64,000 nt of DNA, taken from NCBI GenBank assembly GCA_021234155.1, contig JAJEKV010000035.1, positions 11,470,407 through 11,534,406 of the forward strand, written 5' to 3'. Under the pieces are notes generated by a model that saw only the letters and a list, made by a program, of their open reading frames with translations, was not told the DNA's origin and did not search any database. Every line of letters starts with the position of its first letter. Within the stretch, counting starts at the first letter, position 1. The DNA comes from Isoetes taiwanensis (lineage: Eukaryota; Streptophyta; Lycopodiopsida; Isoetales; Isoetaceae). Shown here piece after piece: positions 1-64,000 of this stretch. Made by a program: the position numbers and the translations under genes.

Positions 1-2371
1 ATGGACAACTTCTTCTTAATTCTGGTCACTATGGGTTCCCATATCCCCTGCAAAGAACTATTAATTGACAAAGGAATTCCCAGGATAGTTGTGGCAGAAT
101 TGGAGCTCAACACTTTGATCCCTTGTAGCATTGTATCTTGTGAGTCATAGATTATGGCACTCTTGTTTTTGTTTAGTCTGACTCCTGCAGCATCACCAAA
201 TTCATCCATAGTTGACAGAAAGTTTTCCAGACTCTTATCTTCTTTATCCAAAAATACAAAAGTATCGTCTGCATATTGCATCATAGTGAAGGGACCTTTA
301 TTATCTGGTAGCTGAAGGCTCTTTATATCCCCCTCAATTTGCATTTGTATTGCTTTCCTTGTTACCATCTCAGCCACAATGAGGAACAGGTAAGGGGCCA
401 ATGGGCATCCCTGTCTAACCCCTCTTTGACATTTGAACAGCTTGGTAGGTGTGCCATTGATAATTAATGCTGATGCTGAATTTACATTGAAGCTCCAAAC
501 CTTTTGATAGACATTGCTTGGAAGTCCAATATGTGTCATAGCTTTCTCTAAGAACTGCCAGCTTATTGTATCATATGCCCTTTTGAAATCCAACTTGAGC
601 AACATACAGTTTTGTCCTGATCTTTTATTCCAATGCAAACCTTCAAAGCCAGCCTCAATATAATTTTCCATTATATTCCTCTCGAGGTAAAAAGCTGATT
701 AAGCGGGGATTAATTGTTGAGTGTAGAAACATTTTTAACTGCTTGCCAATATCTTAGCTAAGACTTTGTAGCTTGTGTTTGTTAAAGAAATCGGTCTCAG
801 TCCCCAATCCCTTTTTTGGACAATCCACCTTTGGAATAAGTGTAATGTGTCCAAATTTTATGGCTGGATTGAGGCTATTGGCTTTCCAAGAGCCTTGGAA
901 AAAGGTTATCAAATCCTCTTTCATTATTTCCCAAAATTCCACATAGAATTCGGGCTGAATCCATCCGGTCCGGGCTTTTCCCAAAGCAGCCATAGATTTT
1001 AAAGTCTCCCAAATTTCTTTCTCCGGGAACCGCTAAGAGCTCATCATCCTTTAACACCTCCTTAGCTTTAGGAATATTCTCGAAGAAATTATCAATCACT
1101 TTTTCAGTACTTGGTAATTCCGAACATCTTCCTATATTCATCATGGAAAAAACCTTCTATTTCCTTTTGATCTTCAATGACTTTCCCACTGTCATCATTT
1201 ACCTTCACAATACCATTATTCAGGATTCTACTTTTTGCTGCCCTGAAAAAGAAAGCAGAGCCTCCATTATCCATACCATTGATGTATTTACATCTACTCC
1301 TTACTGCCAGTGATTTAGCCTCTCTCTCTTCAATTGCCTTTACCTTTATCTCAAGCTCCTCCTCTTCTTGCTGTGCCAGTTTGTTGTTCTTATCCTGAAA
1401 AAGTTTCCTTCTTATTTCACTGATCTTGAGATAAATCTCACATTTCTCCTTCCTCTTCTCTTTATACCATTCTCTGCCCCATCTCTTAATCCAGCCCTTG
1501 AATTCCCTCAGCCTAATGGTGAATGCTTTCATTGACTCAGTTTTTGGTAGAGGAGGCAAGGAGCTATAAAAGATCTTGAATTCATCACAAAATCTCTTGC
1601 ATTTCAACAGTTCTGTGTTGAATTTAAATGGGATGTTCTGACCACCCTTACATGCCACCATTTTGTCATCCAAGTATTGTGGGATGTGATCGTAAAATAG
1701 AATTCCCTATGTCTCCAAAGAACAACCACATTATCCCAAAGTGGAGCGAGATTTATTGCAAATATAGAATCTATCCAAAGAAAGCAAGATGTTCTATCAT
1801 CTCCCTTTCTCTTATTACTCCAGAATAAGTTTGAGATGAAGATGGGGATATACACACACTTTCGGTCATCGAGAAATCCCAAGCAAAGCAGATTCCTTTT
1901 TAGACATATTCAATTTCTTCCTAACTTTTGATCCCATTGTGGTGTGTTATTAAAGTCACCTGCTATCAAGTAATTCTCCATTTGATTGCCAACTATCCAT
2001 TGTCTCATTTGAGTCCATTGATCAGCCCTTTCATTTGGTTCAGTGGATGCATAGACATTGAAAATTCCCAATTTTTCTCGCTCCTTTCTCTAAGAGCGAC
2101 TACACCATCTCCCCGAGCTATGTGTGAATTTCTCGACAAAGAACCAAAACCTTTCCAAACCATACAAATACCTCCCTTTGTCCCATCAGCTTGGGCATAT
2201 ACAGAGTCTCCATTGGGAATGATCCAAGACCCCAAGTGTTGGGACTCAAAACTTGGAAGTCTATGTTCAGAATGTAATAATGTCGGCTTTCATCTCCTTA
2301 AGAGCTATGAGTGCTCTCTTTCTTTTAAGGGGCCCTTTATCCCCCCTCATATTCCAAGTGATTATCCTCAT
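1..2371 (-). pseudogene. LINE ORF2: endonuclease plus reverse transcriptase, broken
   Basis: ORF2 begins at 2371 with an N-terminus MRIITWNMRG typical of LINE apurinic-endonuclease domains, which nick the target DNA. A stop follows within about 25 codons. Endonuclease-like coding resumes at 2235-2005 and 1882-1604, a linker follows at 1673-1104, and the fingers region (SLNPAIKFGHITLIPKV) is at 993-754 in a shifted frame. The palm with LLKLDFKRAYDTISW lies near 600-545 and YADD near 270. Several frameshifts and stops make this a pseudogene. The window ends before the thumb and C-terminal region. Confidence 0.85.
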
Positions 2372-3822
2372 TGAGCGGGGCACTTAGTTCTAGCCCGAGA
2401 CCTTAAGTTAAAGGTCAATACAATGAGAACCCGAACCTTTTTATTGCATTTTTTGATCATAGGAGTGTAGAATACCTCAAGATCATCCTTTTTGGCAATC
2501 GACCCCTCATTCTTATACTCAATTGGGTTTATTGGGTTTGATCCCAGACCATTTGATATCTTAGACAGCACTACCTGGCCATCTAGACTTATTAGTCCAC
2601 TGGATTTCTCCAATCCTAGGCTAGATGGTGTTATAGGCCTGTGCTCATCATGGTGTACTTCACCCTGGCCTTTGACAGGACTTATAGGAGTTAAAGTAGA
2701 GTCCATCACATTTGAATCATCTTCCTGATCAAATCTTTCTCCTTCCCTCTCAGTATCTATGGGCGGATCTTCCATTGGGGATCTTGTATAGAATTTAAAC
2801 TTGTTTTCATACACTGTGTTTGCTGGAGTTAAGAACTCAGTTGGGGTGGCAGGGACTCTCTCCCCATTTTCAATCTCTTGTTCTCTCTCCATTATGTCCA
2901 AGAGGATATCTCCCATATCAAGGCTCTGTGTAATTTTTCCAGGAGTGGAAAAATTAATGCTTTTAGGAGTTACTTCTTCATGAATTTTAGAACCCTCTCC
3001 TTTGAGTAGAAGTGTACCCCCTGTGGAAAGATCTGAGTCAGAAGACTCAGGATATGTATTGACTGGAGGAAAATCAGATTCCTGAATAGTAAGGGTATTT
3101 TTCCTGAACTGATGGGCAGGTGTGACCACCATCTCCTTCTGTTCCAGGCAGATTACATCTTTTCCTTTATCCCCTTTCTGGATCAATCCTTCAGTAGGGC
3201 TTAATAAGTCTTTGGATTCCTCCAATCCTTGGCCTACTGGTTTGTTGAGGACCTTGACATGACATGCCAATTTTATATTTTTTTCTTTCTCCTTCCATTG
3301 TTTCCTCACAGCTTTATCATTGTTTTTTTGTTTCTGCTGTTCCATATTTTTTGATCTTGCTTTATCCTTTCTTGCTTTTTTGTAGGCACTACCATTTTTG
3401 TGTTGCCTTCTTTTTTTGGTTCCTGGAGTCCAAATTTCCTCTCTTTGTGCTATTCCTTCCACTTTTCCAAGAGTACCATTAATAATCTTTTGTTCACATC
3501 CTTCCTGAGTCTTCCTTGTGTTAGAATTAGATGGATCAGAGCTGAATTGCTTAGTTCCTTTGCATACTCCCCCTCCATGAAGTCTCAAACCACAGACATT
3601 ACAGGGGCTTGGGAGACCTTGCCAATTTACCTTAAGGCTCTTCTGATCCCCAAAGAAATCTTGGTATTGGACAGAGGATGGGATCGGGTTCAAAATATTC
3701 AATTGGATCCAAACCTTAGGAGCCCTTTCAGGAACTGATTCCCATCCTATGTATTCTCCAATTGAGGAGAATAGCCTCCTAAAAATCTCCTCGTGCCAGT
3801 AGATTGGGCTAAGGCCCTGCAC
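2368..3822 (-). CDS. LINE ORF1 (gag-like, zinc knuckle)
   Basis: This 484-codon open frame encodes the RNA-binding ORF1 product of the L1-type LINE. A CX2CX4HX4C zinc knuckle (CNVCGLRLHGGGVC) lies about residues 78-91. The following 400 residues are hydrophilic and rich in Lys, Glu, Ser and Thr, as in plant LINE ORF1 proteins. The true start is probably upstream, because conserved-looking sequence continues to about 3835 before an in-frame TAA. The stop codon TGA (2370-2368) overlaps the ORF2 start ATG (2371-2369) in an ATGA arrangement, which suits termination-reinitiation. It is uninterrupted, in contrast to the broken ORF2. Confidence 0.8.
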   Translation of the reverse strand: MQGLSPIYWHEEIFRRLFSSIGEYIGWESVPERAPKVWIQLNILNPIPSSVQYQDFFGDQKSLKVNWQGLPSPCNVCGLRLHGGGVCKGTKQFSSDPSNSNTRKTQEGCEQKIINGTLGKVEGIAQREEIWTPGTKKRRQHKNGSAYKKARKDKARSKNMEQQKQKNNDKAVRKQWKEKEKNIKLACHVKVLNKPVGQGLEESKDLLSPTEGLIQKGDKGKDVICLEQKEMVVTPAHQFRKNTLTIQESDFPPVNTYPESSDSDLSTGGTLLLKGEGSKIHEEVTPKSINFSTPGKITQSLDMGDILLDIMEREQEIENGERVPATPTEFLTPANTVYENKFKFYTRSPMEDPPIDTEREGERFDQEDDSNVMDSTLTPISPVKGQGEVHHDEHRPITPSSLGLEKSSGLISLDGQVVLSKISNGLGSNPINPIEYKNEGSIAKKDDLEVFYTPMIKKCNKKVRVLIVLTFNLRSRARTKCPAQ

Positions 3823-3838
3823 AGAACATTTAACATGG

Positions 3839-5772
3839 ACTATAGTAGCTTAACAATATGTTTTCAAATCCTTTACGACATGTACAACATGTTTTCAAAT
3901 CCTTTACACTACGAAGTTAATATGAAGTTAAGGATTGGGATTTTATGACGTTATTAACATTGGGGACGAAAATGTTGCAGAAATAAAGTGGTGTAAAAAT
4001 GAGGGAACTTAGAAAATGTGACACGTATCATTTATTCATTGGATGAGATGGCTGGATTGGGCCCGCCGTCCTTTACTTGGGCCTCCTCCTTTAAAAATGT
4101 TGTTCTCTAACCGATTTCATTAGGTTTGAGTTTTAGCGGTGATGCGTATCGAATACAAGCAATAGCGCCTCCAACAAATCCCTCGCTGTAAGTGCAGCTC
4201 TATCCGATCCGGCAGTTCTTCCTTGGAGGCAGTCGTTTTTACTATGGCTTAAGAGAATCTGTATTGGATGCCGATTATAGTAGGAAGATGGGCTTGTGGC
4301 TCTTATGCATCAAATGGATGGAACTGCTGGATTGGGTAGATCTACACTTACAGTAAGGGATTTGCTGGAATAGTATGGAACGCGCCTTGTTGCATCTGTA
4401 CTGTGTTCTTTTGGATGTTATTCACTAGAAATGTCTGTTGTGGATGTTCTAATGAAATAAAAAATATATGCATGTGTAGTGCTTTAGCAAACTAACTAGG
4501 CGAGGGTTGTATGTTTCTGCGAATGTTTAAATAAAGAATAAATGCGTGTGTAGACCTTTCACAAGCTTAATTAGGTGAGGATTGTATGTTTTTGCTTAAA
4601 ACTGCAATTTCATTGCCTTTGATGAGTTTGTGACCAAGAAGGGCATTTGTTCACTTCCATCAACATGCATACTGAGAAGAGCACCCATTACATTTCATGC
4701 AGATGTAGCTTGTTGGAAGTCATGTAGCTTGTTGGAAGTCATCAAAGTGTCCTCTGTATTGCTTCCTTATTGGCAGTTATTTGCTTAGCTTTTTATGATG
4801 CAGAAGTTGTACAGACTGGCTTTTTAACTTTTTCTCTGCAGCTTTTCAGTTTATGTTAAGTAATTTCTTGAGGATGACGTCTTCAATAGACTTTCTAAAA
4901 GTAATATCTTTTCTCTGCAGCTTTTCAGTTCCTGTAAGTAATTTCTTGAGGATGACGTCTTCAATAGACTTTCTAAAAGTAATATCATAGGCAGTTTAGC
5001 AAGGTAACATATTCACTTTAGAAATCTTATTCAGCTTTTTATGCAGTCACTGTGCATAGGAAGGCTCATTGCTCATGCATGCAGAGTCGGTATCTTGCAT
5101 AGCTTTGTAACTGCCTTTTGGTAAATTGTGACTCTGCAATTGTGGAACAAATTGTGAAATTGCGAATTGTGACTGGTAAATTGTGAGATTGACAGTAATG
5201 TTTATGGAAGATGTTTAAGAGAACGCCCAAGGCTTCCCATAATTGCAGTTCAGTGGAGCCGTATTGAAATTTACTATGCATAGCTTCTGAACTGCCGCAC
5301 TTGAGTCGAGATAGACCTTAGAGCTCTTTCACGAATGTTACTTGCGACTTTTGCTCGTTTAAGTTCTCGCAAATTTTAAGTTGTTTAAGTTGGCTTAATA
5401 TATACAATACATGCTGCTCCGTTGTTACATGAGATGGGCTTTTGTAATTGAACAATATAGAAATCAGGTGGCATTTTGTTTTGATGAGCTGTAATGCTGT
5501 TACATTATTACACCGACATTCCCTTACATTGTAGAATGAAAGTTGCTAGCCAATTACGTATTATAAATTAGGAAATTTACCAAAATAACACTAGTTTCTC
5601 TCCTCTCTTTTCTCCGAGTTCGCTACAATCCTTATATGCCTTTTAGGATTGCATGTGTTTTTGTTTTTCATCCCCCAGCCAAAGTAACATTGAAACTTGT
5701 TGATTGTAAATGTTGTTCGTTCGGCTCGGATCTAGGTGCCTTGAATCTAGATGCTGCACTTTCATTGTCATG
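3839..5772. other. Spacer with a possible promoter and small duplications
   Basis: No protein gene is recognisable here. Two TGGGCC site-II-like elements (4058-4063, 4078-4083) are followed by a CT-rich stretch and a GTAAGT donor-like site at 4188. This resembles promoters of translation or organelle-related plant genes with a 5'-UTR intron, but no matching coding exon was found. A 19-bp unit is duplicated in tandem at 4704-4742. A 24-bp stretch is repeated at about 3856-3915. Confidence 0.35.
4833..4986. repeat. Two-copy tandem duplication, ~77-bp unit
   Basis: The segment starting TTTTCTCTGCAGCTTTTCAG and ending CTTTCTAAAAGTAATATC occurs twice in tandem with few differences. Each copy contains a TCTCTGCAG acceptor-like site, so the duplication may have doubled an intron-exon boundary, if this is transcribed. 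Confidence 0.85.
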
Positions 5773-5957
5773 TTGGTGTTGTTTAGCTTGGTGCTTTTAC
5801 ATCCCTTGTGTGTTTCCTCTTATACAATTACATGATTGCATGTATCCTCTTATATACAACAATTATTATATTGGTGTTGTTTAGCTTGGTGCTTTTACAT
5901 CCCTTGTGTGTTTCCTCTTATACAATTACATGATTGCATGTATCCTCTTATATACAA
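5773..5957. repeat. Two-copy tandem duplication, 98-bp period
   Basis: The unit beginning TTGGTGTTGTTTAGCTTGG and ending CTCTTATATACAA occurs at 5773 and again at 5871 with near identity. The second copy ends in the TATACAAT that serves as target site for the adjacent hAT-type MITE. Confidence 0.9.
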
Positions 5958-5958
5958 T

Positions 5959-6173
5959 CAAGGGTCGAAATTAGGGGGGTTCCTCCCCAGAATATCCGAT
6001 TAAAGTTGGAAATATCCGATTTGCTAAAGTAGATGCAGGCAAATTTCTGGTAAAAATTTCATAAAAATAGTGTTAAATCCGGCAAATTAGAGGTATTTTT
6101 CTCAAAAATCCGGTAAGCATAAATAAAGGACGGCATTTTTGCTGGTTAGTGCAAAATCTAAATTCGAGGCCTG
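5959..6173. mobile_element. hAT-type MITE (215 bp) with 8-bp target duplication
   Basis: The element begins CAAGGGTCGAAATTAG and ends CTAAATTCGAGGCCTG, giving an imperfect 16-bp terminal inverted repeat of the hAT style. It is flanked on both sides by the identical octamer TATACAAT (5951-5958 and 6174-6181). An 8-bp duplication is the hAT hallmark. The interior is AT-rich and non-coding, so it would depend on a transposase from elsewhere. Confidence 0.85.
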
Positions 6174-6194
6174 TATACAATTATATGTGAGTGC

Positions 6195-6278
6195 TTAGGG
6201 TGGACTACCATTTCAATGGAAATAACTAACTTTATTTAGGGTGGACTATCATATCAATCGAAATAACTATCTTTATTT
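6195..6278. repeat. Two-copy tandem duplication, 41-bp period
   Basis: TTAGGGTGGACTA starts at 6195 and again at 6236, with similar following sequence through CTTTATTT. There are a few substitutions between the copies. Confidence 0.75.
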
Positions 6279-6358
6279 CGTCCAATAGAGCATCTTTGCG
6301 ACTTTTGTGGAGCTCATTTGTTTTTATAAAAGCTACAGTAGTTGTTATCCCAATAATA

Positions 6359-6512
6359 TTAGACATTGGCTATGTCAGTGTAATCCTTCATTGCAATCCT
6401 CTCCATGCCTTTGATGGCATTAGCAGTGATCTCTTTTGCTAACTTCTCAGTAGCCTCCTCTTCGAAGGATGTGTACTCACCAAGATGAGCATATCGTATT
6501 CTTGATGGTAGT
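6359..6512 (-). other. Possible unidentified coding exon fragment
   Basis: The minus-strand frame reads RIRYAHLGEYTSFEEEATEK and then continues to a stop at 6359 with a charged, helix-prone composition unlike the surrounding noncoding DNA. It abuts the 3' tail of the adjacent LINE copy. It may be the last exon of a host gene or part of a target into which the LINE inserted. I do not recognise the protein. A GTGAGT inside the stretch could instead be a splice donor. Confidence 0.25.
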
Positions 6513-6532
6513 AAGAGATTGCCTTTTGACAT

Positions 6533-7248
6533 TAATTGAATTGAATTGAATTGATTTTTATCGTCCGCAGAGATCAATTGGCCCATGGGAGCCAACACAA
6601 GGAATACAACAAGGATATTATTGTTAGGATTAAAAATCCTCGTCCATGAGGGTTTTCGAGGGAAAAACTTTGGCAATAATAGGTATGCTGTTGTACAATG
6701 ATATATGACAATGATACATTATGATGTGCCTCGGTGCATCGTCGAGGACGTAATTGCGTGCGGGCATCCATGGCGTCTTGGAGATAAGATTCCAGCGAAC
6801 GCACCGGTGTTGTATTCAACAATGCATGCATCTACTAGTTAGACTGGATCAACTCAGTATAGCTGGTTAGACAAGATCAACTCAGCTGGCGCAAATGTGA
6901 TTGAATGCTGGGCAATGCCGCAAAGGGGTTTTCATCTTCAATAGCACCCTGTTGGCAACAAAGACACAATTAATTCTCTCGTGCCTCCCGAGCCCATTTG
7001 CCTATCTCAATTCGCTAGGGATGTGCACTTGTGTGCATGGAACCTATCAATCTGCGCTTTTTCAGTGGCAAATGTGTCCGGAGGTAGCGCTGTAGACCAC
7101 ATGCAAGTGGGGGTTTGATCTGGACCTTATAGTGCGTTGTCTGAATATGTGCAACGGCACCAGTATCCCAACGATTGCCGAGGAAGCAAGCATCAAGGTA
7201 TTGTCGTAGCTGATGGTGGTCTGGGTCCGACACCTCCTGGGGCAATGG
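6533..7248 (-). mobile_element. LINE fragment (second clade), 3' end with pentanucleotide tail
   Basis: This minus-strand fragment carries the 3' end of a non-LTR retrotransposon different from the L1-type copy. On the plus strand it begins with repeated AATTG (6533-6554), the complement of its simple-sequence 3' tail. It then shows the same order of blocks as the copies at 28745 and 32402: the 'cgtcc-cgGAGAcca' segment, the 'GGTTTTCGAGGGAAAAACtt' stem-like segment, and a degenerate C-terminal coding region with DPDHHQLRQYL near 7225-7190. It is truncated at its 5' side, where the LTR-like block begins. Confidence 0.75.
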
Positions 7249-7915
7249 TGATGCCCTGCCTCTCAGGAGCTGCAGGTGACAGCCTGGCTCTTGTTTTGGG
7301 GGGTTAAGCCGGGGACAAATCGTGTGTCGCCACGATTCTCTAGCCGCCCGTGGAACTTCTAGACCCTGGGAAGGGGAGATGCAACCCTTCCTGCCTCAAC
7401 GGACCGGGGAGATGCAACCCGGAGTAGTCTCGAGCTAGAGTCATGCCGGAGCCCGATTTAGCCCATCTGCAAAGTATGCACAGGAGGGGCGGATGGAGTG
7501 GTCAACCCTAGTCATTGTCTATAGCCAGCCCCGCCATTGTTATGACTCGGTCTGCTCTATCTTGAGGCCTAGCCGTCAGTCTACCTCCCCATGAGTCTGA
7601 GCCTTGGGTAAGAGCTCTCATGTTTTATGGCATATGTTTATCTCTGTTGTAGCTATGGATATGTGGATGTGCTACCCTTCGGGGTAGTATGATGTATTGT
7701 TATTGCTAGTTCTGACGTTATTTATGCTTCCGCTGTGATAGGAGCCCATAGGGGAAGGGCGCGCAAGACATCTTCGTGTCCCCTTCCGCACTAGGGATAC
7801 CCTGGAGTGAGGGATAGACGGAGGGCCCGTGCGGTCGAAGGACTGGATGGGGGATTTCCTACGGAGTGTACGGCCGGGTGCCGTATATTTTGTAGGGAAC
7901 GTCACACTCTTGGGT
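7249..7915 (+). mobile_element. LTR-like block related to 15.3-16.9 kb
   Basis: This GC-richer block shares ordered landmarks with 16080-16680: GGGGAGATGCAACCCGG, GGCGGATGGAGTGG followed by CAACCC, GTGAGCCTTGGGTA-like text, and a short hairpin around ACCCTTCGGGGT (compare CACCCTTCGAGGTG). It has no coding capacity. The relationship suggests two diverged copies of the LTR or leader of one retrotransposon family. No boundaries or primer site are visible here. Confidence 0.5.
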
Positions 7916-8559
7916 GCGAGTTTCTTAAAAATCTTGCTTTGATGGGTGTAGATTGTGGAGATAATGGGAAGTTGACGGTGTAAAAGCTTGCTGATGCTAT
8001 ATTATCTTTGAAACTGAGTGTGGTCTTGCAAGACATTTGATATCCTTCCAGCACTTGCCATTTGAATTCTTAGATGGCTAACAAATGCAAAGCTATAAAG
8101 TGGTATCTAATAAGCTAAGTTGGTTCTCACTCACTGAATAACAAATGAACTCTAATTTTCAAATGTTGCTTATAATTTGCAATGCCAAGGAAAGCTTGGG
8201 AATTAACAAATGTTGTCATACACAATGAACTTTAATTTTCAAATGCTGCTTATAATTTGCAATGCTAAGGAAACATTTGATGCTTGGGAATTAAGAAATG
8301 TTGGCATACATTAGACATTCTAGACATGATATGAGGCTTTTTAAGATGCCATATATGGACAGTCTATTATAGTCTGCCACCTTAGACATTTATAAATTAT
8401 TCTGTGTGCAACCTACCTCTATGCCCTTATCTGTTGGCTACACCTGCATGTAGGAAAATCAGGCAGGCATTTCCAGTGTTGTGGATTACGTGCTGGTGGC
8501 TAAACAAGATTTGCACCTCATCACTTAGCTTCGAGCGGGCACAAACACTGGCTGGGATA
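7916..8559. other. AT-rich spacer, nothing recognised
   Basis: AT-rich sequence with a local imperfect duplication (AATGAACTCTAATTTTCAAATG near 8144 and again near 8224). No gene or element boundary was identified. Confidence 0.4.
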
Positions 8560-9668
8560 ACCAGCCACTTTTTCTCCAAGTGGATTGGCAGTCTGCTCAT
8601 ACCATATGTGATCCAAACCCCCGCTTGCCTTAGCTGCAGCTGGATTATGATCGCGCGATGACTCATGCCCAGATGCTAGTACCTGACCTAACAAAATTTT
8701 TGCAACTCCAACGCTATAGCAACAGACTGACCAGTTGGTCACAGTGCTTATGTCTGCCTCGGAGAGATGCTTTGTTAGAAGTCACCCCGGAAGGTCCCGA
8801 GAACTATAACCTTTCCCCTTAATCAGTGGTTTGATGCTAAATGTAGGGACCTTAACTGATGGCTTCGACAAGCCACTGACCCCCCTTGCACCCCCTCGCG
8901 ATCAGACAGTACTGTCTTTTTGTGAAAGGGAAGAAAGCCAGAATACATTGCCGAGCATCAGAGAGAAACGTTTTACCCACTAGAGAGGCATCCCAGAACA
9001 TTTTGGAGAAAGGTGTTGAGCAAGCCTCTGCAGCTCATTTCCGGACCAATGGGTCTGGAGTCCAAAAATATCAGTCCGGACCAATGGGTATAATACTTGC
9101 ACCAGCTCTATGATCCACCTGGGGTCTGGCTAGAGGTACCTCCCCAAAGGGGCCCAGTCTTGGAAATCACAGAGGCAGATGTCACGCAGAGCCTGTCGCG
9201 TCTCGCCAATGGCAAAGTTGCAGACTTGGTTATCGGGACCACCAATAGTGCCCATCTTGGTCGCACTATTTAATAGGGCATTACAGGAAGGATTTCTCCA
9301 ACAATGGACCACTAGCAGAGTGGTCCCCATCTACAAGGCAGAAGACCCGCACAACCCAGCCAACTACAGAACAATCATGGTCAGTTCACTCTTTGCAAAA
9401 CTAATGGCTAGCATCATTGAATAGCAATTGACGATGTGGGCAGAGGAGACAGAAACAAAGGCGCTTATACAGGCAGGATTCAGGCTCCGACACTCCACCA
9501 TTGACCACATATTCACACTCCGTACCTTGGTTGAGGATAGCAGGAACTGCCGCCAAGATCTTTACTGCTGCCGCCAGGATCCCTACTGCTACTTTGTCGA
9601 CTTTGCAAATGCCTTTGACACTGTGCCTAGAAAAAAGTTGTGGGAAAGACTAAGACAGTTGGGAGCCC
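8560..9668 (+). mobile_element. LINE (second clade), plus strand, truncated in the RT
   Basis: The plus strand carries the linker and N-terminal RT of the same LINE clade as the copies at 6.5, 28.7 and 32.4 kb. Pre-RT blocks include NQWFDAKCRDL (about 8823) and PDQWV..LHQLYDPPG (about 9076). The RT fingers read TTSRVVPIYKAEDPHNPANY (9308-9368) and the palm begins YFVDFANAFDTVPRKKLWER (9592-9651). A stop separates two frames near 9424 and a CRQD repeat disturbs the palm. At about 9668 the sequence switches abruptly to the copia element, so the catalytic YADD half is missing. It is dead. Confidence 0.85.
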
Positions 9669-10246
9669 CTAATGTGATATACAATGAATCTGCAAGTAAG
9701 TTGTCTTTTGATTCCTTATTCCTGCAAAACATCTTAAATTCATTTGAACTGAACTCACCTCCCCTGTCAGAGCATAAGGTTCTGATTTTCCTTCCAGTTT
9801 CAGCCTCTACTTCACTCACGTATGATTTGAATACTTCAAAGGCAGAGTTCTTAGTCCTTAGTTTTTCTACTGAAGTCATCAATTAATGTCATGAAATATC
9901 TTTTACCTGATAGACTTGTGACGTTCAGTGGTCCACGTAGATCGGTGTGAACTAAATCTAGGACCCCTTTTGCCCTTTTGTGTGATCTTTTGAATGGAAG
10001 CCTGCTGTGTTTTCCAAGGATGCAGCCAGCACATATAAAATCTTCCATCTTGTTTTCTGCTGCATTGATTAACCCTTTCTTAATCAATAATTCAACTGTT
10101 TTTGAATTTACATGGCACATTCTTTCATGCCAAGTTTTAATGGTAGTGCTTCCAATGTGATTGATACTTGGAAAGTGATCTTTGTGCAGTCCAAACAAAT
10201 TTCCAACCCTTTTTCCAATAAACTTAATTTTTTCATTGAAGAACAC
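9589..10246 (-). pseudogene. copia GAG-pre-integrase and integrase core, partial
   Basis: 10246-9851 holds the zinc-binding pre-integrase region (TWHERMCHVNSKTVELLIKK, then CAGCILGKHSRLPF) and the first integrase Asp in LVHTDLRGPLNV. The second Asp region is at 9882-9589 in another frame (IRTLCSDRGGEFSSNEFK). The coding then runs into LINE sequence, so the catalytic Glu segment is missing. Integrase would insert the element cDNA; this one cannot. Confidence 0.85.
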
Positions 10247-10309
10247 TTTACATTCCAGCTTTTCAAATACAACTTTATAACCGAGGTCTACAAGGTAACA
10301 AACTGATAT

Positions 10310-10771
10310 CTAATTTCTAACTAGTCCAGGTACACAAAGTACATCTTTTAGTTGTACACTTTTTCCTTCTAAATCATAGAGCTCTAGCATTCCAATATCT
10401 TTTATTTCTTGAAGGTCTCCATTTCCTAGCTGTACATGTCCTCCCTTTCTGTCCTGACATTTTTTAAGCAACTTTGATGATACAGTCACGCTCCTTTCAG
10501 CTCCCGAATCTAGTATCATAAGATTATGGTCACTGTTAGCTTGTCCCAGAGCATGTATTTCAGAAGTAGTTACCTCAGTGTCTTCATTAAGCTCATCCTC
10601 ATTAGCTCGGGTGTCTTGTGCAAGGTTGACAGCTGGATTTCCCTTGCCAGTGCCATTGTTTCTATTTCCAAGGCCATCTCGACTATCTGCACCCCTGCCT
10701 TTGCCTCTTCCCCTAGTATTTTGTCCCATTTGGACTTGAACAATTTGTTGATATATGCTCCTTACCATCAC
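10310..10771 (-). pseudogene. copia aspartic protease
   Basis: The catalytic motif is MILDSGAERS near residues 85-94, corresponding to the LDSGAS/T of copia proteases, followed by LKDVLCVPGLVRN typical of the domain end. In active copies the residue after Ala is usually Ser or Thr; here it is Glu. It continues into integrase in a different frame. Confidence 0.8.
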
Positions 10772-11006
10772 AATTGAAGCATATGATCTCCTTTTTCAAA
10801 TTAGGGCAGTCAGCTTTAAGATGCCCATAGCTGTCCCATATATAACAAGGCCCTACTTTCCTTTTACTTGCTGCATTGTAAGATTTGTTTTGTTTGTATT
10901 TTCCAGCATATAACACCTCAATGTTTTCTTCTTCTTCCTGCCCAAGCTTGCCTTGTTCAAACTCAGTCCTCACTATTTGAATAGCATGGTCTTTGGATTT
11001 GGCCAC
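10713..11006 (-). pseudogene. copia nucleocapsid with zinc knuckles
   Basis: The segment carries one good CX2CX4HX4C knuckle (CFNCDGKEHISTNC, about 10791-10750). Upstream is a second, degenerate knuckle (GPCYIWDSYGHLKADCP) in which one Cys is lost. It overlaps the following protease frame by about 60 bp, so a frame change lies between them. Confidence 0.8.
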
Positions 11007-11009
11007 AGT

Positions 11010-11264
11010 CTACAATAGAGTTGCCAAATGAGCATTATGAGAAACAGACCTGGATATTGCTAACAATTGATATTGTTCATTAAGAATGACCCCTGCCCCT
11101 TCTAAGTCTGCAACAATTGAGTCAAATTTTTCAAAGAACTCAGTTATATTATCATTTTCACAAAGTTTCAATTTCCTCAGCTGCTTTTCCAATACATCAA
11201 TTTGTGATGATGTTTTAGCCTCATAGTTTTTAATCATGTACATCCACATTTCTCTAGGTGTCAT
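11010..11264 (-). pseudogene. copia gag, UBN2-like helical part
   Basis: This segment contains MTPREMWMYMIKNYEAKTSS and LEKQLRKLKLCENDNITEFF, the Trp-and-helix pattern of UBN2-type copia gag. It ends at a stop just before the nucleocapsid part at 11006. Confidence 0.75.
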
Positions 11265-11308
11265 ACCTCTGAGTTTCAGTTTAATAACTGCTCCAACTTT
11301 GCAACAGA

Positions 11309-11638
11309 TTATTGCTTGTGTTCCATGATCTTGAAGCTTTCCTCAGGATCAACACTTGCATCCCTTACTGCAGTAGTAGCTATTGAACTTGTTGCTGCTC
11401 TTCCAGCTCCTACCTCTGTTGTAGTGCTCTCCTCACTAGAGCTAGCACCATTTCCCCCTGCATTACACATGCCTGCACTCAATATTATACCAGAACTTGG
11501 ACTTCTTATGGCATTTTCATCTATTAGATACCATATACTTTCAAATTCCAACACTTGCCTAATGCTTTGTTTCCAGAACTGGAAACCATTCTCACCTTTA
11601 AATACTTCAATTGAGTTTAGTAGATAGATTTGCTCCAA
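11309..11638 (-). pseudogene. copia gag N-terminus
   Basis: The frame begins MEQIYLLNSIEVFKGENGFQ, where the FKGENGFQFWKQSIRQVLE segment resembles the start of copia gag proteins. A Ser/Thr/Ala-rich insert follows (GASSSEESTTTE) and the frame closes at 11309. Gag continues in another frame at 11264. The start lies about 30 bp downstream of the putative primer site, as expected. One frame change makes it a pseudogene. Confidence 0.7.
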
Positions 11639-11984
11639 ATCTAGTTGCCATCTCTAAACTTATGCTATGATACCAATGAAAGATTTAACGAGAATATTTA
11701 GCACATTTAGTAGCGCAAAAGGATCACAAATCTTACTTCACTTGTATCAAATACAAGTTCAACTATCTATAATGCTACCTGCAAATGATTACAATATTTT
11801 CAATGGTTGCATCCACTTACAGTAGCATTGCTTTAGGCCCCGAAAGCCCAATCTTCTTTTAGAACATCTTGCCGAAATCACTCTGTAATCATACACCGAT
11901 CAGTTACAATACTTCTTCATTTATCAATCAATCCACATAACCTCATAGATGATTTTGTAGCTTTTGAGCAGCTAACGGAAGATG

Positions 11985-12966
11985 TGAATACTGATACATC
12001 CATAGAGCATCATGATGATGAGTGTAATGAAACAAACCCTCAAAATTATCTAGCACAATATGTCGATGAATATCTTCTGAATCGGGCAGTGATCCTTCTC
12101 AACAAGGATCAAAATGGTCGTAGGTAAATGCTTTAGAAGTGACGCGCTATGAACTCACAGAAAGATTGGAAGAGGATAGCTAGATTCTTGTAGCAGAACA
12201 AGAGTATACACTTGTGCTTTGGCATGGATGGTTGGACCATGTTTGTGAACCACATCTGAAACAATTGCTGGATCATGCAGTGAACATAAGAATGCACTTC
12301 TTGATACTTGAGAATCTCAATGTACCTGAGAGTTGTATCATGGCGAAGCAGGCACCAACACATAATCCAAAAAACAAGGGCATTCATGCTACTATTCTTC
12401 TTGATTTATTGCATATGGATGTTGTAGGACCTATGTCTCCTACTTTTTGAGGCCAAAAATATTGTCTGCTCTTGTTTGATGATTTCTCACGAAGACTAGT
12501 CATGTTCTTGATAAAAAATACAAATGAAATTCCTAGACACTTCCATTTGTGATGGCTGCAAGCAGAACGGGAAACCCACAGCTCTTTTGAAGCAATGTAG
12601 GGGAGCATCTATATCAGGTACTTCTTGCTGAGCATGGCATTAAGCAGTTACCATTCCTTATGTGCATCACCAAAATGGTATGCTGAGAGAAAAATTTGCA
12701 CTCTCAAAGAATTGCTTGAAGCTTGTTAAAATTTGCTAGTTTGCCAGACAATTTTTGGGGTGAAGCCTTTTTGACCATTGCGTAAGTTCAAAATAATGCA
12801 CCAACTGTTGCATTTAAGGAGAAAACACTGGAAGAGGTATGGACAAGATGTAAACTGGGTCTTAAACATCCCTGCATCTTTGGATGCCCTGCATAATCCC
12901 ATATTTCAGCTTAAATCAGATCCAAATAATGTTGAACATGTTAAAAGAGTCATATTTGTGGGTTAT
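11985..12966 (+). pseudogene. Second copia fragment: degenerate integrase, plus strand
   Basis: Plus-strand remnants include HMDVVGPMSP and a following CLLLFDDFSRR-like segment (about 12410-12495), and PDNFWGEAFLTIA with later NAPT, TLEEVW and LKHPCIFGCPAY-like blocks (12744-12895). The last block ends VIFVGY (about 12950), the usual beginning of copia RT. Many stops and frame changes are present. Orientation is opposite to the neighbouring copia copy, so this is a separate insertion. Confidence 0.7.
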
Positions 12967-13149
12967 TAACTATCATTCAATTAAATTGGGATTATGTCTT
13001 AATTTTGGGACAAATTTCATATTGTATGTTTTTTATAGCATATTCAAATTCACACAAACCACCTCAAAAGTATGAAAATGTAACCTCATATTATTTACAA
13101 AATAGTCAATATTTCACAATATAGCACCATATTATAAAAACGTGATGAA

Positions 13150-15300
13150 AGAAATTTATAGTTATTCAATTTTCTTCAAGCACCCCCAATGATATCATAG
13201 CCTTCTTCCTGACATCCTGAGGTATTGTAATTCTCGCATTTCTAGCTGGAATAGTGTTTGGAGTCCATAAGTACAAAACACTTTCATAGTCTAGCCAAAG
13301 ATCAGGATCACTCGGATTTCTCCTCCATCTCTTTGTCCAACAATCTGAGTACCTTTCTTTATTCGATACGTTGGTCAACGGATGCACTGGACACCACCAT
13401 TCCACCCGCACATGGTTGAAGTTAATATTACCTCTTCTTTGCAAATATCAGAGATAGTGAACCCCAACCACACTGGATATGTATCTAAATCTGCTGGCTT
13501 TACTACCACAAATTGGTGGCATTCCAAGTCAGTGGAAGGTTCATAAGCATCCATGCCTAGAAACTTTGGCCTATTGTTCTTAGGACCAACATAGTGTTTG
13601 TCAGAAGGAGGAGGAGCATATTGCTTGCGAATGCTACTTACAATGTCATCAACATCCTCAGCACCTGCTAAGGTCTTCCACCTAGTTTTAGGCAACCACC
13701 CTTCTTTCAATGCATCTGAGGATGTGTCTATCTCCCCCAACAGGTTAATCACCTTCTTCCAGTAAGCCACCAAGGCACGGTTGGTGTCATCTGAATTGGT
13801 TTGCCAATGCTTTATATAGTCCTGGATTCCTTCCTTAGTCAATCCCAATTACTTCACTTCTTCAGTAGGTTTTAGAGCTTTTGGTTGACCTAGAGGTATC
13901 ATAGGCTTGCCATTCTCATCTCTACGCCATATTTCCTCCCCTCCTCTCCACTCATCCTCTGAAGGTCTCATCTTCCATTGGAAGATTGGAATCCCATCTC
14001 TCACCCAAAAAGTGAACTGCAGAGGCCTGGAATGACCTTCAAGATCCAATGTATAACCATCCACAAAGCTCTTCCAATCGGGCACTTCTTCTATGAGAGA
14101 AGCTATAGGGTTTGGAGTAGTGCATTCATGCAAGATTTCCATTAGCCTAGGAAAGTTGGTCACTGTTTGCTGCTTCAGTATACAACTATATTTGCCAAAT
14201 ACTGCATCCACATCCTCATGGGTATGCCCGGGCATAAGAAACCCTAAATTAACTCTTGCAAATATCCCCACAGCTGTTAAGTAGGATAGGAAAGAAAACA
14301 TCCACTGTTCTTATTTTTGGCCAACACAATTATCAAGTTGCAAGAGAAACCTTTTGGGTAGATCTTGAGGTTTAGCACGTGAAGTTGAAGCTCCAACATG
14401 TTCATTAGACCCATGCTTCCTAAACCTTGCCTTGCTGAACTTTTCAATATTGTTAGGGTTTCCATCTAACAATGCTCTATGTAGTGCCTGGCTAGCTGTA
14501 AGGTCTTGGAGGTGACCATTGTATCCATTTTCATAGTTTCTCAAACACCTCATGATACTCCCAATATGAAAATCTGGACCATCACCCTCCACAACTCCAA
14601 ACTAAAATGGCCATAGTAGGTTTGATTACGCCCATGCAAGATTGCCCCATCATTGAGATCCGTAAAGGGTATGATCTTCCACATGGCTTTGGTATGTACT
14701 TGAATTAGGAAGACAAGTCTTTTGCTTTGGTCCATCTTGTCATGTATAATACATAAATAGTTATTGGGTTCCAATGCGAATAAAGTCCTCCACATCCAAT
14801 AACATGATCTACATGATAGTTGTGTCACCATATATGGTCCTTCATATATGCTCCTTATCCTAGCCCTTTGACTAGGTTGCCGCGGTCTTATCAAGAGTCT
14901 CCTTCAACTTAGCACATAAATTGCACTTTGCAAAGTTGTTTGAAGTTGCTATGGTGACATGATTGAAATGCTTCTTCCATAGCCTACTAAAGCTAGGCTG
15001 GGATATTGGAAGAACCAATTCTCGAAGTAGGGAATTCACTTCTTCCAAAATACTCTTTTGAGTACAATGTGATGGTAACCTTTTCTCAACAACTGATCTT
15101 CCCTTTTCATCCCTTCTGTTTTTATGTGGCTTAGACTTTGCATTGAAATCAATATATTTTTCAAATATCTCCCTGGCAGCCAAGATCCTAGCTGTTGGTC
15201 TCAACAAACCATTATTTCCATGTAAAGCAATCTTGTTCCCCTCTGCCTGTTTTTTTTGCCAATTATACCATGAAGAAGTTGGAATTTGTGACGTTCCAAG
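13150..15300 (-). pseudogene. DDE-type (DUF7869-like) transposase gene, lightly damaged
   Basis: This minus-strand gene looks like the large DDE-like transposase family that UniProt labels DUF7869 (recollection). The N-terminus begins about 15300 with a helical region (SWYNWQKKQAEGNK). The first acidic motif is IIHDKMDQSK (about 14745). The second block is LQLDNCVGQK (14340) continuing into CFLSYLTAVGIFARVNLGFL, and the third is MPGHTHEDVDAVFG (14235-14195). The C-terminal accessory domain has FVVVKPADLDTYPVWLG (about 13510-13460), like the binding module at the end of related proteins. Disablements are a frameshift near 14880, one near 14580, one near 14310, one stop at 13849-13851 and one shift near 13420. 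No terminal repeats were found. Confidence 0.65.
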
Positions 15301-16875
15301 GCCACGATTAATGCGGTCCCGGGCATTATCTTTGTCTTTGCCTAAATCCGCGATGTTACCGCCACTCCGGTGGCGTGTAATGCATAGCGTGTAAGCCGGT
15401 GGGTAGCCCCTAGGGGGCAACTTGCTAGGTATGTGCATTTATTATTAATGTGCACATTTATTAAGGTGCACACCTTTCCATGTGGGCACATTTTGCCACC
15501 TAGCCATTAAAGGCAAGTGGGCCCATTCCCAATTATTCCACATGCCAAAAGGGGATAATTGGAAACCCTAGCTTACCCCCTTGTCTATTTACGAGGGGAA
15601 ACCCTAACTTGCCCAATTTTCGTTTCTAGGGTTTTAGAGCTCTGTTTTGGCTGCCCCAAGGGTCAAAACCGCCTCCTAGACTCTGTCTGAGAGAATTGCA
15701 CCATTAGTTTCCCTTGATTCGAGCATTTCAGCAGGATGGTCGAACTCAGGTCAAGAGGAGCAAGTCAAGGATCAGGTATTTGGCCAATTAAATAGTCTAA
15801 ACCACCTTCTAGTCATTGAATCAGTAGGTTTAGCCTATTAAATTGCCCATATCAGCCTTCTAGATCTTTAAACACCAGACTCTAACTAAAGAACCTAACT
15901 CTATGATATAGATTAGATTTAGTTCTTTAGTTCTTCTGTGATGTATATGGATGATGTATCTCTATGAACTCCTTGTATTGGGAAGGGGGGTAGAGACCTA
16001 AAGCTTGGTAGTAGATGCTCCTAGATTAGCCTCTCTAGCACACTATAGATTCGGCCTGTGCACAAGAACCACACCGGGTTGTGGGTGAAGGGGCGGAGGC
16101 GGCTTATAAAGAGATTAGGTGTTGACTCTTGAGCGATCCCTCCGGTGTGTAAGGCCTACAGGGATCATTGTAGACTAGGTCTAATGGCTTGTCCTTTGCG
16201 TGCGGGCAAGGCATGGGCTCGACACAGGTGGGAGTGATCGCGTTACTCTCCATTGGGTTCAAGTCGAATAAGGGCGGTGGCCCTCTAGTCACCTTGGTTG
16301 ACATGTAGACCTCTGGAGGGAGTGATCCCTACCTGCCCCATCGGGCGGGGAGATGCAACCCGGGGAATAGCCCTTTTGGCTATGCATCCCGGGAGGCTAC
16401 TGATCGTCCCAACACTTTTCACCTACTCTGCGAAGTGTGCAATTGGGAGGCGGATGGAGTGGACAACCCCTACGATGCCAGGCCAAATCCATTGCCATGA
16501 ATTCTGCGCAATGAACTCACGGAGACCCAAGCCGTCGGTCATCCCCTCGAAATGTGAGCCTTGGGTAGACCCCCTTTGTATGATCTTGTCATTGTCTACA
16601 TCACGGATGTTGATGCACCACCCTTCGAGGTGGATATGTGATTATGATATATCTTGACATATATGTTTTACGCTTCCCGCCTTCTAGGTAGGCCACGAGG
16701 GAGAGGGTAAAATGACCCCTTCACTCTTCCCACTGGGGACTCAGTACGGTCTCCGTGACATGTGGAGGGCCCCCATCGATTATTGAACCGGTATGGGGAT
16801 GAACTCTGTTTGTATACGGTGCGGGCATGCATTATCACAGTAGGGGGCGTCCGACGGGGTATCAGAGCAATGTTC
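15300..16875 (+). mobile_element. LTR-like block ending in a tRNA-Met-type primer site
   Basis: This non-coding block shares landmarks with 7249-7915. It contains GGGGAGATGCAACCCGG and the small hairpin CACCCTTCGAGGTG at 16618-16631. It ends near TTATCACA (16831-16838), and GGTATCAGAGCAATG at 16857-16871 resembles the initiator-Met tRNA primer-binding site that follows a 5' LTR. No gag follows, so it may be a solo or truncated LTR. Its 5' boundary is uncertain. Confidence 0.55.
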
Positions 16876-17068
16876 TTGGAGACCAAGAGCAAAGCACTGA
16901 CCATGCTCCCAGTAGTACTAACTTGATAGGATCCTTAAACCTCGAAAAAAAATGGAATTTTTTTTTTCTCATTTTTGTAGTTTATGCTAAGCTAGTAACA
17001 GTTAAAATGAATGAAAACATAAAAAAAAAGACTAAAAATTGGTGAGCCAACCTTCAAAAAGTAGGATG

Positions 17069-17135
17069 GTCTCACACGTCGCGCCAGGACAGATAATGAG
17101 AATCTCATTTTCGGGCTGGGCGCAACGTGTGAGAC
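17069..17135. promoter_or_regulatory. Long hairpin, promoter module 1, copy a
   Basis: The left arm starts GTCTCACACGTCGCGCC and the right arm ends GGGCGCAACGTGTGAGAC, separated by a near-palindromic AATGAG/CTCATT core. The whole 67 bp can fold back on itself and has ACGT cores near both ends. The same sequence recurs at 17265, 27684 and 27884. Confidence 0.85.
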
Positions 17136-17264
17136 ATTCAGCTTGAAACACACTAAAAAGTTATAAATCGCAGAAAAATAACTTGATAATTCTAAATTTG
17201 GGCTAAGAAGAATTGGCAGGTTATAGGCTTAGAAAGTATAAAATTTAGCAGCGGGACCCACCAT

Positions 17265-17335
17265 GTCTCACCGCGTCGTCGGCCGAGGACGAAAAAGCGA
17301 ACTTTTCATTATCGGTGCAGGCATAGCGTGTGAAC
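17265..17335. promoter_or_regulatory. Long hairpin, promoter module 1, copy b (diverged)
   Basis: This is a diverged version: GTCTCACCGCGTCGTCGG on the left and GGCATAGCGTGTGAAC on the right, with a CTTTTCATTATCGG centre like that of the copy at 27884. It lies 196 bp after copy a and 76 bp before the TATA box. Confidence 0.75.
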
Positions 17336-17410
17336 CATGCTAATTTAGGTGTTCTAGGTGTTCCGGATGACCCAAAAAGGTAGTTTGAAATTTGACCTAA
17401 AATCGACCCA

Positions 17411-17526
17411 TATAAATAGATCTAGGCCCCCCATTTCCAAAGTCCCTTCAGCTTAGAAAATCTGCTCTTTCGTTTGCCGAGGCGATCTTAAAGCGCATAG
17501 CTTCCGGATCAGCTAACTGGCCGAAT
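17411..17526 (+). promoter_or_regulatory. Core promoter and leader of the H3-like gene
   Basis: TATAAATA at 17411-17418 is followed by CCCCCCATTTC, TGCTCT and AGGCGATCTT (17480), then the ATG at 17527. The same ordered motifs with similar spacing precede the ATG at 28248 (TATA to ATG is 116 and 122 bp). This supports a transcribed leader starting about 30 bp after the TATA box. Confidence 0.75.
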
Positions 17527-18365
17527 ATGGCCCGGACAAAGGCATCTAGGGAAGCCCCACAGGCTTAATCCTCAGCGCCCATGATCCCCGCCACTCGTGA
17601 GGATACTCCAAGAACGCCTTTTCCTAAAGGCGAATCTTCATCCGTTGAGGAGAGGTACTTCGGACCGGAGCAGCGGGGCCGAGGAGGTCATAGGGGAGGA
17701 AGCGGATGTTATGCACAGATCCTTGAAGAAATGGCGAGGAGGAAAAAAGGTTGAGCAAAGAGGAACGGGAGGCGAAGGGACACCCGACCGTCCAGGAACA
17801 ATTCAAAGCTTGGGCCCGTCTGCGGGAAGTCAGGAGAGAGGCAGCGGCTTCCGCCTGAAGAAGAAGACCCTCGCATTCATCGGCAAGTATGAAGCCAAAA
17901 GCACCGCCGAGAGAGGAGGACAAAGAAATCCGGAGGACGACCCAACCACCAGTAGAAGCGAGCGAAGAGGAAGAGGGCCAAAGGCATTAAGGCGGGCAAG
18001 AGAACAGTTGTGAAGGTTGGTAAGCGAGCGGAAGGTACCGTCATCAATGAGCCATCAGGCGAGCAGACCCCGCCTTCTACCGGATTTAATTCGGACGAAG
18101 ATTACGTCCCCAACACTGAGGGGGCAAGCTCTTCAAAAACCCGTCGTGGAAGGAAGTGCCCGAGTAGGTGGCAATCGAAAGGAGGCGCCCGGCAGCGCCG
18201 GTTCCCACCATTCGGCGTGGGATAGGGTCAAAGCCCCGGCCACCACAACGGAGGGCGACGTGATAGACCCAGGTCGAGGTCTATCAAAAGAAGATCAGGG
18301 AGCACAACGCCTACATGGCGAAGTGGGAGGCATACAACGCTTATTACCAAGAGCACAGGGTAAGA
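17527..18365 (+). pseudogene. H3/CENH3-like gene, 5' part (tail region)
   Basis: The gene starts ATG at 17527 with MARTKASREAPQA, resembling the MARTK start of histone H3 and CENH3. An in-frame TAA follows at 17566. The coding then continues in alternating frames (frame of 17527 to about 17750, another to about 17985 containing LSKEEREAKGHPTVQEQFKA, back again at 17990-18222 with STGFNSDEDYVPNTEGASSS, and the last from about 18288 with KIREHNAYMAKWEAYNAYYQ). The composition is Lys/Arg/Glu-rich throughout, a very long tail for an H3-type protein (about 270 codons). Frame changes may be indels or unrecognised short introns. E1 interrupts the gene at 18365. Confidence 0.6.
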
Positions 18366-19125
18366 AACAAAGTTTAAAATGAAACGCACTTATTTGCTGG
18401 AAACGCACTTCAAAAGGAATCTTTGAAAGATTCCCTAAAATTCCCATAAAAAAGTCCATTTTAAAAGATTTTTTTTTTGTGACGTGTGACAATTTAAGTA
18501 ATTTAGGTACCATTTTTGAGGGGTTGATTGAACATAACTTTAACCCTGCAAAAATTTTAAATAGCAATTTTCATCCTCCTAAACTAGAACAAAAATAGTT
18601 ACTTTTATAAAGTGTAGCAAAAAAAAGGCAATAAAAAAAATAGCAAGGGTAGTAGAGTGACAAAGAAGTGATATATTCAAGGTTGTGAAAATTGTACAAA
18701 ATTATGAACAAAATTGTCAAAAAATATAGGATATTTTGACAGACAATCATCACACACACTTTACATTCTTTACATGTTCGAGTCATCGGACAAACTTACA
18801 TTTTGCAACAAGATCGGGATGCATCTCATCCTCACGACTCATTTATTCCACGATCACTCGAGCCTTCATCCTCGGCTTCACTCTCGGCCTTTGGATGTAC
18901 TCGAGCGATCTTCTTCCTCACTTGTCTACAAGTGAGTCTTCATCATCATCTTTTTGGCCACCTTTTTGGCTTGTTTGTCTAATCCACATCTTTGACCTTA
19001 TTAAAGTTTGAGTGACCATACGTAACTTATTAGCGGCGGTCGAACAAAGTCATATGCAAGAACCTTTACTTGATTAGATCTATGGCCGGTGCTTGCTTTG
19101 GACTTAGCTCTCTTTCCCCTCTGTT

Positions 19126-21310
19126 TTACCATCTCAAAGTATAACTCCCACTTTGAAAGCATTGGCGGCCGATCGTTCTCATCCGATGCACTTTTAATTG
19201 AGTGGGAATTCCATCCTCTCTTGTTACCTCGATTACTTTAGCTAGCGGGAATGGCCTCAGTTCATCATTATCGGTTGGGACAGCTATGAGCATTCCTTTA
19301 CGAATCTCCGGTGAACCAGGATACTCGAGCAACTTGTTGTCTTTGTCGTCTAGGGCGGTGTACATGACTCTGTCATCTTCATCTGAGCTAGCCAATATCT
19401 CTACATGTTCCTCTTGATTCTCAACGCACGGGGAGGGTTTGCCTAGATGGCGGTTGAATGTAATTCTGTCTTCGACCTTGTAATGAAGCTTGCAACATGT
19501 CACGTTGCCGAAAAAATTGAGGCCACCATAAAGCATCTGCCTCCCCAAAGTGGTTAGAAGCGGGGATTTGAATACTTGTCTCAATACAATCCAATGATTT
19601 ATTTGAGTCAAATGCTCTTCCCTCCTTTTTTTACTCTTTGTGATTTCTTTCAAGCTTTTTAGAGGCATTTGCTCTCTGCAGAGCATGGAACTAGTATTGG
19701 GGATGTTGAATGAATTGAATACACTGCTGCTTTACTTTGCAAGGATGTGGCATATTTCTTTCCTTGTAAGATGGCCTTGCCATCTACAAGTGAAAATTAC
19801 AATCGATCTTTGAAATGTAATGTTTCTCAATGGCTCAATAGCCACGGTGACCTAGTTGATCTCTCAGAAAAATCCATTCCTTGAAATCATAAGTTTCTTC
19901 CAATAACTTCGATGTGCGGGCCGAGGATTGTAGGAATCTTGGATGACCTCAATCATGGCTGGCGGGCTTAGAGCTTTTTTCGAGCAAGGCGTTTAGAGAA
20001 CCTCTTGAACATCGATCAATTTGGTGGGTGTGTATGACCAACAAGCGGAAACCAATCTTCACCTTCTTGAAGATTTGTTTCTCTACTAACATAACCGATA
20101 AAGCAAACAACGCTGATTCTTATTTTCCCTTGTCGTGTTATCTAGTCGAAGATCTGAGAACCGCGGTATATGTTCTAGATTGGAAAGAAGCTTATTCAAT
20201 ATTGTGATAGTGAGATTTGGATCAGCATGAATGTTTGGATAATTCAAAATGCCTTGCAAGATAGTTTTCCATTAAATACCATAGCACCAACAACATGCGG
20301 ATGTATGAAATCTTCTTCGGCATCCTTAGGCACATTGACAAAATGTGGTAGGGTGGTCTTCTTCGGTCCATTCCATCAATAACAAGCGATATGTAGTTGA
20401 GTGGTTGTTCGATGCTTTCTTCCTATGTTTTGTCAATTTTCTCCTTTCCAAAGATTGTTGTTCTCGTGCTTGTTCGGTTTCTCCTTCAATGCATCCGAAA
20501 GGAAAACATGTTTAGGAAAGAACCTACTTTTAAGTAGAACTAGGCAAGAACACGTCACGGAAGCTTACTTTTAGTGTGAAGTGTCCTTGCATTTTGTCTC
20601 GAGCTTTTAATTCAGGCATGTAGCACAAAGACATCCTATGCTTTCTAGGAATGGCCTTGAGAAAACTCTTTTTCGAGCACGGTAAAGTAAGAGTAGCGGA
20701 CAAAAGCGTTCTCCGGCCTCAACACACATCTCCTTATAATTATCGTTAGACTTCTTGTTTTAGGTGAAATTGTCACTCAAGTGGTACATAGGGCTGTTAG
20801 GGAGTTTCTCACAAGACTCCTTAAAGAAACCTTCCATCCGGAAACACATTGAAGAGCATGAATTCTGGTTATGCCTCACGAATGGCGGTAGTCATTGATG
20901 CACGGATTCTTGTCAAGCCTTTTCTTGGCGGTCAAATTAAGTCTGCTGCCTAAAGCATGAATCAATTTGAAGGCCCGTTTGGCCGGCGGTGTGGCCACCA
21001 GTACATGTAAAGTAAACTTCTCACCATCATCGGCCTAATATTGAAGGCTAAGTAGCCCCTTTGGTCTAGCGAGTCATTGAGCTGTAACTATCACGAAGCA
21101 ACCTCAATTCCTTTAGTCAATCTTAAGCAAACAACGTTGAGAACAACGATTAACTTTGTATGTGTTGCCCCATGGGTGAGCCTAGTCCATGAGTTTCTTT
21201 CTTCTAACGGTTGTACATGCTTTGTGTTGTGTAAGTTAAAGCTTAAGATTTTTACTTGCGGGGGGCTTTGAATTGAACATGGAGTCTTGTGGCTTTGGTA
21301 GGTCCTCGTC
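19126..21310 (-). pseudogene. E1 transposase (DUF7869-like DDE family), decayed
   Basis: Read across frames on the minus strand, this region gives the landmarks of the family also seen at 13.1-15.3 kb: SLVIDGMDRRRPP (about 20395-20350, first acidic motif), LVEKQIFKKVKIGF followed by VGHTH and QID (about 20095-20010, third block), and at the C-terminus an open stretch 19686-19126 with PGSPEIRKGMLIAV and ELRPFPLAKVIEVT, the accessory domain. A sequence near 20730-20770 aligns roughly with the middle part. There are many stops and frameshifts, so it cannot make protein. It is presumed to have mobilised E1 because it lies between matching ends, oriented towards the left end. Confidence 0.6.
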
Positions 21311-21319
21311 ACGAGACAT

Positions 21320-21900
21320 CAACATGAGGTGTTTCTTAGTCATGCGAGAGATCAACATGAGGTGTACTTGTAGATCTTTGAGAGGTTTGATGTGGGCAAG
21401 GCACGGGGGGAGGTGCTTTCCCTCTCTGGGAAAAAGTAATTGAGGCTGGTGGCGTAGTTGACCAGCTCTGAAGTGTCGTAGAACACGGGGAGTTGCGTGT
21501 CGTTGACTGCTCCCACTTGTTGTAGTACCATTTAGCGAAATGGATGGAGTTGGTGTGATTTGCCTCCGGAGGGGGAGCCTACGGTGGACTATGGGCTGCG
21601 TACTAAAATGAAGTGGAGGAGGTAGTCACGACCTCTCTAGCGAGGTGGGGTGAAACGCATTGGTGGGGGCGGCGGCGTTCGGGGAGGCGAGGGGTGTGGT
21701 GGAGTAAATTGAACTGGTGGTGGAAGCGAGGTGGTCTTCTTTGGAGTAAACTCAGCGAGCCGGGTGTTGGAATGTCGGATGTAGAATATTAAGTGGCTAC
21801 TTCACGGTGTGCTGTTGAGGAGGTGAAAAAGCCATTGCGGGGAGGAAGCTACAACGAGCGAGGAGTTGGAGGCTCTGCGGTTCTTTTCTCTCGAGCCATA
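21320..21900. other. E1 intergenic segment, GC-rich, no gene seen
   Basis: Tryptophan/Gly-rich in several frames but without a convincing reading frame. It lies between the decayed transposase and the first palindrome cluster and probably holds the 5' region of the transposase gene. Confidence 0.3.
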
Positions 21901-22036
21901 CGGTATAAATTTATCTGAGTTGGTATAAATTTATCTGAGGAAAAAAACTTAAAGCGGCGGTATAAATTTATCTGAGGAGATGGTATAAATTTATCTGAGG
22001 AGGAAAACAACATAGAACAGGCGGTATAAATTTATC
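21901..22036. repeat. E1 palindrome cluster A (5 units)
   Basis: Five copies of [C/T]GGTATAAATTTAT followed by CTGAG or CACG. The left half matches the full palindrome, while the right half has TCTGAG in place of TACCG, so these are half-degenerate versions. Confidence 0.95.
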
Positions 22037-22300
22037 ACGAAAACTCCACGGACACTTGTATTGAAAACTTTATGGGCTATATGAAGGCGCCGCGGAGGTA
22101 CTTAAGCGGTGCCGGCCACCCTATTTTCTATATATCACGGCCTTTCGGTCGAAGGGCTCATGGTCGCGGCTTATATACCCCCTTATTTGCTCTGGGAGCG
22201 TCTATCACGTGGGTCTATATTGTCATGGCCACGTAAGTCTACTACCCCCTCTTGTTCTAGTTTCTCTTTTGTTTTAATCTGCTAGAGTGTGTAAAGCCCG

Positions 22301-22732
22301 CGGTATAAATTTATACCGATATGGTTCTGGATCGGTATAAATTTATACACGCTTCGAGCATGGCGGTATAAATTTATACCGTTCGAACACGATCGGTATA
22401 AATTTATCTGCCGATATAGTTACTGGATCGGTATAAATTTATCTGCCAGTATGTTTCGGCGGTATAAATTTATCTGGATTCGAACACGATCGGTATAAAT
22501 TTATACCGCTTCGAGCACCTCTTGGTATAAATTTATACCGGCAGATTGCCGGAACGGTATAAATTTATACGGCTCAGCACCTAGCGGTATAAATTTATAC
22601 CGGTGATGTTCTGAAGCGGTATAAATTTATACCGCTTCGAGCACTGCGGTATAAATTTATACCGATCGTGTTCTGGTTGCGGATAAATTTATACCGCTTC
22701 GTTAGAGCGGTATAAATTTATACCGATCGAAA
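22301..22732. repeat. E1 palindrome cluster B (14 units, ~31-bp period)
   Basis: Fourteen units with starts near 22301, 22333, 22364, 22394, 22429, 22460, 22490, 22524, 22555, 22585, 22617, 22647, 22680 and 22708. The consensus CGGTATAAATTTATACCG is a perfect 18-bp palindrome; three units end TCTG instead. Mean spacing is about 31 bp, close to three helical turns. The 11-17 bp spacers alternate between related types (CTTCGAGCAC-like and GAACACGAT/GTGTTCTGGAT-like). It sits just upstream of the ParB/methyltransferase-like gene. Confidence 0.95.
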
Positions 22733-23337
22733 CCATTTTGGAATCTTGGTGTCTAGTGCTTAAAGAAGTGTCGCAAAACCTTAATATTTTTATTAATATT
22801 CTTGCGTTTTTAAGCTTAAATAACACAAATAAAGTGATAATTTAGTGTAGATTTTATGCTCTTTTAAGCCTCTATTTTCTTGTTTTATGTTACAAAAGGT
22901 CGAAAAAGGTTACGTTTCTTGCATAAAATGGCCTTCTTTGCGCTTTTTCCAGCCCCAAGATCAGGTTTGTAAACAAGGGCCGATCATCAAAGGCGCACCA
23001 ATAGAGCCACGGACATCTGGCCCGAAGACCCGGGCGTGGTGCGTCCCGGGGGTGCAAGAGAGCAAACCCACTGGAGGCGTACCTTTACTTGTGTCATCAA
23101 TCGGGGAAGGGCAAGTACAAGACCCGACGATTATTACCTGCCCGCCCGAAATTGTCAACCTTATTGCTCTGAGAGGTCGATGATGAAATCTTAATGAAGT
23201 GCATGCATGACAAGGGGGAAGTCTTCTACGTTCTTGAAAGTAAAATGCTTCGAATAAGCATGTGCAAACCCAAAGATGTGCATGAGTACGTGGCTGACAA
23301 TTACAAGAGTGGCCATGTAAGTATTGTTTAGTGTCTT

Positions 23338-23358
23338 TACGTATAAATTTATACCGTC
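23338..23358. repeat. Single E1 palindrome
   Basis: One copy, CGTATAAATTTATACCG, lies in a probable intron of the decayed methyltransferase gene. Confidence 0.9.
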
Positions 23359-24393
23359 ATCTTCCTAACTTAACCCTGTATTACAGGATATAGTGGACAT
23401 TTTGATGTCGGTTGTGCTTTCTTGAAGAAACAAAAGTTGGTCAAAGGTCCACGTGGTACCCCTCCTAACGAAGAGAGTTTGAAGAGAAAGGAAGAGGAAG
23501 TAGAAGACCAGTGGTAACAAAGGGAAAGGGTAGAAAGCATTCCCTGGTAGTAGATACACAGGCTCCTACAAAAAAGAAATCTAGAGGCACAAAGTCTTTG
23601 ACTATAGAGGAGTCAACAGAAGCTCTTCAGAAGGCTCCTGGAGCAGATATTGTTGTGAAGCCTGCAGATAAATCAAGTGCTATTCTCAAGCGGGTGAATG
23701 ACACTAAACTGCTAAAGCAAACTATTTCTTTGACATTGAGCACCATTAAGAGGCCACCTAAAAATGAAGATGGGGTCAGAGTGCTACAGGTCCGGTCGAG
23801 TATCGGCACATGTGGCTATCTTGAAACAAAGAATGAGAAGAAATCCTCATGCCCATGTGTAAGCCACTAGTTGTTATGGTGGGCCGAGTCGGTGCAACCA
23901 ACTAAAAGATTACAAGAAGGTGACTTGAAGATTACACATACTACGTTCTTGGAGGCACACATAGTTACAAGGCAAGGAAAAGAACTAGCAAAAGAGGAAA
24001 GCCGTAGCGAAGTGTGGAAGAGCGTTGAAACACATATATACGTTGGTGTAACGGATGAAGAAGCAAAAGTCATTGCCGTGAGTCATAATCTCGACAATGA
24101 CTTGGATTAAAATGAGTTTAATAGACAAGATCCGTTTCATGCAACCGTGAGTGCGTTGGAATTTAAACAAATGTATGGAGAGGATTTTAAAAAGCAAAAG
24201 AACAAGCTGCGGGAGCTTGAGAAGCCTGGCGTGTGAGTCTTTGCCTCCGGCTATGACTATGATAAGAAGCCCATTATGGCGGTAAAACAATGTCGATAAC
24301 TACTTTCAGGTGGCATTGAGAGATGGTCAAGTAAGTAAATGCTCTTCTTTCTATGTTTTGTAGTATGTTTAAGCGTGGTTACAAGTGCCTTAT

Positions 24394-24721
24394 GCGGTAT
24401 AAATTTATCTGCGTGGCCAGCGATTATAAATTTATACGCGACTAGTCGCGGTATAAATTTATCACGCGAACTTACGGTATAAATTTATCTGCGCGACTAG
24501 TCACGGTATAAATTTATCACGGGTAGCGGTATAAATTTATCCATCTAATCATATATAAATTTATACCGTTGCCTAGTCGTGTATAAATTTATCACGTGGT
24601 AGGACACGGTATAAATTTATCACCGAATATAAATTTATCACCGTGCGGTATATAAATTTATCTGCTGACTAGGCACGCGGTATAAATTTATACCACTAGG
24701 GACGGTATAAATTTATCGTGA
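24394..24721. repeat. E1 palindrome cluster C (13 units)
   Basis: Thirteen units of the TATAAATTTAT core, spaced 19-31 bp (starts from 24395 to 24703). Right halves vary: CTG, CACG, CACC, ACCG and CGTG. Spacers repeatedly contain GACTAGTCGCG or CTAGTC/GACTAGG, themselves partly palindromic. The cluster separates coding segments of the ParB/methyltransferase-like gene. Confidence 0.95.
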
Positions 24722-25792
24722 CTACACACCATCGCGTGTTAGAAAGTAGGCGTACAACATATTCTCTTCACGCTAAGCAACACTAAACTAATGGCGTTTG
24801 TCCATTTCACGGTGTGGGATCTTCAAGAAAGAATTTTTTGTATGTTCAAAGATGGTGAGCTTAAAAGAGCAAGCCAGCTCCTCAAAAAACCAAAAAGGGT
24901 GGAGAATTAAAACGAGAAAAATATGAGCATTGTACCACGGGCCTTGATTCTGAGGGATTAAAAAGCAAAGAAATTTTTGTTAAGCCTTTTGGAAAAAGTC
25001 GTGGCCAAGGAATTTACATTAGGCGAAATGGCCAAGGAAGCTAAGGCGTAAGCCACATTTGCAATGCCGGTGTTTCTTCTACATTTTCTGGTCTTACAAC
25101 ATGTTTCTCTTTGCGGTCGAGAAAGACATTGTCACCGCCGGGCCGAGTTAATGAAGCGGCTAAACCTAGAGGACGGGAGGGAGTGCAAGCTTCTCTACCC
25201 AAGTTGTACCAGCGATAGTATCATTAGAAACCTTGTTGTTAACTTTAGTGGTGGGTAAGTTTTGCTAAAAATATGTTACGTGTTTGTGCCTTTTTCTCAC
25301 AATATTCTTCTGAGAACAAGAAAAAGGGGCTCCCATTTGGATTTTTAAACCTGGTTCGTAGGGCCAAGGAAGAGAGGCGAGACTTAAGGCAATCGAGCAG
25401 GGAAAGGAGGTCGCCACTAGCGGCTTTGACACTTCTTATGAAAGATTTACAACGTTTGGTCGAATTTTGCATGTCTGAGAGTTGTTGAGGGTGACCGCAC
25501 GAGGCTGGGGACACTTTTGGAGAAGCGAGAACTTCACATTATGCATTGCGGATATTCCCTATGGTTTCAAAATTAAGGACGGTAGCTTTTGGCGAGGAGG
25601 CTTTCCGCGCGTGCAAGTCCACTCTTTTTGGAAGGCTGAAGGAAGTCACCTTATCTGCTAGCGGAGGGTCATCATTTTCCATTCGGACCTACAAACAATG
25701 TCGGTGCTTAAACCTATGGGGTATGCATAATCTGCCGGCTTTGAAAACGCATTTGGTAAGCAACATTTAACGCTTTTCTTTTTAGTAACTCC

Positions 25793-25932
25793 ACGGTATA
25801 AATTTATACCACAACCGCCCTAAGGTTTAAATTTATATATAGCAAGGCAATGTCTATATAAATTTATACGACTGCGGCCCAGCGGTATAAATTTATCTGC
25901 TTAAAGGCAACCCCCAGTATAAATTTATCCGC
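25793..25932. repeat. E1 palindrome cluster D (5 units)
   Basis: Five degenerate copies (near 25795, 25832, 25855, 25882, 25917). It lies between the motif IV segment and the motif I segment of the decayed methyltransferase. Confidence 0.9.
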
Positions 25933-26420
25933 CACACCTCTTGAGCTAACTTATTTTCCTTGTTTTATTTTACTAATATTTCATTGTTGTCTTTGTTTGG
26001 CGGGCTTAAAACAAACGTTAAGGGTCATGGTGGTGGTCCGCACTTAGTAAGTTGTTTGAGCATTTTCACATAGGGTTTTACAAATAGCGACGCCAAAAAA
26101 CCATGGTTCACTTTAATGTGAGAATGAAAAGACTCCTCCACGCAATGCGTTTCAGTTTCGGCGGTTTTGCAAAAATTAAGAGACCCACGGCGACAAGGCG
26201 TGGGTGTCCCATTATCGAAACCCCGGCGACTTATTAATAATTTGATCTGATGGTTTTCGCCACAGGGACCGGATCTTAGGCGCATTTTCTCGCTCGAGCA
26301 CCACCAGTTTTATGCCCTTAAGCGAGCAATGTTGTCTCCGTCGACATAGACCCGGACAAAATAAGTTTCATCGGGACCGGGATAAGCTCTTGTGAATCCT
26401 TTCACGATGAAAACGAGGAA

Positions 26421-27060
26421 TTGGGAGCAAAAAATGGTCTTTGGCGATGTAAAGGCACATATCTGAGAAATCCAGCCTCCACTTACGGGAAGAAGAAATG
26501 AGGAGGTGGAGTTCGTCGATCACGGAGCCCTGTGGTGCACGAGCCGAAGAAACACTGCACTGTACCATTGGAATCGAAGGGGCGTCTACGCTATTATAAC
26601 CTCGCAAAGAGACCGATCCTAAGGGGAGAGAGAGTCCTGTGGACTGGGAAGAGCCACCTCCCGTATAAATTTATACAGACAGCATTTTAAACTATCTTTC
26701 ATTGTAATCTATGTGCTATGAATTTCAATATATTTTGATGAAGATTTCTCAACTGAAAACTTTGTCTCTTCAACAATGCTTAATTAGAACAATTCTTTTT
26801 TTGATTCATGATTTCAGACTCTTTCTCTTTTCTATGTTTGATTTTCTTAGTACTTATATTAAGCTTGCAAAAACACAAAACTATATTTCCTTCTATTTTC
26901 AACAACAAATACTTAATGAGTTTTTAAATGTAATGTCTCTCTCCTCAAAACAAGCTTTTTTTTTTTTTGCCCTTCTTAAAAAATGAAAAGGCTTCAAAAA
27001 TGTTGCTTTTTTTGGGGTATTTCGAATGCTATTTGCTCAACAATCTATTTTGCTCCCTAT
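26421..27060. other. E1 right-hand region, last palindrome and AT-rich DNA
   Basis: The end of the decayed coding region may reach about 26650 (EFVDHGALWCTS-like text). One further palindrome, CCGTATAAATTTATACAG, is at 26660-26677. The remainder is AT-rich and leads into the right terminal repeat. Confidence 0.5.
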
Positions 27061-27153
27061 TTTGTCCATTTTTTTCAAGTTTCCAATTTTTATAAAGGAA
27101 TCTTTCAAACGCACTTCTTAAATAAGTGCGTTTCATTTTAAACCTTGTTAAGA

Positions 27154-27537
27154 ACCATTGAAGGTGGAGTACCCCCGAAAAAGACTCTGAAGCCGCCACC
27201 ACCGAAGCCCAAGCCTCCCAGAGCACCAGGGAAGAAGCGGACCAACAGCAAGCAGAAGGAGCAGAGAGCCCTCAAGGAAATCCGGCACTTCTAGCGAAGT
27301 TACGGACTCTTGATCCCCCGGGCACCGTTTCAACGTTTGGTCCGAGAGGTTATGCAAGAGTATAACACAGACATGCGGGTGACCGACGAAATGTTGCTGT
27401 GCCTACAGGAGGCAGCAGAGGCAAAACTGGTGCAGCACTTTGAAGATTCGACGGCCTGCACAGTTCACGCGAAGAGGGTCACGCTCATGAGGCAGGATAT
27501 GCATTTGGCTAGACACATCAAGGGAGAACGCCCTTGA
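27154..27537 (+). pseudogene. H3/CENH3-like histone fold, 3' part
   Basis: Resuming in the same frame after E1, this segment has a Lys/Pro-rich stretch (27172-27250), then RALKEIRHF, a TAG at 27292 where H3 and CENH3 have Gln, then [18 protein letters not shown] (alpha-1), [20 protein letters not shown] (alpha-2) and [20 protein letters not shown] (loop 2, alpha-3), ending TGA at 27535. It is a complete H3 fold. KEIRHF, LLIP and RVTLMR look like plant CENH3, but loop 1 has the canonical H3 length rather than the CENH3 insertion. Histone H3 packages DNA with H4; CENH3 marks centromeres. Which of these applies is unknown. The TAG plus the E1 insertion make it inactive here. Confidence 0.85.
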
Positions 27538-27683
27538 ACTTCTTGTAAATAATGGAAATTTTTGTTAATATAAAGAAATTTTGAGTAAATAATGTGTTTA
27601 TTAATCTTGCTTAATTAGGTTAAGATATCGATTTCTGGCTTTTATTTTGGTCAAATTGGACATTTTGAGCAAAATTGAGACGA

Positions 27684-27752
27684 TATCTCACACGTCGCGC
27701 CAGGACAGAAAATGAATTTTTCATTTTCGGGCTGGGCGCAACGTGTGAGACC
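27684..27752. promoter_or_regulatory. Long hairpin, promoter module 2, copy a
   Basis: Starts TCTCACACGTCGCGCC and ends GGGCGCAACGTGTGAGAC. The centre GAAAATGAATTTTTCATTTTC is itself a near-perfect inverted repeat. It is nearly identical to the copy at 17069. Confidence 0.9.
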
Positions 27753-27883
27753 ATGCCCAAATATGCCCAAAACAGCTCCAAATTGACCAAATAAGGGGTC
27801 AATTCTGCCTAACTCGACGAGTCCAGTAAGATTAGACCCTTAGATCACCCAAATTGATCGAGCTTAGCCCATTTAGAGCCCAT

Positions 27884-27950
27884 GTCTCACACGTCGCGCC
27901 AGGGCAGAAAATGAATTTTTTATTATCGGTCTGGGCGCAACGTGTGAGAC
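27884..27950. promoter_or_regulatory. Long hairpin, promoter module 2, copy b
   Basis: Same hairpin with GTCTCACACGTCGCGCC and GGGCGCAACGTGTGAGAC arms. It begins 200 bp after copy a; the pair upstream of the H3-like gene is 196 bp apart. Confidence 0.9.
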
Positions 27951-28125
27951 CTCGCAGCTTTTTCTTCACCATGATCCAGTTATTGCAATAGGTCCTTTAG
28001 TTGTTAGTAGCCTACTCAAACCCTAAAAGTAGTCTTCAAATTCTCAATTACACCTCTTAACAGGTCAGAATCGCCCAATTCCAGTAAATTCTAGGTTATC
28101 CAAAAACTAGGGTTTTCCCTTTTTC

Positions 28126-28247
28126 TATAAATACGTCCCCCATTTCTCATTTAGCACCCTACAAGTTTGCTCTCCACTGCTTAGGCGATCTTCCAGCTCC
28201 CTAAGGCGCATCTGCATCTGTTTGATAGTCTCTTCTTCGCTAGATTA
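28126..28247 (+). promoter_or_regulatory. Core promoter and leader, promoter module 2
   Basis: TATAAATA at 28126-28133, then CCCCCATTTC, TGCTCT and AGGCGATCTT (28183), then ATG at 28248. This matches the H3-like gene promoter in motif order and spacing. Confidence 0.75.
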
Positions 28248-28641
28248 ATGGCCACTGCTGACTTCAGGCGATGGTATAGCGCCATTGCCCATGCTGCCGA
28301 GGCGGATGTCAATGACATCTTCCGCGTCTTTGGGAAAGAAATAGATGTCCAAGCCACTCTGAATGCAACCCCAGCATATAGACAGGTCTTAGCAGAGTTC
28401 CAAGCTAGGGTAGGACCCTCACTCGTCCAGCTCCCCCCTTGCATAGGTTATTTTGTTCCCCGCCCATCCCTTCAAGCAGCCTTGGGTGATGTCCCGAACA
28501 TCGCCAAGTACTTGACCAACAAGGCACAGAGGTTGCCAGATTACATAGTCGTGACAGTTGACAGGACCAAGTATTTCTCCTACACCGCCGCCCTAGCTAT
28601 CTTCCTATCCCACCGGGGTGAAATTCTGACCTATTTTACGA
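28248..28641 (+). CDS. Unrecognised protein, N-terminal part, under promoter module 2
   Basis: The ATG at 28248 fits the promoter module and opens a frame starting MATADFRRWYSAIAHAAEAD. About 125 residues look like genuine globular protein (DVNDIFRVFGKEIDVQATLN, then PAYRQVLAEFQARVG, PRPSLQAALGDVPNIAKYLT, LPDYIVVTVDRTKYFSY). I do not recognise the family. After about 28625 the composition becomes AT-rich, either an intron or lost sequence, and a LINE copy starts at 28745. The frame remains open to 28760 but the later residues are probably not real. It shares its regulatory module with the H3-like gene, so the two may act in the same setting. Confidence 0.5.
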
Positions 28642-28744
28642 TAATAACATGTCATGAGAATTTTCCACTTCATACCCACATGTACACTTCTTTTTGCCCA
28701 ATACATATGTTTAGCATTGTAAACCATTTAATATTTCCTAGTAT

Positions 28745-30620
28745 AAAGCAAATAGAATAGAATAGAATGTGTTCTTATCGTCCACGGAGACCAAATAGCC
28801 TATGGGAGCCAAACAAAGACAACAACAAGCATATTACTGTCGAGATTTAGAAACCCCTGCTCTGAAGGGTTTTCGAGGAAAAAACCTTCGCAGTAACAAG
28901 TATGCTGGTAGACTGTACAATCATATAAGATAATTCAATATTGCCATGAAAGACACAACTGAGTCCGTGCATCCATAACCTCCTGGTATGATCCCAACAA
29001 GCCCACAGAGATCGTGTTCAACAGCACATGCAACGGCTAGTCAGGCATAACTAACTGAACATACCGTGCCCGAATATGATTGAATGTTGGGCAGGTCTGA
29101 AGGGCATGGCGTTCATCCTCAACGGCGCCCTATTGACAACACTGATAGATCCTATCCTCACGTGCCTCCCAAATCCATCGGCCTATCTCAATGAGGGAGG
29201 CGATGTGCACCCGTCTTGAATGGAAGCTATCAATCTACGCTTCTTCATGGGTAAGTGGATGTGTAAATAGTGTTGTGGGCCTCATGCATGCCTAGGATTG
29301 ACTTCTTTGTCAATAATGTGCCATCTTGACATCGTCAAAGCATCGCATCCCAAGACTACCTCAATGCATTGCGGTCCTTCTGCATGCGTACTGCATGCAT
29401 CTATGTGCCTGTACATTCCACCGTGAGAACCATTGAGCTTGCTTGTCCTTCCAGCAGACTTTGAGGTGGTGTGGGCCACCCATTACTACGGTCAAAGCAA
29501 GATTGGGCAAGCGGGTATCTCCCATAATAACTACCATTTGAAAGTAAATGATATGATGGTCTAGTGCAGCCCTCTGAAAGGGCAAGAAACCTATCTTCTG
29601 AAGCAGGATCTGATATGGAACTGTGGACTCTACCCCGAGTGCTTATGCTAGGAAGGCCTTCTGTATCTGCTCTAGGTCATTCTGGTGGCGAGGGATATCA
29701 CCCAATCCCATACCTCGCCTTTATCTGAGGAGAATCAGGCTTCGATCAAGGCCCTAAACAAGTGCAATTGATGCAAGGATTGATGAAACCCAGGCATATA
29801 GCTCAGCATTGTGGCTATTGTTTTGCATGACATATGGTGCTTTCACCCTGTTGTGACACACAACCTGATGGAAGCATCCTAGTGTATTGTAGCAGAAAAC
29901 TCAATCCCCAGATATAGGTCAGAGCCACATCCACATTTTATCCTTGGAAAGTGAAGGAGGGCGACCTTGGCTGAGGGGAGGATGAAACAAACAACACTCT
30001 AGTTTTGGCCAAGTTAACTCACATGCCAATGAACCGGCAGAAAGTGTCTAGAGCATCCAGGCGACGTTGCATATCTTCTGGAGTAGAGCGTATATGAGTT
30101 GTCAAATTATATGGTCGTGCATGAGTTAAGCGCCTGCCCCTCCATGCTCAGCGAGCCAGTCTTCTAACTGATCAATATAAAGGCTAAAGAGCGGTGGGGA
30201 GAGTGGAAATCCTAGCGCACACCAATACTACTGATGACAGGCTGTCCTATTAGTGTGAGACGGCTTTATCATTCCTCATATAACTGGTATATTGCATTTT
30301 GCAAGCTTCAATCTGTCCCACAACTTGTCCACGGGTGCTTTGTCAAAAGCCTTTGCGAAATCCAAAAAACAACAGTACCAGTTTTGCTTGTGATTCCTAC
30401 TATCTTCAATCAGTGTTCTCAGGTGAAAATATGGTCAATGGTAGAATGTCTGAGCCAGAAGCCTGCCTGTATCAGAGCATGCACTCCTGTGTCTTCTGCC
30501 TATATCGTCAATCGCTGCTCAAGATGCCAATCAACAATTTTGCAAAAAGGGAGCTGACCATGATTGTGCAAAGTATATATGAGTTGAAGCTACATAGCAT
30601 CTTCTCTTCCCATTGATAGA
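28745..30620 (-). mobile_element. LINE (second clade), minus strand, 3' half
   Basis: Its 3' tail is repeated AATAG on the plus strand (28748-28768). The RT is recognisable at about 30232-30150, where GVRQG, LSPPLF-like text and LYIDQLEDWLAEHG can be read, and at 30080-29960 (SPEDMQRRLDALDTFCRFIG followed by VNLAKTR). The palm FVDFAKAFDTV-like segment lies near 30340. The C-terminal part is degenerate (29590-29060) and homologous to 6.9-7.2 kb and 32.7-33.2 kb. The 5' half is missing above about 30620. Stops make it inactive. Confidence 0.85.
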
Positions 30621-31194
30621 GGTTAATGCTAGATGTACGCAGTTCTTATAATAATATATCATTAATCTTCATCTTCATCTGTACAATAAATAAAATATCA
30701 CATGCCATCATTATATTCACACGATTCCATTCCACCTACACACTCCATTCTACTCTACCATATAACATATGAATTTCTTTGTATCTTTATATGTTTATTA
30801 ATATGGTCTTCATATGATTTTGAGAGCCTATTCCATGAGATATACTAAACACCTAGAGTGTTGCATTGTATTTTAATTTTAATCTTTATATGTTTATTAA
30901 AATGGACTTCATATGATTTTGAGAGCCTATTCCATGAGATATACTAAACACCTAGAGTGTTGCATTGTATTTTAATGTTTAATTCCACATTCTTAATGGT
31001 TTTTGGTCCCCCTATCCATCTCAAGGCCAAGATTATCACTACGTTTTTAATCTAAGGGTCTACAAAATAGAAGCATTTTTTCATGAGAATCATAATAAGA
31101 GTTATCTTCATATACCTGTAGAAGTCGAGGGATGTCAAAATAGGATTTGGTGAAGCTGGAATGGGGCTGTTTGAAATGGCGAGGGGCATAAGGG
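30621..31194. other. AT-rich spacer with a 99-bp tandem duplication
   Basis: A unit beginning CTTTATATGTTTATTAA occurs at 30785 and 30884 and runs to about 30978, with only a few differences. No gene is recognised. Confidence 0.6.
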
Positions 31195-31480
31195 TAGAAT
31201 CGACTATTTGAGATGATGGTGGTTGAGGACAAGGTGCAAGAGCAAATATTGCACTTTTTCTCACAGTAGCACATTGCAATTTGTGTTACTCAAAGAGGTA
31301 TTTTTTCCTCCTTTTTACGTCCAAGCTTCTCTCGGGGGTAGAATCTGACTATTTGAGATGATGGTGGTTGAGGACAAGGTGCAAGAGCAAATATTGCACT
31401 TTTTCTCTGAGTAGCACATTGCAATTTGTGTTACTCAAAGAGGTATTTTTTCCTCCCTTTTCTGTCCAAGCTTCTCTCAT
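31193..31480. repeat. Two-copy tandem duplication, 144-bp period
   Basis: GGGTAGAATC occurs at 31192 and 31336. Each copy contains GATGATGGTGGTTGAGGACA and CAAGCTTCTCTC, with about 95% identity by eye. Confidence 0.9.
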
Positions 31481-32401
31481 TCCCTTGTTCCTAGCTTTCT
31501 TATAGTGTCCAAAGCTAGGGAAACCTCTGGCGTTGTAACCGAGATGGTCCATTCAGTTTATTTTGTTGAAGGCATAGCTGATTGAGATGGGTATAGAGTC
31601 CAAGTGCCTGTGGACTTGGACCCCCAAAGTTGTTTGTATCTAAGCTTCAAAATTTATACTACATTTTAGTGCAGTTTCCAAGACTCGCAAGAATATAACC
31701 ACTCAGCTGATTGTTGCCAGATGCAGCAAATCAAGATTGGCTAAATGACCTAGTTGAGGAAGGATGGTGCCCAATGATACTGTTGTCTCCCAAATCCAGA
31801 TAAAGGTTTAAAAGCTTCAAAAGATGGGCTGAAGCAGGCACATCACAAGCTAGCCATGACTCTGAATGACAAAGAGGCAAGAGGCTAAACCTAAGCACAT
31901 CTTAGAAGCATCCAAAATTAGAATCTTTTATATTTTGTAACTTTTTTTTGTTTGTAACTTTATAATTGTTAATTTACTTGCTTCTTGTTTCTCAAGCTGA
32001 AATTTAACTAGTTCTTCACAATTCTACAATTGTGTATATGTTTATGTGATTCAAAGAATTAGAAGCTACATATGTTTTGCCATATATTTAGAAGCTGCGC
32101 ATGATAGCCATATATTTTGCTAGTCGTGTAATTGGTCTGCAAATGGATAGCAATTATGGGTTCAATGTCTAGTATATCACCAATTCGCTCATATGTTTCT
32201 AGTTTTTTCCTGTGGTCAATTTTGCAATCAAGATGTAGACATCAGTTCATAAGAAGGGTAGATAACCAGACTTGAATATTCTTTGATATCTGTTACCGTA
32301 TATCAGATGTCTGGCAGATGATGATTACATATTCAACTCTTACACAATGCTATTGGTTATCTTCCTATGTGTTATTTCAAATGTGCAAGAGTTACAACGA
32401 A
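31481..32401. other. AT-rich spacer, nothing recognised
   Basis: No reading frame, repeat or element end was identified in this stretch apart from short AT-rich simple sequence. Confidence 0.4.
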
Positions 32402-33220
32402 AGAATAGAATAGAATAGAATAGTTTTTTTAACGTCCACGGAAACCAATAGGTCATGGGACCCATACAATGGGCTAGTACAATCATTACTACTAGGATTA
32501 AAAAACCCCTGCCTCGAAAGGTTTTCAAGGGAAAAACCTTTGTAGTAATGATGATACTAGACAAGCTTAGATAATGACTACTGAGGGCTCAGTAATTGCA
32601 GACGTTTATCTAGAATCTCAAGTATGTATAATGCCAAGTCATGCACAGATGGTGCGCTGAGAAGTTGTGGAAGCGTGGAATGGAATGCTAAGGTCAAAAA
32701 ATGTTCCGGACTATCTCAAAAGCAGGGCAACTCAGAAGAGTATGGCTTTCATCTTCAATAACCTGTAACTGGCAACAGGCACGTAGTCTCGCTTCTCGCG
32801 GCAATTGCGGCCGCTCTCATCTACCTGTCTCAATCCGTAGCCTGTGGGACCCCGTGCGAATTGATGCAATAGCTACAAGCTTGTTCCTGGACAATGAAGC
32901 AAGCAAATAAGCTTGGGGCCCTGGTGCCAAAGTGGGATCTATGTGTGCATGATAATGACCAGTTTTCACTTGGGCCAAAGTAACTGCGTCCCATATCTTT
33001 TGAGAAAAAACGACCATTAAGATATTGTTGCAAAAGCTCAGGATCAGAACTGGCAAGCATCAAGCAGTGCTCTGGTTGAAGCTCAATGGTTAGAAGAGCA
33101 TGTTTCAATGGTTTGCTTGTCTCATTACAGTATACATTCAACAACGAATAAACGCAATTGCAGCTATTCTTGTTCTTGATTTGTTTGAAGCAATGTTCCA
33201 TAACCGAATGCATCACATGT
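32402..33220 (-). mobile_element. LINE (second clade), minus strand, 3' fragment
   Basis: It begins on the plus strand with AATAGAATAGAATAGAATAG (32402-32425, complement of the 3' tail) and the same 3' block as the other copies (CGTCCACGGAAACC, GGTTTTCAAGGGAAAAACC). Its coding end includes SDPELLQQYLNGRFF (about 33060-33010) and RLRIETGR (about 32840-32817), the C-terminus of the ORF2 protein. It is 5'-truncated near 33220. Confidence 0.8.
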
Positions 33221-33606
33221 ATTTATGTTCTCAATGCATATGTTAATTCTAGTTTTATTGACAAAAGGAAGCAGTCCCTTCATGTTATATAAGCCTCTAT
33301 AAATAGTTTGACTTATGTAAGCTATTTTGCCATTATTGTCAAAAAGATTACGGATGACTTGCAGTGAAAATGGTAGTTCGTCTTTAGTTCTTCGTAAGCA
33401 AAGCTATCAACTTAATTGTCTTTGTTTATTGCCGCCCTCATATTTCATTGCTTCTATGTTCTAAAATATTGTATTTAATAGTGCCTTCACTACTTCTTAT
33501 TTGTCTTTCTTTATTGCCAATTATATATTCCATCGCTTCTATATTCTAAAATATTGTATTCAACAGTGTATTTTAGTTTTCCAAGGCCCCAAAGAGGCTA
33601 CAAAAA
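33221..33606. other. AT-rich spacer
   Basis: Contains an imperfect local repeat (CTTCTATGTTCTAAAATATTG at 33450 and CTTCTATATTCTAAAATATTG at 33535). No gene was seen. Confidence 0.4.
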
Positions 33607-33835
33607 TTCTAAGTTAACACCATTTAAAATTTTAAAATCAAAATTCTATTGAAACCCCCTCTGGTTTGGGTGCATATTCACACGGGGGTATACTGTATAA
33701 CGTGGTATTTTGGAATAACTTGCAAATATGCCCATCCAATAGCTCTCGATGACCTGAGTCACCCCCTGTGTGAGTATGCACCTAAACCAAAGGGTGTTTA
33801 AGGGGGGTATTAAGTTTTTAAAGTGTTGGATTGCC
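33607..33835. mobile_element. Fold-back MITE, copy 1
   Basis: The arms GGTTTGGGTGCATATTCACA (33663) and its inverted counterpart TGTGTGAGTATGCACCTAAACC (written here as 33766-33787) pair over about 90 bp, including CCCCCT near the ends. It is the same family as the copy at 46.4-46.8 kb. No clear target duplication was found. Confidence 0.8.
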
Positions 33836-34884
33836 AACACAAAGTCCCGGCATCACCGATTAGTCTCGCGTATTTAGTACATATTTTATTTTTAAGACAT
33901 TTAGTTTTATATACTTCATATATTATGATTGACCAAGGGCTTTCTGACAATTGATAAACTCATGGTAACTTTCTCATCAATGGGTCTAATTGTAAAGTCA
34001 TATTTGTAGTTTTTCCAATATTTAATTTAATTTAGTAGTTTAATGGCAGGTGAAAATAAAGTTAGCCTTGATGTCTGGCAATGGTATACTTTGTTTTCAC
34101 CGTTATATATCATTGAACCATAAACAAAGGTTCTTTAAAGAAAAATTGCTTATATAGAAATTGAGAAGTTACAAATATTGGCCCCATTTTTAGTTGAAAT
34201 GTCAAACTATAACTCAAGTTCGAGGTTTCCATACTTAAAGACTAAATTCACACTACTTGTTATGTCAACTGACAAGATTTGTTTTAGGCATGCTCTTAAT
34301 GACAAAATAGAAGGAAATTGGGAGATGTCAAGTACATCCTTTTCCACACCTCTTGCATGTGACAAGTAGATTGCTTCCAATGGTTAACTTATTCCCGTCT
34401 CTTTTTCACGATCTGTTTCCTTAGGATAATACTAAAAATACTGGAGACATTTGGCATTATAGCTCCTCAAATCCCATGCTCTGAACTACTATTTTAGGAG
34501 GATTTGAATCATACAGACAATTTGCAGCTTGAGCTGATCAATTGCATTATATCCAATTTCAGTTGTAAAAGCACTTTCCGAATTACCACTTGGAAGTTGA
34601 GCACACAAGACCACAATCTTTTTATTTTGCTTAGATTTCACTTTGCATTTAAGCTAGTATATAGGAAATATATAAACAAGTGTTGGATAACAATGATAAT
34701 GCATATTTTCCAAGTCACAATAATGCCACAAATCTTATAATTTTTGGAGAATAGAGCTCCAGAGAAATGTAGATCCTCAATGAATTACGCTATATATGGA
34801 CTTCTTAAGAAGATGGATGATACGAATTTAATCAAAGTAAGCACCAATTGCAATTTTTAAATGCAAAGGTTACAATTATGAGGC
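33836..34884. other. AT-rich spacer, downstream of the dirigent array
   Basis: No gene recognised. Short open frames here look incidental. Confidence 0.4.
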
Positions 34885-34912
34885 TCAAATTGAGGCATTT
34901 GTTATTGAAAAG

Positions 34913-35433
34913 AAGTGAAAGAAAAAATCAGTGGATAGGCTGGTAAATAGTAGCAGAGATATGAGCAGTGAGAGAGAGCTGTAAGAATGTGGTATATGTG
35001 AAATTGGCGTAGCCGGTAGCAAATCGGAAAGAACCAGTTCCACCGGCAATAGCCAGTTCACTAACGCCACCAGTTCAATTGTATCTCTGCCCAGCATAAT
35101 AAGCTGGCCTTTCAGACCCTTATGTTCATACAAAACTGTGAAATAGTAAGTTGAACTTGTAGTCGCCACATCTGTCACTGCCACGATCCCCTGTGCTCTT
35201 CCCAATATTTTAGAAGTCTGATTGTTGGGGCCATCTGTGATCTTATCATCAAACACAAAAATTGTGCCAAACTGAGCCTTGCTCACATCGTTGTTTGGCC
35301 CTGCTACAATCTCATTCGAGGTATTGGGCGCTCCACCCATGAAATAAAATTCAAGGTGTGTAAACTTGGCCTGGCATCCTAATGCTAACATAGCTAGGAA
35401 AACGAAACAGATGCCATATTTGAAGCTCGCCAT
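34913..35433 (-). pseudogene. Dirigent protein gene A, one-base deletion
   Basis: Dirigent proteins are extracellular beta-barrels that steer the stereochemistry of phenoxy-radical coupling (lignans, related phenolics). This copy begins MASFKYGICFVFLAMLALGC, a signal peptide cleaved about residue 22, followed by the barrel with EFYFMGGAPNTSNE, FGTIFVFDDKIT and RAQGIVAVTD. Compared with gene C it has lost one base near 35075 (CAGTTCAATT against CAGTTCCAATT), so after GRDTI the frame shifts and the predicted protein ends with an unrelated hydrophobic tail. Read in the other frame, the missing end (FRFATGYANFTYTTF, then QPIH and a stop near 34913) is intact, so the mutation is recent or an assembly error. 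A TATA box (CTATATAAG, minus strand) is at 35533-35525. Confidence 0.85.
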
Positions 35434-36790
35434 TTTGCTTCAGAGATTCGCTCAAAGGAATAGTTGAGGTGATGAATAGCAAGGTCTTAGGTGATTTGAT
35501 GAGAAATACAAAGGAGCTTGGGCCCTTATATAGAGTTTATATTTGCAGTAGTTTGAATTCTTCAAACTCTGCATTAAGTTATTAGCTCATGTTGCGTATC
35601 GATTTGAAATTGGCTGTTTCATCCATCCGCGTGAGTCCTGTGCTCTTTTGTCCGAAGTTTTGAATTTGTTCTGGTGGACTTTGTTGGCGTAAGATTTTTG
35701 ACCAGGATCATATATTTGGTACTTAAGAAGACGACAAGTAAGTATGTGGGACATGCTTAATCTTTAGTCTTCTGTTCAGAAACAACCTTTTCATACCCTT
35801 TGCATAGAAAGAGAAATTATTTCATGTCAGAGTGATCAACTTGTCTTCGTCCTCTTTTGACGGTCCCAAATTTGTCCTAGATTTGTCAACTTGTTGGGTA
35901 AGAACTTCCACCAAGATATATTTACCAGAAGTATGTGGGACATATTTTCCAGTTTATTCTTACAAGGGACAAAAGGATCAAGATCAAAGCACGTTGTTTT
36001 GCTGTTGGGGAAGAACTTTGAAATAAATATTTCAAGGAATTTCTAACCTTTGCATAAAAATCAGTTTCTAAGTAGTTCATTTCTGAATTCGGTGTGCATG
36101 CATGCCCAAGTCCAAGAGACCATCTGGCCCATCTGAGTGCATTTACAGAATCAGTGGTTCATTCCCAGAATCAATGGTTCAATTTGTTCTGCTACCTCTC
36201 TCATTCTCTTACTCGATATACTAATCATGTTTTTACCTGTCTGGCTATCGAATTGATTGACCTACAGATGAAAATCAAGTTACTGTATCTAGTCCTCTCA
36301 AGATCTGTCACTAATTATCTCATGTCATAAACAAAACATAGGACCTTATTCCTTACTAGGACATATCGACCTTAATCATAGTACTTTCTATTGTCTGAGA
36401 TGTTGTCCAGGTTGTAACAAGCAGCTGATCTTAGCTGTACTATATTCTTTATGCTTGTAAGATGGTTGTAAGCTTTAATTGCCTTTTTGCTTTAGATTCA
36501 ACATCACACTATAATAATAAAAATGGGTAGCTCTAACACCAAGGATAATGCTATCCTTGCATAGTGCTCAAGGTTCGGCAGTTTCTATTATTAATGTACC
36601 CCTATGGTGAACAAATCTGCTGGTCCAGAAGCATCTCTGCCCTGCTCTGCAATACTTGGGTAAATTGCAGGTGTGATGCAATGAAGAGACTTGTATTATA
36701 AAGTTTATAACATAAACATTCCTAAACAGAACACACACAGATTCTTCAAGTAAAACAGGTATAATTAGTTATAGTTTTCCAAAATCAAGC
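35434..36790. other. Intergenic DNA between dirigent genes A and B
   Basis: Holds the gene A promoter (TATA at about 35529) and AT-rich DNA with nothing else recognised. Confidence 0.5.
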
Positions 36791-36824
36791 TTATTATTGA
36801 ACGTGGAAGGTTACAATGCACAGG

Positions 36825-37352
36825 CTCAATGATCGTGGAAGGCTCAATGCACAGGCTGGTAAATAGTTGCAGAAACATAAGCAGTCAAGGATAGCTGTAA
36901 AGAATGTGGTATATGTGAAATTGGCATATCCTGAAGCAAATCTGAAATCGCCAGTTCCTCCAGCAATAGCCAATTCACTAACTCCGCCAGTTCCAATTGT
37001 ATCTCTGCCCAACAAAAATCAGTTGCCCTTTGAGACCATTATGATCATACAGAACAGTGATATAGTAAGTAGAGCTGGTAGTGGCAACATCTGTCACTGC
37101 CACAATTCCCTGTGCTCTGCCCAAAATGTTGGAGGTCTGATTGTTAGGGCCGTCTGTGATTTTATCATCAAACACAAAAATTGTACCAAATTGAGCCTTG
37201 CTCACATCGTTGTTTGGCCCAGCCACTATCTCATTGGAAGTGTTTGGAGCTCCACCCATAAAATAGAACTCAAGGTTTGTGAACTTAGCCTGGCATCCTA
37301 ATGCAAATACAGCTAGAAAAATGAAGCAGATTCCATATTTGAAGCTTGCCAT
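36825..37352 (-). pseudogene. Dirigent protein gene B, two one-base insertions
   Basis: Nearly the same protein as genes A and C (signal peptide MASFKYGICFIFLAVFALGC, then the dirigent barrel). An extra T near 37015 (GATTTTTGTTGGG against GATTTTGTTGGG in gene C) breaks the frame after GLKGQLI. A second extra T near 36900 (TTCTTTACAG against TTCTTACAG) breaks it again after NFTYTT. Both are single-base length changes in short homopolymers, so sequencing error must be considered. Read across them, the gene is complete to about 36825. A TATA box lies at about 37457-37449. Confidence 0.85.
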
Positions 37353-38483
37353 TTTTGTTTCAAAATTACACAGTGGAATAGATACTTAGAATATGCAGCG
37401 GCGAGCGAAAGCTTTGCGATTTGATGAAAAATAAGTTACAAGACATGCTTATATAGAGTTTATATCTGCAGGTCCCATGCATTCGATGGTTCAAAATGTT
37501 CAGGCTTAAATGAAGTTATGTCTGACATTGGAAAGGTTCAAGTCAAGCTATGGTTGATTTTATCCACGTTCCTGTTGAATGGGTCCGTTTTTTATTTTGT
37601 TGTCTTCTTCTGCATCTTCTTGTGTGTGCAAACTCGTTTGTTGGTGTGAAAGTTTGACAGAGGAAGAAGATGACATGCATATGTGGGGCATGGTTATGGC
37701 GGTGGTGTTTATGATCTAGAATTTTGAAATCTGCATCACTTTCTTGTCGCTTGCATAACTTACTTCAACAAAGATGCAAAGTAACTTAGACTTTTTATCC
37801 AAACGTGGGCCTACATCCTCTTGTCTAATTTATCCTTGATATGTCACTTGGCTGCATGGACCAGGACATCAAAATGTTTAATATCCTATTCGATTGATTT
37901 TTTATGGTCTGATCTTCTTGATAAGTCATGACATTACTACGATCGATTATCCAACTTCGAAGAGATATGGTTAATTATCTCTTCCTGTATCTACTGATGG
38001 TGTAAATGGAAAAGCTCCACCCGCATCTATTTTAAACATGGATGATTACATTTCCAGTAAGTACTACACAATTCCTTAAAACTTAAATTGTACCATCTGA
38101 TGCAAGAGTAATGTAATTTACACCTGTATACACCTTAACTGACAAACTAGTCCAAATATGTCTAAAATCATATATCTCTCATAAATTGAGATTTTTTAAA
38201 ACAATCCACCGTCTTTTACAATACAGAAAATTACAGAGTTCCTCTCCTTTCTTCTTATTGTGTGTTTATCATTTATATGATCATCTCTGCTTCCTGGTGA
38301 AGCCTGGCATAATTACATGTATGGCATGAAAGTTCAAGAATTAAGAACAGAGTATAATGCATGTAGCAGCATAAATTTACAAAACAATGGGGGAAATTTT
38401 ATTTCTTAGAACTGTTACAAGTTTATGGACAAGTTAAGTGGTTCAACTATACTTGAGTCCTTGGTTAAGTTAACCAATGTAAA
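37353..38483. other. Intergenic DNA upstream of dirigent gene B
   Basis: Holds the gene B promoter (TATA at about 37453). The short region following resembles the leader of gene C, as expected for a recent duplication. No other gene was seen. Confidence 0.5.
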
Positions 38484-38672
38484 CTAGCTCAGACAGGCCA
38501 GTGAATAGTTGCAATGACATAAGTAGTGAGACTGCGTGCAAGAAATGAGATGTAAAAAAGAAATTGCACAGCCAGTGCCCAGCAAAATAAGCTCACCTTT
38601 GAGGCCACCATGATCATATAGAACAGTGAAACGATATAAAATGTTTGCCACGCCTAAAATATAGACTCTCAA
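38484..38672 (-). pseudogene. Dirigent gene fragment D
   Basis: Only the stretch YRFTVLYDHGGLKGELILLG (about 38640-38583) is recognisably dirigent. It is followed directly by a remnant of the gene's end (about SLACLSEL/TGLS by comparison with the neighbours). The signal peptide, first two thirds of the barrel and the GTGGVSELAIAGG segment are deleted. It lies between genes B and C and in the same orientation, so it is a dead member of the tandem array. Confidence 0.75.
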
Positions 38673-38871
38673 TGAATTATGCTACTCTCACAATATGGAA
38701 TTCCCATTCTGGAAACCTGAATCAACAGATGAATTACAGTTGGGTTGAATCTAACAAGCAGCAATTTGAATTATCTCATTGAAAGGTTACAATTGCCACA
38801 TTTATTTGGCTTAATTTGTGCCAGCTATTATTTAAAACAAATATATTATTTAAAACAAATCAATGAAAAGC

Positions 38872-39378
38872 TCAATGCATAGGCTGGTAGATGGTAGCAG
38901 AGACATAAGCAGTGAGGGAGAGCTGTAAGAATGTGGTATATGTGAAATTGGCATATCCTGAAGCAAATCTGAAATCGCCAGTTCCTCCAGCAATAGCCAA
39001 TTCACTAACTCCGCCAGTTCCAATTGTATCTCTGCCCAACAAAATCAGTTGCCCTTTGAGACCATTATGATCATACAGAACAGTGAAATAGTAAGTAGAG
39101 CTGGTAGTGGCAACATCTGTCACTGCCACAATGCCTTGTGCTCTGCCCAAAATTTTGGAGGTCTGATTGTTGGGGCCGTCTGTGATTTTATCATCAAACA
39201 CAAAAATTGTGCCAAATTGAGCCTTGCTCACATCGTTGTTTGGCCCAGCAACAATCTCATTCGAAGTGTTTGGAGCTCCTCCCATAAAATAGAACTCAAG
39301 ATTTGTAAATTTGGCCTGGCATTCTAATGCAAACAGAGCTAGGAAAATGAAGCAGATTCCATATTTGAAGCTTGCCAT
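38872..39378 (-). CDS. Dirigent family protein C, intact
   Basis: This single-exon gene encodes 168 residues, a normal length for the family. The signal peptide is MASFKYGICFIFLALFALEC, cleaved about residue 22 before KFTNLEFYF. The barrel has the conserved order EFYFMGGAPNTSN, FGTIFVFDDKITDG, RAQGIVAVTDVATTSSTYYF, YDHNGLKGQLILLGRD, SELAIAGGTGDFRFASGYAN, and ends TIYQPMH. There are potential N-glycosylation sites (NNQT, NFTY). The product should be secreted to the cell wall and direct phenolic radical coupling; the substrate cannot be told. A TATA box (GTATATAAG, minus strand) is at 39465-39457, about 80 bp before the ATG. Members A, B and D downstream on the same strand show a tandem expansion. 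Confidence 0.92.
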   Translation of the reverse strand: MASFKYGICFIFLALFALECQAKFTNLEFYFMGGAPNTSNEIVAGPNNDVSKAQFGTIFVFDDKITDGPNNQTSKILGRAQGIVAVTDVATTSSTYYFTVLYDHNGLKGQLILLGRDTIGTGGVSELAIAGGTGDFRFASGYANFTYTTFLQLSLTAYVSATIYQPMH

Positions 39379-39465
39379 TTTGCTTCAGAAGTTCAGAGAC
39401 AAGGAATATTAACTTGATGAGGAGCAACTCGGGGATTTGATGAGAAATTTGGGTGCTTATATACA

Positions 39466-41618
39466 GAGTCTATAGTTATTTAGAGAGTTCAAGTTCATGT
39501 TGCATAAGACCGCTTGCTTCTTCCGAGTTAGTTCAGCGATGTTCTGAGTTAAAAAAATTGCCATGTTGCCAGAGACAAAACGTGTGCCGACCGGGTCTTC
39601 CCTACCTTGGATATAACATTCCTTGGCACCTTTTGCATAAAAATCGACGGCAAGTGATCAACTTGTTTTCATCATCAGCTGTGTGTTCGGTTATGTAAAG
39701 ACGAGAAAAGACAAGATGCATCCTTCCTAAGAACTCAAGTCCAAATGAATCTCACTTTCTAACTTTTTTATTATCCAGTAGCATATTCCAATGTATGGGG
39801 ATTTACGCGTGAAGATATCCAGTAGCATATTCCAATGTATGGGGATTTCCCTTCCGACAAAGCACCAAAATCGCGCAGTCACGTTGATTGCGTCTACCCC
39901 TTAACCATTTTTTCCTCAGATCTTTGAGCTTGAATACCCCGACCGATCGAGCTCCAAATAGATTCGGATCACTTCTATGTGGGTTGGAATGAGACGGATT
40001 AGAGGAGGCCATCCATGCAAACCAAAAATCAGATCAAGCGCCGCCGGATTCAGCTAATTTCATAAGGGCAAAAAATTGCCCTCAAAATGCACACTTACTG
40101 CATTACTGCGCAGTTTGGGCGAGTGATTGCATGCGTCAAAATTTTTTGGTGGTAATTTCGTCGGAAGGGATATCTCTGCCGCGGAATCACCAAAACTGGG
40201 GTAACTTTATCTTCACCCGGCTTTTATATCCTTATAAACATATTTTAATGCTACTTGCACATAGAGTAAATGGGGAATAACAAAGATAACAAATATGACA
40301 CATGGCAACCACTAAGGATGTGTTTGTTTCAAATCACATTTAATATGATCTTACGTCATATATAACCATTGGGATTTCTAGAAAATAAGAACGTTAAGCA
40401 ATGTGAGAGACTTTGTACTTGTTTGTGTTAATTGGGAACAATAGCAGTGTGAAGCAAATTGTAAGGAAATTTGCATCCCATTTTATTTGGGTATTATATG
40501 CTACAAGTTTGTTTTCTATTGTTTAAATTAGGATTTTTCGATTTGGAGGAAAACCTTTTTGGTTTTTTCCCTACATGATTTTCCTAAGGTTTGGGCCCTT
40601 TTGGCTGCTGGAAAAAAATACCGATTTCCAAAAAATCAGAATATGTATTGTTTAAATATGATTTGGATTTCAATTTCTCCAATCCAATTTTCGCAGATCG
40701 ATTTGCTCCGTTTCAATTTTCGGCATGCATGTCCCTGTTATCGGATTGCAGCTGTTATGCATGCCGCCATTTACTGCGCCGTAATTTGCAGCCTGGAATC
40801 AAAACCGTTGCTAAAAACTGTGCCTGTGGGTTGTAAGCTTTCTTTTGCCTTTCGGCTCTCAAAGTTGACATCTCGAAAGCTAGAAAAGGGTAAGCATTAG
40901 AAACGGATTTGCCTGAGTTTGCTTGACATATTTTTCTTCTGGATACTCTTTACGTAATCATATTGGCGGTTGATTTTTTCAGGTTTAAGAAGACACATGC
41001 AAAGTGCCGAACGCCATGGCGTCCCTCTGATTTCATGCATTTAATCGACCATGTCCTTGAAAATTTCTCTTCATCGTCTGCGGTTTGGTTCTGTCAAAAT
41101 AGAATGAACTATCCTATTCAGATGAAATAATGTGAACTCCAGTTGAATATTTGTAAGCATCATATATTTGATCTAATTTTGAAACTAGAGCAATTGCAAG
41201 TCGTAACTCTTTGCTTTTGGCATCTTCCTGATAAAGACCATAGTTATTCATGCCTTTCTTCTCTGCATGATTCTCTATTTCCTTCTTTATCTCTCTTTAT
41301 GAATTGTTCTTGCATATTCATGATTGCTATCAGCAAAAAACATATCTTATGGTACTACTTATATTATTTCCCTTACTCCCCTGCCTCCAGAGCATAAATC
41401 TATTATTTCAGGTTTGTTGCCATTCTTATTCATTCATGTCCGTGTTGTAGGATGTAAGAGATTGTTCATGTGAATTTATAGCTAGGTTTCAGTATAGGAA
41501 CGTTGGATGAATAGTTTAACTTTATCTTGCGTTTTCTGACATGCTGTAGGGTGGAGCTTGTTTGTGCAAGGCCTTTTATTTTTCTGAGGCCTTCAGTCAT
41601 ATTATCCATAGATCATGT
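39466..41618. other. Spacer with weak exon-like features
   Basis: A 44-bp period duplication (CCAGTAGCATATTCCAATG at about 39776 and 39820) is present. At 41549 the plus strand has CATGCTGTAG followed by a frame open across the E3 insertion site, possibly a host exon. A minus-strand frame at 40012-39803 (MASSNPSHSNPHRSDPNLFG) has a plausible start but no recognisable domain. No gene can be confirmed. Confidence 0.3.
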
Positions 41619-43598
41619 CGGTGCTTCGATCGGCTCACGAAATTAACTCCAGGAGCCAACGGGTTCGCCCAAAAACCCCATGGGCTCCTTCGGCGAACCC
41701 GCCCGGTCGCCGTGAACCCAAGCCCCCGACGCGGGGAGCGCCAGGGGTAAGATTTTAGCGCGTGGCAGCGACTCGGGTTGGCCCAAGCGAACCCAAACCC
41801 AGGTTCGGCCACCCGTGTGATGGCATTGATTGCAGTGGCTATGGCTGCTGGCGGTTCGCCTCAGCAAGAACCCACCGGCAGGGGCATTATTACCGATGCG
41901 TGGCAGGTCGTCCGAGGTCGCCGTCGCCGATTCGCCTCGGCCGTTCGCCGCCCCACCGGCCCCACAAGCACGATGGGTGACTGCCATTCGCGTGGTTGTT
42001 CGGGGTTGTCGGCGCCAGAACCGCGTAAACCGTTCCCCCGGTTAAGTTCAAAGCCTAACCCAATCGGGCTGAACGAAAAGGGGAGAAATCGGCGGGAAAA
42101 TCGAAATAGCACCGAAATAGAAGGAACTTGCTACAAAATAAGAAATAGAACAGACATACAAATGTAAATCTGCAATAAGTAAAGTGATCAAAGAATTGAT
42201 CGGAGTAATCTTGTTAAAAATACAAAATGAGCATAAAAGAGTTAGTAAATCGCAAAAGTCAAGAACAAATGGATGAGGAGTGAAAAAAAAAAAGATTTAG
42301 CGGCAAAATGGGGCATCCGACGAGCCCATTTTCGTTAGATTCGAGCGGCCATTCTTGAAGATCGCCATTTTGGGGTCGATTTTGCATTTCTGCCGCAATC
42401 AAGGCAAAAGGATGAATCGGCACCGCCCGCGACCATTGCAGATCTTAAAAGGGGTCTTCGGCGATTCCTGGATCAAATTTTTCAAGCTTTCCGTCGTCGG
42501 GAGAATTGCGCGGCCTCTGTCAATCCGCCCAATATATCGCCCTTTTATGAATAATCAAGCACCGAGCAATCAATCCACCTCGCGGTCTTTTTAATTCTCT
42601 GCTTTGAATCCCGAATGCATCGAAATATCCCTCGTCAATAACTGATATGGAAGCTCCGGATCGAGTGAGCGACTTGTTGCATTCTTCAGATGCGTTTTAC
42701 GATCCCTTTTAAGCTTGTGTAATAAATCACAACCTTTTCTTCCCTCCCAGGGCATCTGATATTTGAATCCTTCAAACGGATCTTCAAATTCTTTTCCGTA
42801 AATTTTTTCGATCATCTTCGTTTCTTGCCAAATTTGCAGCTTTGGATGAATTGGGTATCTTGTTGCCCTTCGATTCCGCATCCCCTTTGTCCGAATTTGA
42901 TGCTCTGTGTCCTCGCCGGACTTATCTGGACAGATTTAGTACCAGAATTTGTCTGGGAATCCTTAAAATCCCATTCCTCTTCTGTGATATGTTCAAAGGC
43001 CCTCTCAATTGTGGCTATGAGCTCGGGATCGAAATAATTTCTGGAGCTCAGATTTCTGCCATAGCCAGGAAGCATTTGTCCGTATATGATCATAAATAGC
43101 ACCGGGTATTCATGCCCCAGTGAACCCAGGGTGAGCGTCGCCGCAAATCATGCGTCCGGAACCACCGGTCCTGCGTCATTGTCCTCCCACATAGCGAATG
43201 CGGTGGGTTCGCCCGAACCCGGCCAACCGCCGACGCTTCGCATTGAGTTGTTATGGCGACCGAACCGACCGACCGACGGCGGTCTGCGTGGGCGATGGGT
43301 TCGTCCAAGCGAACCCGGTAGAGTCGCTTCGTGCCACGCGCTTGATGCCACGCCACACGCACGAGTCCACACGCCTGACACTTGACCGCGGTTTGGGTTC
43401 GCCCAAGCGAACCCGGTAGCAATGCCACGCAGGCAAATGCGCCCGCGAACGGTCCGGCCACGTCCTCTGCGGGTTCGCCTGGGCGAATCCGGCGGGTTCG
43501 CCTGGGCGAATTTTTGGGGTTCGCCTGGCCGAACCCGCTTGGCCTGACATGCATGCAATAAAGTACACCTACTTTATTGGGAGCCAATAAAGTAGGCG
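41619..43598. mobile_element. E3: MULE-like element with 10-bp target duplication and palindrome arrays
   Basis: TAGATCATGT occurs at 41609-41618 and again at 43599-43608, flanking a 1980-bp insert of very different base composition. The ends are only weakly inverted (CTTCGATCGGCTC on the left, CTTTATTGGCTC on the right minus strand). GC-rich subterminal regions at 41640-42010 and 43100-43560 carry many GGGTTCGCC / GGCGAACCC units, several arranged as palindromes such as GGGTTCGCCCAAGCGAACCC (43393, also 43293 with one change). The right end also forms a hairpin CTACTTTATTGG/CCAATAAAGTAG. The centre has no transposase. A 9-10-bp duplication suggests the Mutator superfamily; non-autonomous. 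Confidence 0.7.
42340..43102 (-). other. E3 interior, possible captured gene fragment
   Basis: The single-copy interior of E3 has normal AT content, unlike its ends. A minus-strand frame (43102-42812) reads LIATIERAFEHITEEEWDF and looks like real coding. Two shorter open stretches continue it to about 42400 (FSRRRKA, RRRPLLRSAMVAGG). I cannot identify the source gene. Position between two GC-rich arrays is as expected for a Pack-MULE-like capture. Confidence 0.35.
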
Positions 43599-43608
43599 TA
43601 GATCATGT

Positions 43609-46380
43609 TAAAGAGCTTCGTTCCAGGTCTGAAGCTTTTCCATGCATCATTCCTTTTGGAGCTTCTTGGTAATGGATTGCTTGGCAATCTTTGTAAAATT
43701 GTAGCAGCTACAGAATATTAGTCCAATGTGTAGTACGTAGAATTTGATATTTAGACATTTTACCTTGACACCATGTTGTTGACAGGATTCAATTTTGGGA
43801 ACATCCAGTTCAAACCAGCCACAAGGAAAATAAATGTGGTTCACAGTGTTTTATTTAGGTTCTTATGGCTGGTGCTGTAATAATTTGTTATAACTTCGAG
43901 GTGAGTCTTGCCAAATTTTTGAAACTTTTGATAAAGATGGTGGTCCATGCACTGTTAGCGTGGAATCTTCAAGCGACTAGACGTAAACAAATAACACATT
44001 TTCTTTTGCTTTTTCTTAGTAGCTGTGTCTGAGTTTAAAGCAATGATTCAAGAATGCACATGTAGCAGATACATATGATGCATTTCTCTACTATGTGTTT
44101 ACTCGTTAGATTGTTAAATTGGTGAACGAGAGATGGACATAGCCGAGGCCTCTCTGCTTTCGGACTCTTTAACACAATGTTCTTGATACAAGGCCTCTTG
44201 ATCGGGATGGTAAATGAGCTCTCGGTAACTACTTGATTCTTCAATAGATCTTTAAATGGGTGCATGAAGCGGTAGAAAATGGTAAATAATGGGGCATAAA
44301 ATTGTAAATAATGTCATGTGCATAGCTGAAAGGCATTGAGTGTATATTTTTGTTTTGAGCAGGATACATATCAACGTTTGATTCTTGTGAAGGAAGCTTT
44401 ATAATCCATGTAATAATTGAGTTGTTGTAATATGTAGCACAATAATGGGGGTTGTTTTTTGTATTTTTATACTTTTTTCCCTAAGGTTTTATATAATTTG
44501 GTTGTGTAATCTCGTGGATGTACTAATCGTTATCTAGAGTGCGCATACAGTTTCATATTTTTTTTTATGGCAATTGCCAATGGTTTGACCCATGTTTAAA
44601 AAAGAAAAAAAGGAAAAAAAAAACAAAAAAAAAATCTAAAGGCATGCAGGGCTCGATAGCTTAGCTTTAGGGTTTGTTTGCAGCCTATATTAGGGTCTTG
44701 GTCGATCGCTGCACTACTTTCCGAGGATGAAGCAGCTGCAATATCAGGTAATGGGATATGAATTATTTTCTGCGAACTAAGGAATTCTCTTTTCGTTTTG
44801 CGTTATTGAGGAGTAGTATGTTTTTCGGTAGAATCTGAATCATTTTTTCTGATAAACAGAGATGCCCGAAGTGGTCTCGGTCTTTTCCAGCAGAGCTAGG
44901 TCCTTGGATACAACCAGAACCTGGGATTTTCTGGGGCTTGAAACCAGAATACCTCTGTTTAGCAGCATGGATGGACACATGCCTTAGGTTTTGTTACAGC
45001 TTGACAGAAACAAAAGGCAATCTCGTGGAATTTTAGAGTTCTTGGGCGATTGAAGAAACCCTGCTGTGAGCGATCACTGAAAAAAACCAGTTGTGCGCGA
45101 TTTACTGAAGCTGCTTCACAGGTTATCAGTTTTGTCCTATTATTTCTTTGAAGCAATACCTTGCTCATTCTCATTCTCATTCTGTAATGTGACCAAATTC
45201 TGTCCAGCATCCTCTCCTATCATTCATCCCGTCATTACTTTTATTGATATTTTAGATGCCAAATTCTGATTCAGTAGAGCCAGTTGCAGAAGCTGAATAT
45301 ACATGGCAGAAGAATTCCGATTATGTAGAGCCGGTCCAGAAGTTATAGATGTAGCACTACTCATATTCACGGCCAAGTGTTGATCCGAGATGCTGTTTGT
45401 CCATTCTGCAGCCTCCTTTACATAGGTCGAGGACCTTTTCTTCCTTTACATAGGTCGAGGACCTTTTCTTGTTACAGGTAATATATTATATGTTGATAAT
45501 AACTTCTTTTCTTGTTTGCATTGGAAGTTAGCCCAATAACAATAATGAAATTAGTTATTATTGTATCTGAGATCAGAAAAATATCAAGGATGAGATTATT
45601 AACTTTATTCCTAGCATGCTTTTGAAGCCTCTGAGACTTGCTGTATTGTTCTTCACTCAATCGAGGAAAAACTAGCGGATCAATAAGGGATATGAAACAT
45701 TATCCCGAGTAAAACATGTTCTATCAAGTAATTTTGACGAGGTGAACCAGTAAAAACAAGGGCAATGAGAGATATTCTAATGCAGAGCTCAAGTTATTTA
45801 GCAGTGGGACCATTATTGCCATCTTTATTTTGGGCTTAGGAGATAATGAAGAAGAAATACGCATAGCATATCAAACAAAAGGTACCTAGAGTGGTTAGAC
45901 AAATAGAAAACAATGTCGGTATACGATTATACATGTATCATTTGGATCATGAGGTCATTGCGGGAGATTTTTAAGCCATTGTGGTTGGAATCCTACGTTG
46001 AAAAGTATATGTGCAGCAGATGTGCCCATGATTGGTTGCGTTGCGTTCGCTCTGGAAGGACAAGAAGGAGAGATTTGTTGGAAGAGAAGGGATAGAGGAG
46101 GCTTGGAGTATCCAGATTCGATTCCCAAGGGGAGGTTTTACTAAGGGGAGGTTTTACTGCTTGTATATTTTTTGTGAATGTGTGTAAGAGATGCTTGTAC
46201 AATATTGTAAATGTGTTAAGAGGCCCTACCATAAAAACCATGTTGTATTGCATGTTCGAATTTTATAATATACACATTGCCTCATTTAATATAGTCTCTC
46301 TCATTTTTTCTAACATTTAGTATAATTTGTATCATTGTTTCTAACATGTGACTAAGGGCGCGAAGGGCCCAAAATTTTTG
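43609..46380. other. Spacer with two-copy duplications, weak exon-like features
   Basis: A 29-bp unit (CCTTTACATAGGTCGAGGAC) is duplicated at 45414-45471, and a 17-bp unit (AAGGGGAGGTTTTACT) at about 46119-46155. Around 44735 the plus strand reads a short ATG frame (MKQLQYQ) ending at a GTAATG donor-like site, preceded by AGGGTTT; this could be a first exon but no continuation was identified. Confidence 0.35.
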
Positions 46381-46383
46381 TTA

Positions 46384-46850
46384 ATATAGCAATTAACACA
46401 TAACTACCACTAACATTAATTAATACAAACCATTGCATCTTAACACATTTAAATTAAAATCCCCCTGAAACCCCCTTTGGTTTGGGTGCATATTCACACG
46501 GGGGGTGATGCAGGGCAGCGAGAGCCACTATAATTATGTTTGCACGTACCAAATCAATACCATATAGTATATTGCCTGAAATCCTATAGTATTTTGCAAA
46601 TCTTGTTATATAGTATAAAAATTTTTATACATCCATACCCCACAAACGAGGAACTTTGTGTACGGTCTAGATTAAGGAATAAGGGGTGAATATGCCTATC
46701 CAACAGCTCTCGTTGCCCGGAGTCACCCCCCCCGTGTGAATATGCACCCAAACCAAAGGGGGTTTCAGGGGGATTTTAATTTAAATGTGTTAGATGCAAT
46801 GGTTTGTATTAATTAATGTTAGTGGTTGTTATGTGGTAGTTAATGATGAT
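46384..46850. mobile_element. Fold-back MITE, copy 2, long arms
   Basis: Inverted arms of about 130 bp: CACTAACATTAATTAATACA (about 46409) and TGTATTAATTAATGTTAGTG (46804-46823), CCCCCTGAAACCCCC and GGGGGTTTCAGGGGG, and GGTTTGGGTGCATATTCACA against TGTGAATATGCACCCAAACC. The central AGAGCCACTATAATT...AACAGCTCTCGTTGCCCGG loop region is about 170 bp. The inner arms match copy 1 at 33.6 kb. Confidence 0.9.
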
Positions 46851-47738
46851 GTGACAATATAGATCTCTTCTTTCTTAGTTATGTATTTGGATGGTGTACT
46901 GTGTATTAGTTGCACAGGCGTATTCATGAAGAATTAGCAAGACACATCAATATGGATTCCCACCCTTGCTATTCTAAGATTTATTTGTGGAAGATTTGTT
47001 TGCAAGCTGTTGCCGGTAAGAGAAACTCCATGCTTCAAAACTCCATGCAACAACGGCTTCTTGCAAGTTCATATACTGTGTAGACTATAGCAAGAGTGAA
47101 GCCCCTCCGTGGGAGTTCTCTATTCCTCATGCTGCATCTGTAGAGTGGTCAACATAGAATCAGTGCAATAGGTAATGTAGAATCAATGCAACAATTTGTG
47201 TATCATTGAAATGCCTAGAGCAAGAAAAGTGGTGGTACTGCAGCAGGGTTAATGTTTTAGTATCAGATACATGTCTCTATAAACTAATCTAATTGGATTA
47301 CCTCGATGTTGTGCAGCTTCTGTGCTTTTGCATATATGCTTTCACAAGGCTTCTATTTCACGAGCCTTTTCTTATCATTCTCGCTCATCATTTGCATATA
47401 TAGTTGAGACATTATAAAAACCAAATTTGCTATGTTCTCTGAACTACTCATCATTTGGAGATTTTGGAAACTCTTGTTGTATATCTTTTTGGATTTGAAA
47501 CGGCCTGGAGTTGTTGAATATGCTCTTGAATGTTGATCTATTCTCTTGATTATTGACCCATGCCATCTTGATATTTTAACTGGTAGAACTTGGAGTTTCA
47601 TTCAGAGCTGTTAGAAGCTTGCAAGACAAGACAGATAATGTAGATCTATTCTCATATTTGCAAACTGGCTTTGTGGTTGTTGAAATTGATATTAAATGCG
47701 TAGACGATATCTAAACACATTAGATTTCAACAAATCAG
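46851..47738. other. Spacer, nothing recognised
   Basis: AT-rich with an imperfect local duplication (CAACATAGAATCAGTGCAAT near 47150 and GTAGAATCAATGCAAC near 47177). No gene was seen. Confidence 0.4.
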
Positions 47739-48745
47739 ACTTCATGGGTTATATATCTGTACTTTTGAACACATTATTTCAAGGAATTTAACTCGTGAGA
47801 TCTCACAGTTCCATAAATAAAAGTTAATACTTTCTTAGGAAGTTAGATCTTTTAAGTTTATCATATATATGGAAAGGATGAAGTCATCTTTAGTATCTAT
47901 TGTAAGTTTTATGGTGGGAAAAAAGTAGTCGTATGACATATGACGTGATTGCAGTTTGAAACATTTAAAGGCATGTTTCTACAACATAAATAGATGGAAG
48001 TCAAGTTCGTAACTTCTTTCTTACGAGACTTTTCTAGATATTACTTTCTTGGATAGCACATTTGATACCCCATAAGAGTTGGTTGTGCTTACCATTTAAA
48101 GAGTTATTTTGACAATCCATGTCCTCATCATTGTTGCAGTGGTATTTGGGCTAGGAAGACTTTCTATGTCAATCATTATTGCAGTGGTATCTGGGCTAAG
48201 AAGACTTAACGCTAGAAAGACTTGGTACCGTATCTAGGGTAGAGAAAGCCACGACAAGCCACCCACATAAAAACATCATCTACATCGTACCATAAAGCAT
48301 TGCCTTCACTAAAAACTTCATGGGTTATGTATTTGGTACTTTCGAACACATTATTTCAAAGAATTAACTCGTGAGATCTCATACAGTTGCAATAAAAGTT
48401 ATATTATTTTTAGGAAGTTTTTAAGTTTATCATGTATATGGAAAGGATGAAGTCATCTTTAGTATCTATTGTAAAAAGTAGTCATATGACGTGATTGCAG
48501 TCTGTAACATGCAAAGACATACATTTCTAAAACATAAGTAGATGGAAATTGAGTTTGTAGCTTCTTTCTTACAAGACTTTTCTAGATAGTACTTTCTTGA
48601 ATAGCACATTTGGTACTCCATAAGAGTTGGATGTGCTTACCATTTTAAAAAGAATCATTCTGATAATGTATATCCTCAATCATTGTTGTAGTAGTATCTG
48701 GGCTAGGAAGACTTAGCACTTGAAATTGTATCTAGGATAGAGAAA
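47739..48745. repeat. Two-copy tandem duplication, ~576-bp period
   Basis: A long unit beginning ACTTCATGGGTTAT occurs at 47739 and 48315. Shared text includes GTGAGATCTCA, GGAAAGGATGAAGTCATCTT, AAGACTTTTCTAGATA and GTATCTGGGCTAGGAAGACT. Identity is about 85% by eye with several small indels. Neither copy has coding capacity. Confidence 0.85.
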
Positions 48746-50212
48746 GCCACGATGAGCCATCTGCATAAATACATCCAGGCAATGTTCCGTACACAAAACT
48801 ACCATTAAAATAGTTGCCATGCGTAAATTGATAAATTTGGATACAATATAAGTTATTGCCCTATTTTGAACAATTTTATACATCTAGCATCAGGATTTTT
48901 GATATATGTATTGTAAGTTTGTCTACAGCTTCATCATTGCCAACAATAGGCATGTATTTATGCATGGCAACGCTGGGCACCCGTAACTAGTCTTTTATAT
49001 ATCTTTTATGTTATCTTTTATATATCTGGCTTCCTTACGTTTTTCATCAGTGGATATTCATCGAACACCTCACCTACACAGTAGTCTAAAATTACTGGCA
49101 GCCAATTGAAATGCAACCAAATATATAATCATTTAGAAAATGAAAGACATCTATAGAAACTGATTTAACACTACAAGAAATTTATCGCGGCGGCAACATT
49201 TCTTTTTCTCGACCCTATGTGTGTTTGGAGGATTATATCATTTGCGTAAATTTATTTTATTTTTGTTGTTCATTACTCAAGGAATAGTACACGATATAAT
49301 TCTTGTTTTATAACTTTTTTGCTTTGGAAAAAGGGGCGACCAATGTCTTCTAATTCTTTAGGCAGTCCATTTTATGCAAAACTGCATACTCATTCTATGC
49401 TCAATTTCTATCATATATGTGAGGGTAATGAAGTGTAATGATGTCATTCTTCTTGCTAATCACTAGAAAATCACAAAGTAATTTATTCAGACCTTTTCCA
49501 TTTGCTTCACTTGTAGCCAAAACATATAGAGCAAATAGTCCGCCAGGTGCATATGCCCCATAAGAACCTCGCATAGAGTAGCTTCTGAAGTTTGTGATTT
49601 ATCTTCTAATTGTTATCTCATTTTAGTATAGAAGCAACCCGAATTCAGAACCACAAAAGTACCACAGATGCTTGATTCTAGCTTCACAAACAAAGATCAA
49701 CACAGGCTTAAGCAACAAACTATACTCAGAAATATGTATCACAATGTCACATATCTGATGCTACCTCAAATTCTAATTTGCACTGGCTCTCGTGGATGCA
49801 ATGCATAGGTCCCTTGGATCTGCCATGATCCCTTGGATCGCTATTGCCAGTACCGCAGAAAGCAATTGCCACCTACAGATAGAATCATCACCAGACATCG
49901 TTTATCATCATCGAAATGGCTTTGCCGAATTTACCAAAAGGAAGCAAAGCAATCAATGCTTAATTAGCTCTACTGGACTTCCTAAACAAAAGATGTCATG
50001 TTAAAGATATTTATACAGATTTGCTCATGCCTCTTCTTCTTTCCAAAGCAATGCCTTATAATTTCACATGAAACTGCGCTACCATAAAAAAAAAATAAAA
50101 AAATAAAAAATCAACTGTTTCAGGTGGGTACATTGCTCTTGTATAATATGCCATTGGCATGTATTATTGCATTACATGGCAGAACGTTGCCTAACTGTAC
50201 TCTACGTTAAGG
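48746..50212. other. AT-rich spacer
   Basis: Apart from the CACTA-like end, no feature was recognised. Confidence 0.35.
49169..49210 (+). mobile_element. Possible solo CACTA transposon terminus
   Basis: CACTACAAGAAATTTATCGC at 49169 matches the standard start of plant CACTA elements (CACTACAAGAAA). No opposite end (TTTCTTGTAGTG) or transposase was found in the window, so this is either a decayed remnant or chance. Confidence 0.4.
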
Positions 50213-50312
50213 TAAAGCCCTTTTAATGGGCTTTCTGCGTTGTCAAGTGGGCCTCCGCATTGACGCGCGTCGGCCCGCTTTCCAACGCAGAAAGCCTACT
50301 AAAAGGGCTTTC
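50213..50312. repeat. Compact inverted repeat, ~100 bp
   Basis: The arm AAAGCCCTTTTAATGGGCTT, continuing CTGCGTTG, pairs with CAACGCAGAAAGCC, continuing TACTAAAAGGGCTTT. The GC-rich loop is CCGCATTGACGCGCGTCGG. It would give a strong hairpin and is MITE-like. Confidence 0.85.
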
Positions 50313-50408
50313 TCTTATATGTTTTGTCTCTTTAAATTGGACACGTTTTTTCTCTTCTAAATTGGAACATATGCGGCAACATGATAGTCAAAATTTTACA
50401 CGATCAAG

Positions 50409-50760
50409 ACTTCGGAGCGACGTTTGAAATGTCTATTTGTTTTACTGAGGAATCAGTTGCTCAGAGTAATGAGTATCTGCCAAAGGACCTCGAGAATGAG
50501 TTTGGATTCCTGCCATTGCACCAGGCATGCTTTGACAGCAATGTGGAAGAAATGTAGAATTTGCTCAAAAATGGAGCTGATATTCATGTTGTGGCTGGGG
50601 ATAGGCTGATCACGCCTTTATATGCTGCTACAGCATATCATAAAGCAGATGTAGTGGATATACTACTGCAGAATTTTGCCGCCAGTTTGCTAAAGAGCGA
50701 CCACGAAGGGGATACTCCTCACGCACATAGGCGAGACAACTTCACAATTTTAGAACAAAT
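50409..50760 (+). pseudogene. Ankyrin-repeat gene fragment
   Basis: The frame of the plus strand reads GFLPLHQACFDSNVEEM, then a TAG (50555), then NLLKNGADIHVV, and TPLYAATAYHKADVVDILLQ followed by DHEGDTPHA. These are about two and a half ankyrin repeats, protein-binding modules of helix-loop-helix type. The upstream 40 residues are open and acidic. The in-frame stop and the loss of further repeats show that it is a fragment. It lies between two strong inverted repeats (50213 and 51203), so capture by an element is possible but unproven. Confidence 0.65.
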
Positions 50761-51202
50761 GTTTGAAGAATTGTTGCAGACATTTCGAGACCACTCTGCC
50801 AACAAAATCCTCAATGGAAAGAAACAAAGCTTTTTGCATTACTCTGCGGGGAAGGGGCAATCTATGTGCACATGGGAAAAAAAAATAGCCATTATTTTGG
50901 TCCGCGATACGATTTTCGAAAAATGCGGCCCATTAATGTGGTTGCAATGAATGCACAAACATGTCCTATGAAATTTCGCCATGTGGATGCCAAGTAAGCC
51001 TGCTCCTCTTTCTACTTGCCAATTTGGAAAAAAATGCGCAAACATCATTGGTCGCGAGAAACATGACGTGGAATTCTAGCATCCAAGTTATGGGCCATTT
51101 TGAGATCCCAAATCCGCCCTAATGCTCTACCATAACCAAGAAGAAGGAATGTTCTGGATGCCACGTGTCGGCATAGAATGACGTAATTTCGGCCAACCGT
51201 TC

Positions 51203-51383
51203 ATTACGTCCCATAATGCACGCCTGGAAAGATTCTGGCGTACAATTTTTCTCGGCGGCTGCCAGACTCGGCGGCGCACTTGTGGACTCGCGGCTCTGCC
51301 GCTCGTGCACCGCCTCGTCTGGCGGAGCCGCCTCGAAAAATTATATGCCAGAATCTTTTCCAAGCGTGCATTACGTAGTACAT
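51203..51383. repeat. GC-rich fold-back, ~180 bp
   Basis: ATTACGT followed by ATAATGCACGCCTGGAAAGA and TCTGGCGTACAATTTTTC on the left pairs with GAAAAATTATATGCCAGA, TCTTTTCCAAGCGTGCATTACGT on the right (segments given separately). The centre CGGCGGC...GCCGCC is GC-rich and contains CCAGACTCGGCGG / CCGCCTCGTCTGG. Confidence 0.85.
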
Positions 51384-52728
51384 AACACGGCATGGTTCAA
51401 TTTCTAAAGACGTATAAAATTGAAATTGTGGAGACGAGATCAAGCCATAATTGGTTTCCACATTTGTCGTCCCTTTTTTGTCATATCTATACTCTGTCTT
51501 TCATCTAGAATCTTGACGAGATATGCCTTTGCTTGTTTGGGTCATGTGAAGACGATAAATTCTCGTGATTTAGAATTTTGAACTCTTACATCACCATTTG
51601 GCCTGAAACTAGCAACAAGTGGAGTCGTTTGGTTTGGGGGAAGCTCAATACCATAAAGTCAGAGAAACGACTAGTTTTTCAAGACCGCTTTCCTTTTCAA
51701 CATGGCATTTTGGACTTTCCTTAGGGTGAGCTACAACTGCTTTCGACCAATGACCTGACCATCTAGTGTTTCTACATCCACATAGCTATCTTCAAAATAT
51801 TGCCACATATCTAAATCGATCTAAGGTCCTAGACATATATATGGTTCAAACCCTAACCTTAATAGGCCACTCTTAGATTCAAGGTCCCCAAAAATGAACT
51901 ACTATATTTAACTATTATCTAATGATATAAAAACCGTGGTTTCTTATGCATGAGTTTATTTAATAAAAGAAAACCACACTATGTAGTAGTTTTTTGAAAC
52001 AGATAATGATTGTGGCATGGTTGTCGACATTGTTTATCAATGTTATAGTGGTTTGTTAAAATTATTTGTGGTTTATGAGAGTTGTATCATATACTATAGT
52101 GATCCTTTGAAACTACTAGTAGTTTGTTAAAATTATTGTGTGAATTGTGCATGTTTTGGGATTTTCTTTTATTATCTTTTGAGTTCTGCTTGAGTTATGA
52201 GATATAGACCTATAGTTATGTGCAATTGTTCTTGTATTTAATTGGAGTTTTAAGTCAATAGGAATAGGTAATCCGACCTATTTTGAACATGTGATAATTA
52301 TTTCAAAATGTAAAAGGATAAGTTAGATCTTGTTTTAAGAATTGAAACTTATAAATCCATTAGATAATCTGTATATTTACTAGCTCGACAGTACAAATTG
52401 CTCCATATATGTATAGCTCCCATTGTTAGTCCCACTAACAAAAAGAATCTAATGAACCTGAGACTTCAAAACATTCTTATTGCCTCAAGTTACAATATAG
52501 TATAACAATGGCATTGTTCTTGTGCAAGCTTACAATATGGTGCCATAATGATTTGACTAACAAATGAAGTTTCTAGCAATATAGAATCAGAAGCTCGATA
52601 ATTCATGCTTGTCCAAGATAAAATGATCCAAAAATTGTTTATAAACAAAGCCAGGTTTGCATCTTGGCTGGACCAAGAGTAGTTGACTAAGCTTTCTAAT
52701 AGAAATTTAGATTGTAAAGCACTTGATT

Positions 52729-52762
<34 letters not shown>

Positions 52763-53699
52763 CGGCCAAACAAAATGCAACACTAAAAGGTCAATTGTTT
52801 ATGAAACGCACGCAAGAGTCCACTTTCTATCTTTGCAAGTTCGTAGCAGTCGGTACACAAAAATCACCTCCTGTCCAAGTATATTGGTACAACAACGCTT
52901 CAATAGCATATCCACAATGACTAATTCAAAAAAAATCCATTTTTCATTAAATGAACACTTGCACTTTAATCATAAAACTTTGCAAAATTTAAGCTTAGCA
53001 GCTAAATTCATAGACCTGTCCGTAAGGCATTCAATAAGTATGTCTAACAATTTTAAGGCTTTGCAGAAATCAAGAGCCATTAATCAAAAGCAAGATTGGG
53101 AACTATCATCCGTAACCACGCCTCAAACACAATGCATGCGTAAGATGTGTTAATCCCAATGTCTGAACCATAAAAAAATTATGATAGAGACTTGGGAATA
53201 TAACATAGTAATAAGTTGCACAAGCAAGTATTCTATCTTTGGAACAATCTATTTAGGATAATTTAGAAAATGTGTTTTCGTGTCGGCGCCAGCATACATG
53301 AGGAATTCTAGAATGCAATAATTTAGGGGCTATGATATTCCAGCAATGAGTGAAGCAAGCATCAAGGATAAGAATTGCAATGCAAGCATGAGATAACTAA
53401 GTCAATTGTATAGACCCAATTTGCAGGCATCTTAGTGAAGTTCCATAATGATGATACGATAATATTAAACTCTAATCATTTGCAAAAAATGGTATAGTTT
53501 GGAACTTCCAGGTAGTTCCAAGTATAAAAGAGATAATTATCTTCCTCTCCTAAAAGCCATTTCCAAAATGCAGTGTATCTGCATTTACAAGAAGATTTTC
53601 TCACCTATTCCACTATTTATGGAATTATAAAGATTCCCTTCTGCTCTCTCCAAGTCATATATTTGGACTATCTAAGCAAGTTGGTTATGGTGCCATTTA
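51384..53699. other. AT-rich spacer with a poly(A) tract
   Basis: A run of 31 A residues lies at 52731-52761. It could be the tail of a retroposed sequence, but no upstream source gene was recognised. Nothing else was identified. Confidence 0.4.
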
Positions 53700-53765
53700 T
53701 GAGCTTGTTGATAACAAGGGCAATTCAAACGTATTATGTATGCCCCCATGGATGATACAAATCAT

Positions 53766-54128
53766 TCAATTCCATACTCGTATGCAGCAAGAGCAACCCT
53801 CATTGAAGATACATTTGAAAGGAAGGTCAGTAATCATAACACATCTATTTCCGTATTCTGGATACTTGAGGAGTGGAATATCCAAAGCGAAAAGAAATAT
53901 GTCTGTCCCATCATTGACCTCTAAGAAGAGGGTCCAACATCTATTGCCACCATAAATGAATTTAAATCTTGGTATGCCTTGCTCATACAACTTGTCTACA
54001 ATGGCTGTCAGAACATCCAAGGGAAGATCTGACCAAACAGCCAAATCCCAATGATTGGAACACCAATACAATAATGATTTTGACAATGGACGACAAAAGA
54101 AGACTCCATCAGGTAATTGGATTGGCAC
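53766..54128 (-). pseudogene. FCP1/NIF-like phosphatase domain fragment
   Basis: The minus-strand frame contains FFCRPLSKSLLYWCSNHWDL, AVWSDLPLDVLTAIVDKLYE and, near its end, MITDLPFKCIFNEGCSC. This resembles the middle and end of the NLI-interacting-factor/FCP1 (HAD-type) phosphatase domain, whose members dephosphorylate proteins such as the RNA polymerase II tail. The catalytic DXDGT-type motif that should precede RP is not visible upstream, so it is either in an exon I could not find or lost. Immediately beyond 54128 the sequence degenerates. It lies downstream of the Ulp1-like gene in the same orientation. Confidence 0.5.
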
Positions 54129-54373
54129 TTAAGTGCCATTATAGTCACTGGGTGCTGATTGACAATAGTAACCCAAAATGCCTTGGAGATCAAATATAAT
54201 AAGCCCTGTAAGTAATCCAGGGCAGTTAGGTTAGCCATACATCTAACCGGACCAAGCCTAAGGATAAGACAGAAAGTCTAAACTAATTCTAGTTTGTAAC
54301 CCTTGATAGAAATTAAAGTGTTGCAAACGATTTCTTATTTGAATAAATTTCAAAGTACAATAGTCAATTAGCT

Positions 54374-56139
54374 TTAAATTTCATAAGTTGGAATGAGTTT
54401 AACTACCACTATTCTGCCAGTGACAACTTGTTTTGTCTCATCTCTTCTTCTCAAACCATATTCAACCATGGCTTTTGCCAAGTGCAAAATCCTTGTCGAA
54501 CCAGATTGATGAAAACTGCAACAAACACAAGAATTAAGATCCGCTACAATAAAACATCCCAAAGGATTTATGTGAAATATAAGAACAACTCACCATGCTT
54601 TTAGAATTCACTTGGGCTTACATAAAGGCCATCACATAAAGACCGCATCTTACACTATCTGGTTGTTGTAGAACCTCTGGAATAGTTTCCTTCTTCACTG
54701 CATTCTTCACATATAATTCAACTCTACGTGAGCTAGAGTTGGTTAGATATGTGATGACATCCTTATGAAGCCTGCACACACAAATGAGAACATGCAACTA
54801 AGATTTAAGCAAGCACAAGTATATATACTGAAAGAACATGCTCACATATTTAGGAGTTTGTTGTCCACTGTTATACTAGTCATGGAGTTCAACATAATAA
54901 TTGTAGGAGAAGCCATTGAGGTGGTACTGCAATTTTTTGCAGACTCTAAAACAAAAATCACCAAAGCATGATGGGCAGGGTCCTCAACTTGAACTGGAAC
55001 CATAATATACTGGCATTTACTAACAACAATGCCTTGTAGCCCTTTCTCAACTGCACTCCTGCCTGATTGTCCCATACTATTAGCATCCAGGGCTAATCTT
55101 TTAAATGCTGCCCGATAAGTCAAAAAGTTTTCTGAAGGGAAGAAAAAGAAGACATCTTGCCATTTGGATGTCAATGTGCTACTCACATACCTTTCGAATA
55201 TGTCCAAATGTCTGTTAGACATGTGCCTATCTTTAAACAATGTCTCCACACAATATTTCGTGACCTTAATCAGAGGTTCAGCTTGGAACGGATAGAATGG
55301 AACCATTGTCTAAAGGTTATCCATGTCACTGCAAACCAAGCATCAATGGTAACTAGCATAAAACACATATTTACTAATCCAATTACACTTACAGTTGCTC
55401 AACTGATGTCTGGCTTCTAGTTCTCTTAGCTGGCCGCGACACCTTTGTATCTTTTTTTTTTCTTGACTCTTTCTCGTTCACACCACTATCTGTATCTGTT
55501 CTATCCTTAGATTCCTCCTTTTCTTGCTTTACCACAACCACCTGCTTCATATCTGTAGCCACATTCTCCACTAAAATTTCTTCAGTACCAGTTGTATATG
55601 TTCCTGTCTTACATGATTCTTCAATCTTTTCAATTGTAGCACCGACTAAGGCCAAAGATCCACTAGTTTCCTCTGTTTCTGCGAATAATAAAATGTATGA
55701 ACATGCAATAAATAAATGCAATAAGTAGTTTTTGACTTACCAATTTGAAAACAGCAATCCAAGTTCGGTCTGATGATGTGGCATTGGCTTTAGAATTGGT
55801 ACCTTCTGCACCTTGTCTACAACTGTTTTCTTTGGAGTGTCGAAGACCTCTACAATAATATCTTTTTTCTTTAGAGTGTCAGAGACGGCTTCATTGTTCT
55901 CCTCGCTCGCTGGTTCCAGTACTACAAGATAACTCATTGTCAACAGCAGCAAAACATCAAGAAAATGTAGAAATTAAACTAATATGGACACATACCTGTG
56001 TTGCCACATTTAGCCTTTGCTTCAGGAGCTCAATTTGTTGTGCATATGAAGCTACAATTGTAGCTTTACTAGTGACAACTGTATCTATTATTAAAATAAT
56101 GAGCTCAATTTGCTTCCTTATAAAATCCAGCAAATTCAT
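54374..56139 (-). CDS. Ulp1/SENP-like (C48) cysteine protease gene, spliced
   Basis: Ulp1-type proteases process SUMO-like proteins; many plant transposons also carry them. Exons inferred from GT/AG sites: 56139-55998 (helical, SYAQQIELLKQRLNVATQ), 55921-55737, 55684-55395 (basic end SRPAKRTRSQTS, probable nuclear signal), about 55330-54848, 54772-54629, 54519-54374. Phases agree across the last four junctions. Catalytic landmarks: IMVPVQVEDPAHHALVIFVL (His region), PTIIMLNSM (Asp normally here is Asn) and QQPDSVRCGLYVMAF (Gln and Cys). A TAG lies in the fourth exon just before MVPFYPF (about 55310). The Asn and TAG suggest an inactive or decaying copy, though splicing could avoid the TAG. 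The start is not certain. Confidence 0.7.
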
Positions 56140-56665
56140 TTAAAACTAATTACTTACAAGCATGATTTCATTAATTAGAGAAATTTGGAATTCTCATTTA
56201 GCATGAAATAGGTTAGCGGGTAGCCATACAGTGCAAAAACTGCTACCAACTGAGTAAAAGTTGGCGGTTTTTTGCACAAATTCTGCAAATGATTCAGTGT
56301 TCTGCGGAAATATAATTTTTACAGCTCATGCAAAGGTCCATCGCCAGTAGAATGTAGTAGGAGGGAATGCTCAAACTTGTCGCAAGAATCGCTTGAGCCG
56401 ATGTGTTTCGTGTTGAAAGGAGACAAAATTATGAGCCTTTTATTAAGACCATATGAGAGCATTGTGTTAAAATAAGGTACCGAGGAGCAAGCATATCACA
56501 AAAATTCAAGATTTAAAGCCATATAATTGCTCTCTGGAGGATCGCGGTCACGATTATTTTTAGCATTAAACATATGGTAAAAGCTATGGTTGAAGACAAA
56601 AAGATATGGTAATACATATTCCTGAAACCAAAATTTTCATTGAAGGAAGTAATATACAACATTCA
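56140..56665. other. Spacer between Ulp1-like and methyltransferase-like genes
   Basis: AT-rich, no gene recognised. It probably holds the promoter of the Ulp1-like gene and the 3' end of the neighbour. Confidence 0.4.
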
Positions 56666-58679
56666 TTATTGTGATTGTGTTTCAGATACTTGATCAGGTA
56701 TCACACCCATTTCATTGGCCATGCGAATGACATGCTCTCTACCCAATTCCATAGCTTGTGTTGTGTCCATCTCTGAATAACCTGTGACGTCTGGAATCTC
56801 AACACCTATGGCGTTTGCGATGCGCTGCAGATGTGAATCAGGCTCCCATTTATCACTGTCCACTGCACTGCTCCCGCCAATAAGTTCCTTCTCGGATTCA
56901 GTAGCAATCTGCTGTGGATGAGAGAGCTTCTGCTTCTTGCTGTGTACCTGATGCTCTTGTGTCCCGAGAACCTCATATTAAATTCGGTTTCCATGTCTTT
57001 GTTGATGCGCTTCCATGTCTTGGTGTGGTCTGTTTCCATGTGTTCTGCCCGTATTCAAACTTATGTTACTTTGTCAAGAAAGGCATGTACCCATCAAGCT
57101 TCTCATTAAGTGCACTCAATTTTTGAAAAGTGGGCTCGGGGCTTCTATACCTTTTTCGGTCTCTTCAAGCAAGCGCTTTGTTTCTTGCATTCTCTCTTAA
57201 ATTAGGGACTTAGCATCGAGGTTCTCTAAAATGGAATCCAGGTTTGATAGATCTGTGTTTTGGGTGATATCTTGATGTTGGGCGGAGGATGGATCAGGCT
57301 CAACATTCTCCTTTCTCTTCTTCTTCAAACCCCGTACTTTGATTGGCCATTTTCTCAAGCGTTTCCAAGAACGCCCTCAGGAAACGGCACACTTTACCTG
57401 AACTTTCGAAGGCCACGCTCTTTTTGCCTTGCATAAGAGCAACACGAGAAGCTGTCCCAGCCGAAAAGAAATCCAGAACGCAACCATCAGTCGGCACCAG
57501 CTGTTCAACAATATGGTAGGCGTACGAGGTTTTCAGCTGACATTTCAATACAAGATCTCCTTCCATTGCCGCCCATTTGAATCTTGGTTTGCCTGTAAAA
57601 AGAGTCTGAAATTTCTTTTTTATCTTCTCATCGGCATCCTCATTACCTGTTAGCGGCATTGGAGGCAATGGTATTGACTTAGGAGCCTTGCCGTGTGGAG
57701 ATAGGCGAAGCTCCAGCTCTGGTTGCACAGGTGCTACCCGAACATCACTCCTGTTAATGCACATATGACTAATAAAGTACTGATGTTCTTTCACCCTCCG
57801 TTTGCTCTCCCATCCCATTTCTTCATAAGAACCTAAAGATAGGTAGCCACCGCCCTGAATTTGCTTCTGACTGTACAAGCAATTGGGTAAATTCACTGAG
57901 TGCATGATAATAACCAAGTGATAAATTTTGGCATTCGTCATGGTAGCTATCCTTGTAAATAGATCTGTGTATTTCTTGCAATCCCATACCTTGTTTATCC
58001 CTCGGATGTCAATGAATATCAATGTCGCATTCTCCCACACTTGGGAGGAAGTAGGGATGCCATCCTTCCACAATGCTATGACAATATTTTTTCTTTTCCT
58101 TTCTTTTTCTAGCCTCTTCCGGCTTTAGAATATTCCCCGATTGGCTCCGAAAAGGCTACGGTAGGTTACCTAGTGTATGATCCTTGTTATAGTTAGCCTT
58201 CACGTGCTCATATCGGATTCCGATATATCCAGTATTCTCTGTTCATTCAAATCAGGAAAAGCCTGAAGCAATTCCTCCCATCTATCGAAATCCTTCTGCA
58301 GCAAATTTGTGGCATAAGATAAAATTTCGCGCCTCATAAAAGTGAGGGTTCTGATGTCAGCTGCCCGTTGTTTGCAATCAAATCTCCCGCTATAACCTGA
58401 CTGCACCTTTAAATACGTCTTGCCTTCTATAATCTCATCGAGCAGCTGTGACACCTCTGCATTCGACATACCTCGTAGCAACCGGAGCAAGGTCTTGTTA
58501 AAGAATTCTTTGGATGGCTTTTCCGGAAACTCACCATGGTCGTCACTGAGTTTACGACTCACCCACAGACCGGCAACTTCCATTAACTTCTTAAAAACCT
58601 TCTCATCCATAAAAATGAATTGTTTTTCATCATTAAGCTCCTGCACTTTCAAGGTGGTCGTTGCAATTTCATGGAAATC
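56666..58679 (-). pseudogene. ParB/DNA-methyltransferase-like gene, 3' part
   Basis: Downstream exons of the gene whose first part is at 63601-64000. Exon 58679-58200 begins DFHEIATTTLKVQELNDEKQ and is helical. 58073-57300 has ENATLIFIDIRGINKVWD, corresponding to motif IV (normally DPPY) of beta-class N4/N6 amino-methyltransferases, and at its end YAYHIVEQLVPTDGCVLDFF followed by SAGTASRVALMQGKKSVAFE, corresponding to motifs X and I (AdoMet binding). Order IV-X-I is the beta class. The catalytic motif is DIRGI, which lacks the Pro-Pro-Tyr needed for base methylation. A C-terminal tail 57299-56666 has three in-frame stops (near 57198, 57116 and 57088 by eye). It therefore looks inactive or decaying. 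Beta-class enzymes methylate adenine N6 or cytosine N4. Confidence 0.6.
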
Positions 58680-58964
58680 AACAAGGTTGCGTATTAAACG
58701 GGAGCAAATCATTGAAACGGGAGCAAAAGGAATATTCCTCAAAGATTCCCCTTTTTTTCCAAAAAATGAGCTAAAATGAAGTAAAAAAATTATTTTGGTC
58801 ATAAAATTGCATTTTGACCCCCCCAAAATCACTCATTTTTTTGTGCAAAGAGAAAATTGACTATGTCAAAGTGACACTTTTCCTAACAGTTAGAATTTAC
58901 CAGGAGTGTGTTTTTAGAGAACACTAATTTAAGTGTACATCCTACAACAACATTTTGTTAGCTT

Positions 58965-59650
58965 GAATTGTATTCCAGAAAAGGTACTTTTAGGTTACAA
59001 TTAGTCATTTTTTGAAGATATAATATTTTAAAGTACCAAAATTATATTCCGGAATATACTTTTGCTATTCGAGGATAACAAAAGTGTATTCCGGAATACA
59101 CTTTTGCTTTTTTTAAAAGTCAAAGTGTATTCCAGAATACATTTTTGTTCTTGCTCGAATTCAAAGTGTATTCCAGAATACACTTTTGCTGTACAAGTTT
59201 TTGAGACTCAACAGTGATCTTGCAATTTTCCAGGTTTTTTGGGTTTTTGGCATTTTCAATAACCTTGCAATTTTCTCTGTTTCAGTTAATTTGAATGACC
59301 TTGCATTGCTTGCAATTTTATTTTTTTTATGTGCGATTTTATTTTGTTTTTTTATGTGGGAATACATTTCCTATTCTAGAATAACAATATGATAAACAAA
59401 GCAACATTAAATAGGCTTTTCGACATTTTCCATGACTTCACAATTTTTTTTTTTTTCCAATTATTTGAATGACCATAGGAAGATACAATAAATTATTTGT
59501 TTGTTTCTTTGGGATACAGGAAGATGGTTCTAAATAATAAAGGGACTTCCTTTCTTTGATTTGTGGGGGCTAGGGATACCGGATTGTGGTCCAAAAAGAA
59601 ACAGGGAAATGTATTCTGGAATACACTTTGTATTCCAGAATAGGATTTTG
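58965..59650. repeat. E2 left palindrome array
   Basis: About seven copies of a palindrome with consensus GTGTATTCC[G/A]GAATACAC plus flanking AAA/TTT, near 58967, 59041, 59085, 59132, 59166, 59351 and 59612-59640. The 59085 copy (AAGTGTATTCCGGAATACAC, then TTTT) is perfect. Confidence 0.92.
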
Positions 59651-60091
59651 CTTACGACGGGAGAGGGGGCGAATTGTTTTTCTGCTTCCTCTGGTCTGAT
59701 CTGGCGATAATCTTGTTTGGTGATCTATTTCGGCTCTAGATTGTTGGTTATGAAACCCTGGCTGCTGATGGCGACTCTGATATGTTGCGCTGGTTGCCTG
59801 GAGCAGGTTCAAGGACGCGATTTAGGTTAGGGTAAAGAACTCCATATGCAAACAGTGCTGGCTGTCCGACCACCAAATGCATGTGAAGTCTGCTGTGGTG
59901 CTATGGCATGTGAAGTTTGCTGGCGTTGCTGGCGTTGCTTTGCTCTGCCTCATGATGCCCTTCAAAATTTCAGAATGGCATCTGAACTACTTCTGCCTAC
60001 AAGCAGCTTCTTCTGAGTTTCCGAGCTTCTACAAGCAGCATCCGAGCTTCTTCTGCCTACAGGCTTGTGTTTCACAATACTTTGAAGAATC
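59651..60091. other. E2 interior left of the LHCA5-like fragment
   Basis: A short duplication (CATGTGAAGTCTGCTG / CATGTGAAGTTTGCTG at about 59879-59925, and CTTCTACAAGCAGC / CTTCTGCCTACA near 60000-60060). No gene recognised. Confidence 0.4.
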
Positions 60092-60130
60092 ATGAAGGTT
60101 TCCCTTGTTTCTCTCTTTATCCATATTTCT

Positions 60131-60656
60131 CTAACTTCTAAGTCCTCAGGGGCATGGCCGACCTCCAAACCAATCCGGAAAGGTGCCTCTAAGTTGCATG
60201 TTTTATGTTCGGCAGAACAACAATCCTCTGGAAAAACTTGGTTGCCTGGCTTGTCGCCACCAAAATACCCTGACGGATTAGAATTAAAAGCATGTATATG
60301 CTTATTTTCACAATGTTTTTGAATTGCAGTCTTGCTAGTGACTTTGGATTTGATCCTTTAGAGCTTGGGAAGGAACCGAAGAGCTTGAGATGGTATGTTC
60401 AGGCAGAACTTGTCCATGCTCGCTTTGCAATGGCTGGGGTAGCTGGAATTCTATCTACTGATGTAAGTATTGCAATCTTGTATCCACATTTACCTCTTCT
60501 TCTTCTGGGACTCCCATGAAATTCTGTGACAGCTTCTACGCAGTACAATATCAAAAGACTTGCCAATATGGTACGAAGCAGGTGCTACCAAATTTGAGTT
60601 TGCAGATACAGGGACACTGCTCATTGTGCAGCAGCTTCATGACTTCGAAATTTAGC
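60131..60656 (+). pseudogene. LHCA5-like chlorophyll-binding protein fragment captured in E2
   Basis: Light-harvesting proteins of photosystem I bind chlorophyll in thylakoids. Segment 1 (about 60131-60283) has a transit-peptide-like Ser/Lys-rich leader and then [15 protein letters not shown], the conserved mature start. Segment 2 (60331-60462) reads [20 protein letters not shown] and [20 protein letters not shown], the first transmembrane helix with its chlorophyll ligands, ending at GTAAGT. Segment 3 (60533-60656) has KDLPIWYEAGATKFEFADTG, then LLIVQQ. The wording matches LHCA5 better than LHCA1-4 from memory. The remaining two helices are missing and the first donor site is absent. It looks like a copied, intron-containing gene fragment. 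Confidence 0.8.
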
Positions 60657-60942
60657 ATCAGATGTTTATCCAACCATCAAGTGTGAAAAGGAAAGCTCTT
60701 GTAGGTCAATCAAGTTAGTACCAGAGTCGAGGCAGTTACTTAAGCAGTTTGAAATTCAACGGTGTCAAATATGTTGGATTGATCTATTTTTTGCCATAAT
60801 TAATCAGGTTGGTGGATGGCAACTCTTTATTTGGCAGAAATTGGCAACTTCTCTAAATTACTAATAATGTAATGCTTTGTGGATAATTTTCTTGACCGGC
60901 AAAGCCTCTAGTATGTTACTAATCTATGCCAGTCCTTTTCCA

Positions 60943-61310
60943 GGCGGCTGGATGACAATATGTTCAGTGGTTCCATTCCTTCAGCCATTAGCAAGCTCTC
61001 CCATCTCATAGAACTGTAAGGAGGGTTCATGCTATAGACTTGACCTCACGTGCCTATGTTCATGTATATATGTTCTGTTTATGCAGCCGCCTAAGGAATA
61101 ACAGCTTTACTGGAACATTTGTGAACATTTCAAGTATACAAAGTATTCAATTATTGCAAGTGTTTGACTAACTTTTTTTTAATAGAAACTCAAGGACAAT
61201 TTATAAATTCATCACCTTTACACTTAACAGGGCCATAGGGATGAATAAATTTGATAGAAATTGAATACCTGTTGCTATCACAAATTTGGCAACACTTCAG
61301 ACATTGTAAG
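60943..61310 (+). pseudogene. LRR receptor-kinase-like exon fragments captured in E2
   Basis: Three short exon-like pieces encode leucine-rich repeats: LDDNMFSGSIPSAISKLSHL (60950-61013), LRNNSFTGTFVN (61087-61120) and AITNLATLQTL (61275-61308). Each is about one LRR of 24 residues flanked by splice-like sites, as in plant LRR receptor kinases where single repeats are encoded by separate exons. No transmembrane or kinase part follows. They lie in E2 downstream of the LHCA5-like piece, same orientation. Confidence 0.65.
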
Positions 61311-62904
61311 CTCTCTCTCTCTCTTCTGGTGCACCTTAAAAATCTGGTTACAGGATGTTTCATAGAGGGTTGAACGTACTCTACATGGTTATTCAAAGTG
61401 TCCAGCAGTTGAACCAGCAGAAGACATGGTGATTTGCTTAGATTAGCTGAGATCAGATTACTTGATTGATTCTACGTCAGTAAAGCTTTTTGGATATCTT
61501 TGGTCTTGCAGCCCCATTTGTTAGTATAGAGATTAGATCTAGATGTTTGGCTTTTCTGCATATTTCATAGATATATTGATGCTGTGTGGCTTTTAAATAA
61601 TAGTGCAAGATGGCTGTTTGCTGTGCATTGAAGCTTGCTTTTGTAACAGGGCTTAATTTATCATTGATGGTTAGAGGGACGTTGCAACTAGTTTGTACTC
61701 TTTGAGATCTCTCTAAAACGTGTGCATTCTCAGGTTTTTATTACTCCCATTTTCCATGAATGATGCTGGGTGCAATTAGAGAACATCCAGCAGGTTTGCT
61801 AATGAAATATATCATGGCTCTAGAATCATGAAAGTTAAAGAAGTTAAATCTTTAAATTGAAGCAATAGTAGCAAAGAATTTATCTAGCTCCAGCTCGCAG
61901 CCACCAGTCTGCGCCCGAGAAAGCCTCTTGTTTGCCAAACAAAAGCAACCCATAATTTCGGGTCCCAATTGGCATTGCATGTCACGCCCATACATTTGCG
62001 TGCCATAACCCAAAAAAAAAAAAAAAAAAAAAACCACCAAAAAAAAATATAGCAAGCAACCCCCACATCATTGAACTAACCCCAAAGGAACTTTTGGGGA
62101 CATTTGCCAAAGAAGTGCCATAACCCAAAAAAAAAAAAAAAAAAAACCACCAAAAAATATATAGCAAGCAACCCCACATCATTGAACTAACCCCAAAGGA
62201 TCTTTTGGGGACCTTAATAGGCAGATGCTGAGTATTTGGGGCCTTCTATGACATGTACACACCACACTCTTTAAGTCGGTACCATATTCTCAATCTACAG
62301 GAAAAACACATGTCGATCGTGGCTTGAGAATTTGGGATCTTTCAAACTAGATAAAACTCATGACTGACAATATTATTTTTTCTCCTTGCAAAATATTAAT
62401 CTACTACTTAATGGAGACTACTTGTAAATGATCATGTGAGATGTACACTTCAACTACCATATAAAACTGTGTTTCCTGTCATTGCTTAATTGACAACTAC
62501 CATGTTAAATTGGGTTTTCTATCATTGCTTAATTGACCAAGTTAAATCCCTAAAATAACAACAATTACCCGAAGCAAAAGCTCGGTCAATGGCATCAAAG
62601 ATATTAATCATCGAAGCAAAATGAAGGAAGCTTCATCCTTGGTTGAAGGCTTTAATATGTATTGAAGAAATACTACCTTGGTGATTGCTTGTCAATGGCC
62701 ACTAGGCTAGGCTAGGTATGGACAAATCATACTTCGTTTGCATCATGATTGTTTGTCAATGGCCACTACTACATTTTCTTCAGGTTCACACTTTTGAATA
62801 TCTCAGATTCACATCAAGTCTCCATCCATTCTTCAAAGATTTCAGAATGCAGGATGACAATTTTAACAGTTGTGGGGTGCTCTAAACCTTAATATATAGG
62901 CAAC
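61311..62904. other. E2 interior, duplicated A-rich unit
   Basis: A 115-bp unit is duplicated at 62000-62220: GTGCCATAACCC, a 19-22-nt A tract, then TAGCAAGCAACC and ACATCATTGAACTAACCCC followed by the palindrome-like CCAAAGGATCTTTTGG. A (CT)n microsatellite is at 61308-61324. The rest is AT-rich without a gene. Confidence 0.6.
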
Positions 62905-63100
62905 ATGTTGTTCCAGAATACATATTTGATTTCTTAGAAAGCAAAGGTGTATTCCAGAATACGCATTTGCTTTCTTAGGAAATTAAAAGTGTATTCCGGA
63001 ATACACTTTTGCTTTCTTTGAAAATCCAAAGTGTATTCTGGAATACATGTGTCTTTTTTAGAAAAGCAAAAGTGTATTCCAGAATACACTTTTCTTTTTA
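62905..63100. repeat. E2 right palindrome array
   Basis: Five copies near 62912, 62950, 62991, 63034 and 63072, consensus GTGTATTCC[A/G]GAATACAC. Spacing is about 38-43 bp. The array mirrors that near the left end. Confidence 0.95.
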
Positions 63101-63520
63101 CATTTTTTGTAATTTGTGCCTTAGTATTCATTTGTTTACTTGATTATTTTCTTGTTTTTTATTCAGCCAATAGATCGTCAGAACATGTCAAACATGTTTG
63201 ATGGAACAGCTAAACGTGGAGAGTTAGGACAGATACCCAGTTGCAATGTCTGATAAGCGTATTGTTCAATATGCACCAAATTTGGAGGGTGCCAAATTAA
63301 TGTATTGAAATTTTTTAAAGAAATAATAATTATTATTTTTTCTCTATTTTGATGCTTTTAATATCTCACTTTCAGAGATTATGTATACATGTCTACATTT
63401 TGCCATTTTCAAGGGTGTTTCTTTGCAAAAAATAAACTTGTCACTTAATGAGGGGCCAATATGAGGGGGAAAAAAAATTGAACCTTCTGAAATTTTCAAG
63501 TTTATCCAAAAAAGGCCAAT
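63101..63520. other. E2 right subterminal spacer
   Basis: AT-rich, no gene. It leads to the AAAGATTCCC module and terminal repeat. Confidence 0.4.
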
Positions 63521-63600
63521 TTTAAGACCATGGTGTGTTTTTAAAGGGAATCTTTAAAACGGGAGTGCTGCAACACTCCCGTTTAATTTGCAATCTTGTT

Positions 63601-64000
63601 AATCCTACAGAAGCAAAGGTCATCAAGATCGCGGCCGCGATGTTGGCGAGTAGAAAATAAATAAATACCTTCCAAGCTGAAGTTGTAGCTGTCCCTATAG
63701 GTCCTTGTGGAGGACAGCCATAAGCCTTGTGCTGATGGTGAAGTTGTTGCAGTTTTTCAATCAGTGGCTCTCTGTACACGGTGTTTGCAATTACTTCGTT
63801 GCATTGAATACTCAACTCTATATATTCCTTGTCTGTAAGATTTCCGTTGAGCACCCTCGATCTTCTTCTAGCATATACTTTGGCAAATTCTAGTTGCTGC
63901 TCCAACTGGCCGACGACCAAACAAAGGAGTTTTGCAGCGCAAATACTGTGGTTGCCAGAAATAATATAAAATTTCTTGCCCTTCAAATCTTCTGGATTGC
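63601..64000 (-). CDS. ParB-like domain exon of the same gene, cut by window end and E2
   Basis: The minus strand enters at 64000 with PEDLKGKKFYIISGNHSICA, where ISGNHSICAAK matches the ParB-box (usually DGQHR/GNHR..AA). The helical continuation (LTDKEYIELSIQCNEVIANT, then EPLIEKLQQLHHQHKAYG) fits ParB/Spo0J-like domains that bind DNA or hydrolyse nucleotide. The exon ends TTSAWK at 63669 before a GTATTT donor; the 64-nt intron 63668-63605 ends TTTGCTTCTGTAG. The next four bases, GATT, are all that remains before E2. The exon beyond E2 (58679) continues in phase as DFHEIATTT. N-terminus lies outside the window. Confidence 0.65.

Follow-up and report, generated by a model that had tools for sequence, protein, structure and literature searches.

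In the brown alga Ectocarpus, the transposon Sola1-1_Ec32 is described as combining a transposase gene with an opposite-strand gene for a ParB-like/N4C/N6A methyltransferase, and the same report already suggests that ParB-methyltransferase proteins of algal transposons bind the element encoding them and modify it (PMC12477816). Among literature listings covering titles, abstract openings and few subscription papers, it was the one account of a transposon with a gene of this kind. Related strategies are found in other mobile elements. Arabidopsis VANDAL transposons encode VANC, an anti-silencing protein (PMC5735166, PMC10398659); KDZ (Kyakuja-Dileera-Zisupton) and other fungal transposons are reported to carry TET/JBP genes, with KDZ target-site duplications of 7–8 bp (PMC12730594); and retrotransposons with cytosine methyltransferases have been outlined in dinoflagellates and charophytes (PMC5890265). 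In bdelloid rotifers, N4CMT is presented as a host gene that helps silence transposons (PMC8885841). In land plants, both the existence and the role of N6-methyladenine and N4-methylcytosine in DNA are disputed.

We analyzed a window of 64,000 nt from Isoetes taiwanensis (GCA_021234155.1, contig JAJEKV010000035.1, positions 11,470,407–11,534,406 of the forward strand), and all coordinates below refer to this window. It contains, at 18366–27149, one copy of a cut-and-paste DNA transposon that is no longer functional, with exactly the limits drawn by a first-pass annotation made from the sequence alone. The element is bounded by 30-bp terminal inverted repeats that are 97% complementary (left, 18366–18395, plus strand, starting AACAAAGTTT; right, 27120–27149, minus strand) and flanked on both sides by the 4-bp target-site duplication AAGA (18362–18365 and 27150–27153). 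Its transposase and methyltransferase genes are both interrupted by stops and frameshifts. The element is a member of a large family, sampled here by the window copy and 12 others picked among the listed copies with an intact left end and plus-strand gene. Both ends are present in 13/13 of these copies, and the terminal 330 bp on the left (18366–18695) and right (26820–27149) are near-invariant, each with a mean pairwise difference of 0.005, the left-end value applying to copies that had been picked among the best left-end matches. Elements of the Isoetes taiwanensis families are ~9 kb in size. Target-site duplications of 4 bp, the length typical of the Sola1 superfamily, were recognized by eye in all 13 window-family copies; among group-B elements, a script found them in 5 of 9 and inspection by eye added a sixth (L016), the other three having no recognized left end. 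Membership in KDZ was rejected, given the 4-bp duplication in every window-family copy versus the 7–8 bp reported for that group (PMC12730594).

The minus strand carries the remnant of a transposase gene (approximately 19126–21625), disrupted by stops and frameshifts. The IDGMD (20366–20380) and VGHTH (20028–20042) motifs that the first-pass annotation had assigned to a transposase are present and match the same gene in better-preserved relatives, in which the intact context of VGHTH reads FLLVGHTHDQIDQMFSRFS. A piece at 20086–20271 matches the DUF7869 profile (PF25273; E = 6e-7, 29.7 bits against a curated cut-off of 26), and the same profile matches group-B relatives with E-values of 1.5e-51 and 1.9e-51. 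The other eight window pieces returned no convincing family in a Pfam profile search, and a literature search found no paper naming DUF7869. Because group-B relatives match both DUF7869 and N6_N4_Mtase, and one window piece itself matches DUF7869, the two genes of the element are not chance open reading frames.

On the plus strand, the remnant of a ParB-like/DNA methyltransferase gene spans approximately 22880–26640 and includes predicted introns, one of which (23317–23386, gtaagt...ttacag, a sequence-based prediction) encloses a palindrome at 23339–23356. The protein encoded by the lineage has a variable N-terminal domain, followed by a probable ParB/sulfiredoxin-like domain and then the methyltransferase. 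In the window copy, the ParB/sulfiredoxin-like domain is broken (23720–24330); its VGVTDEEAKVIAVSHN stretch (24042–24089) and the methyltransferase motif IV, IADIPYG (25545–25565), had both been picked out by the first-pass annotation and match the same gene in better-preserved relatives. FATGTGS (26256–26276), which it had also read as a methyltransferase motif, does not lie in frame. Reading from 26246, in agreement with the relatives, gives SDGFRHRDRILGAFSRSSTT, and the family majority at this point is FSGSGTT; hence, the true motif I has decayed here to FSRSSTT (26285–26305).

A group-B relative matches the N6_N4_Mtase profile (PF01555) with an E-value of 2.8e-17, and in relatives motif IV (DLPYG/DIPYG) precedes motif I (FSGSGTT), the signature by which the enzyme is classified, from its sequence, as a permuted (beta-class) N6/N4 amino-methyltransferase. 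The nearest solved sequences are CcrM (1.6e-9), MboIIA, and RsrI; the D-x-P-Y motif, together with these adenine-enzyme relatives, suggests adenine as the target of methylation. Phage relatives amounted to 105 records, all below 60% identity, and the 15 listed share 26–28% identity over half the query. The domain fused N-terminally to the methyltransferase is likely a ParB domain: the equivalent region of three families matches phrog_1033 ParB (3.2e-6, 1.1e-3, and 0.016), and the ParB-like region matches TIGR03764 at 0.008. A Pfam search of this region gave no significant ParB match, searching the PDB with either the ParB piece or its profile led to nothing useful, and for some pieces unrelated families score as high as or higher than ParB. 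In L013, a family of unknown function (0.012) slightly outranks ParB (0.016). The sulfiredoxin match (E = 1.3) ranked below unrelated proteins. The N-terminal domain is the fastest-evolving part of the protein, with 20–29% identity between families and 43–84% within one palindrome type; since it varies also inside one palindrome type, it does not simply track the palindrome.

Capture of the plus-strand gene in the window copy alone, a possibility raised with the first-pass annotation, is ruled out: pieces of the gene are present in the window copy, in 12/12 further window-family copies, and in diverged families. The 150 matches listed for PF01555 and the 150 listed for PF25273 form 24 pairs no more than 15 kb apart; 22 of them are divergent and 17 of these 22 are spaced 4.9–6.2 kb, while six shifted controls gave 1, 1, 0, 0, 1, and 0 pairs. 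The pair of transposase and methyltransferase genes thus recurs across diverged families, and the annotation's reading of one element with a transposase and a putative ParB-like/DNA methyltransferase gene is supported. In group B, the methyltransferase exon has a dN of 0.03–0.05 at a dS of 1.4–2.2, and of six pairs, five have a dN/dS of 0.014–0.030 and one is saturated; other measurable pairs gave 0.078–0.18. For the transposase, whose families share ~50% identity in longer alignments, dN/dS is 0.088 in one pair. These ratios indicate that purifying selection acts on both genes of the lineage. The low dN/dS across large synonymous divergence, and the recurrence of both pairing and layout across families, argue against the methyltransferase gene being a passenger without a role, accompanied by arrays that are ordinary satellite-like repeats. 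Captured genes are common in transposons and the array spacers vary fast, as such a reading would have it, but the palindromic motifs are also retained far above the surrounding DNA (see below), and this explanation is already disfavoured, to the point of being very improbable.

The non-coding DNA of the element carries repeated palindromes. Two arrays lie between the divergent genes, one of five cores (21901–22039) and one of 14 cores of the CGGTATAAATTTATACCG type at ~31-bp spacing (22301–22725). A third array (24395–24720, 13 cores) occupies the gap that separates the ParB-coding part from that for motif IV, and a fourth (25794–25932, four exact cores and one degenerate) the gap from motif IV to motif I, both predicted introns; a single palindrome (26661–26678) is found close to the 3′ end of the methyltransferase gene. 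Outlying sites are seen near the transposase gene 3′ end in L013, L016, and family C. Window-family copies contain 26–39 exact 10-bp cores each, compared with 20 shuffles that gave none (19 times) or one. The full 18-bp palindrome is present in just 7 of the 38 window cores, the right flank often deviating. In four families, the palindromes share a TAT-6-ATA frame around different hexamers (AAATTT, TCCGGA, GCGCGC, and GAATTC), which first appeared as top palindromes and were afterwards tallied in the TAT-6-ATA test; 7 of the 28 survey pieces were without a palindrome type in this test (L024, L031, L043, L046, L047, L049, and L052). Genome-wide, the exact words occur 4415 (A, 18 bp), 1925 (B, 20 bp), 1551 (C, 14 bp), and 64 (D, 14 bp) times, against 0, 0, 0, and 11 for the reversed-word controls. 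Spacing is near whole helical turns in array 2, in family B (mostly 41–42 bp), and in family C (40–41 bp); the ~28 bp of intron array 3 is not. Since the layout is similar in families B and C, whose palindromes are centered on TCCGGA and GCGCGC, the palindromes are not TATA boxes only, and that reading was rejected.

The palindromes outlast the genes. Across the arrays of 13 copies, 435 cores are exact, 18 have one mismatch and 6 have two, so that 95% of the cores recognizable in these gene-decayed copies are exact (wholly lost sites are uncounted). In the same copies, 56–76% of 10-mers are intact in four regions of the element's interior, and 99% are intact in the 330 bp at the left end. Core retention could partly stem from array turnover. 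The joint survival of ends and palindromes is also what would be expected of cis sites needed in transposition, and the palindromes could instead be sites of the transposase or a host factor. If they were internal transposase sites or transposition enhancers, the ParB-methyltransferase would do another job, such as tethering or protecting excised DNA. The transposase, too, diverges between families. However, the window-family arrays surround and enter the methyltransferase gene, the 400–3400 stretch on the transposase side contains no exact or one-mismatch core in any of 13 copies, and the family hexamers resemble type II methyltransferase sites. We regard this alternative as rather unlikely.

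Equally unlikely, in our judgment, is a hemimethylation switch, whereby palindrome methylation would couple transposition, or transcription of the enzyme itself, to replication, with the arrays as operators of the divergent genes that limit copy number and do not fight silencing. In bacteria, Dam methylation ties IS10/IS50 transposition to DNA replication, and CcrM, to which the enzyme is closest by sequence among solved relatives, acts in the cell cycle; the arrays are placed in the region that separates the two divergent genes and in introns predicted for the methyltransferase gene, and their cores are symmetric, as hemimethylation logic requires. Yet the conserved terminal 330 bp, the expected transposase site, contain zero palindromes in the window copy, and 26–39 sites exceed the needs of an operator.

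The co-occurrence of a putative DNA-methylating protein with family-own palindrome arrays points to self-marking by these elements, perhaps as an escape from silencing. The best explanation, to which we give about an even chance of being correct, is a VANC-like anti-silencing system in which the element is bound and marked by the protein it encodes. Judging from sequence, action of the ParB-methyltransferase on the palindromes would fit family-specific, shared-frame palindromes that stay intact in gene-decayed copies. The protein would bind them cooperatively as dimers, and the bound enzyme would methylate them, most likely on adenine; the mark, along with coverage of the element's regulatory DNA and introns, would keep the element open against host silencing. 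Copies with ends and an array but broken genes could still be mobilized in trans, and a family that switched its palindrome would have a protein acting on that family alone. More tentatively, the mark may be a modular label of self and non-self: ParB-guided N6-methyladenine (or N4-methylcytosine) at the family hexamer within TAT-NNNNNN-ATA would protect only its own family, and families would speciate by hexamer switch (AAATTT, GAATTC, GCGCGC, TCCGGA), like the switching of specificity in bacterial restriction-modification. As a whole, the interpretation in the first-pass annotation is partly supported: the pairing of the two genes in one element holds, and methylation of the palindromes, masking from silencing and control of copy number are candidate roles. 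In this lineage, thousands of palindromes give the exact sites, the candidate writer is under selection, and the four palindrome types in one genome act as internal controls. If the marks exist, a selfish element would be turning a bacterial-type DNA mark against plant silencing, in convergence with VANC.

That a ParB-methyltransferase binds and modifies its own element is an idea already proposed for algal transposons (PMC12477816); as far as that report goes, what differs here is the land plant and the family-specific palindrome arrays. Compared by description, Sola1-1_Ec32 and the Isoetes element have in common a transposase gene and an opposite-strand ParB-like/methyltransferase gene; the former measures 21.5 kb in a brown alga and the latter ~9 kb in a land plant, and the description of the Ectocarpus element makes no mention of arrays. 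Bdelloid N4CMT is another eukaryotic case of a permuted N6_N4_MTase (PF01555) of bacterial type with a link to transposons (PMC8885841), but that enzyme is described as a host silencing gene, whereas the methyltransferase here is a transposon gene. Dinoflagellate and charophyte elements likewise bring their own DNA methyltransferase, although they are retrotransposons with C5 methyltransferases, for which the account mentions no palindrome arrays (PMC5890265). KDZ, as summarized in its report, is similarly a DNA transposon bearing a DNA-modifying enzyme, but the enzyme is another one and the duplication is 7–8 bp rather than 4 bp, so that the parallel is one of analogy only. VANDALs, as MULEs, have target-site duplications of ~9 bp, unlike the 4 bp seen here, and the transposase here is DUF7869. 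The proposed working mode would nevertheless be that of VANC acting on VANDALs, except that VANC is replaced by a DNA-modifying enzyme. As published for VANDALs, a self-encoded protein family is matched with short motifs that are specific to each family and recur in non-coding DNA, introns among it (PMC5735166, PMC10398659), and such family-specific arrays are found in the non-coding DNA of the Isoetes element; in both, arrays turn over quickly and the motif differs from family to family. In contrast to VANDAL/VANC as described, the product of the second gene is a methyltransferase in the Isoetes element and the motifs are symmetric palindromes.

The element at 18366-27149 is bounded by 30-bp inverted repeats, 97% complementary, and flanked by a 4-bp target duplication, AAGA, a length that on its own we take to be consistent with Sola1. 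From the 1.66-Gb assembly, 12 further copies of the window family (8555-8944 bp) were picked among the listed matches with an intact left end (40 listed) and with the plus-strand gene (40 listed). The 13 copies are 91-95% identical in pairwise comparison, with both ends present in all of them and a separate 4-bp duplication around each (judged by eye). Of the flanks of the window element (18300-18365 and 27150-27200), the left one resembles coding sequence by eye (EHNAYMAKWEAYNAYYQEHR), so the insertion may lie inside an older gene or repeat. Outside the element there are three copies (17056-17137, 27683-27754, and 27882-27963) of a hairpin-like unit of 72-82 bp (TCTCACACGTCGCGCCAGGACAG...CGCAACGTGTGAGA), matching each other both directly and inverted; the unit may be part of an older element that hosted the insertion. 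Two dirigent-like ORFs (PF03018) on the minus strand of the window (34885-35439, E = 1.3e-16; 38872-39384, E = 2.3e-27) fit a land plant.

In a profile search, the minus-strand protein is a DUF7869 transposase (E = 6e-7 for one window piece, 1.5e-51 for a relative), and the motifs IDGMD, LDN, and VGHTHDQID are common to the families wherever the fetched pieces reach them. In the plus-strand protein, a variable N-terminal domain is followed by a ParB/sulfiredoxin-like domain and then by a permuted amino-methyltransferase in which motif IV (IADIPYGF, VADLPYGF) precedes motif I (DAFSGSGTT). The methyltransferase is a sure prediction by profile (PF01555, 2.8e-17), with CcrM (1.6e-9), MboIIA, and RsrI as matching sequences of solved structure. 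The first-pass annotation had read FATGTGS as a methyltransferase motif; it proved to be an out-of-frame accident in the window copy, whose true motif I is FSRSSTT (26285-26305). That the second domain is ParB-like is likely rather than proven. One phage ParB profile matches three families (3.2e-6, 1.1e-3, and 0.016), each time in the same region, though at L013, a fetched locus, it is edged out by a family of unknown function (0.012 versus 0.016), and the NCBIfam ParB model matches one of three families tried (0.008). With the ParB part, Pfam gave no significant ParB match and some weak unrelated matches instead, and a PDB profile search reached sulfiredoxin at E 1.3 only, ranked below unrelated proteins. 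This part evolves much more slowly (mostly 46-68% identity between families) than the N-terminal domain (L022:2564-2992, in another fetched locus, and homologous parts), which is 20-29% identical between families and 43-84% within one palindrome type. The fast-evolving N-terminal domain is a candidate specificity or host-evasion module.

Both genes are broken in the window copy. The long transposase frame of relatives (784 aa in L021) is absent from all 13 window-family copies, where the longest is 397 aa (L012); gene matches are split over several frames in many of them, and single exons are sometimes open (e.g., the ParB exon of L006). Capture of the plus-strand gene by the window copy alone, the alternative raised in the first-pass annotation, is contradicted by recurrence of the gene pair across the genome. 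Among the best 150 of 1444 and the best 150 of 9907 first-look candidates, one list per gene, we found 24 methyltransferase-DUF7869 pairs at most 15 kb apart, 22 of them divergent and 17 of these 22 spaced 4.9-6.2 kb, versus 1, 1, 0, 0, 1, and 0 pairs in six shifted controls. Nine of these pairs, fetched as L013-L021, make up a second group, B, with identities of 74-93% among themselves; eight match the window family at 68-70% identity over just 0.5-0.7 kb, and L014 has no match to it. Group B ends begin AACA, with 4-bp duplications in five of the nine by script and in L016 by eye; the left end was unrecognised in the remaining three. Within group B, the methyltransferase exon has dN 0.03-0.05, dS 1.4-2.2, and dN/dS 0.014-0.030 (five pairs), dS being saturated in a sixth pair. 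It is also saturated for the ParB domain between window-type subfamilies (dN 0.05) and in most between-group pairs, so the ratio is undefined there; other measurable pairs gave 0.078-0.18 (methyltransferase of group B versus D, 0.18; one transposase pair, 0.088). Both genes have been preserved by selection.

Each window-family element carries 26-39 exact copies of ATAAATTTAT, versus 0 (19 times) or 1 in 20 shuffles of the window copy. The full palindrome, CGGTATAAATTTATACCG, is exact at 7 of 38 window sites, the rest varying in their flanks, chiefly the right one. In the window copy, the sites lie between the divergent genes, in coding gaps (predicted introns) of the methyltransferase gene, and near its end; the transposase half and the terminal 330 bp are free of them, and element positions 400-3400 hold no exact or one-mismatch core in any of the 13 copies. 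Each group B element instead carries 7-16 sites of a different palindrome, AAAGTGTATTCCGGAATACACTTT, concentrated in the same two locations apart from a few close to the transposase gene's 3' end. We then scored palindromic hexamers within TAT-N6-ATA, a test designed once the top palindromes were known, in 28 pieces (13 of 4 kb, 15 of 1.6 kb) upstream of other DUF7869 matches, hand-picked for differing profile ranges. AAATTT (the window-family type) was found in 11 pieces, TCCGGA (group B) in 4, GCGCGC (C) in 4, and GAATTC (D) in 2, with numbers of exact sites down to 2-3 in some, and 7 pieces showed no type; minor second hexamers occur in L005, L017, L022, and L023 (1-2 sites each). The tally therefore describes one frame with four centres in four families. 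In the GCGCGC and GAATTC families, sites occupy both the intergenic region and the methyltransferase gene, with a few elsewhere in the former, and the methyltransferase matches C1037:14962111 and C1059:1168217 have GAATTC-type sites at similar distances. Genome-wide, the exact words number 4415 (AAATTT, 18 bp), 1925 (TCCGGA, 20 bp), 1551 (GCGCGC, 14 bp), and 64 (GAATTC, 14 bp), and their reversals 0, 0, 0, and 11. Neighbour spacings are about 31 bp for array 2, and for group B and family C they are mostly 41-42 and 40-41 bp, respectively. These values are close to three and four helical turns; the spacing of intron array 3, about 28 bp, misfits whole turns. At L047:675-1100, upstream of a DUF7869 match, a duplicated block rich in GCATGCATGC (four copies) may represent another palindrome type or just simple repeat DNA.

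Decayed copies retain two things, their ends and their palindromes. Among recognisable array cores in the 13 copies, 435 of 459 (95%) are exact, 18 have one mismatch, and 6 have two, a count that escapes repeat-alignment bias and is blind to wholly lost sites. For random 10-mers, the proportion of copies with the word intact is 76%, 76%, 67%, and 56% in four regions of the interior and 99% in the left terminal 330 bp, the left end having been a selection criterion. By alignment, divergence per site is 0.004-0.033 for the 10-bp core, on average 0.044 for the 12-bp core, and 0.31 for spacers, a contrast inflated because repeats align to repeats. Spacers in the arrays at 22301-22725 and 24395-24720 diverge by ~31% (inflated) between copies whose genes mostly differ by 4-8%, which suggests rapid turnover of the arrays. 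Divergence is 0.005 in the terminal 330 bp on both sides (18366-18695 and 26820-27149), the right end not having been a criterion, versus ~7% in the interior; ends nearly identical despite a diverged interior suggest that copies with decayed genes spread in trans.

The ends would presumably be recognised by the transposase and the palindromes by a protein that is sequence-specific and symmetric in habit, at places where silencing of the element could begin. The ParB-methyltransferase is the candidate reader because its own gene is surrounded by the sites and their hexamers resemble methyltransferase sites, GAATTC, TCCGGA, and GCGCGC being known type II restriction-modification sites; its binding, its methylation, and the consequence of that methylation are all steps we infer. 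Given the retained palindromes and the precedent of VANC proteins, we propose that the element may mark itself against silencing, a reading to which we give an about even chance.

VANC proteins, encoded by VANDAL transposons, bind arrays of motifs in introns and other non-coding DNA; these arrays turn over, with targets shifting along with the protein (PMC5735166, PMC10398659). VANC thus does a comparable job without an enzyme, whereas the candidate here is a methyltransferase. Transposons with such ParB-methyltransferase genes are a kind already known, an example being Sola1-1_Ec32 of the brown alga Ectocarpus (PMC12477816); as far as the literature searched shows, what is new is their occurrence in a land plant, in large numbers, the family-specific palindromes sharing a frame, and the retention of these palindromes by decayed copies.

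Follow-up and report, generated by a model that had tools for sequence, protein, structure and literature searches.

Why does a single mobile element, E1, carry dozens of copies of a short palindrome, and what might bind them? The window, by which we mean the whole 64-kb stretch of DNA analysed here, contains 38 intact ATAAATTTAT cores, every one at 21904-26674 and inside E1, together with a decayed 39th copy (Table 1). A first-pass annotation had described about 39 copies of an 18-bp palindrome, restricted to E1 and arranged in clusters of 5, 14, 13 and 5 plus two singles, and had likened them to bacterial parS sites. The number, the clustering (singles at 23339 and 26661) and the confinement to E1 are all borne out.

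E1 and its palindromes

E1, at 18366-27149 between AAGA target duplications of 4 bp, is a dead and decayed representative of a DNA transposon that reaches high copy number in a land plant. It holds two divergent genes, one encoding a transposase-like DUF7869 protein and the other a ParB-like/N6-N4 DNA methyltransferase; scans of the element family matched DUF7869 at 1.9e-52. The DUF7869 gene is more open in the relatives L011, L022 and L025, and the exons of the right-hand gene, broken in E1, are likewise open in relatives. Among full copies, both ends were seen in three, E1, L011 and L022, which measure about 8.5-8.8 kb. Seven of the eight two-ended elements have a 4-bp target-site duplication (AAGA in E1, AAAT in L005, ATAG in L010, ACCC in L011, AATC in L013, TTCC in L017 and ATTG in L022), the exception being L012, with mismatched flanks CCCG and CAGG.

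Although the array is real, its unit is less regular than an 18-bp palindrome would imply. The exact 18-mer occurs in only seven of the 39 copies and many sites are asymmetric, a form ending in ATC (e.g. GGTATAAATTTATC) accounting for 20 of the 38 cores and the reverse form for one; a perfect 12-bp palindrome, TATAAATTTATA, is contained in 17 copies. With up to three mismatches to the 18-mer allowed, 23 matches were found against 0.01 expected (100 shuffles). Judged from aligned sites, the conserved unit is GTATAAATTTATAC: in a pool of 447 sites the information is concentrated in these 14 bp, although the sites were picked by at most three mismatches to the same 14 bp and only the flanks, which show a weaker CGG/CCG and little beyond ±9, offer an unbiased measure. 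The spacing of about 31 bp reported earlier holds for the main cluster of E1 only; other arrays differ, the 309 spacings in the E1 family peaking at 20-21, 28-32 and 41-42 bp, and a general helical-phase rule is not supported.

Table 1. Features of E1 (positions in the window)
Feature	Position	Strand	Remarks
Target-site duplication AAGA	18362-18365 (left), 27150-27153 (right)		Flanks the terminal inverted repeats
Left terminal inverted repeat	18366-18395	+	Starts AACAAAGTTTAAAATGAAACGCAC; 97% complementary to right arm
Decayed DUF7869 (transposase-like) gene	19004-21601	-	DUF7869 matches at 20089-20271 (6e-7) and 19952-20119 (1.4e-5)
Array 1, 5 motif copies	21901-22039	+	On 5' side of transposase-like gene
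Array 2, 14 motif copies	22301-22725	+	Spacing about 31 bp; gap between the two divergent genes
Exon 1 of right-hand gene	22846-23328	+	42.6% identity to L023 exon 1
Single motif copy	23339-23356	+	Intron 1
ParB-like exon, decayed	23517-24330	+	50.6% identity to L025 exon 2; match extends into intron; relatives weakly match ParB profiles
Array 3, 13 motif copies	24395-24720	+	Intron after ParB-like exon (GTAAGT at about 24332)
Methyltransferase exon, motif IV region	25254-25748	+	IADIPYG
Array 4, 4 motif copies and one decayed	25794-25931	+	Intron 4; decayed copy at about 25824-25842
Methyltransferase exon, SAM motif	25984-26450	+	DAFSGSGTT and PF01555 (N6_N4_Mtase) matches in relatives
Single motif copy	26661-26678	+	3' end of right-hand gene; 0.47 kb from right end
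Right terminal inverted repeat	27120-27149	-	97% complementarity between arms

Conservation of the sites among copies and derivatives

Near-matches to the 18-mer number 13,785 in the 1.66-Gb genome, compared with 58 for a reversed control, and the element family was present at all 13 loci fetched from the top of the motif list (at L008 by a 65-bp end only).

Tandem growth in which motifs and spacers multiply jointly without function would be consistent with the variable copy number of the motif among elements and with the dimeric repeat unit, about 62 bp long, of array 2. Such growth is nevertheless disfavoured, and we judge it very improbable, on several grounds. In the intron-4 array of 11 copies, motif columns are 94.0% identical compared with 76.7% for spacers; for A/T columns only, the values are 95.1% and 79.6%, a motif figure that no shift of the mask reaches except the self-mapping one, the next best (94.4%) being 1 bp off. 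Spacer sequences are unlike between arrays of one element, the single copy in intron 1 is retained in all seven copies whose intron could be excised (13 tried), and none of 299 sites in 11 E1-family copies falls within 54,040 bp of protein-matching DNA. Moreover, homologous positions hold two different sequences in two sister families, as described below.

Five derivatives of 2.2 kb retain both ends and seven to nine cores, with no transposase, ParB-like or methyltransferase matches. Arrays thus do occur in copies devoid of the ParB-like gene, which the first-pass annotation had named, alongside binding by the transposase or by no element protein, as counting against a link between the two; but these copies lack the transposase too. 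They would need proteins in trans, transposase included, and their arrays therefore do not exclude the ParB-like protein. Two of the five hold an exon-1 remnant (40-58% identity over at most 42 residues), so that the array may be kept passively along with that stretch, and the excess of motif identity in derivatives is small (96.0% versus 90.8%, leaving out L007, which aligned at only 57-58%).

A sister family and the candidate binding proteins

A sister family encodes a diverged ParB-methyltransferase and carries a different palindrome, GTATTCCGGAATAC (motif 2), with 7,618 occurrences in the genome versus 12 for the control. Motif 2 sits in the same gap and introns as the E1 palindrome (motif 1), which is absent from six sister-family loci, and its spacing is 42 bp in 16 of 25 cases. 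The two palindromes have common GTAT....ATAC arms around different centres, AAATTT and TCCGGA. Loci fetched with family-1 proteins carried motif 1 in six of six cases and motif 2 in none, and those fetched with divergent ParB proteins carried motif 2 in three of three and motif 1 in none; these last three, among which a third family with a further palindrome was sought, all belonged to family 2. Array type and ParB-methyltransferase clade hence co-vary, as the earlier proposal of a link between array and ParB-like gene had anticipated.

The sister palindrome bears directly on the idea that the array is a platform for host factors (an enhancer, an insulator or TATA/TBP sites) driving the two genes. 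Array 2 does lie in the promoter gap of divergent genes, and the E1 core includes TATAAA, which had been suggested to recruit TBP. However, GTATTCCGGAATAC has no TATA box and occupies the same layout, strong evidence against a TATA-box role and in favour of co-evolved targets of a family-specific protein; TBP recruitment is on this ground not supported. A host factor would also need different sites in two sister families of a single genome, and the array persists in gene-less derivatives, even if they may keep it passively. We consider a host-factor platform improbable.

The transposase is a more serious contender. Sites bound by it for transposition assembly or gene regulation, in the manner of the Ac and En/Spm subterminal repeats, would fit the retention of the array in gene-less derivatives, which would need only the transposase. 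The DUF7869 genes of the two families are 51-72% identical in most matches, so the motif change could follow the transposase; because both proteins differ between families, co-variation of motif and family does not point to the ParB-methyltransferase alone. Against transposase binding, the sites are internal, lying between genes and in the introns of the other gene; in E1 the outermost ones are separated from the left and right ends by 3.5 kb and 0.47 kb, respectively. In addition, the window holds a third DUF7869 gene (13166-15438) that has no ParB-methyltransferase match and no palindrome array nearby, a single and weak negative. Transposase binding sites appear rather unlikely.

The right-hand gene is under purifying selection: dN/dS was 0.04 for the ParB-like exon across six copies (mean dS 0.70), and the methyltransferase exons gave 0.09 and 0.13. 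The fusion of a DNA methyltransferase to the ParB-like part had gone unmentioned in the first-pass annotation. PF01555 matches the SAM-motif exons above its curated cut-off (2.4e-13 in L025 and 1e-17 in L028), with coverage confined to the profile's SAM-motif part. The usual methyltransferase motif IV is [DNS]PP[YFW]; the E1 family reads D[IL]PYG in an exon with no family match above cut-off, and methyltransferase activity is therefore not assured.

The family indeed has the ParB-like gene reported for E1, although the E1 copy is broken and the homology is weak by profile. Three PHROG ParB families match four, two and one of 10 domain members (best 0.0011, 0.0037 and 0.011), and phrog_723 weakly matches two of three family-2 proteins (0.023 and 0.043). 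Searches of Pfam, NCBIfam and PDB sequences gave no significant match to ParB; in Pfam the domain scored best with the unrelated IgA0_D2 (7e-4, below cut-off) and among PDB sequences with a nucleoporin (0.02), and a structure model of the exon was unusable (pLDDT 39.6). A profile of the domain found eight proteins with E values no higher than 3e-15, among them one of the fern Adiantum, and the joined ParB-methyltransferase query gave no relative at E≤1e-3 in the protein database and one, with PF01555, at 0.068. A scan of IMG/VR gave 48 pattern matches, none of which was confirmed.

Taking these comparisons together, we give about even chances to the reading that the palindromes act in cis as sites recognised by a transposon-encoded, family-specific protein, most likely the ParB-methyltransferase, serving a mark or coat that opposes silencing. 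We infer the identity of the binding protein, the methylation and the anti-silencing role. Dimers of the protein would load onto the promoter-gap and intronic palindromes and might mark their own element with N6-methyladenine or N4-methylcytosine, placed at the sites or close by, or, alternatively, nucleate a protein coat; either could keep the element and its array-bearing derivatives readable and mobile in the face of host silencing. More tentatively, the elements may constitute a land-plant superfamily with its own sequence-specific methyltransferase and target palindromes, in which a non-5mC self-label (6mA/4mC) on each family's private palindromes counters host silencing, protein and palindrome are re-coded together, and gene-less derivatives hitch-hike via the label.

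Relation to known systems

The clustered palindromic sites and the weak ParB-domain resemblance recall bacterial ParB-parS, and the array does behave like a set of binding sites of the element. The parS identity itself is not supported, as the sequence differs and a partition context is lacking. True segregation or clustering, with the ParB-like protein spreading from the sites, for instance to hold an excised element in the nucleus, would accord with many palindromic sites and with the weak ParB profile matches of relatives. Yet the E1 site CGGTATAAATTTATACCG is unlike parS (compared by eye with the parS consensus), the Pfam matches of the right-hand gene include no ParA or HTH family above cut-off, and the protein is a methyltransferase fusion on an integrated eukaryotic transposon; we regard this reading as very improbable.

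Ac and En/Spm have subterminal arrays of transposase sites; the E1 family resembles them in carrying a short transposon-specific site many times over, but at internal and intronic positions. VANDALs are MULE elements, and the Pfam matches of 93 E1 ORFs and of the scanned relatives included no MULE transposase and no DUF1985; VANDAL membership was rejected. The motif of VANC, which counters silencing of Arabidopsis VANDAL elements, is nonetheless similar in being short, family-specific and densely arrayed in non-coding DNA (introns, intergenic and terminal regions), with other motifs in related families, tandem-repeat turnover and variants differing at one end (PMC5735166). VANC motifs have 8-9 bases in one orientation and VANC contains DUF1985 (PMC5735166), whereas the E1-family sites are palindromes of 14-18 bp, with a DNA methyltransferase as their candidate protein.

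A precedent exists in algae, where ParB-methyltransferases on transposons have already been noticed, along with the idea of self-modification. Sola1-1_Ec32 of Ectocarpus encodes a ParB-like and N4C/N6A DNA methyltransferase protein on the strand opposite the transposase, and the study describing it proposes that proteins of this kind could bind to, and modify, the transposon that encodes them (PMC12477816). Both families studied here share this opposite-strand arrangement, with a transposase-like DUF7869 gene, and the E1 family shares the 4-bp target duplications of Sola elements (PMC10741241). The brown algal element is 21.5 kb long, with no target array in the passages describing it (PMC12477816), whereas the E1 family is from a land plant, measures about 8.5-8.8 kb and has an array, with a second family carrying another palindrome. 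The E1-family palindromes are thus a candidate for the missing half of the algal self-modification idea, being dozens of discrete, constrained sites that lie outside coding DNA, persist in derivatives and have another sequence in a sister family of this genome, and the two families with private palindromes make that idea directly testable. If true, it would reveal a plant sequence-specific anti-silencing or self-marking system independent of VANC, whose orthogonal pairs of protein and site might serve in epigenome editing.

Layout of E1 and form of its palindrome

E1, a decayed DNA transposon copy (see table), belongs to a family in which a matching 4-bp duplication was found at seven of the eight elements with both ends visible, the exception being locus L012. 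DUF7869 (transposase-like) matches lie in its left gene, which is on the minus strand; the right gene runs on the plus strand. The reading frames of E1 itself are broken. In relatives the right gene comprises a variable exon 1, then a ParB-like exon, and a pair of methyltransferase exons, one carrying the motif IADIPYG and the other DAFSGSGTT. The SAM-motif exon matched PF01555 (2.4e-13) and, far below the cut-off of that model, NCBIfam CcrM (3.1e-9); the IADIPYG exon had no family match above a cut-off. Methyltransferase motif IV reads D[IL]PYG both here and in the sister family (family 2) described below, the usual form being [DNS]PP[YFW].

The first-pass annotation had counted about 39 copies of an 18-bp palindrome in E1, in clusters of 5, 14, 13 and 5 plus two single copies, and this count was borne out by 38 copies of the core ATAAATTTAT (motif 1) and one decayed copy. 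At up to three mismatches the 18-mer itself had 23 matches, against 0.01 expected from shuffled sequence, only seven of them exact. Arrays 1 and 2 occupy the gap between the divergent genes and arrays 3 and 4 later introns, with the single sites in intron 1 and at the 3' end of the right gene. Across 11 family copies, none of 299 sites fell in the 54,040 bp of protein-matching DNA and all 299 in the remaining 35,920 bp, coding DNA being defined here by tblastn matches, which small exons may escape.

Among 447 sites pooled from E1 and 19 related loci, and chosen by at most three mismatches to GTATAAATTTATAC, the flanking CGG was weaker and information was small outside positions ±9. TTTATA (at most one mismatch) followed 466 of 478 GGTATAAA half-sites. 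In E1 an asymmetric form ending in ATC accounts for 20 of the 38 sites and is present in all four arrays, and its reverse occurs once, so that all asymmetric sites but one share an orientation. The palindromic form predominates in the 13 loci L005-L017, where the ATC-ending form is rare in most; L014 comes closest to E1, with eight forward and two reverse among 25 sites. The ATC-ending sites of E1 look like the concerted spread of one variant site.

Coordinates of features in the window and, where a locus is named, in related loci of the same genome
Feature	Location	Strand	Remark
E1	18366-27149		30-bp inverted repeats; 4-bp duplication AAGA
ATAAATTTAT, all copies	21904-26674
Decayed motif-1 copy	~25824-25842
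Third DUF7869 gene, diverged	13166-15438	-	Identity with families 1 and 2, 28-40%
Imperfect hairpin GTCTCACACGTCGCGCCAGG...CAACGTGTGAGAC	17069-17135, 27677-27752, 27876-27951		Both sides of E1
Family-2 palindromes TATTCCGGAATA	59045, 59087, 62992
Matches to first 100 residues of family-2 ORF L028:2723-3529	62945-63290		Array read-through and next exon
Dirigent-like gene (PF03018)	34888-35439	-
Dirigent-like gene (PF03018)	38875-39384	-
D[IL]PYG, E1 family	L025:2288-2836	-
D[IL]PYG, family 2	L028:2723-3529	-
Long poly-glutamate stretch preceding ParB-like domain	L022:5269-6426	+
Palindrome AAGGAATATTCCTT, six copies	L012:7916-8205		Neighbours in three pairs 24 bp apart
Fragment resembling third DUF7869 gene	L012:3073-3501

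The hairpin recurring around E1 perhaps belongs to an element into which E1 inserted, and the AAGGAATATTCCTT copies of L012 could be another array. Dirigent proteins are a land-plant family, and by the two dirigent-like genes of the window the host is judged to be a land plant.

One palindrome for each of two families

At up to two mismatches the 18-mer occurs at 13,785 places in the genome, against 58 for the reversed pattern. Thirteen loci were taken from the listed motif places on low-numbered contigs, one listed single site on contig C23 being left out, and all 13 held E1-family DNA, L008 through a 65-bp end only (L007 and L008 are incomplete). Searching instead with the ParB-like exon gave 3,061 candidates, of which 150 were scored; each of the six loci picked in this way (L021-L026) contained 14-30 cores.

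A second, diverged element adjoins an E1-family copy that is cut off in L006, and carries another palindrome, GTGTATTCCGGAATACAC (motif 2), in its promoter gap; this motif is found at 7,618 genome places at up to two mismatches, against 12 for its reverse. Three loci picked by motif 2 (L027-L029) have the same architecture, with DUF7869, ParB-like and methyltransferase parts (L028 against PF01555, 1e-17) and arrays in the gap and introns; they hold 19, 16 and 7 motif-2 sites and no motif 1 at up to two mismatches. Loci were also picked independently of either motif, with the divergent ParB-like protein P0003 as query (131 of 2,707 candidates scored), and three chosen from outside the E1 family all proved to be family 2, with 15, 15 and 10 motif-2 sites and no motif 1. 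Conversely, motif 2 at up to two mismatches was absent from all 18 E1-family loci, L006 excluded. Both palindromes have the arms GTAT....ATAC, equally far from the dyad; the six bases at the centre are AAATTT in motif 1 and TCCGGA in motif 2.

Comparison of the two families gave 51-72% identity for most matches of the DUF7869 region, with lower values for pieces whose frame is broken. For the ParB-like exon the figure was 52-53% in the three copies that are open and 29-52% in those that are not, and for the methyltransferase exons it was mostly 39-56%, with 30-68% among pieces of L029, a broken copy; exon 1 reached only 16-23%, in three matches. The family-2 palindromes and the L028 ORF matches listed in the table are a remnant of this sister family inside the window.

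Constraint on the sites and on the right-hand gene

When the array of intron 4 was compared among 11 copies, identity was 94.0% (3153/3354) in motif columns and 76.7% (2848/3711) in the spacers separating them. Because CpG decay might hit the spacers, the comparison was repeated on A/T columns only, giving 95.1% versus 79.6%. When the mask was slid along the alignment, an equal value arose only at the self-mapping shift, and the next best (94.4%) lay 1 bp off. The single site of intron 1 is present in all seven copies with an excisable intron (13 tried), including L023, in which the 5' part of the intron has been replaced.

Open-frame copies were chosen for the dN/dS ratios, which are thereby biased down: 0.04 for the ParB-like exon (six copies, mean dS 0.70), 0.09 and 0.13 for the methyltransferase exons (five and four copies) and 0.02 for one pair of family 2.

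Five 2.2-kb derivatives (L005, L010, L012, L013 and L017) retain both ends and 7-9 cores; none of the transposase, ParB-like and methyltransferase parts matched them, and their longest frames are 85-121 residues. The array thus occurs in elements that have none of these genes for it to regulate, which fits a function in cis. It may also have been retained passively, since one continuous segment running from the promoter gap to within exon 1 may have been kept in the derivatives: exon-1 remnants were found in L017 (42 residues) and L005 (19-26 residues), and the untrimmed query also matched L005 across its array, read through in frame. Motif columns in the derivatives were 96.0% identical and spacers 90.8% (A/T columns, 96.7% versus 93.2%), a small difference.

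Candidate proteins acting at the palindromes

The palindromes are best explained as an address for an element-encoded protein that would work on its own DNA: each family has a site of its own, different from that of its sister family, and this site is constrained and lies outside coding DNA. The evidence is sequence comparison within one genome and two families, and the ParB homology is weak. The transposase is a rival candidate for the protein acting at the palindromes and also differs between the two families; a single weak point against it is the third DUF7869 gene, around which (9000-18360) no palindrome array and no match to the ParB-methyltransferase were found.

The predicted ParB-methyltransferase is the first candidate binder, for three reasons: its weak ParB-like and clear methyltransferase domains would bind DNA and mark it, selection on its gene is strong, and a Sola1 transposon of Ectocarpus has its genes arranged in the same way and was already suggested to have its own element modified by such a protein (PMC12477816, which cites Iyer 2011 and Petroll 2025). 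In a literature search outside which most subscription papers lay, no title or abstract opening concerned palindrome arrays in ParB-methyltransferase transposons, and no paper contained the word DUF7869. In the anti-silencing system of the Arabidopsis VANDAL elements, the VANC targets are laid out alike (PMC5735166).
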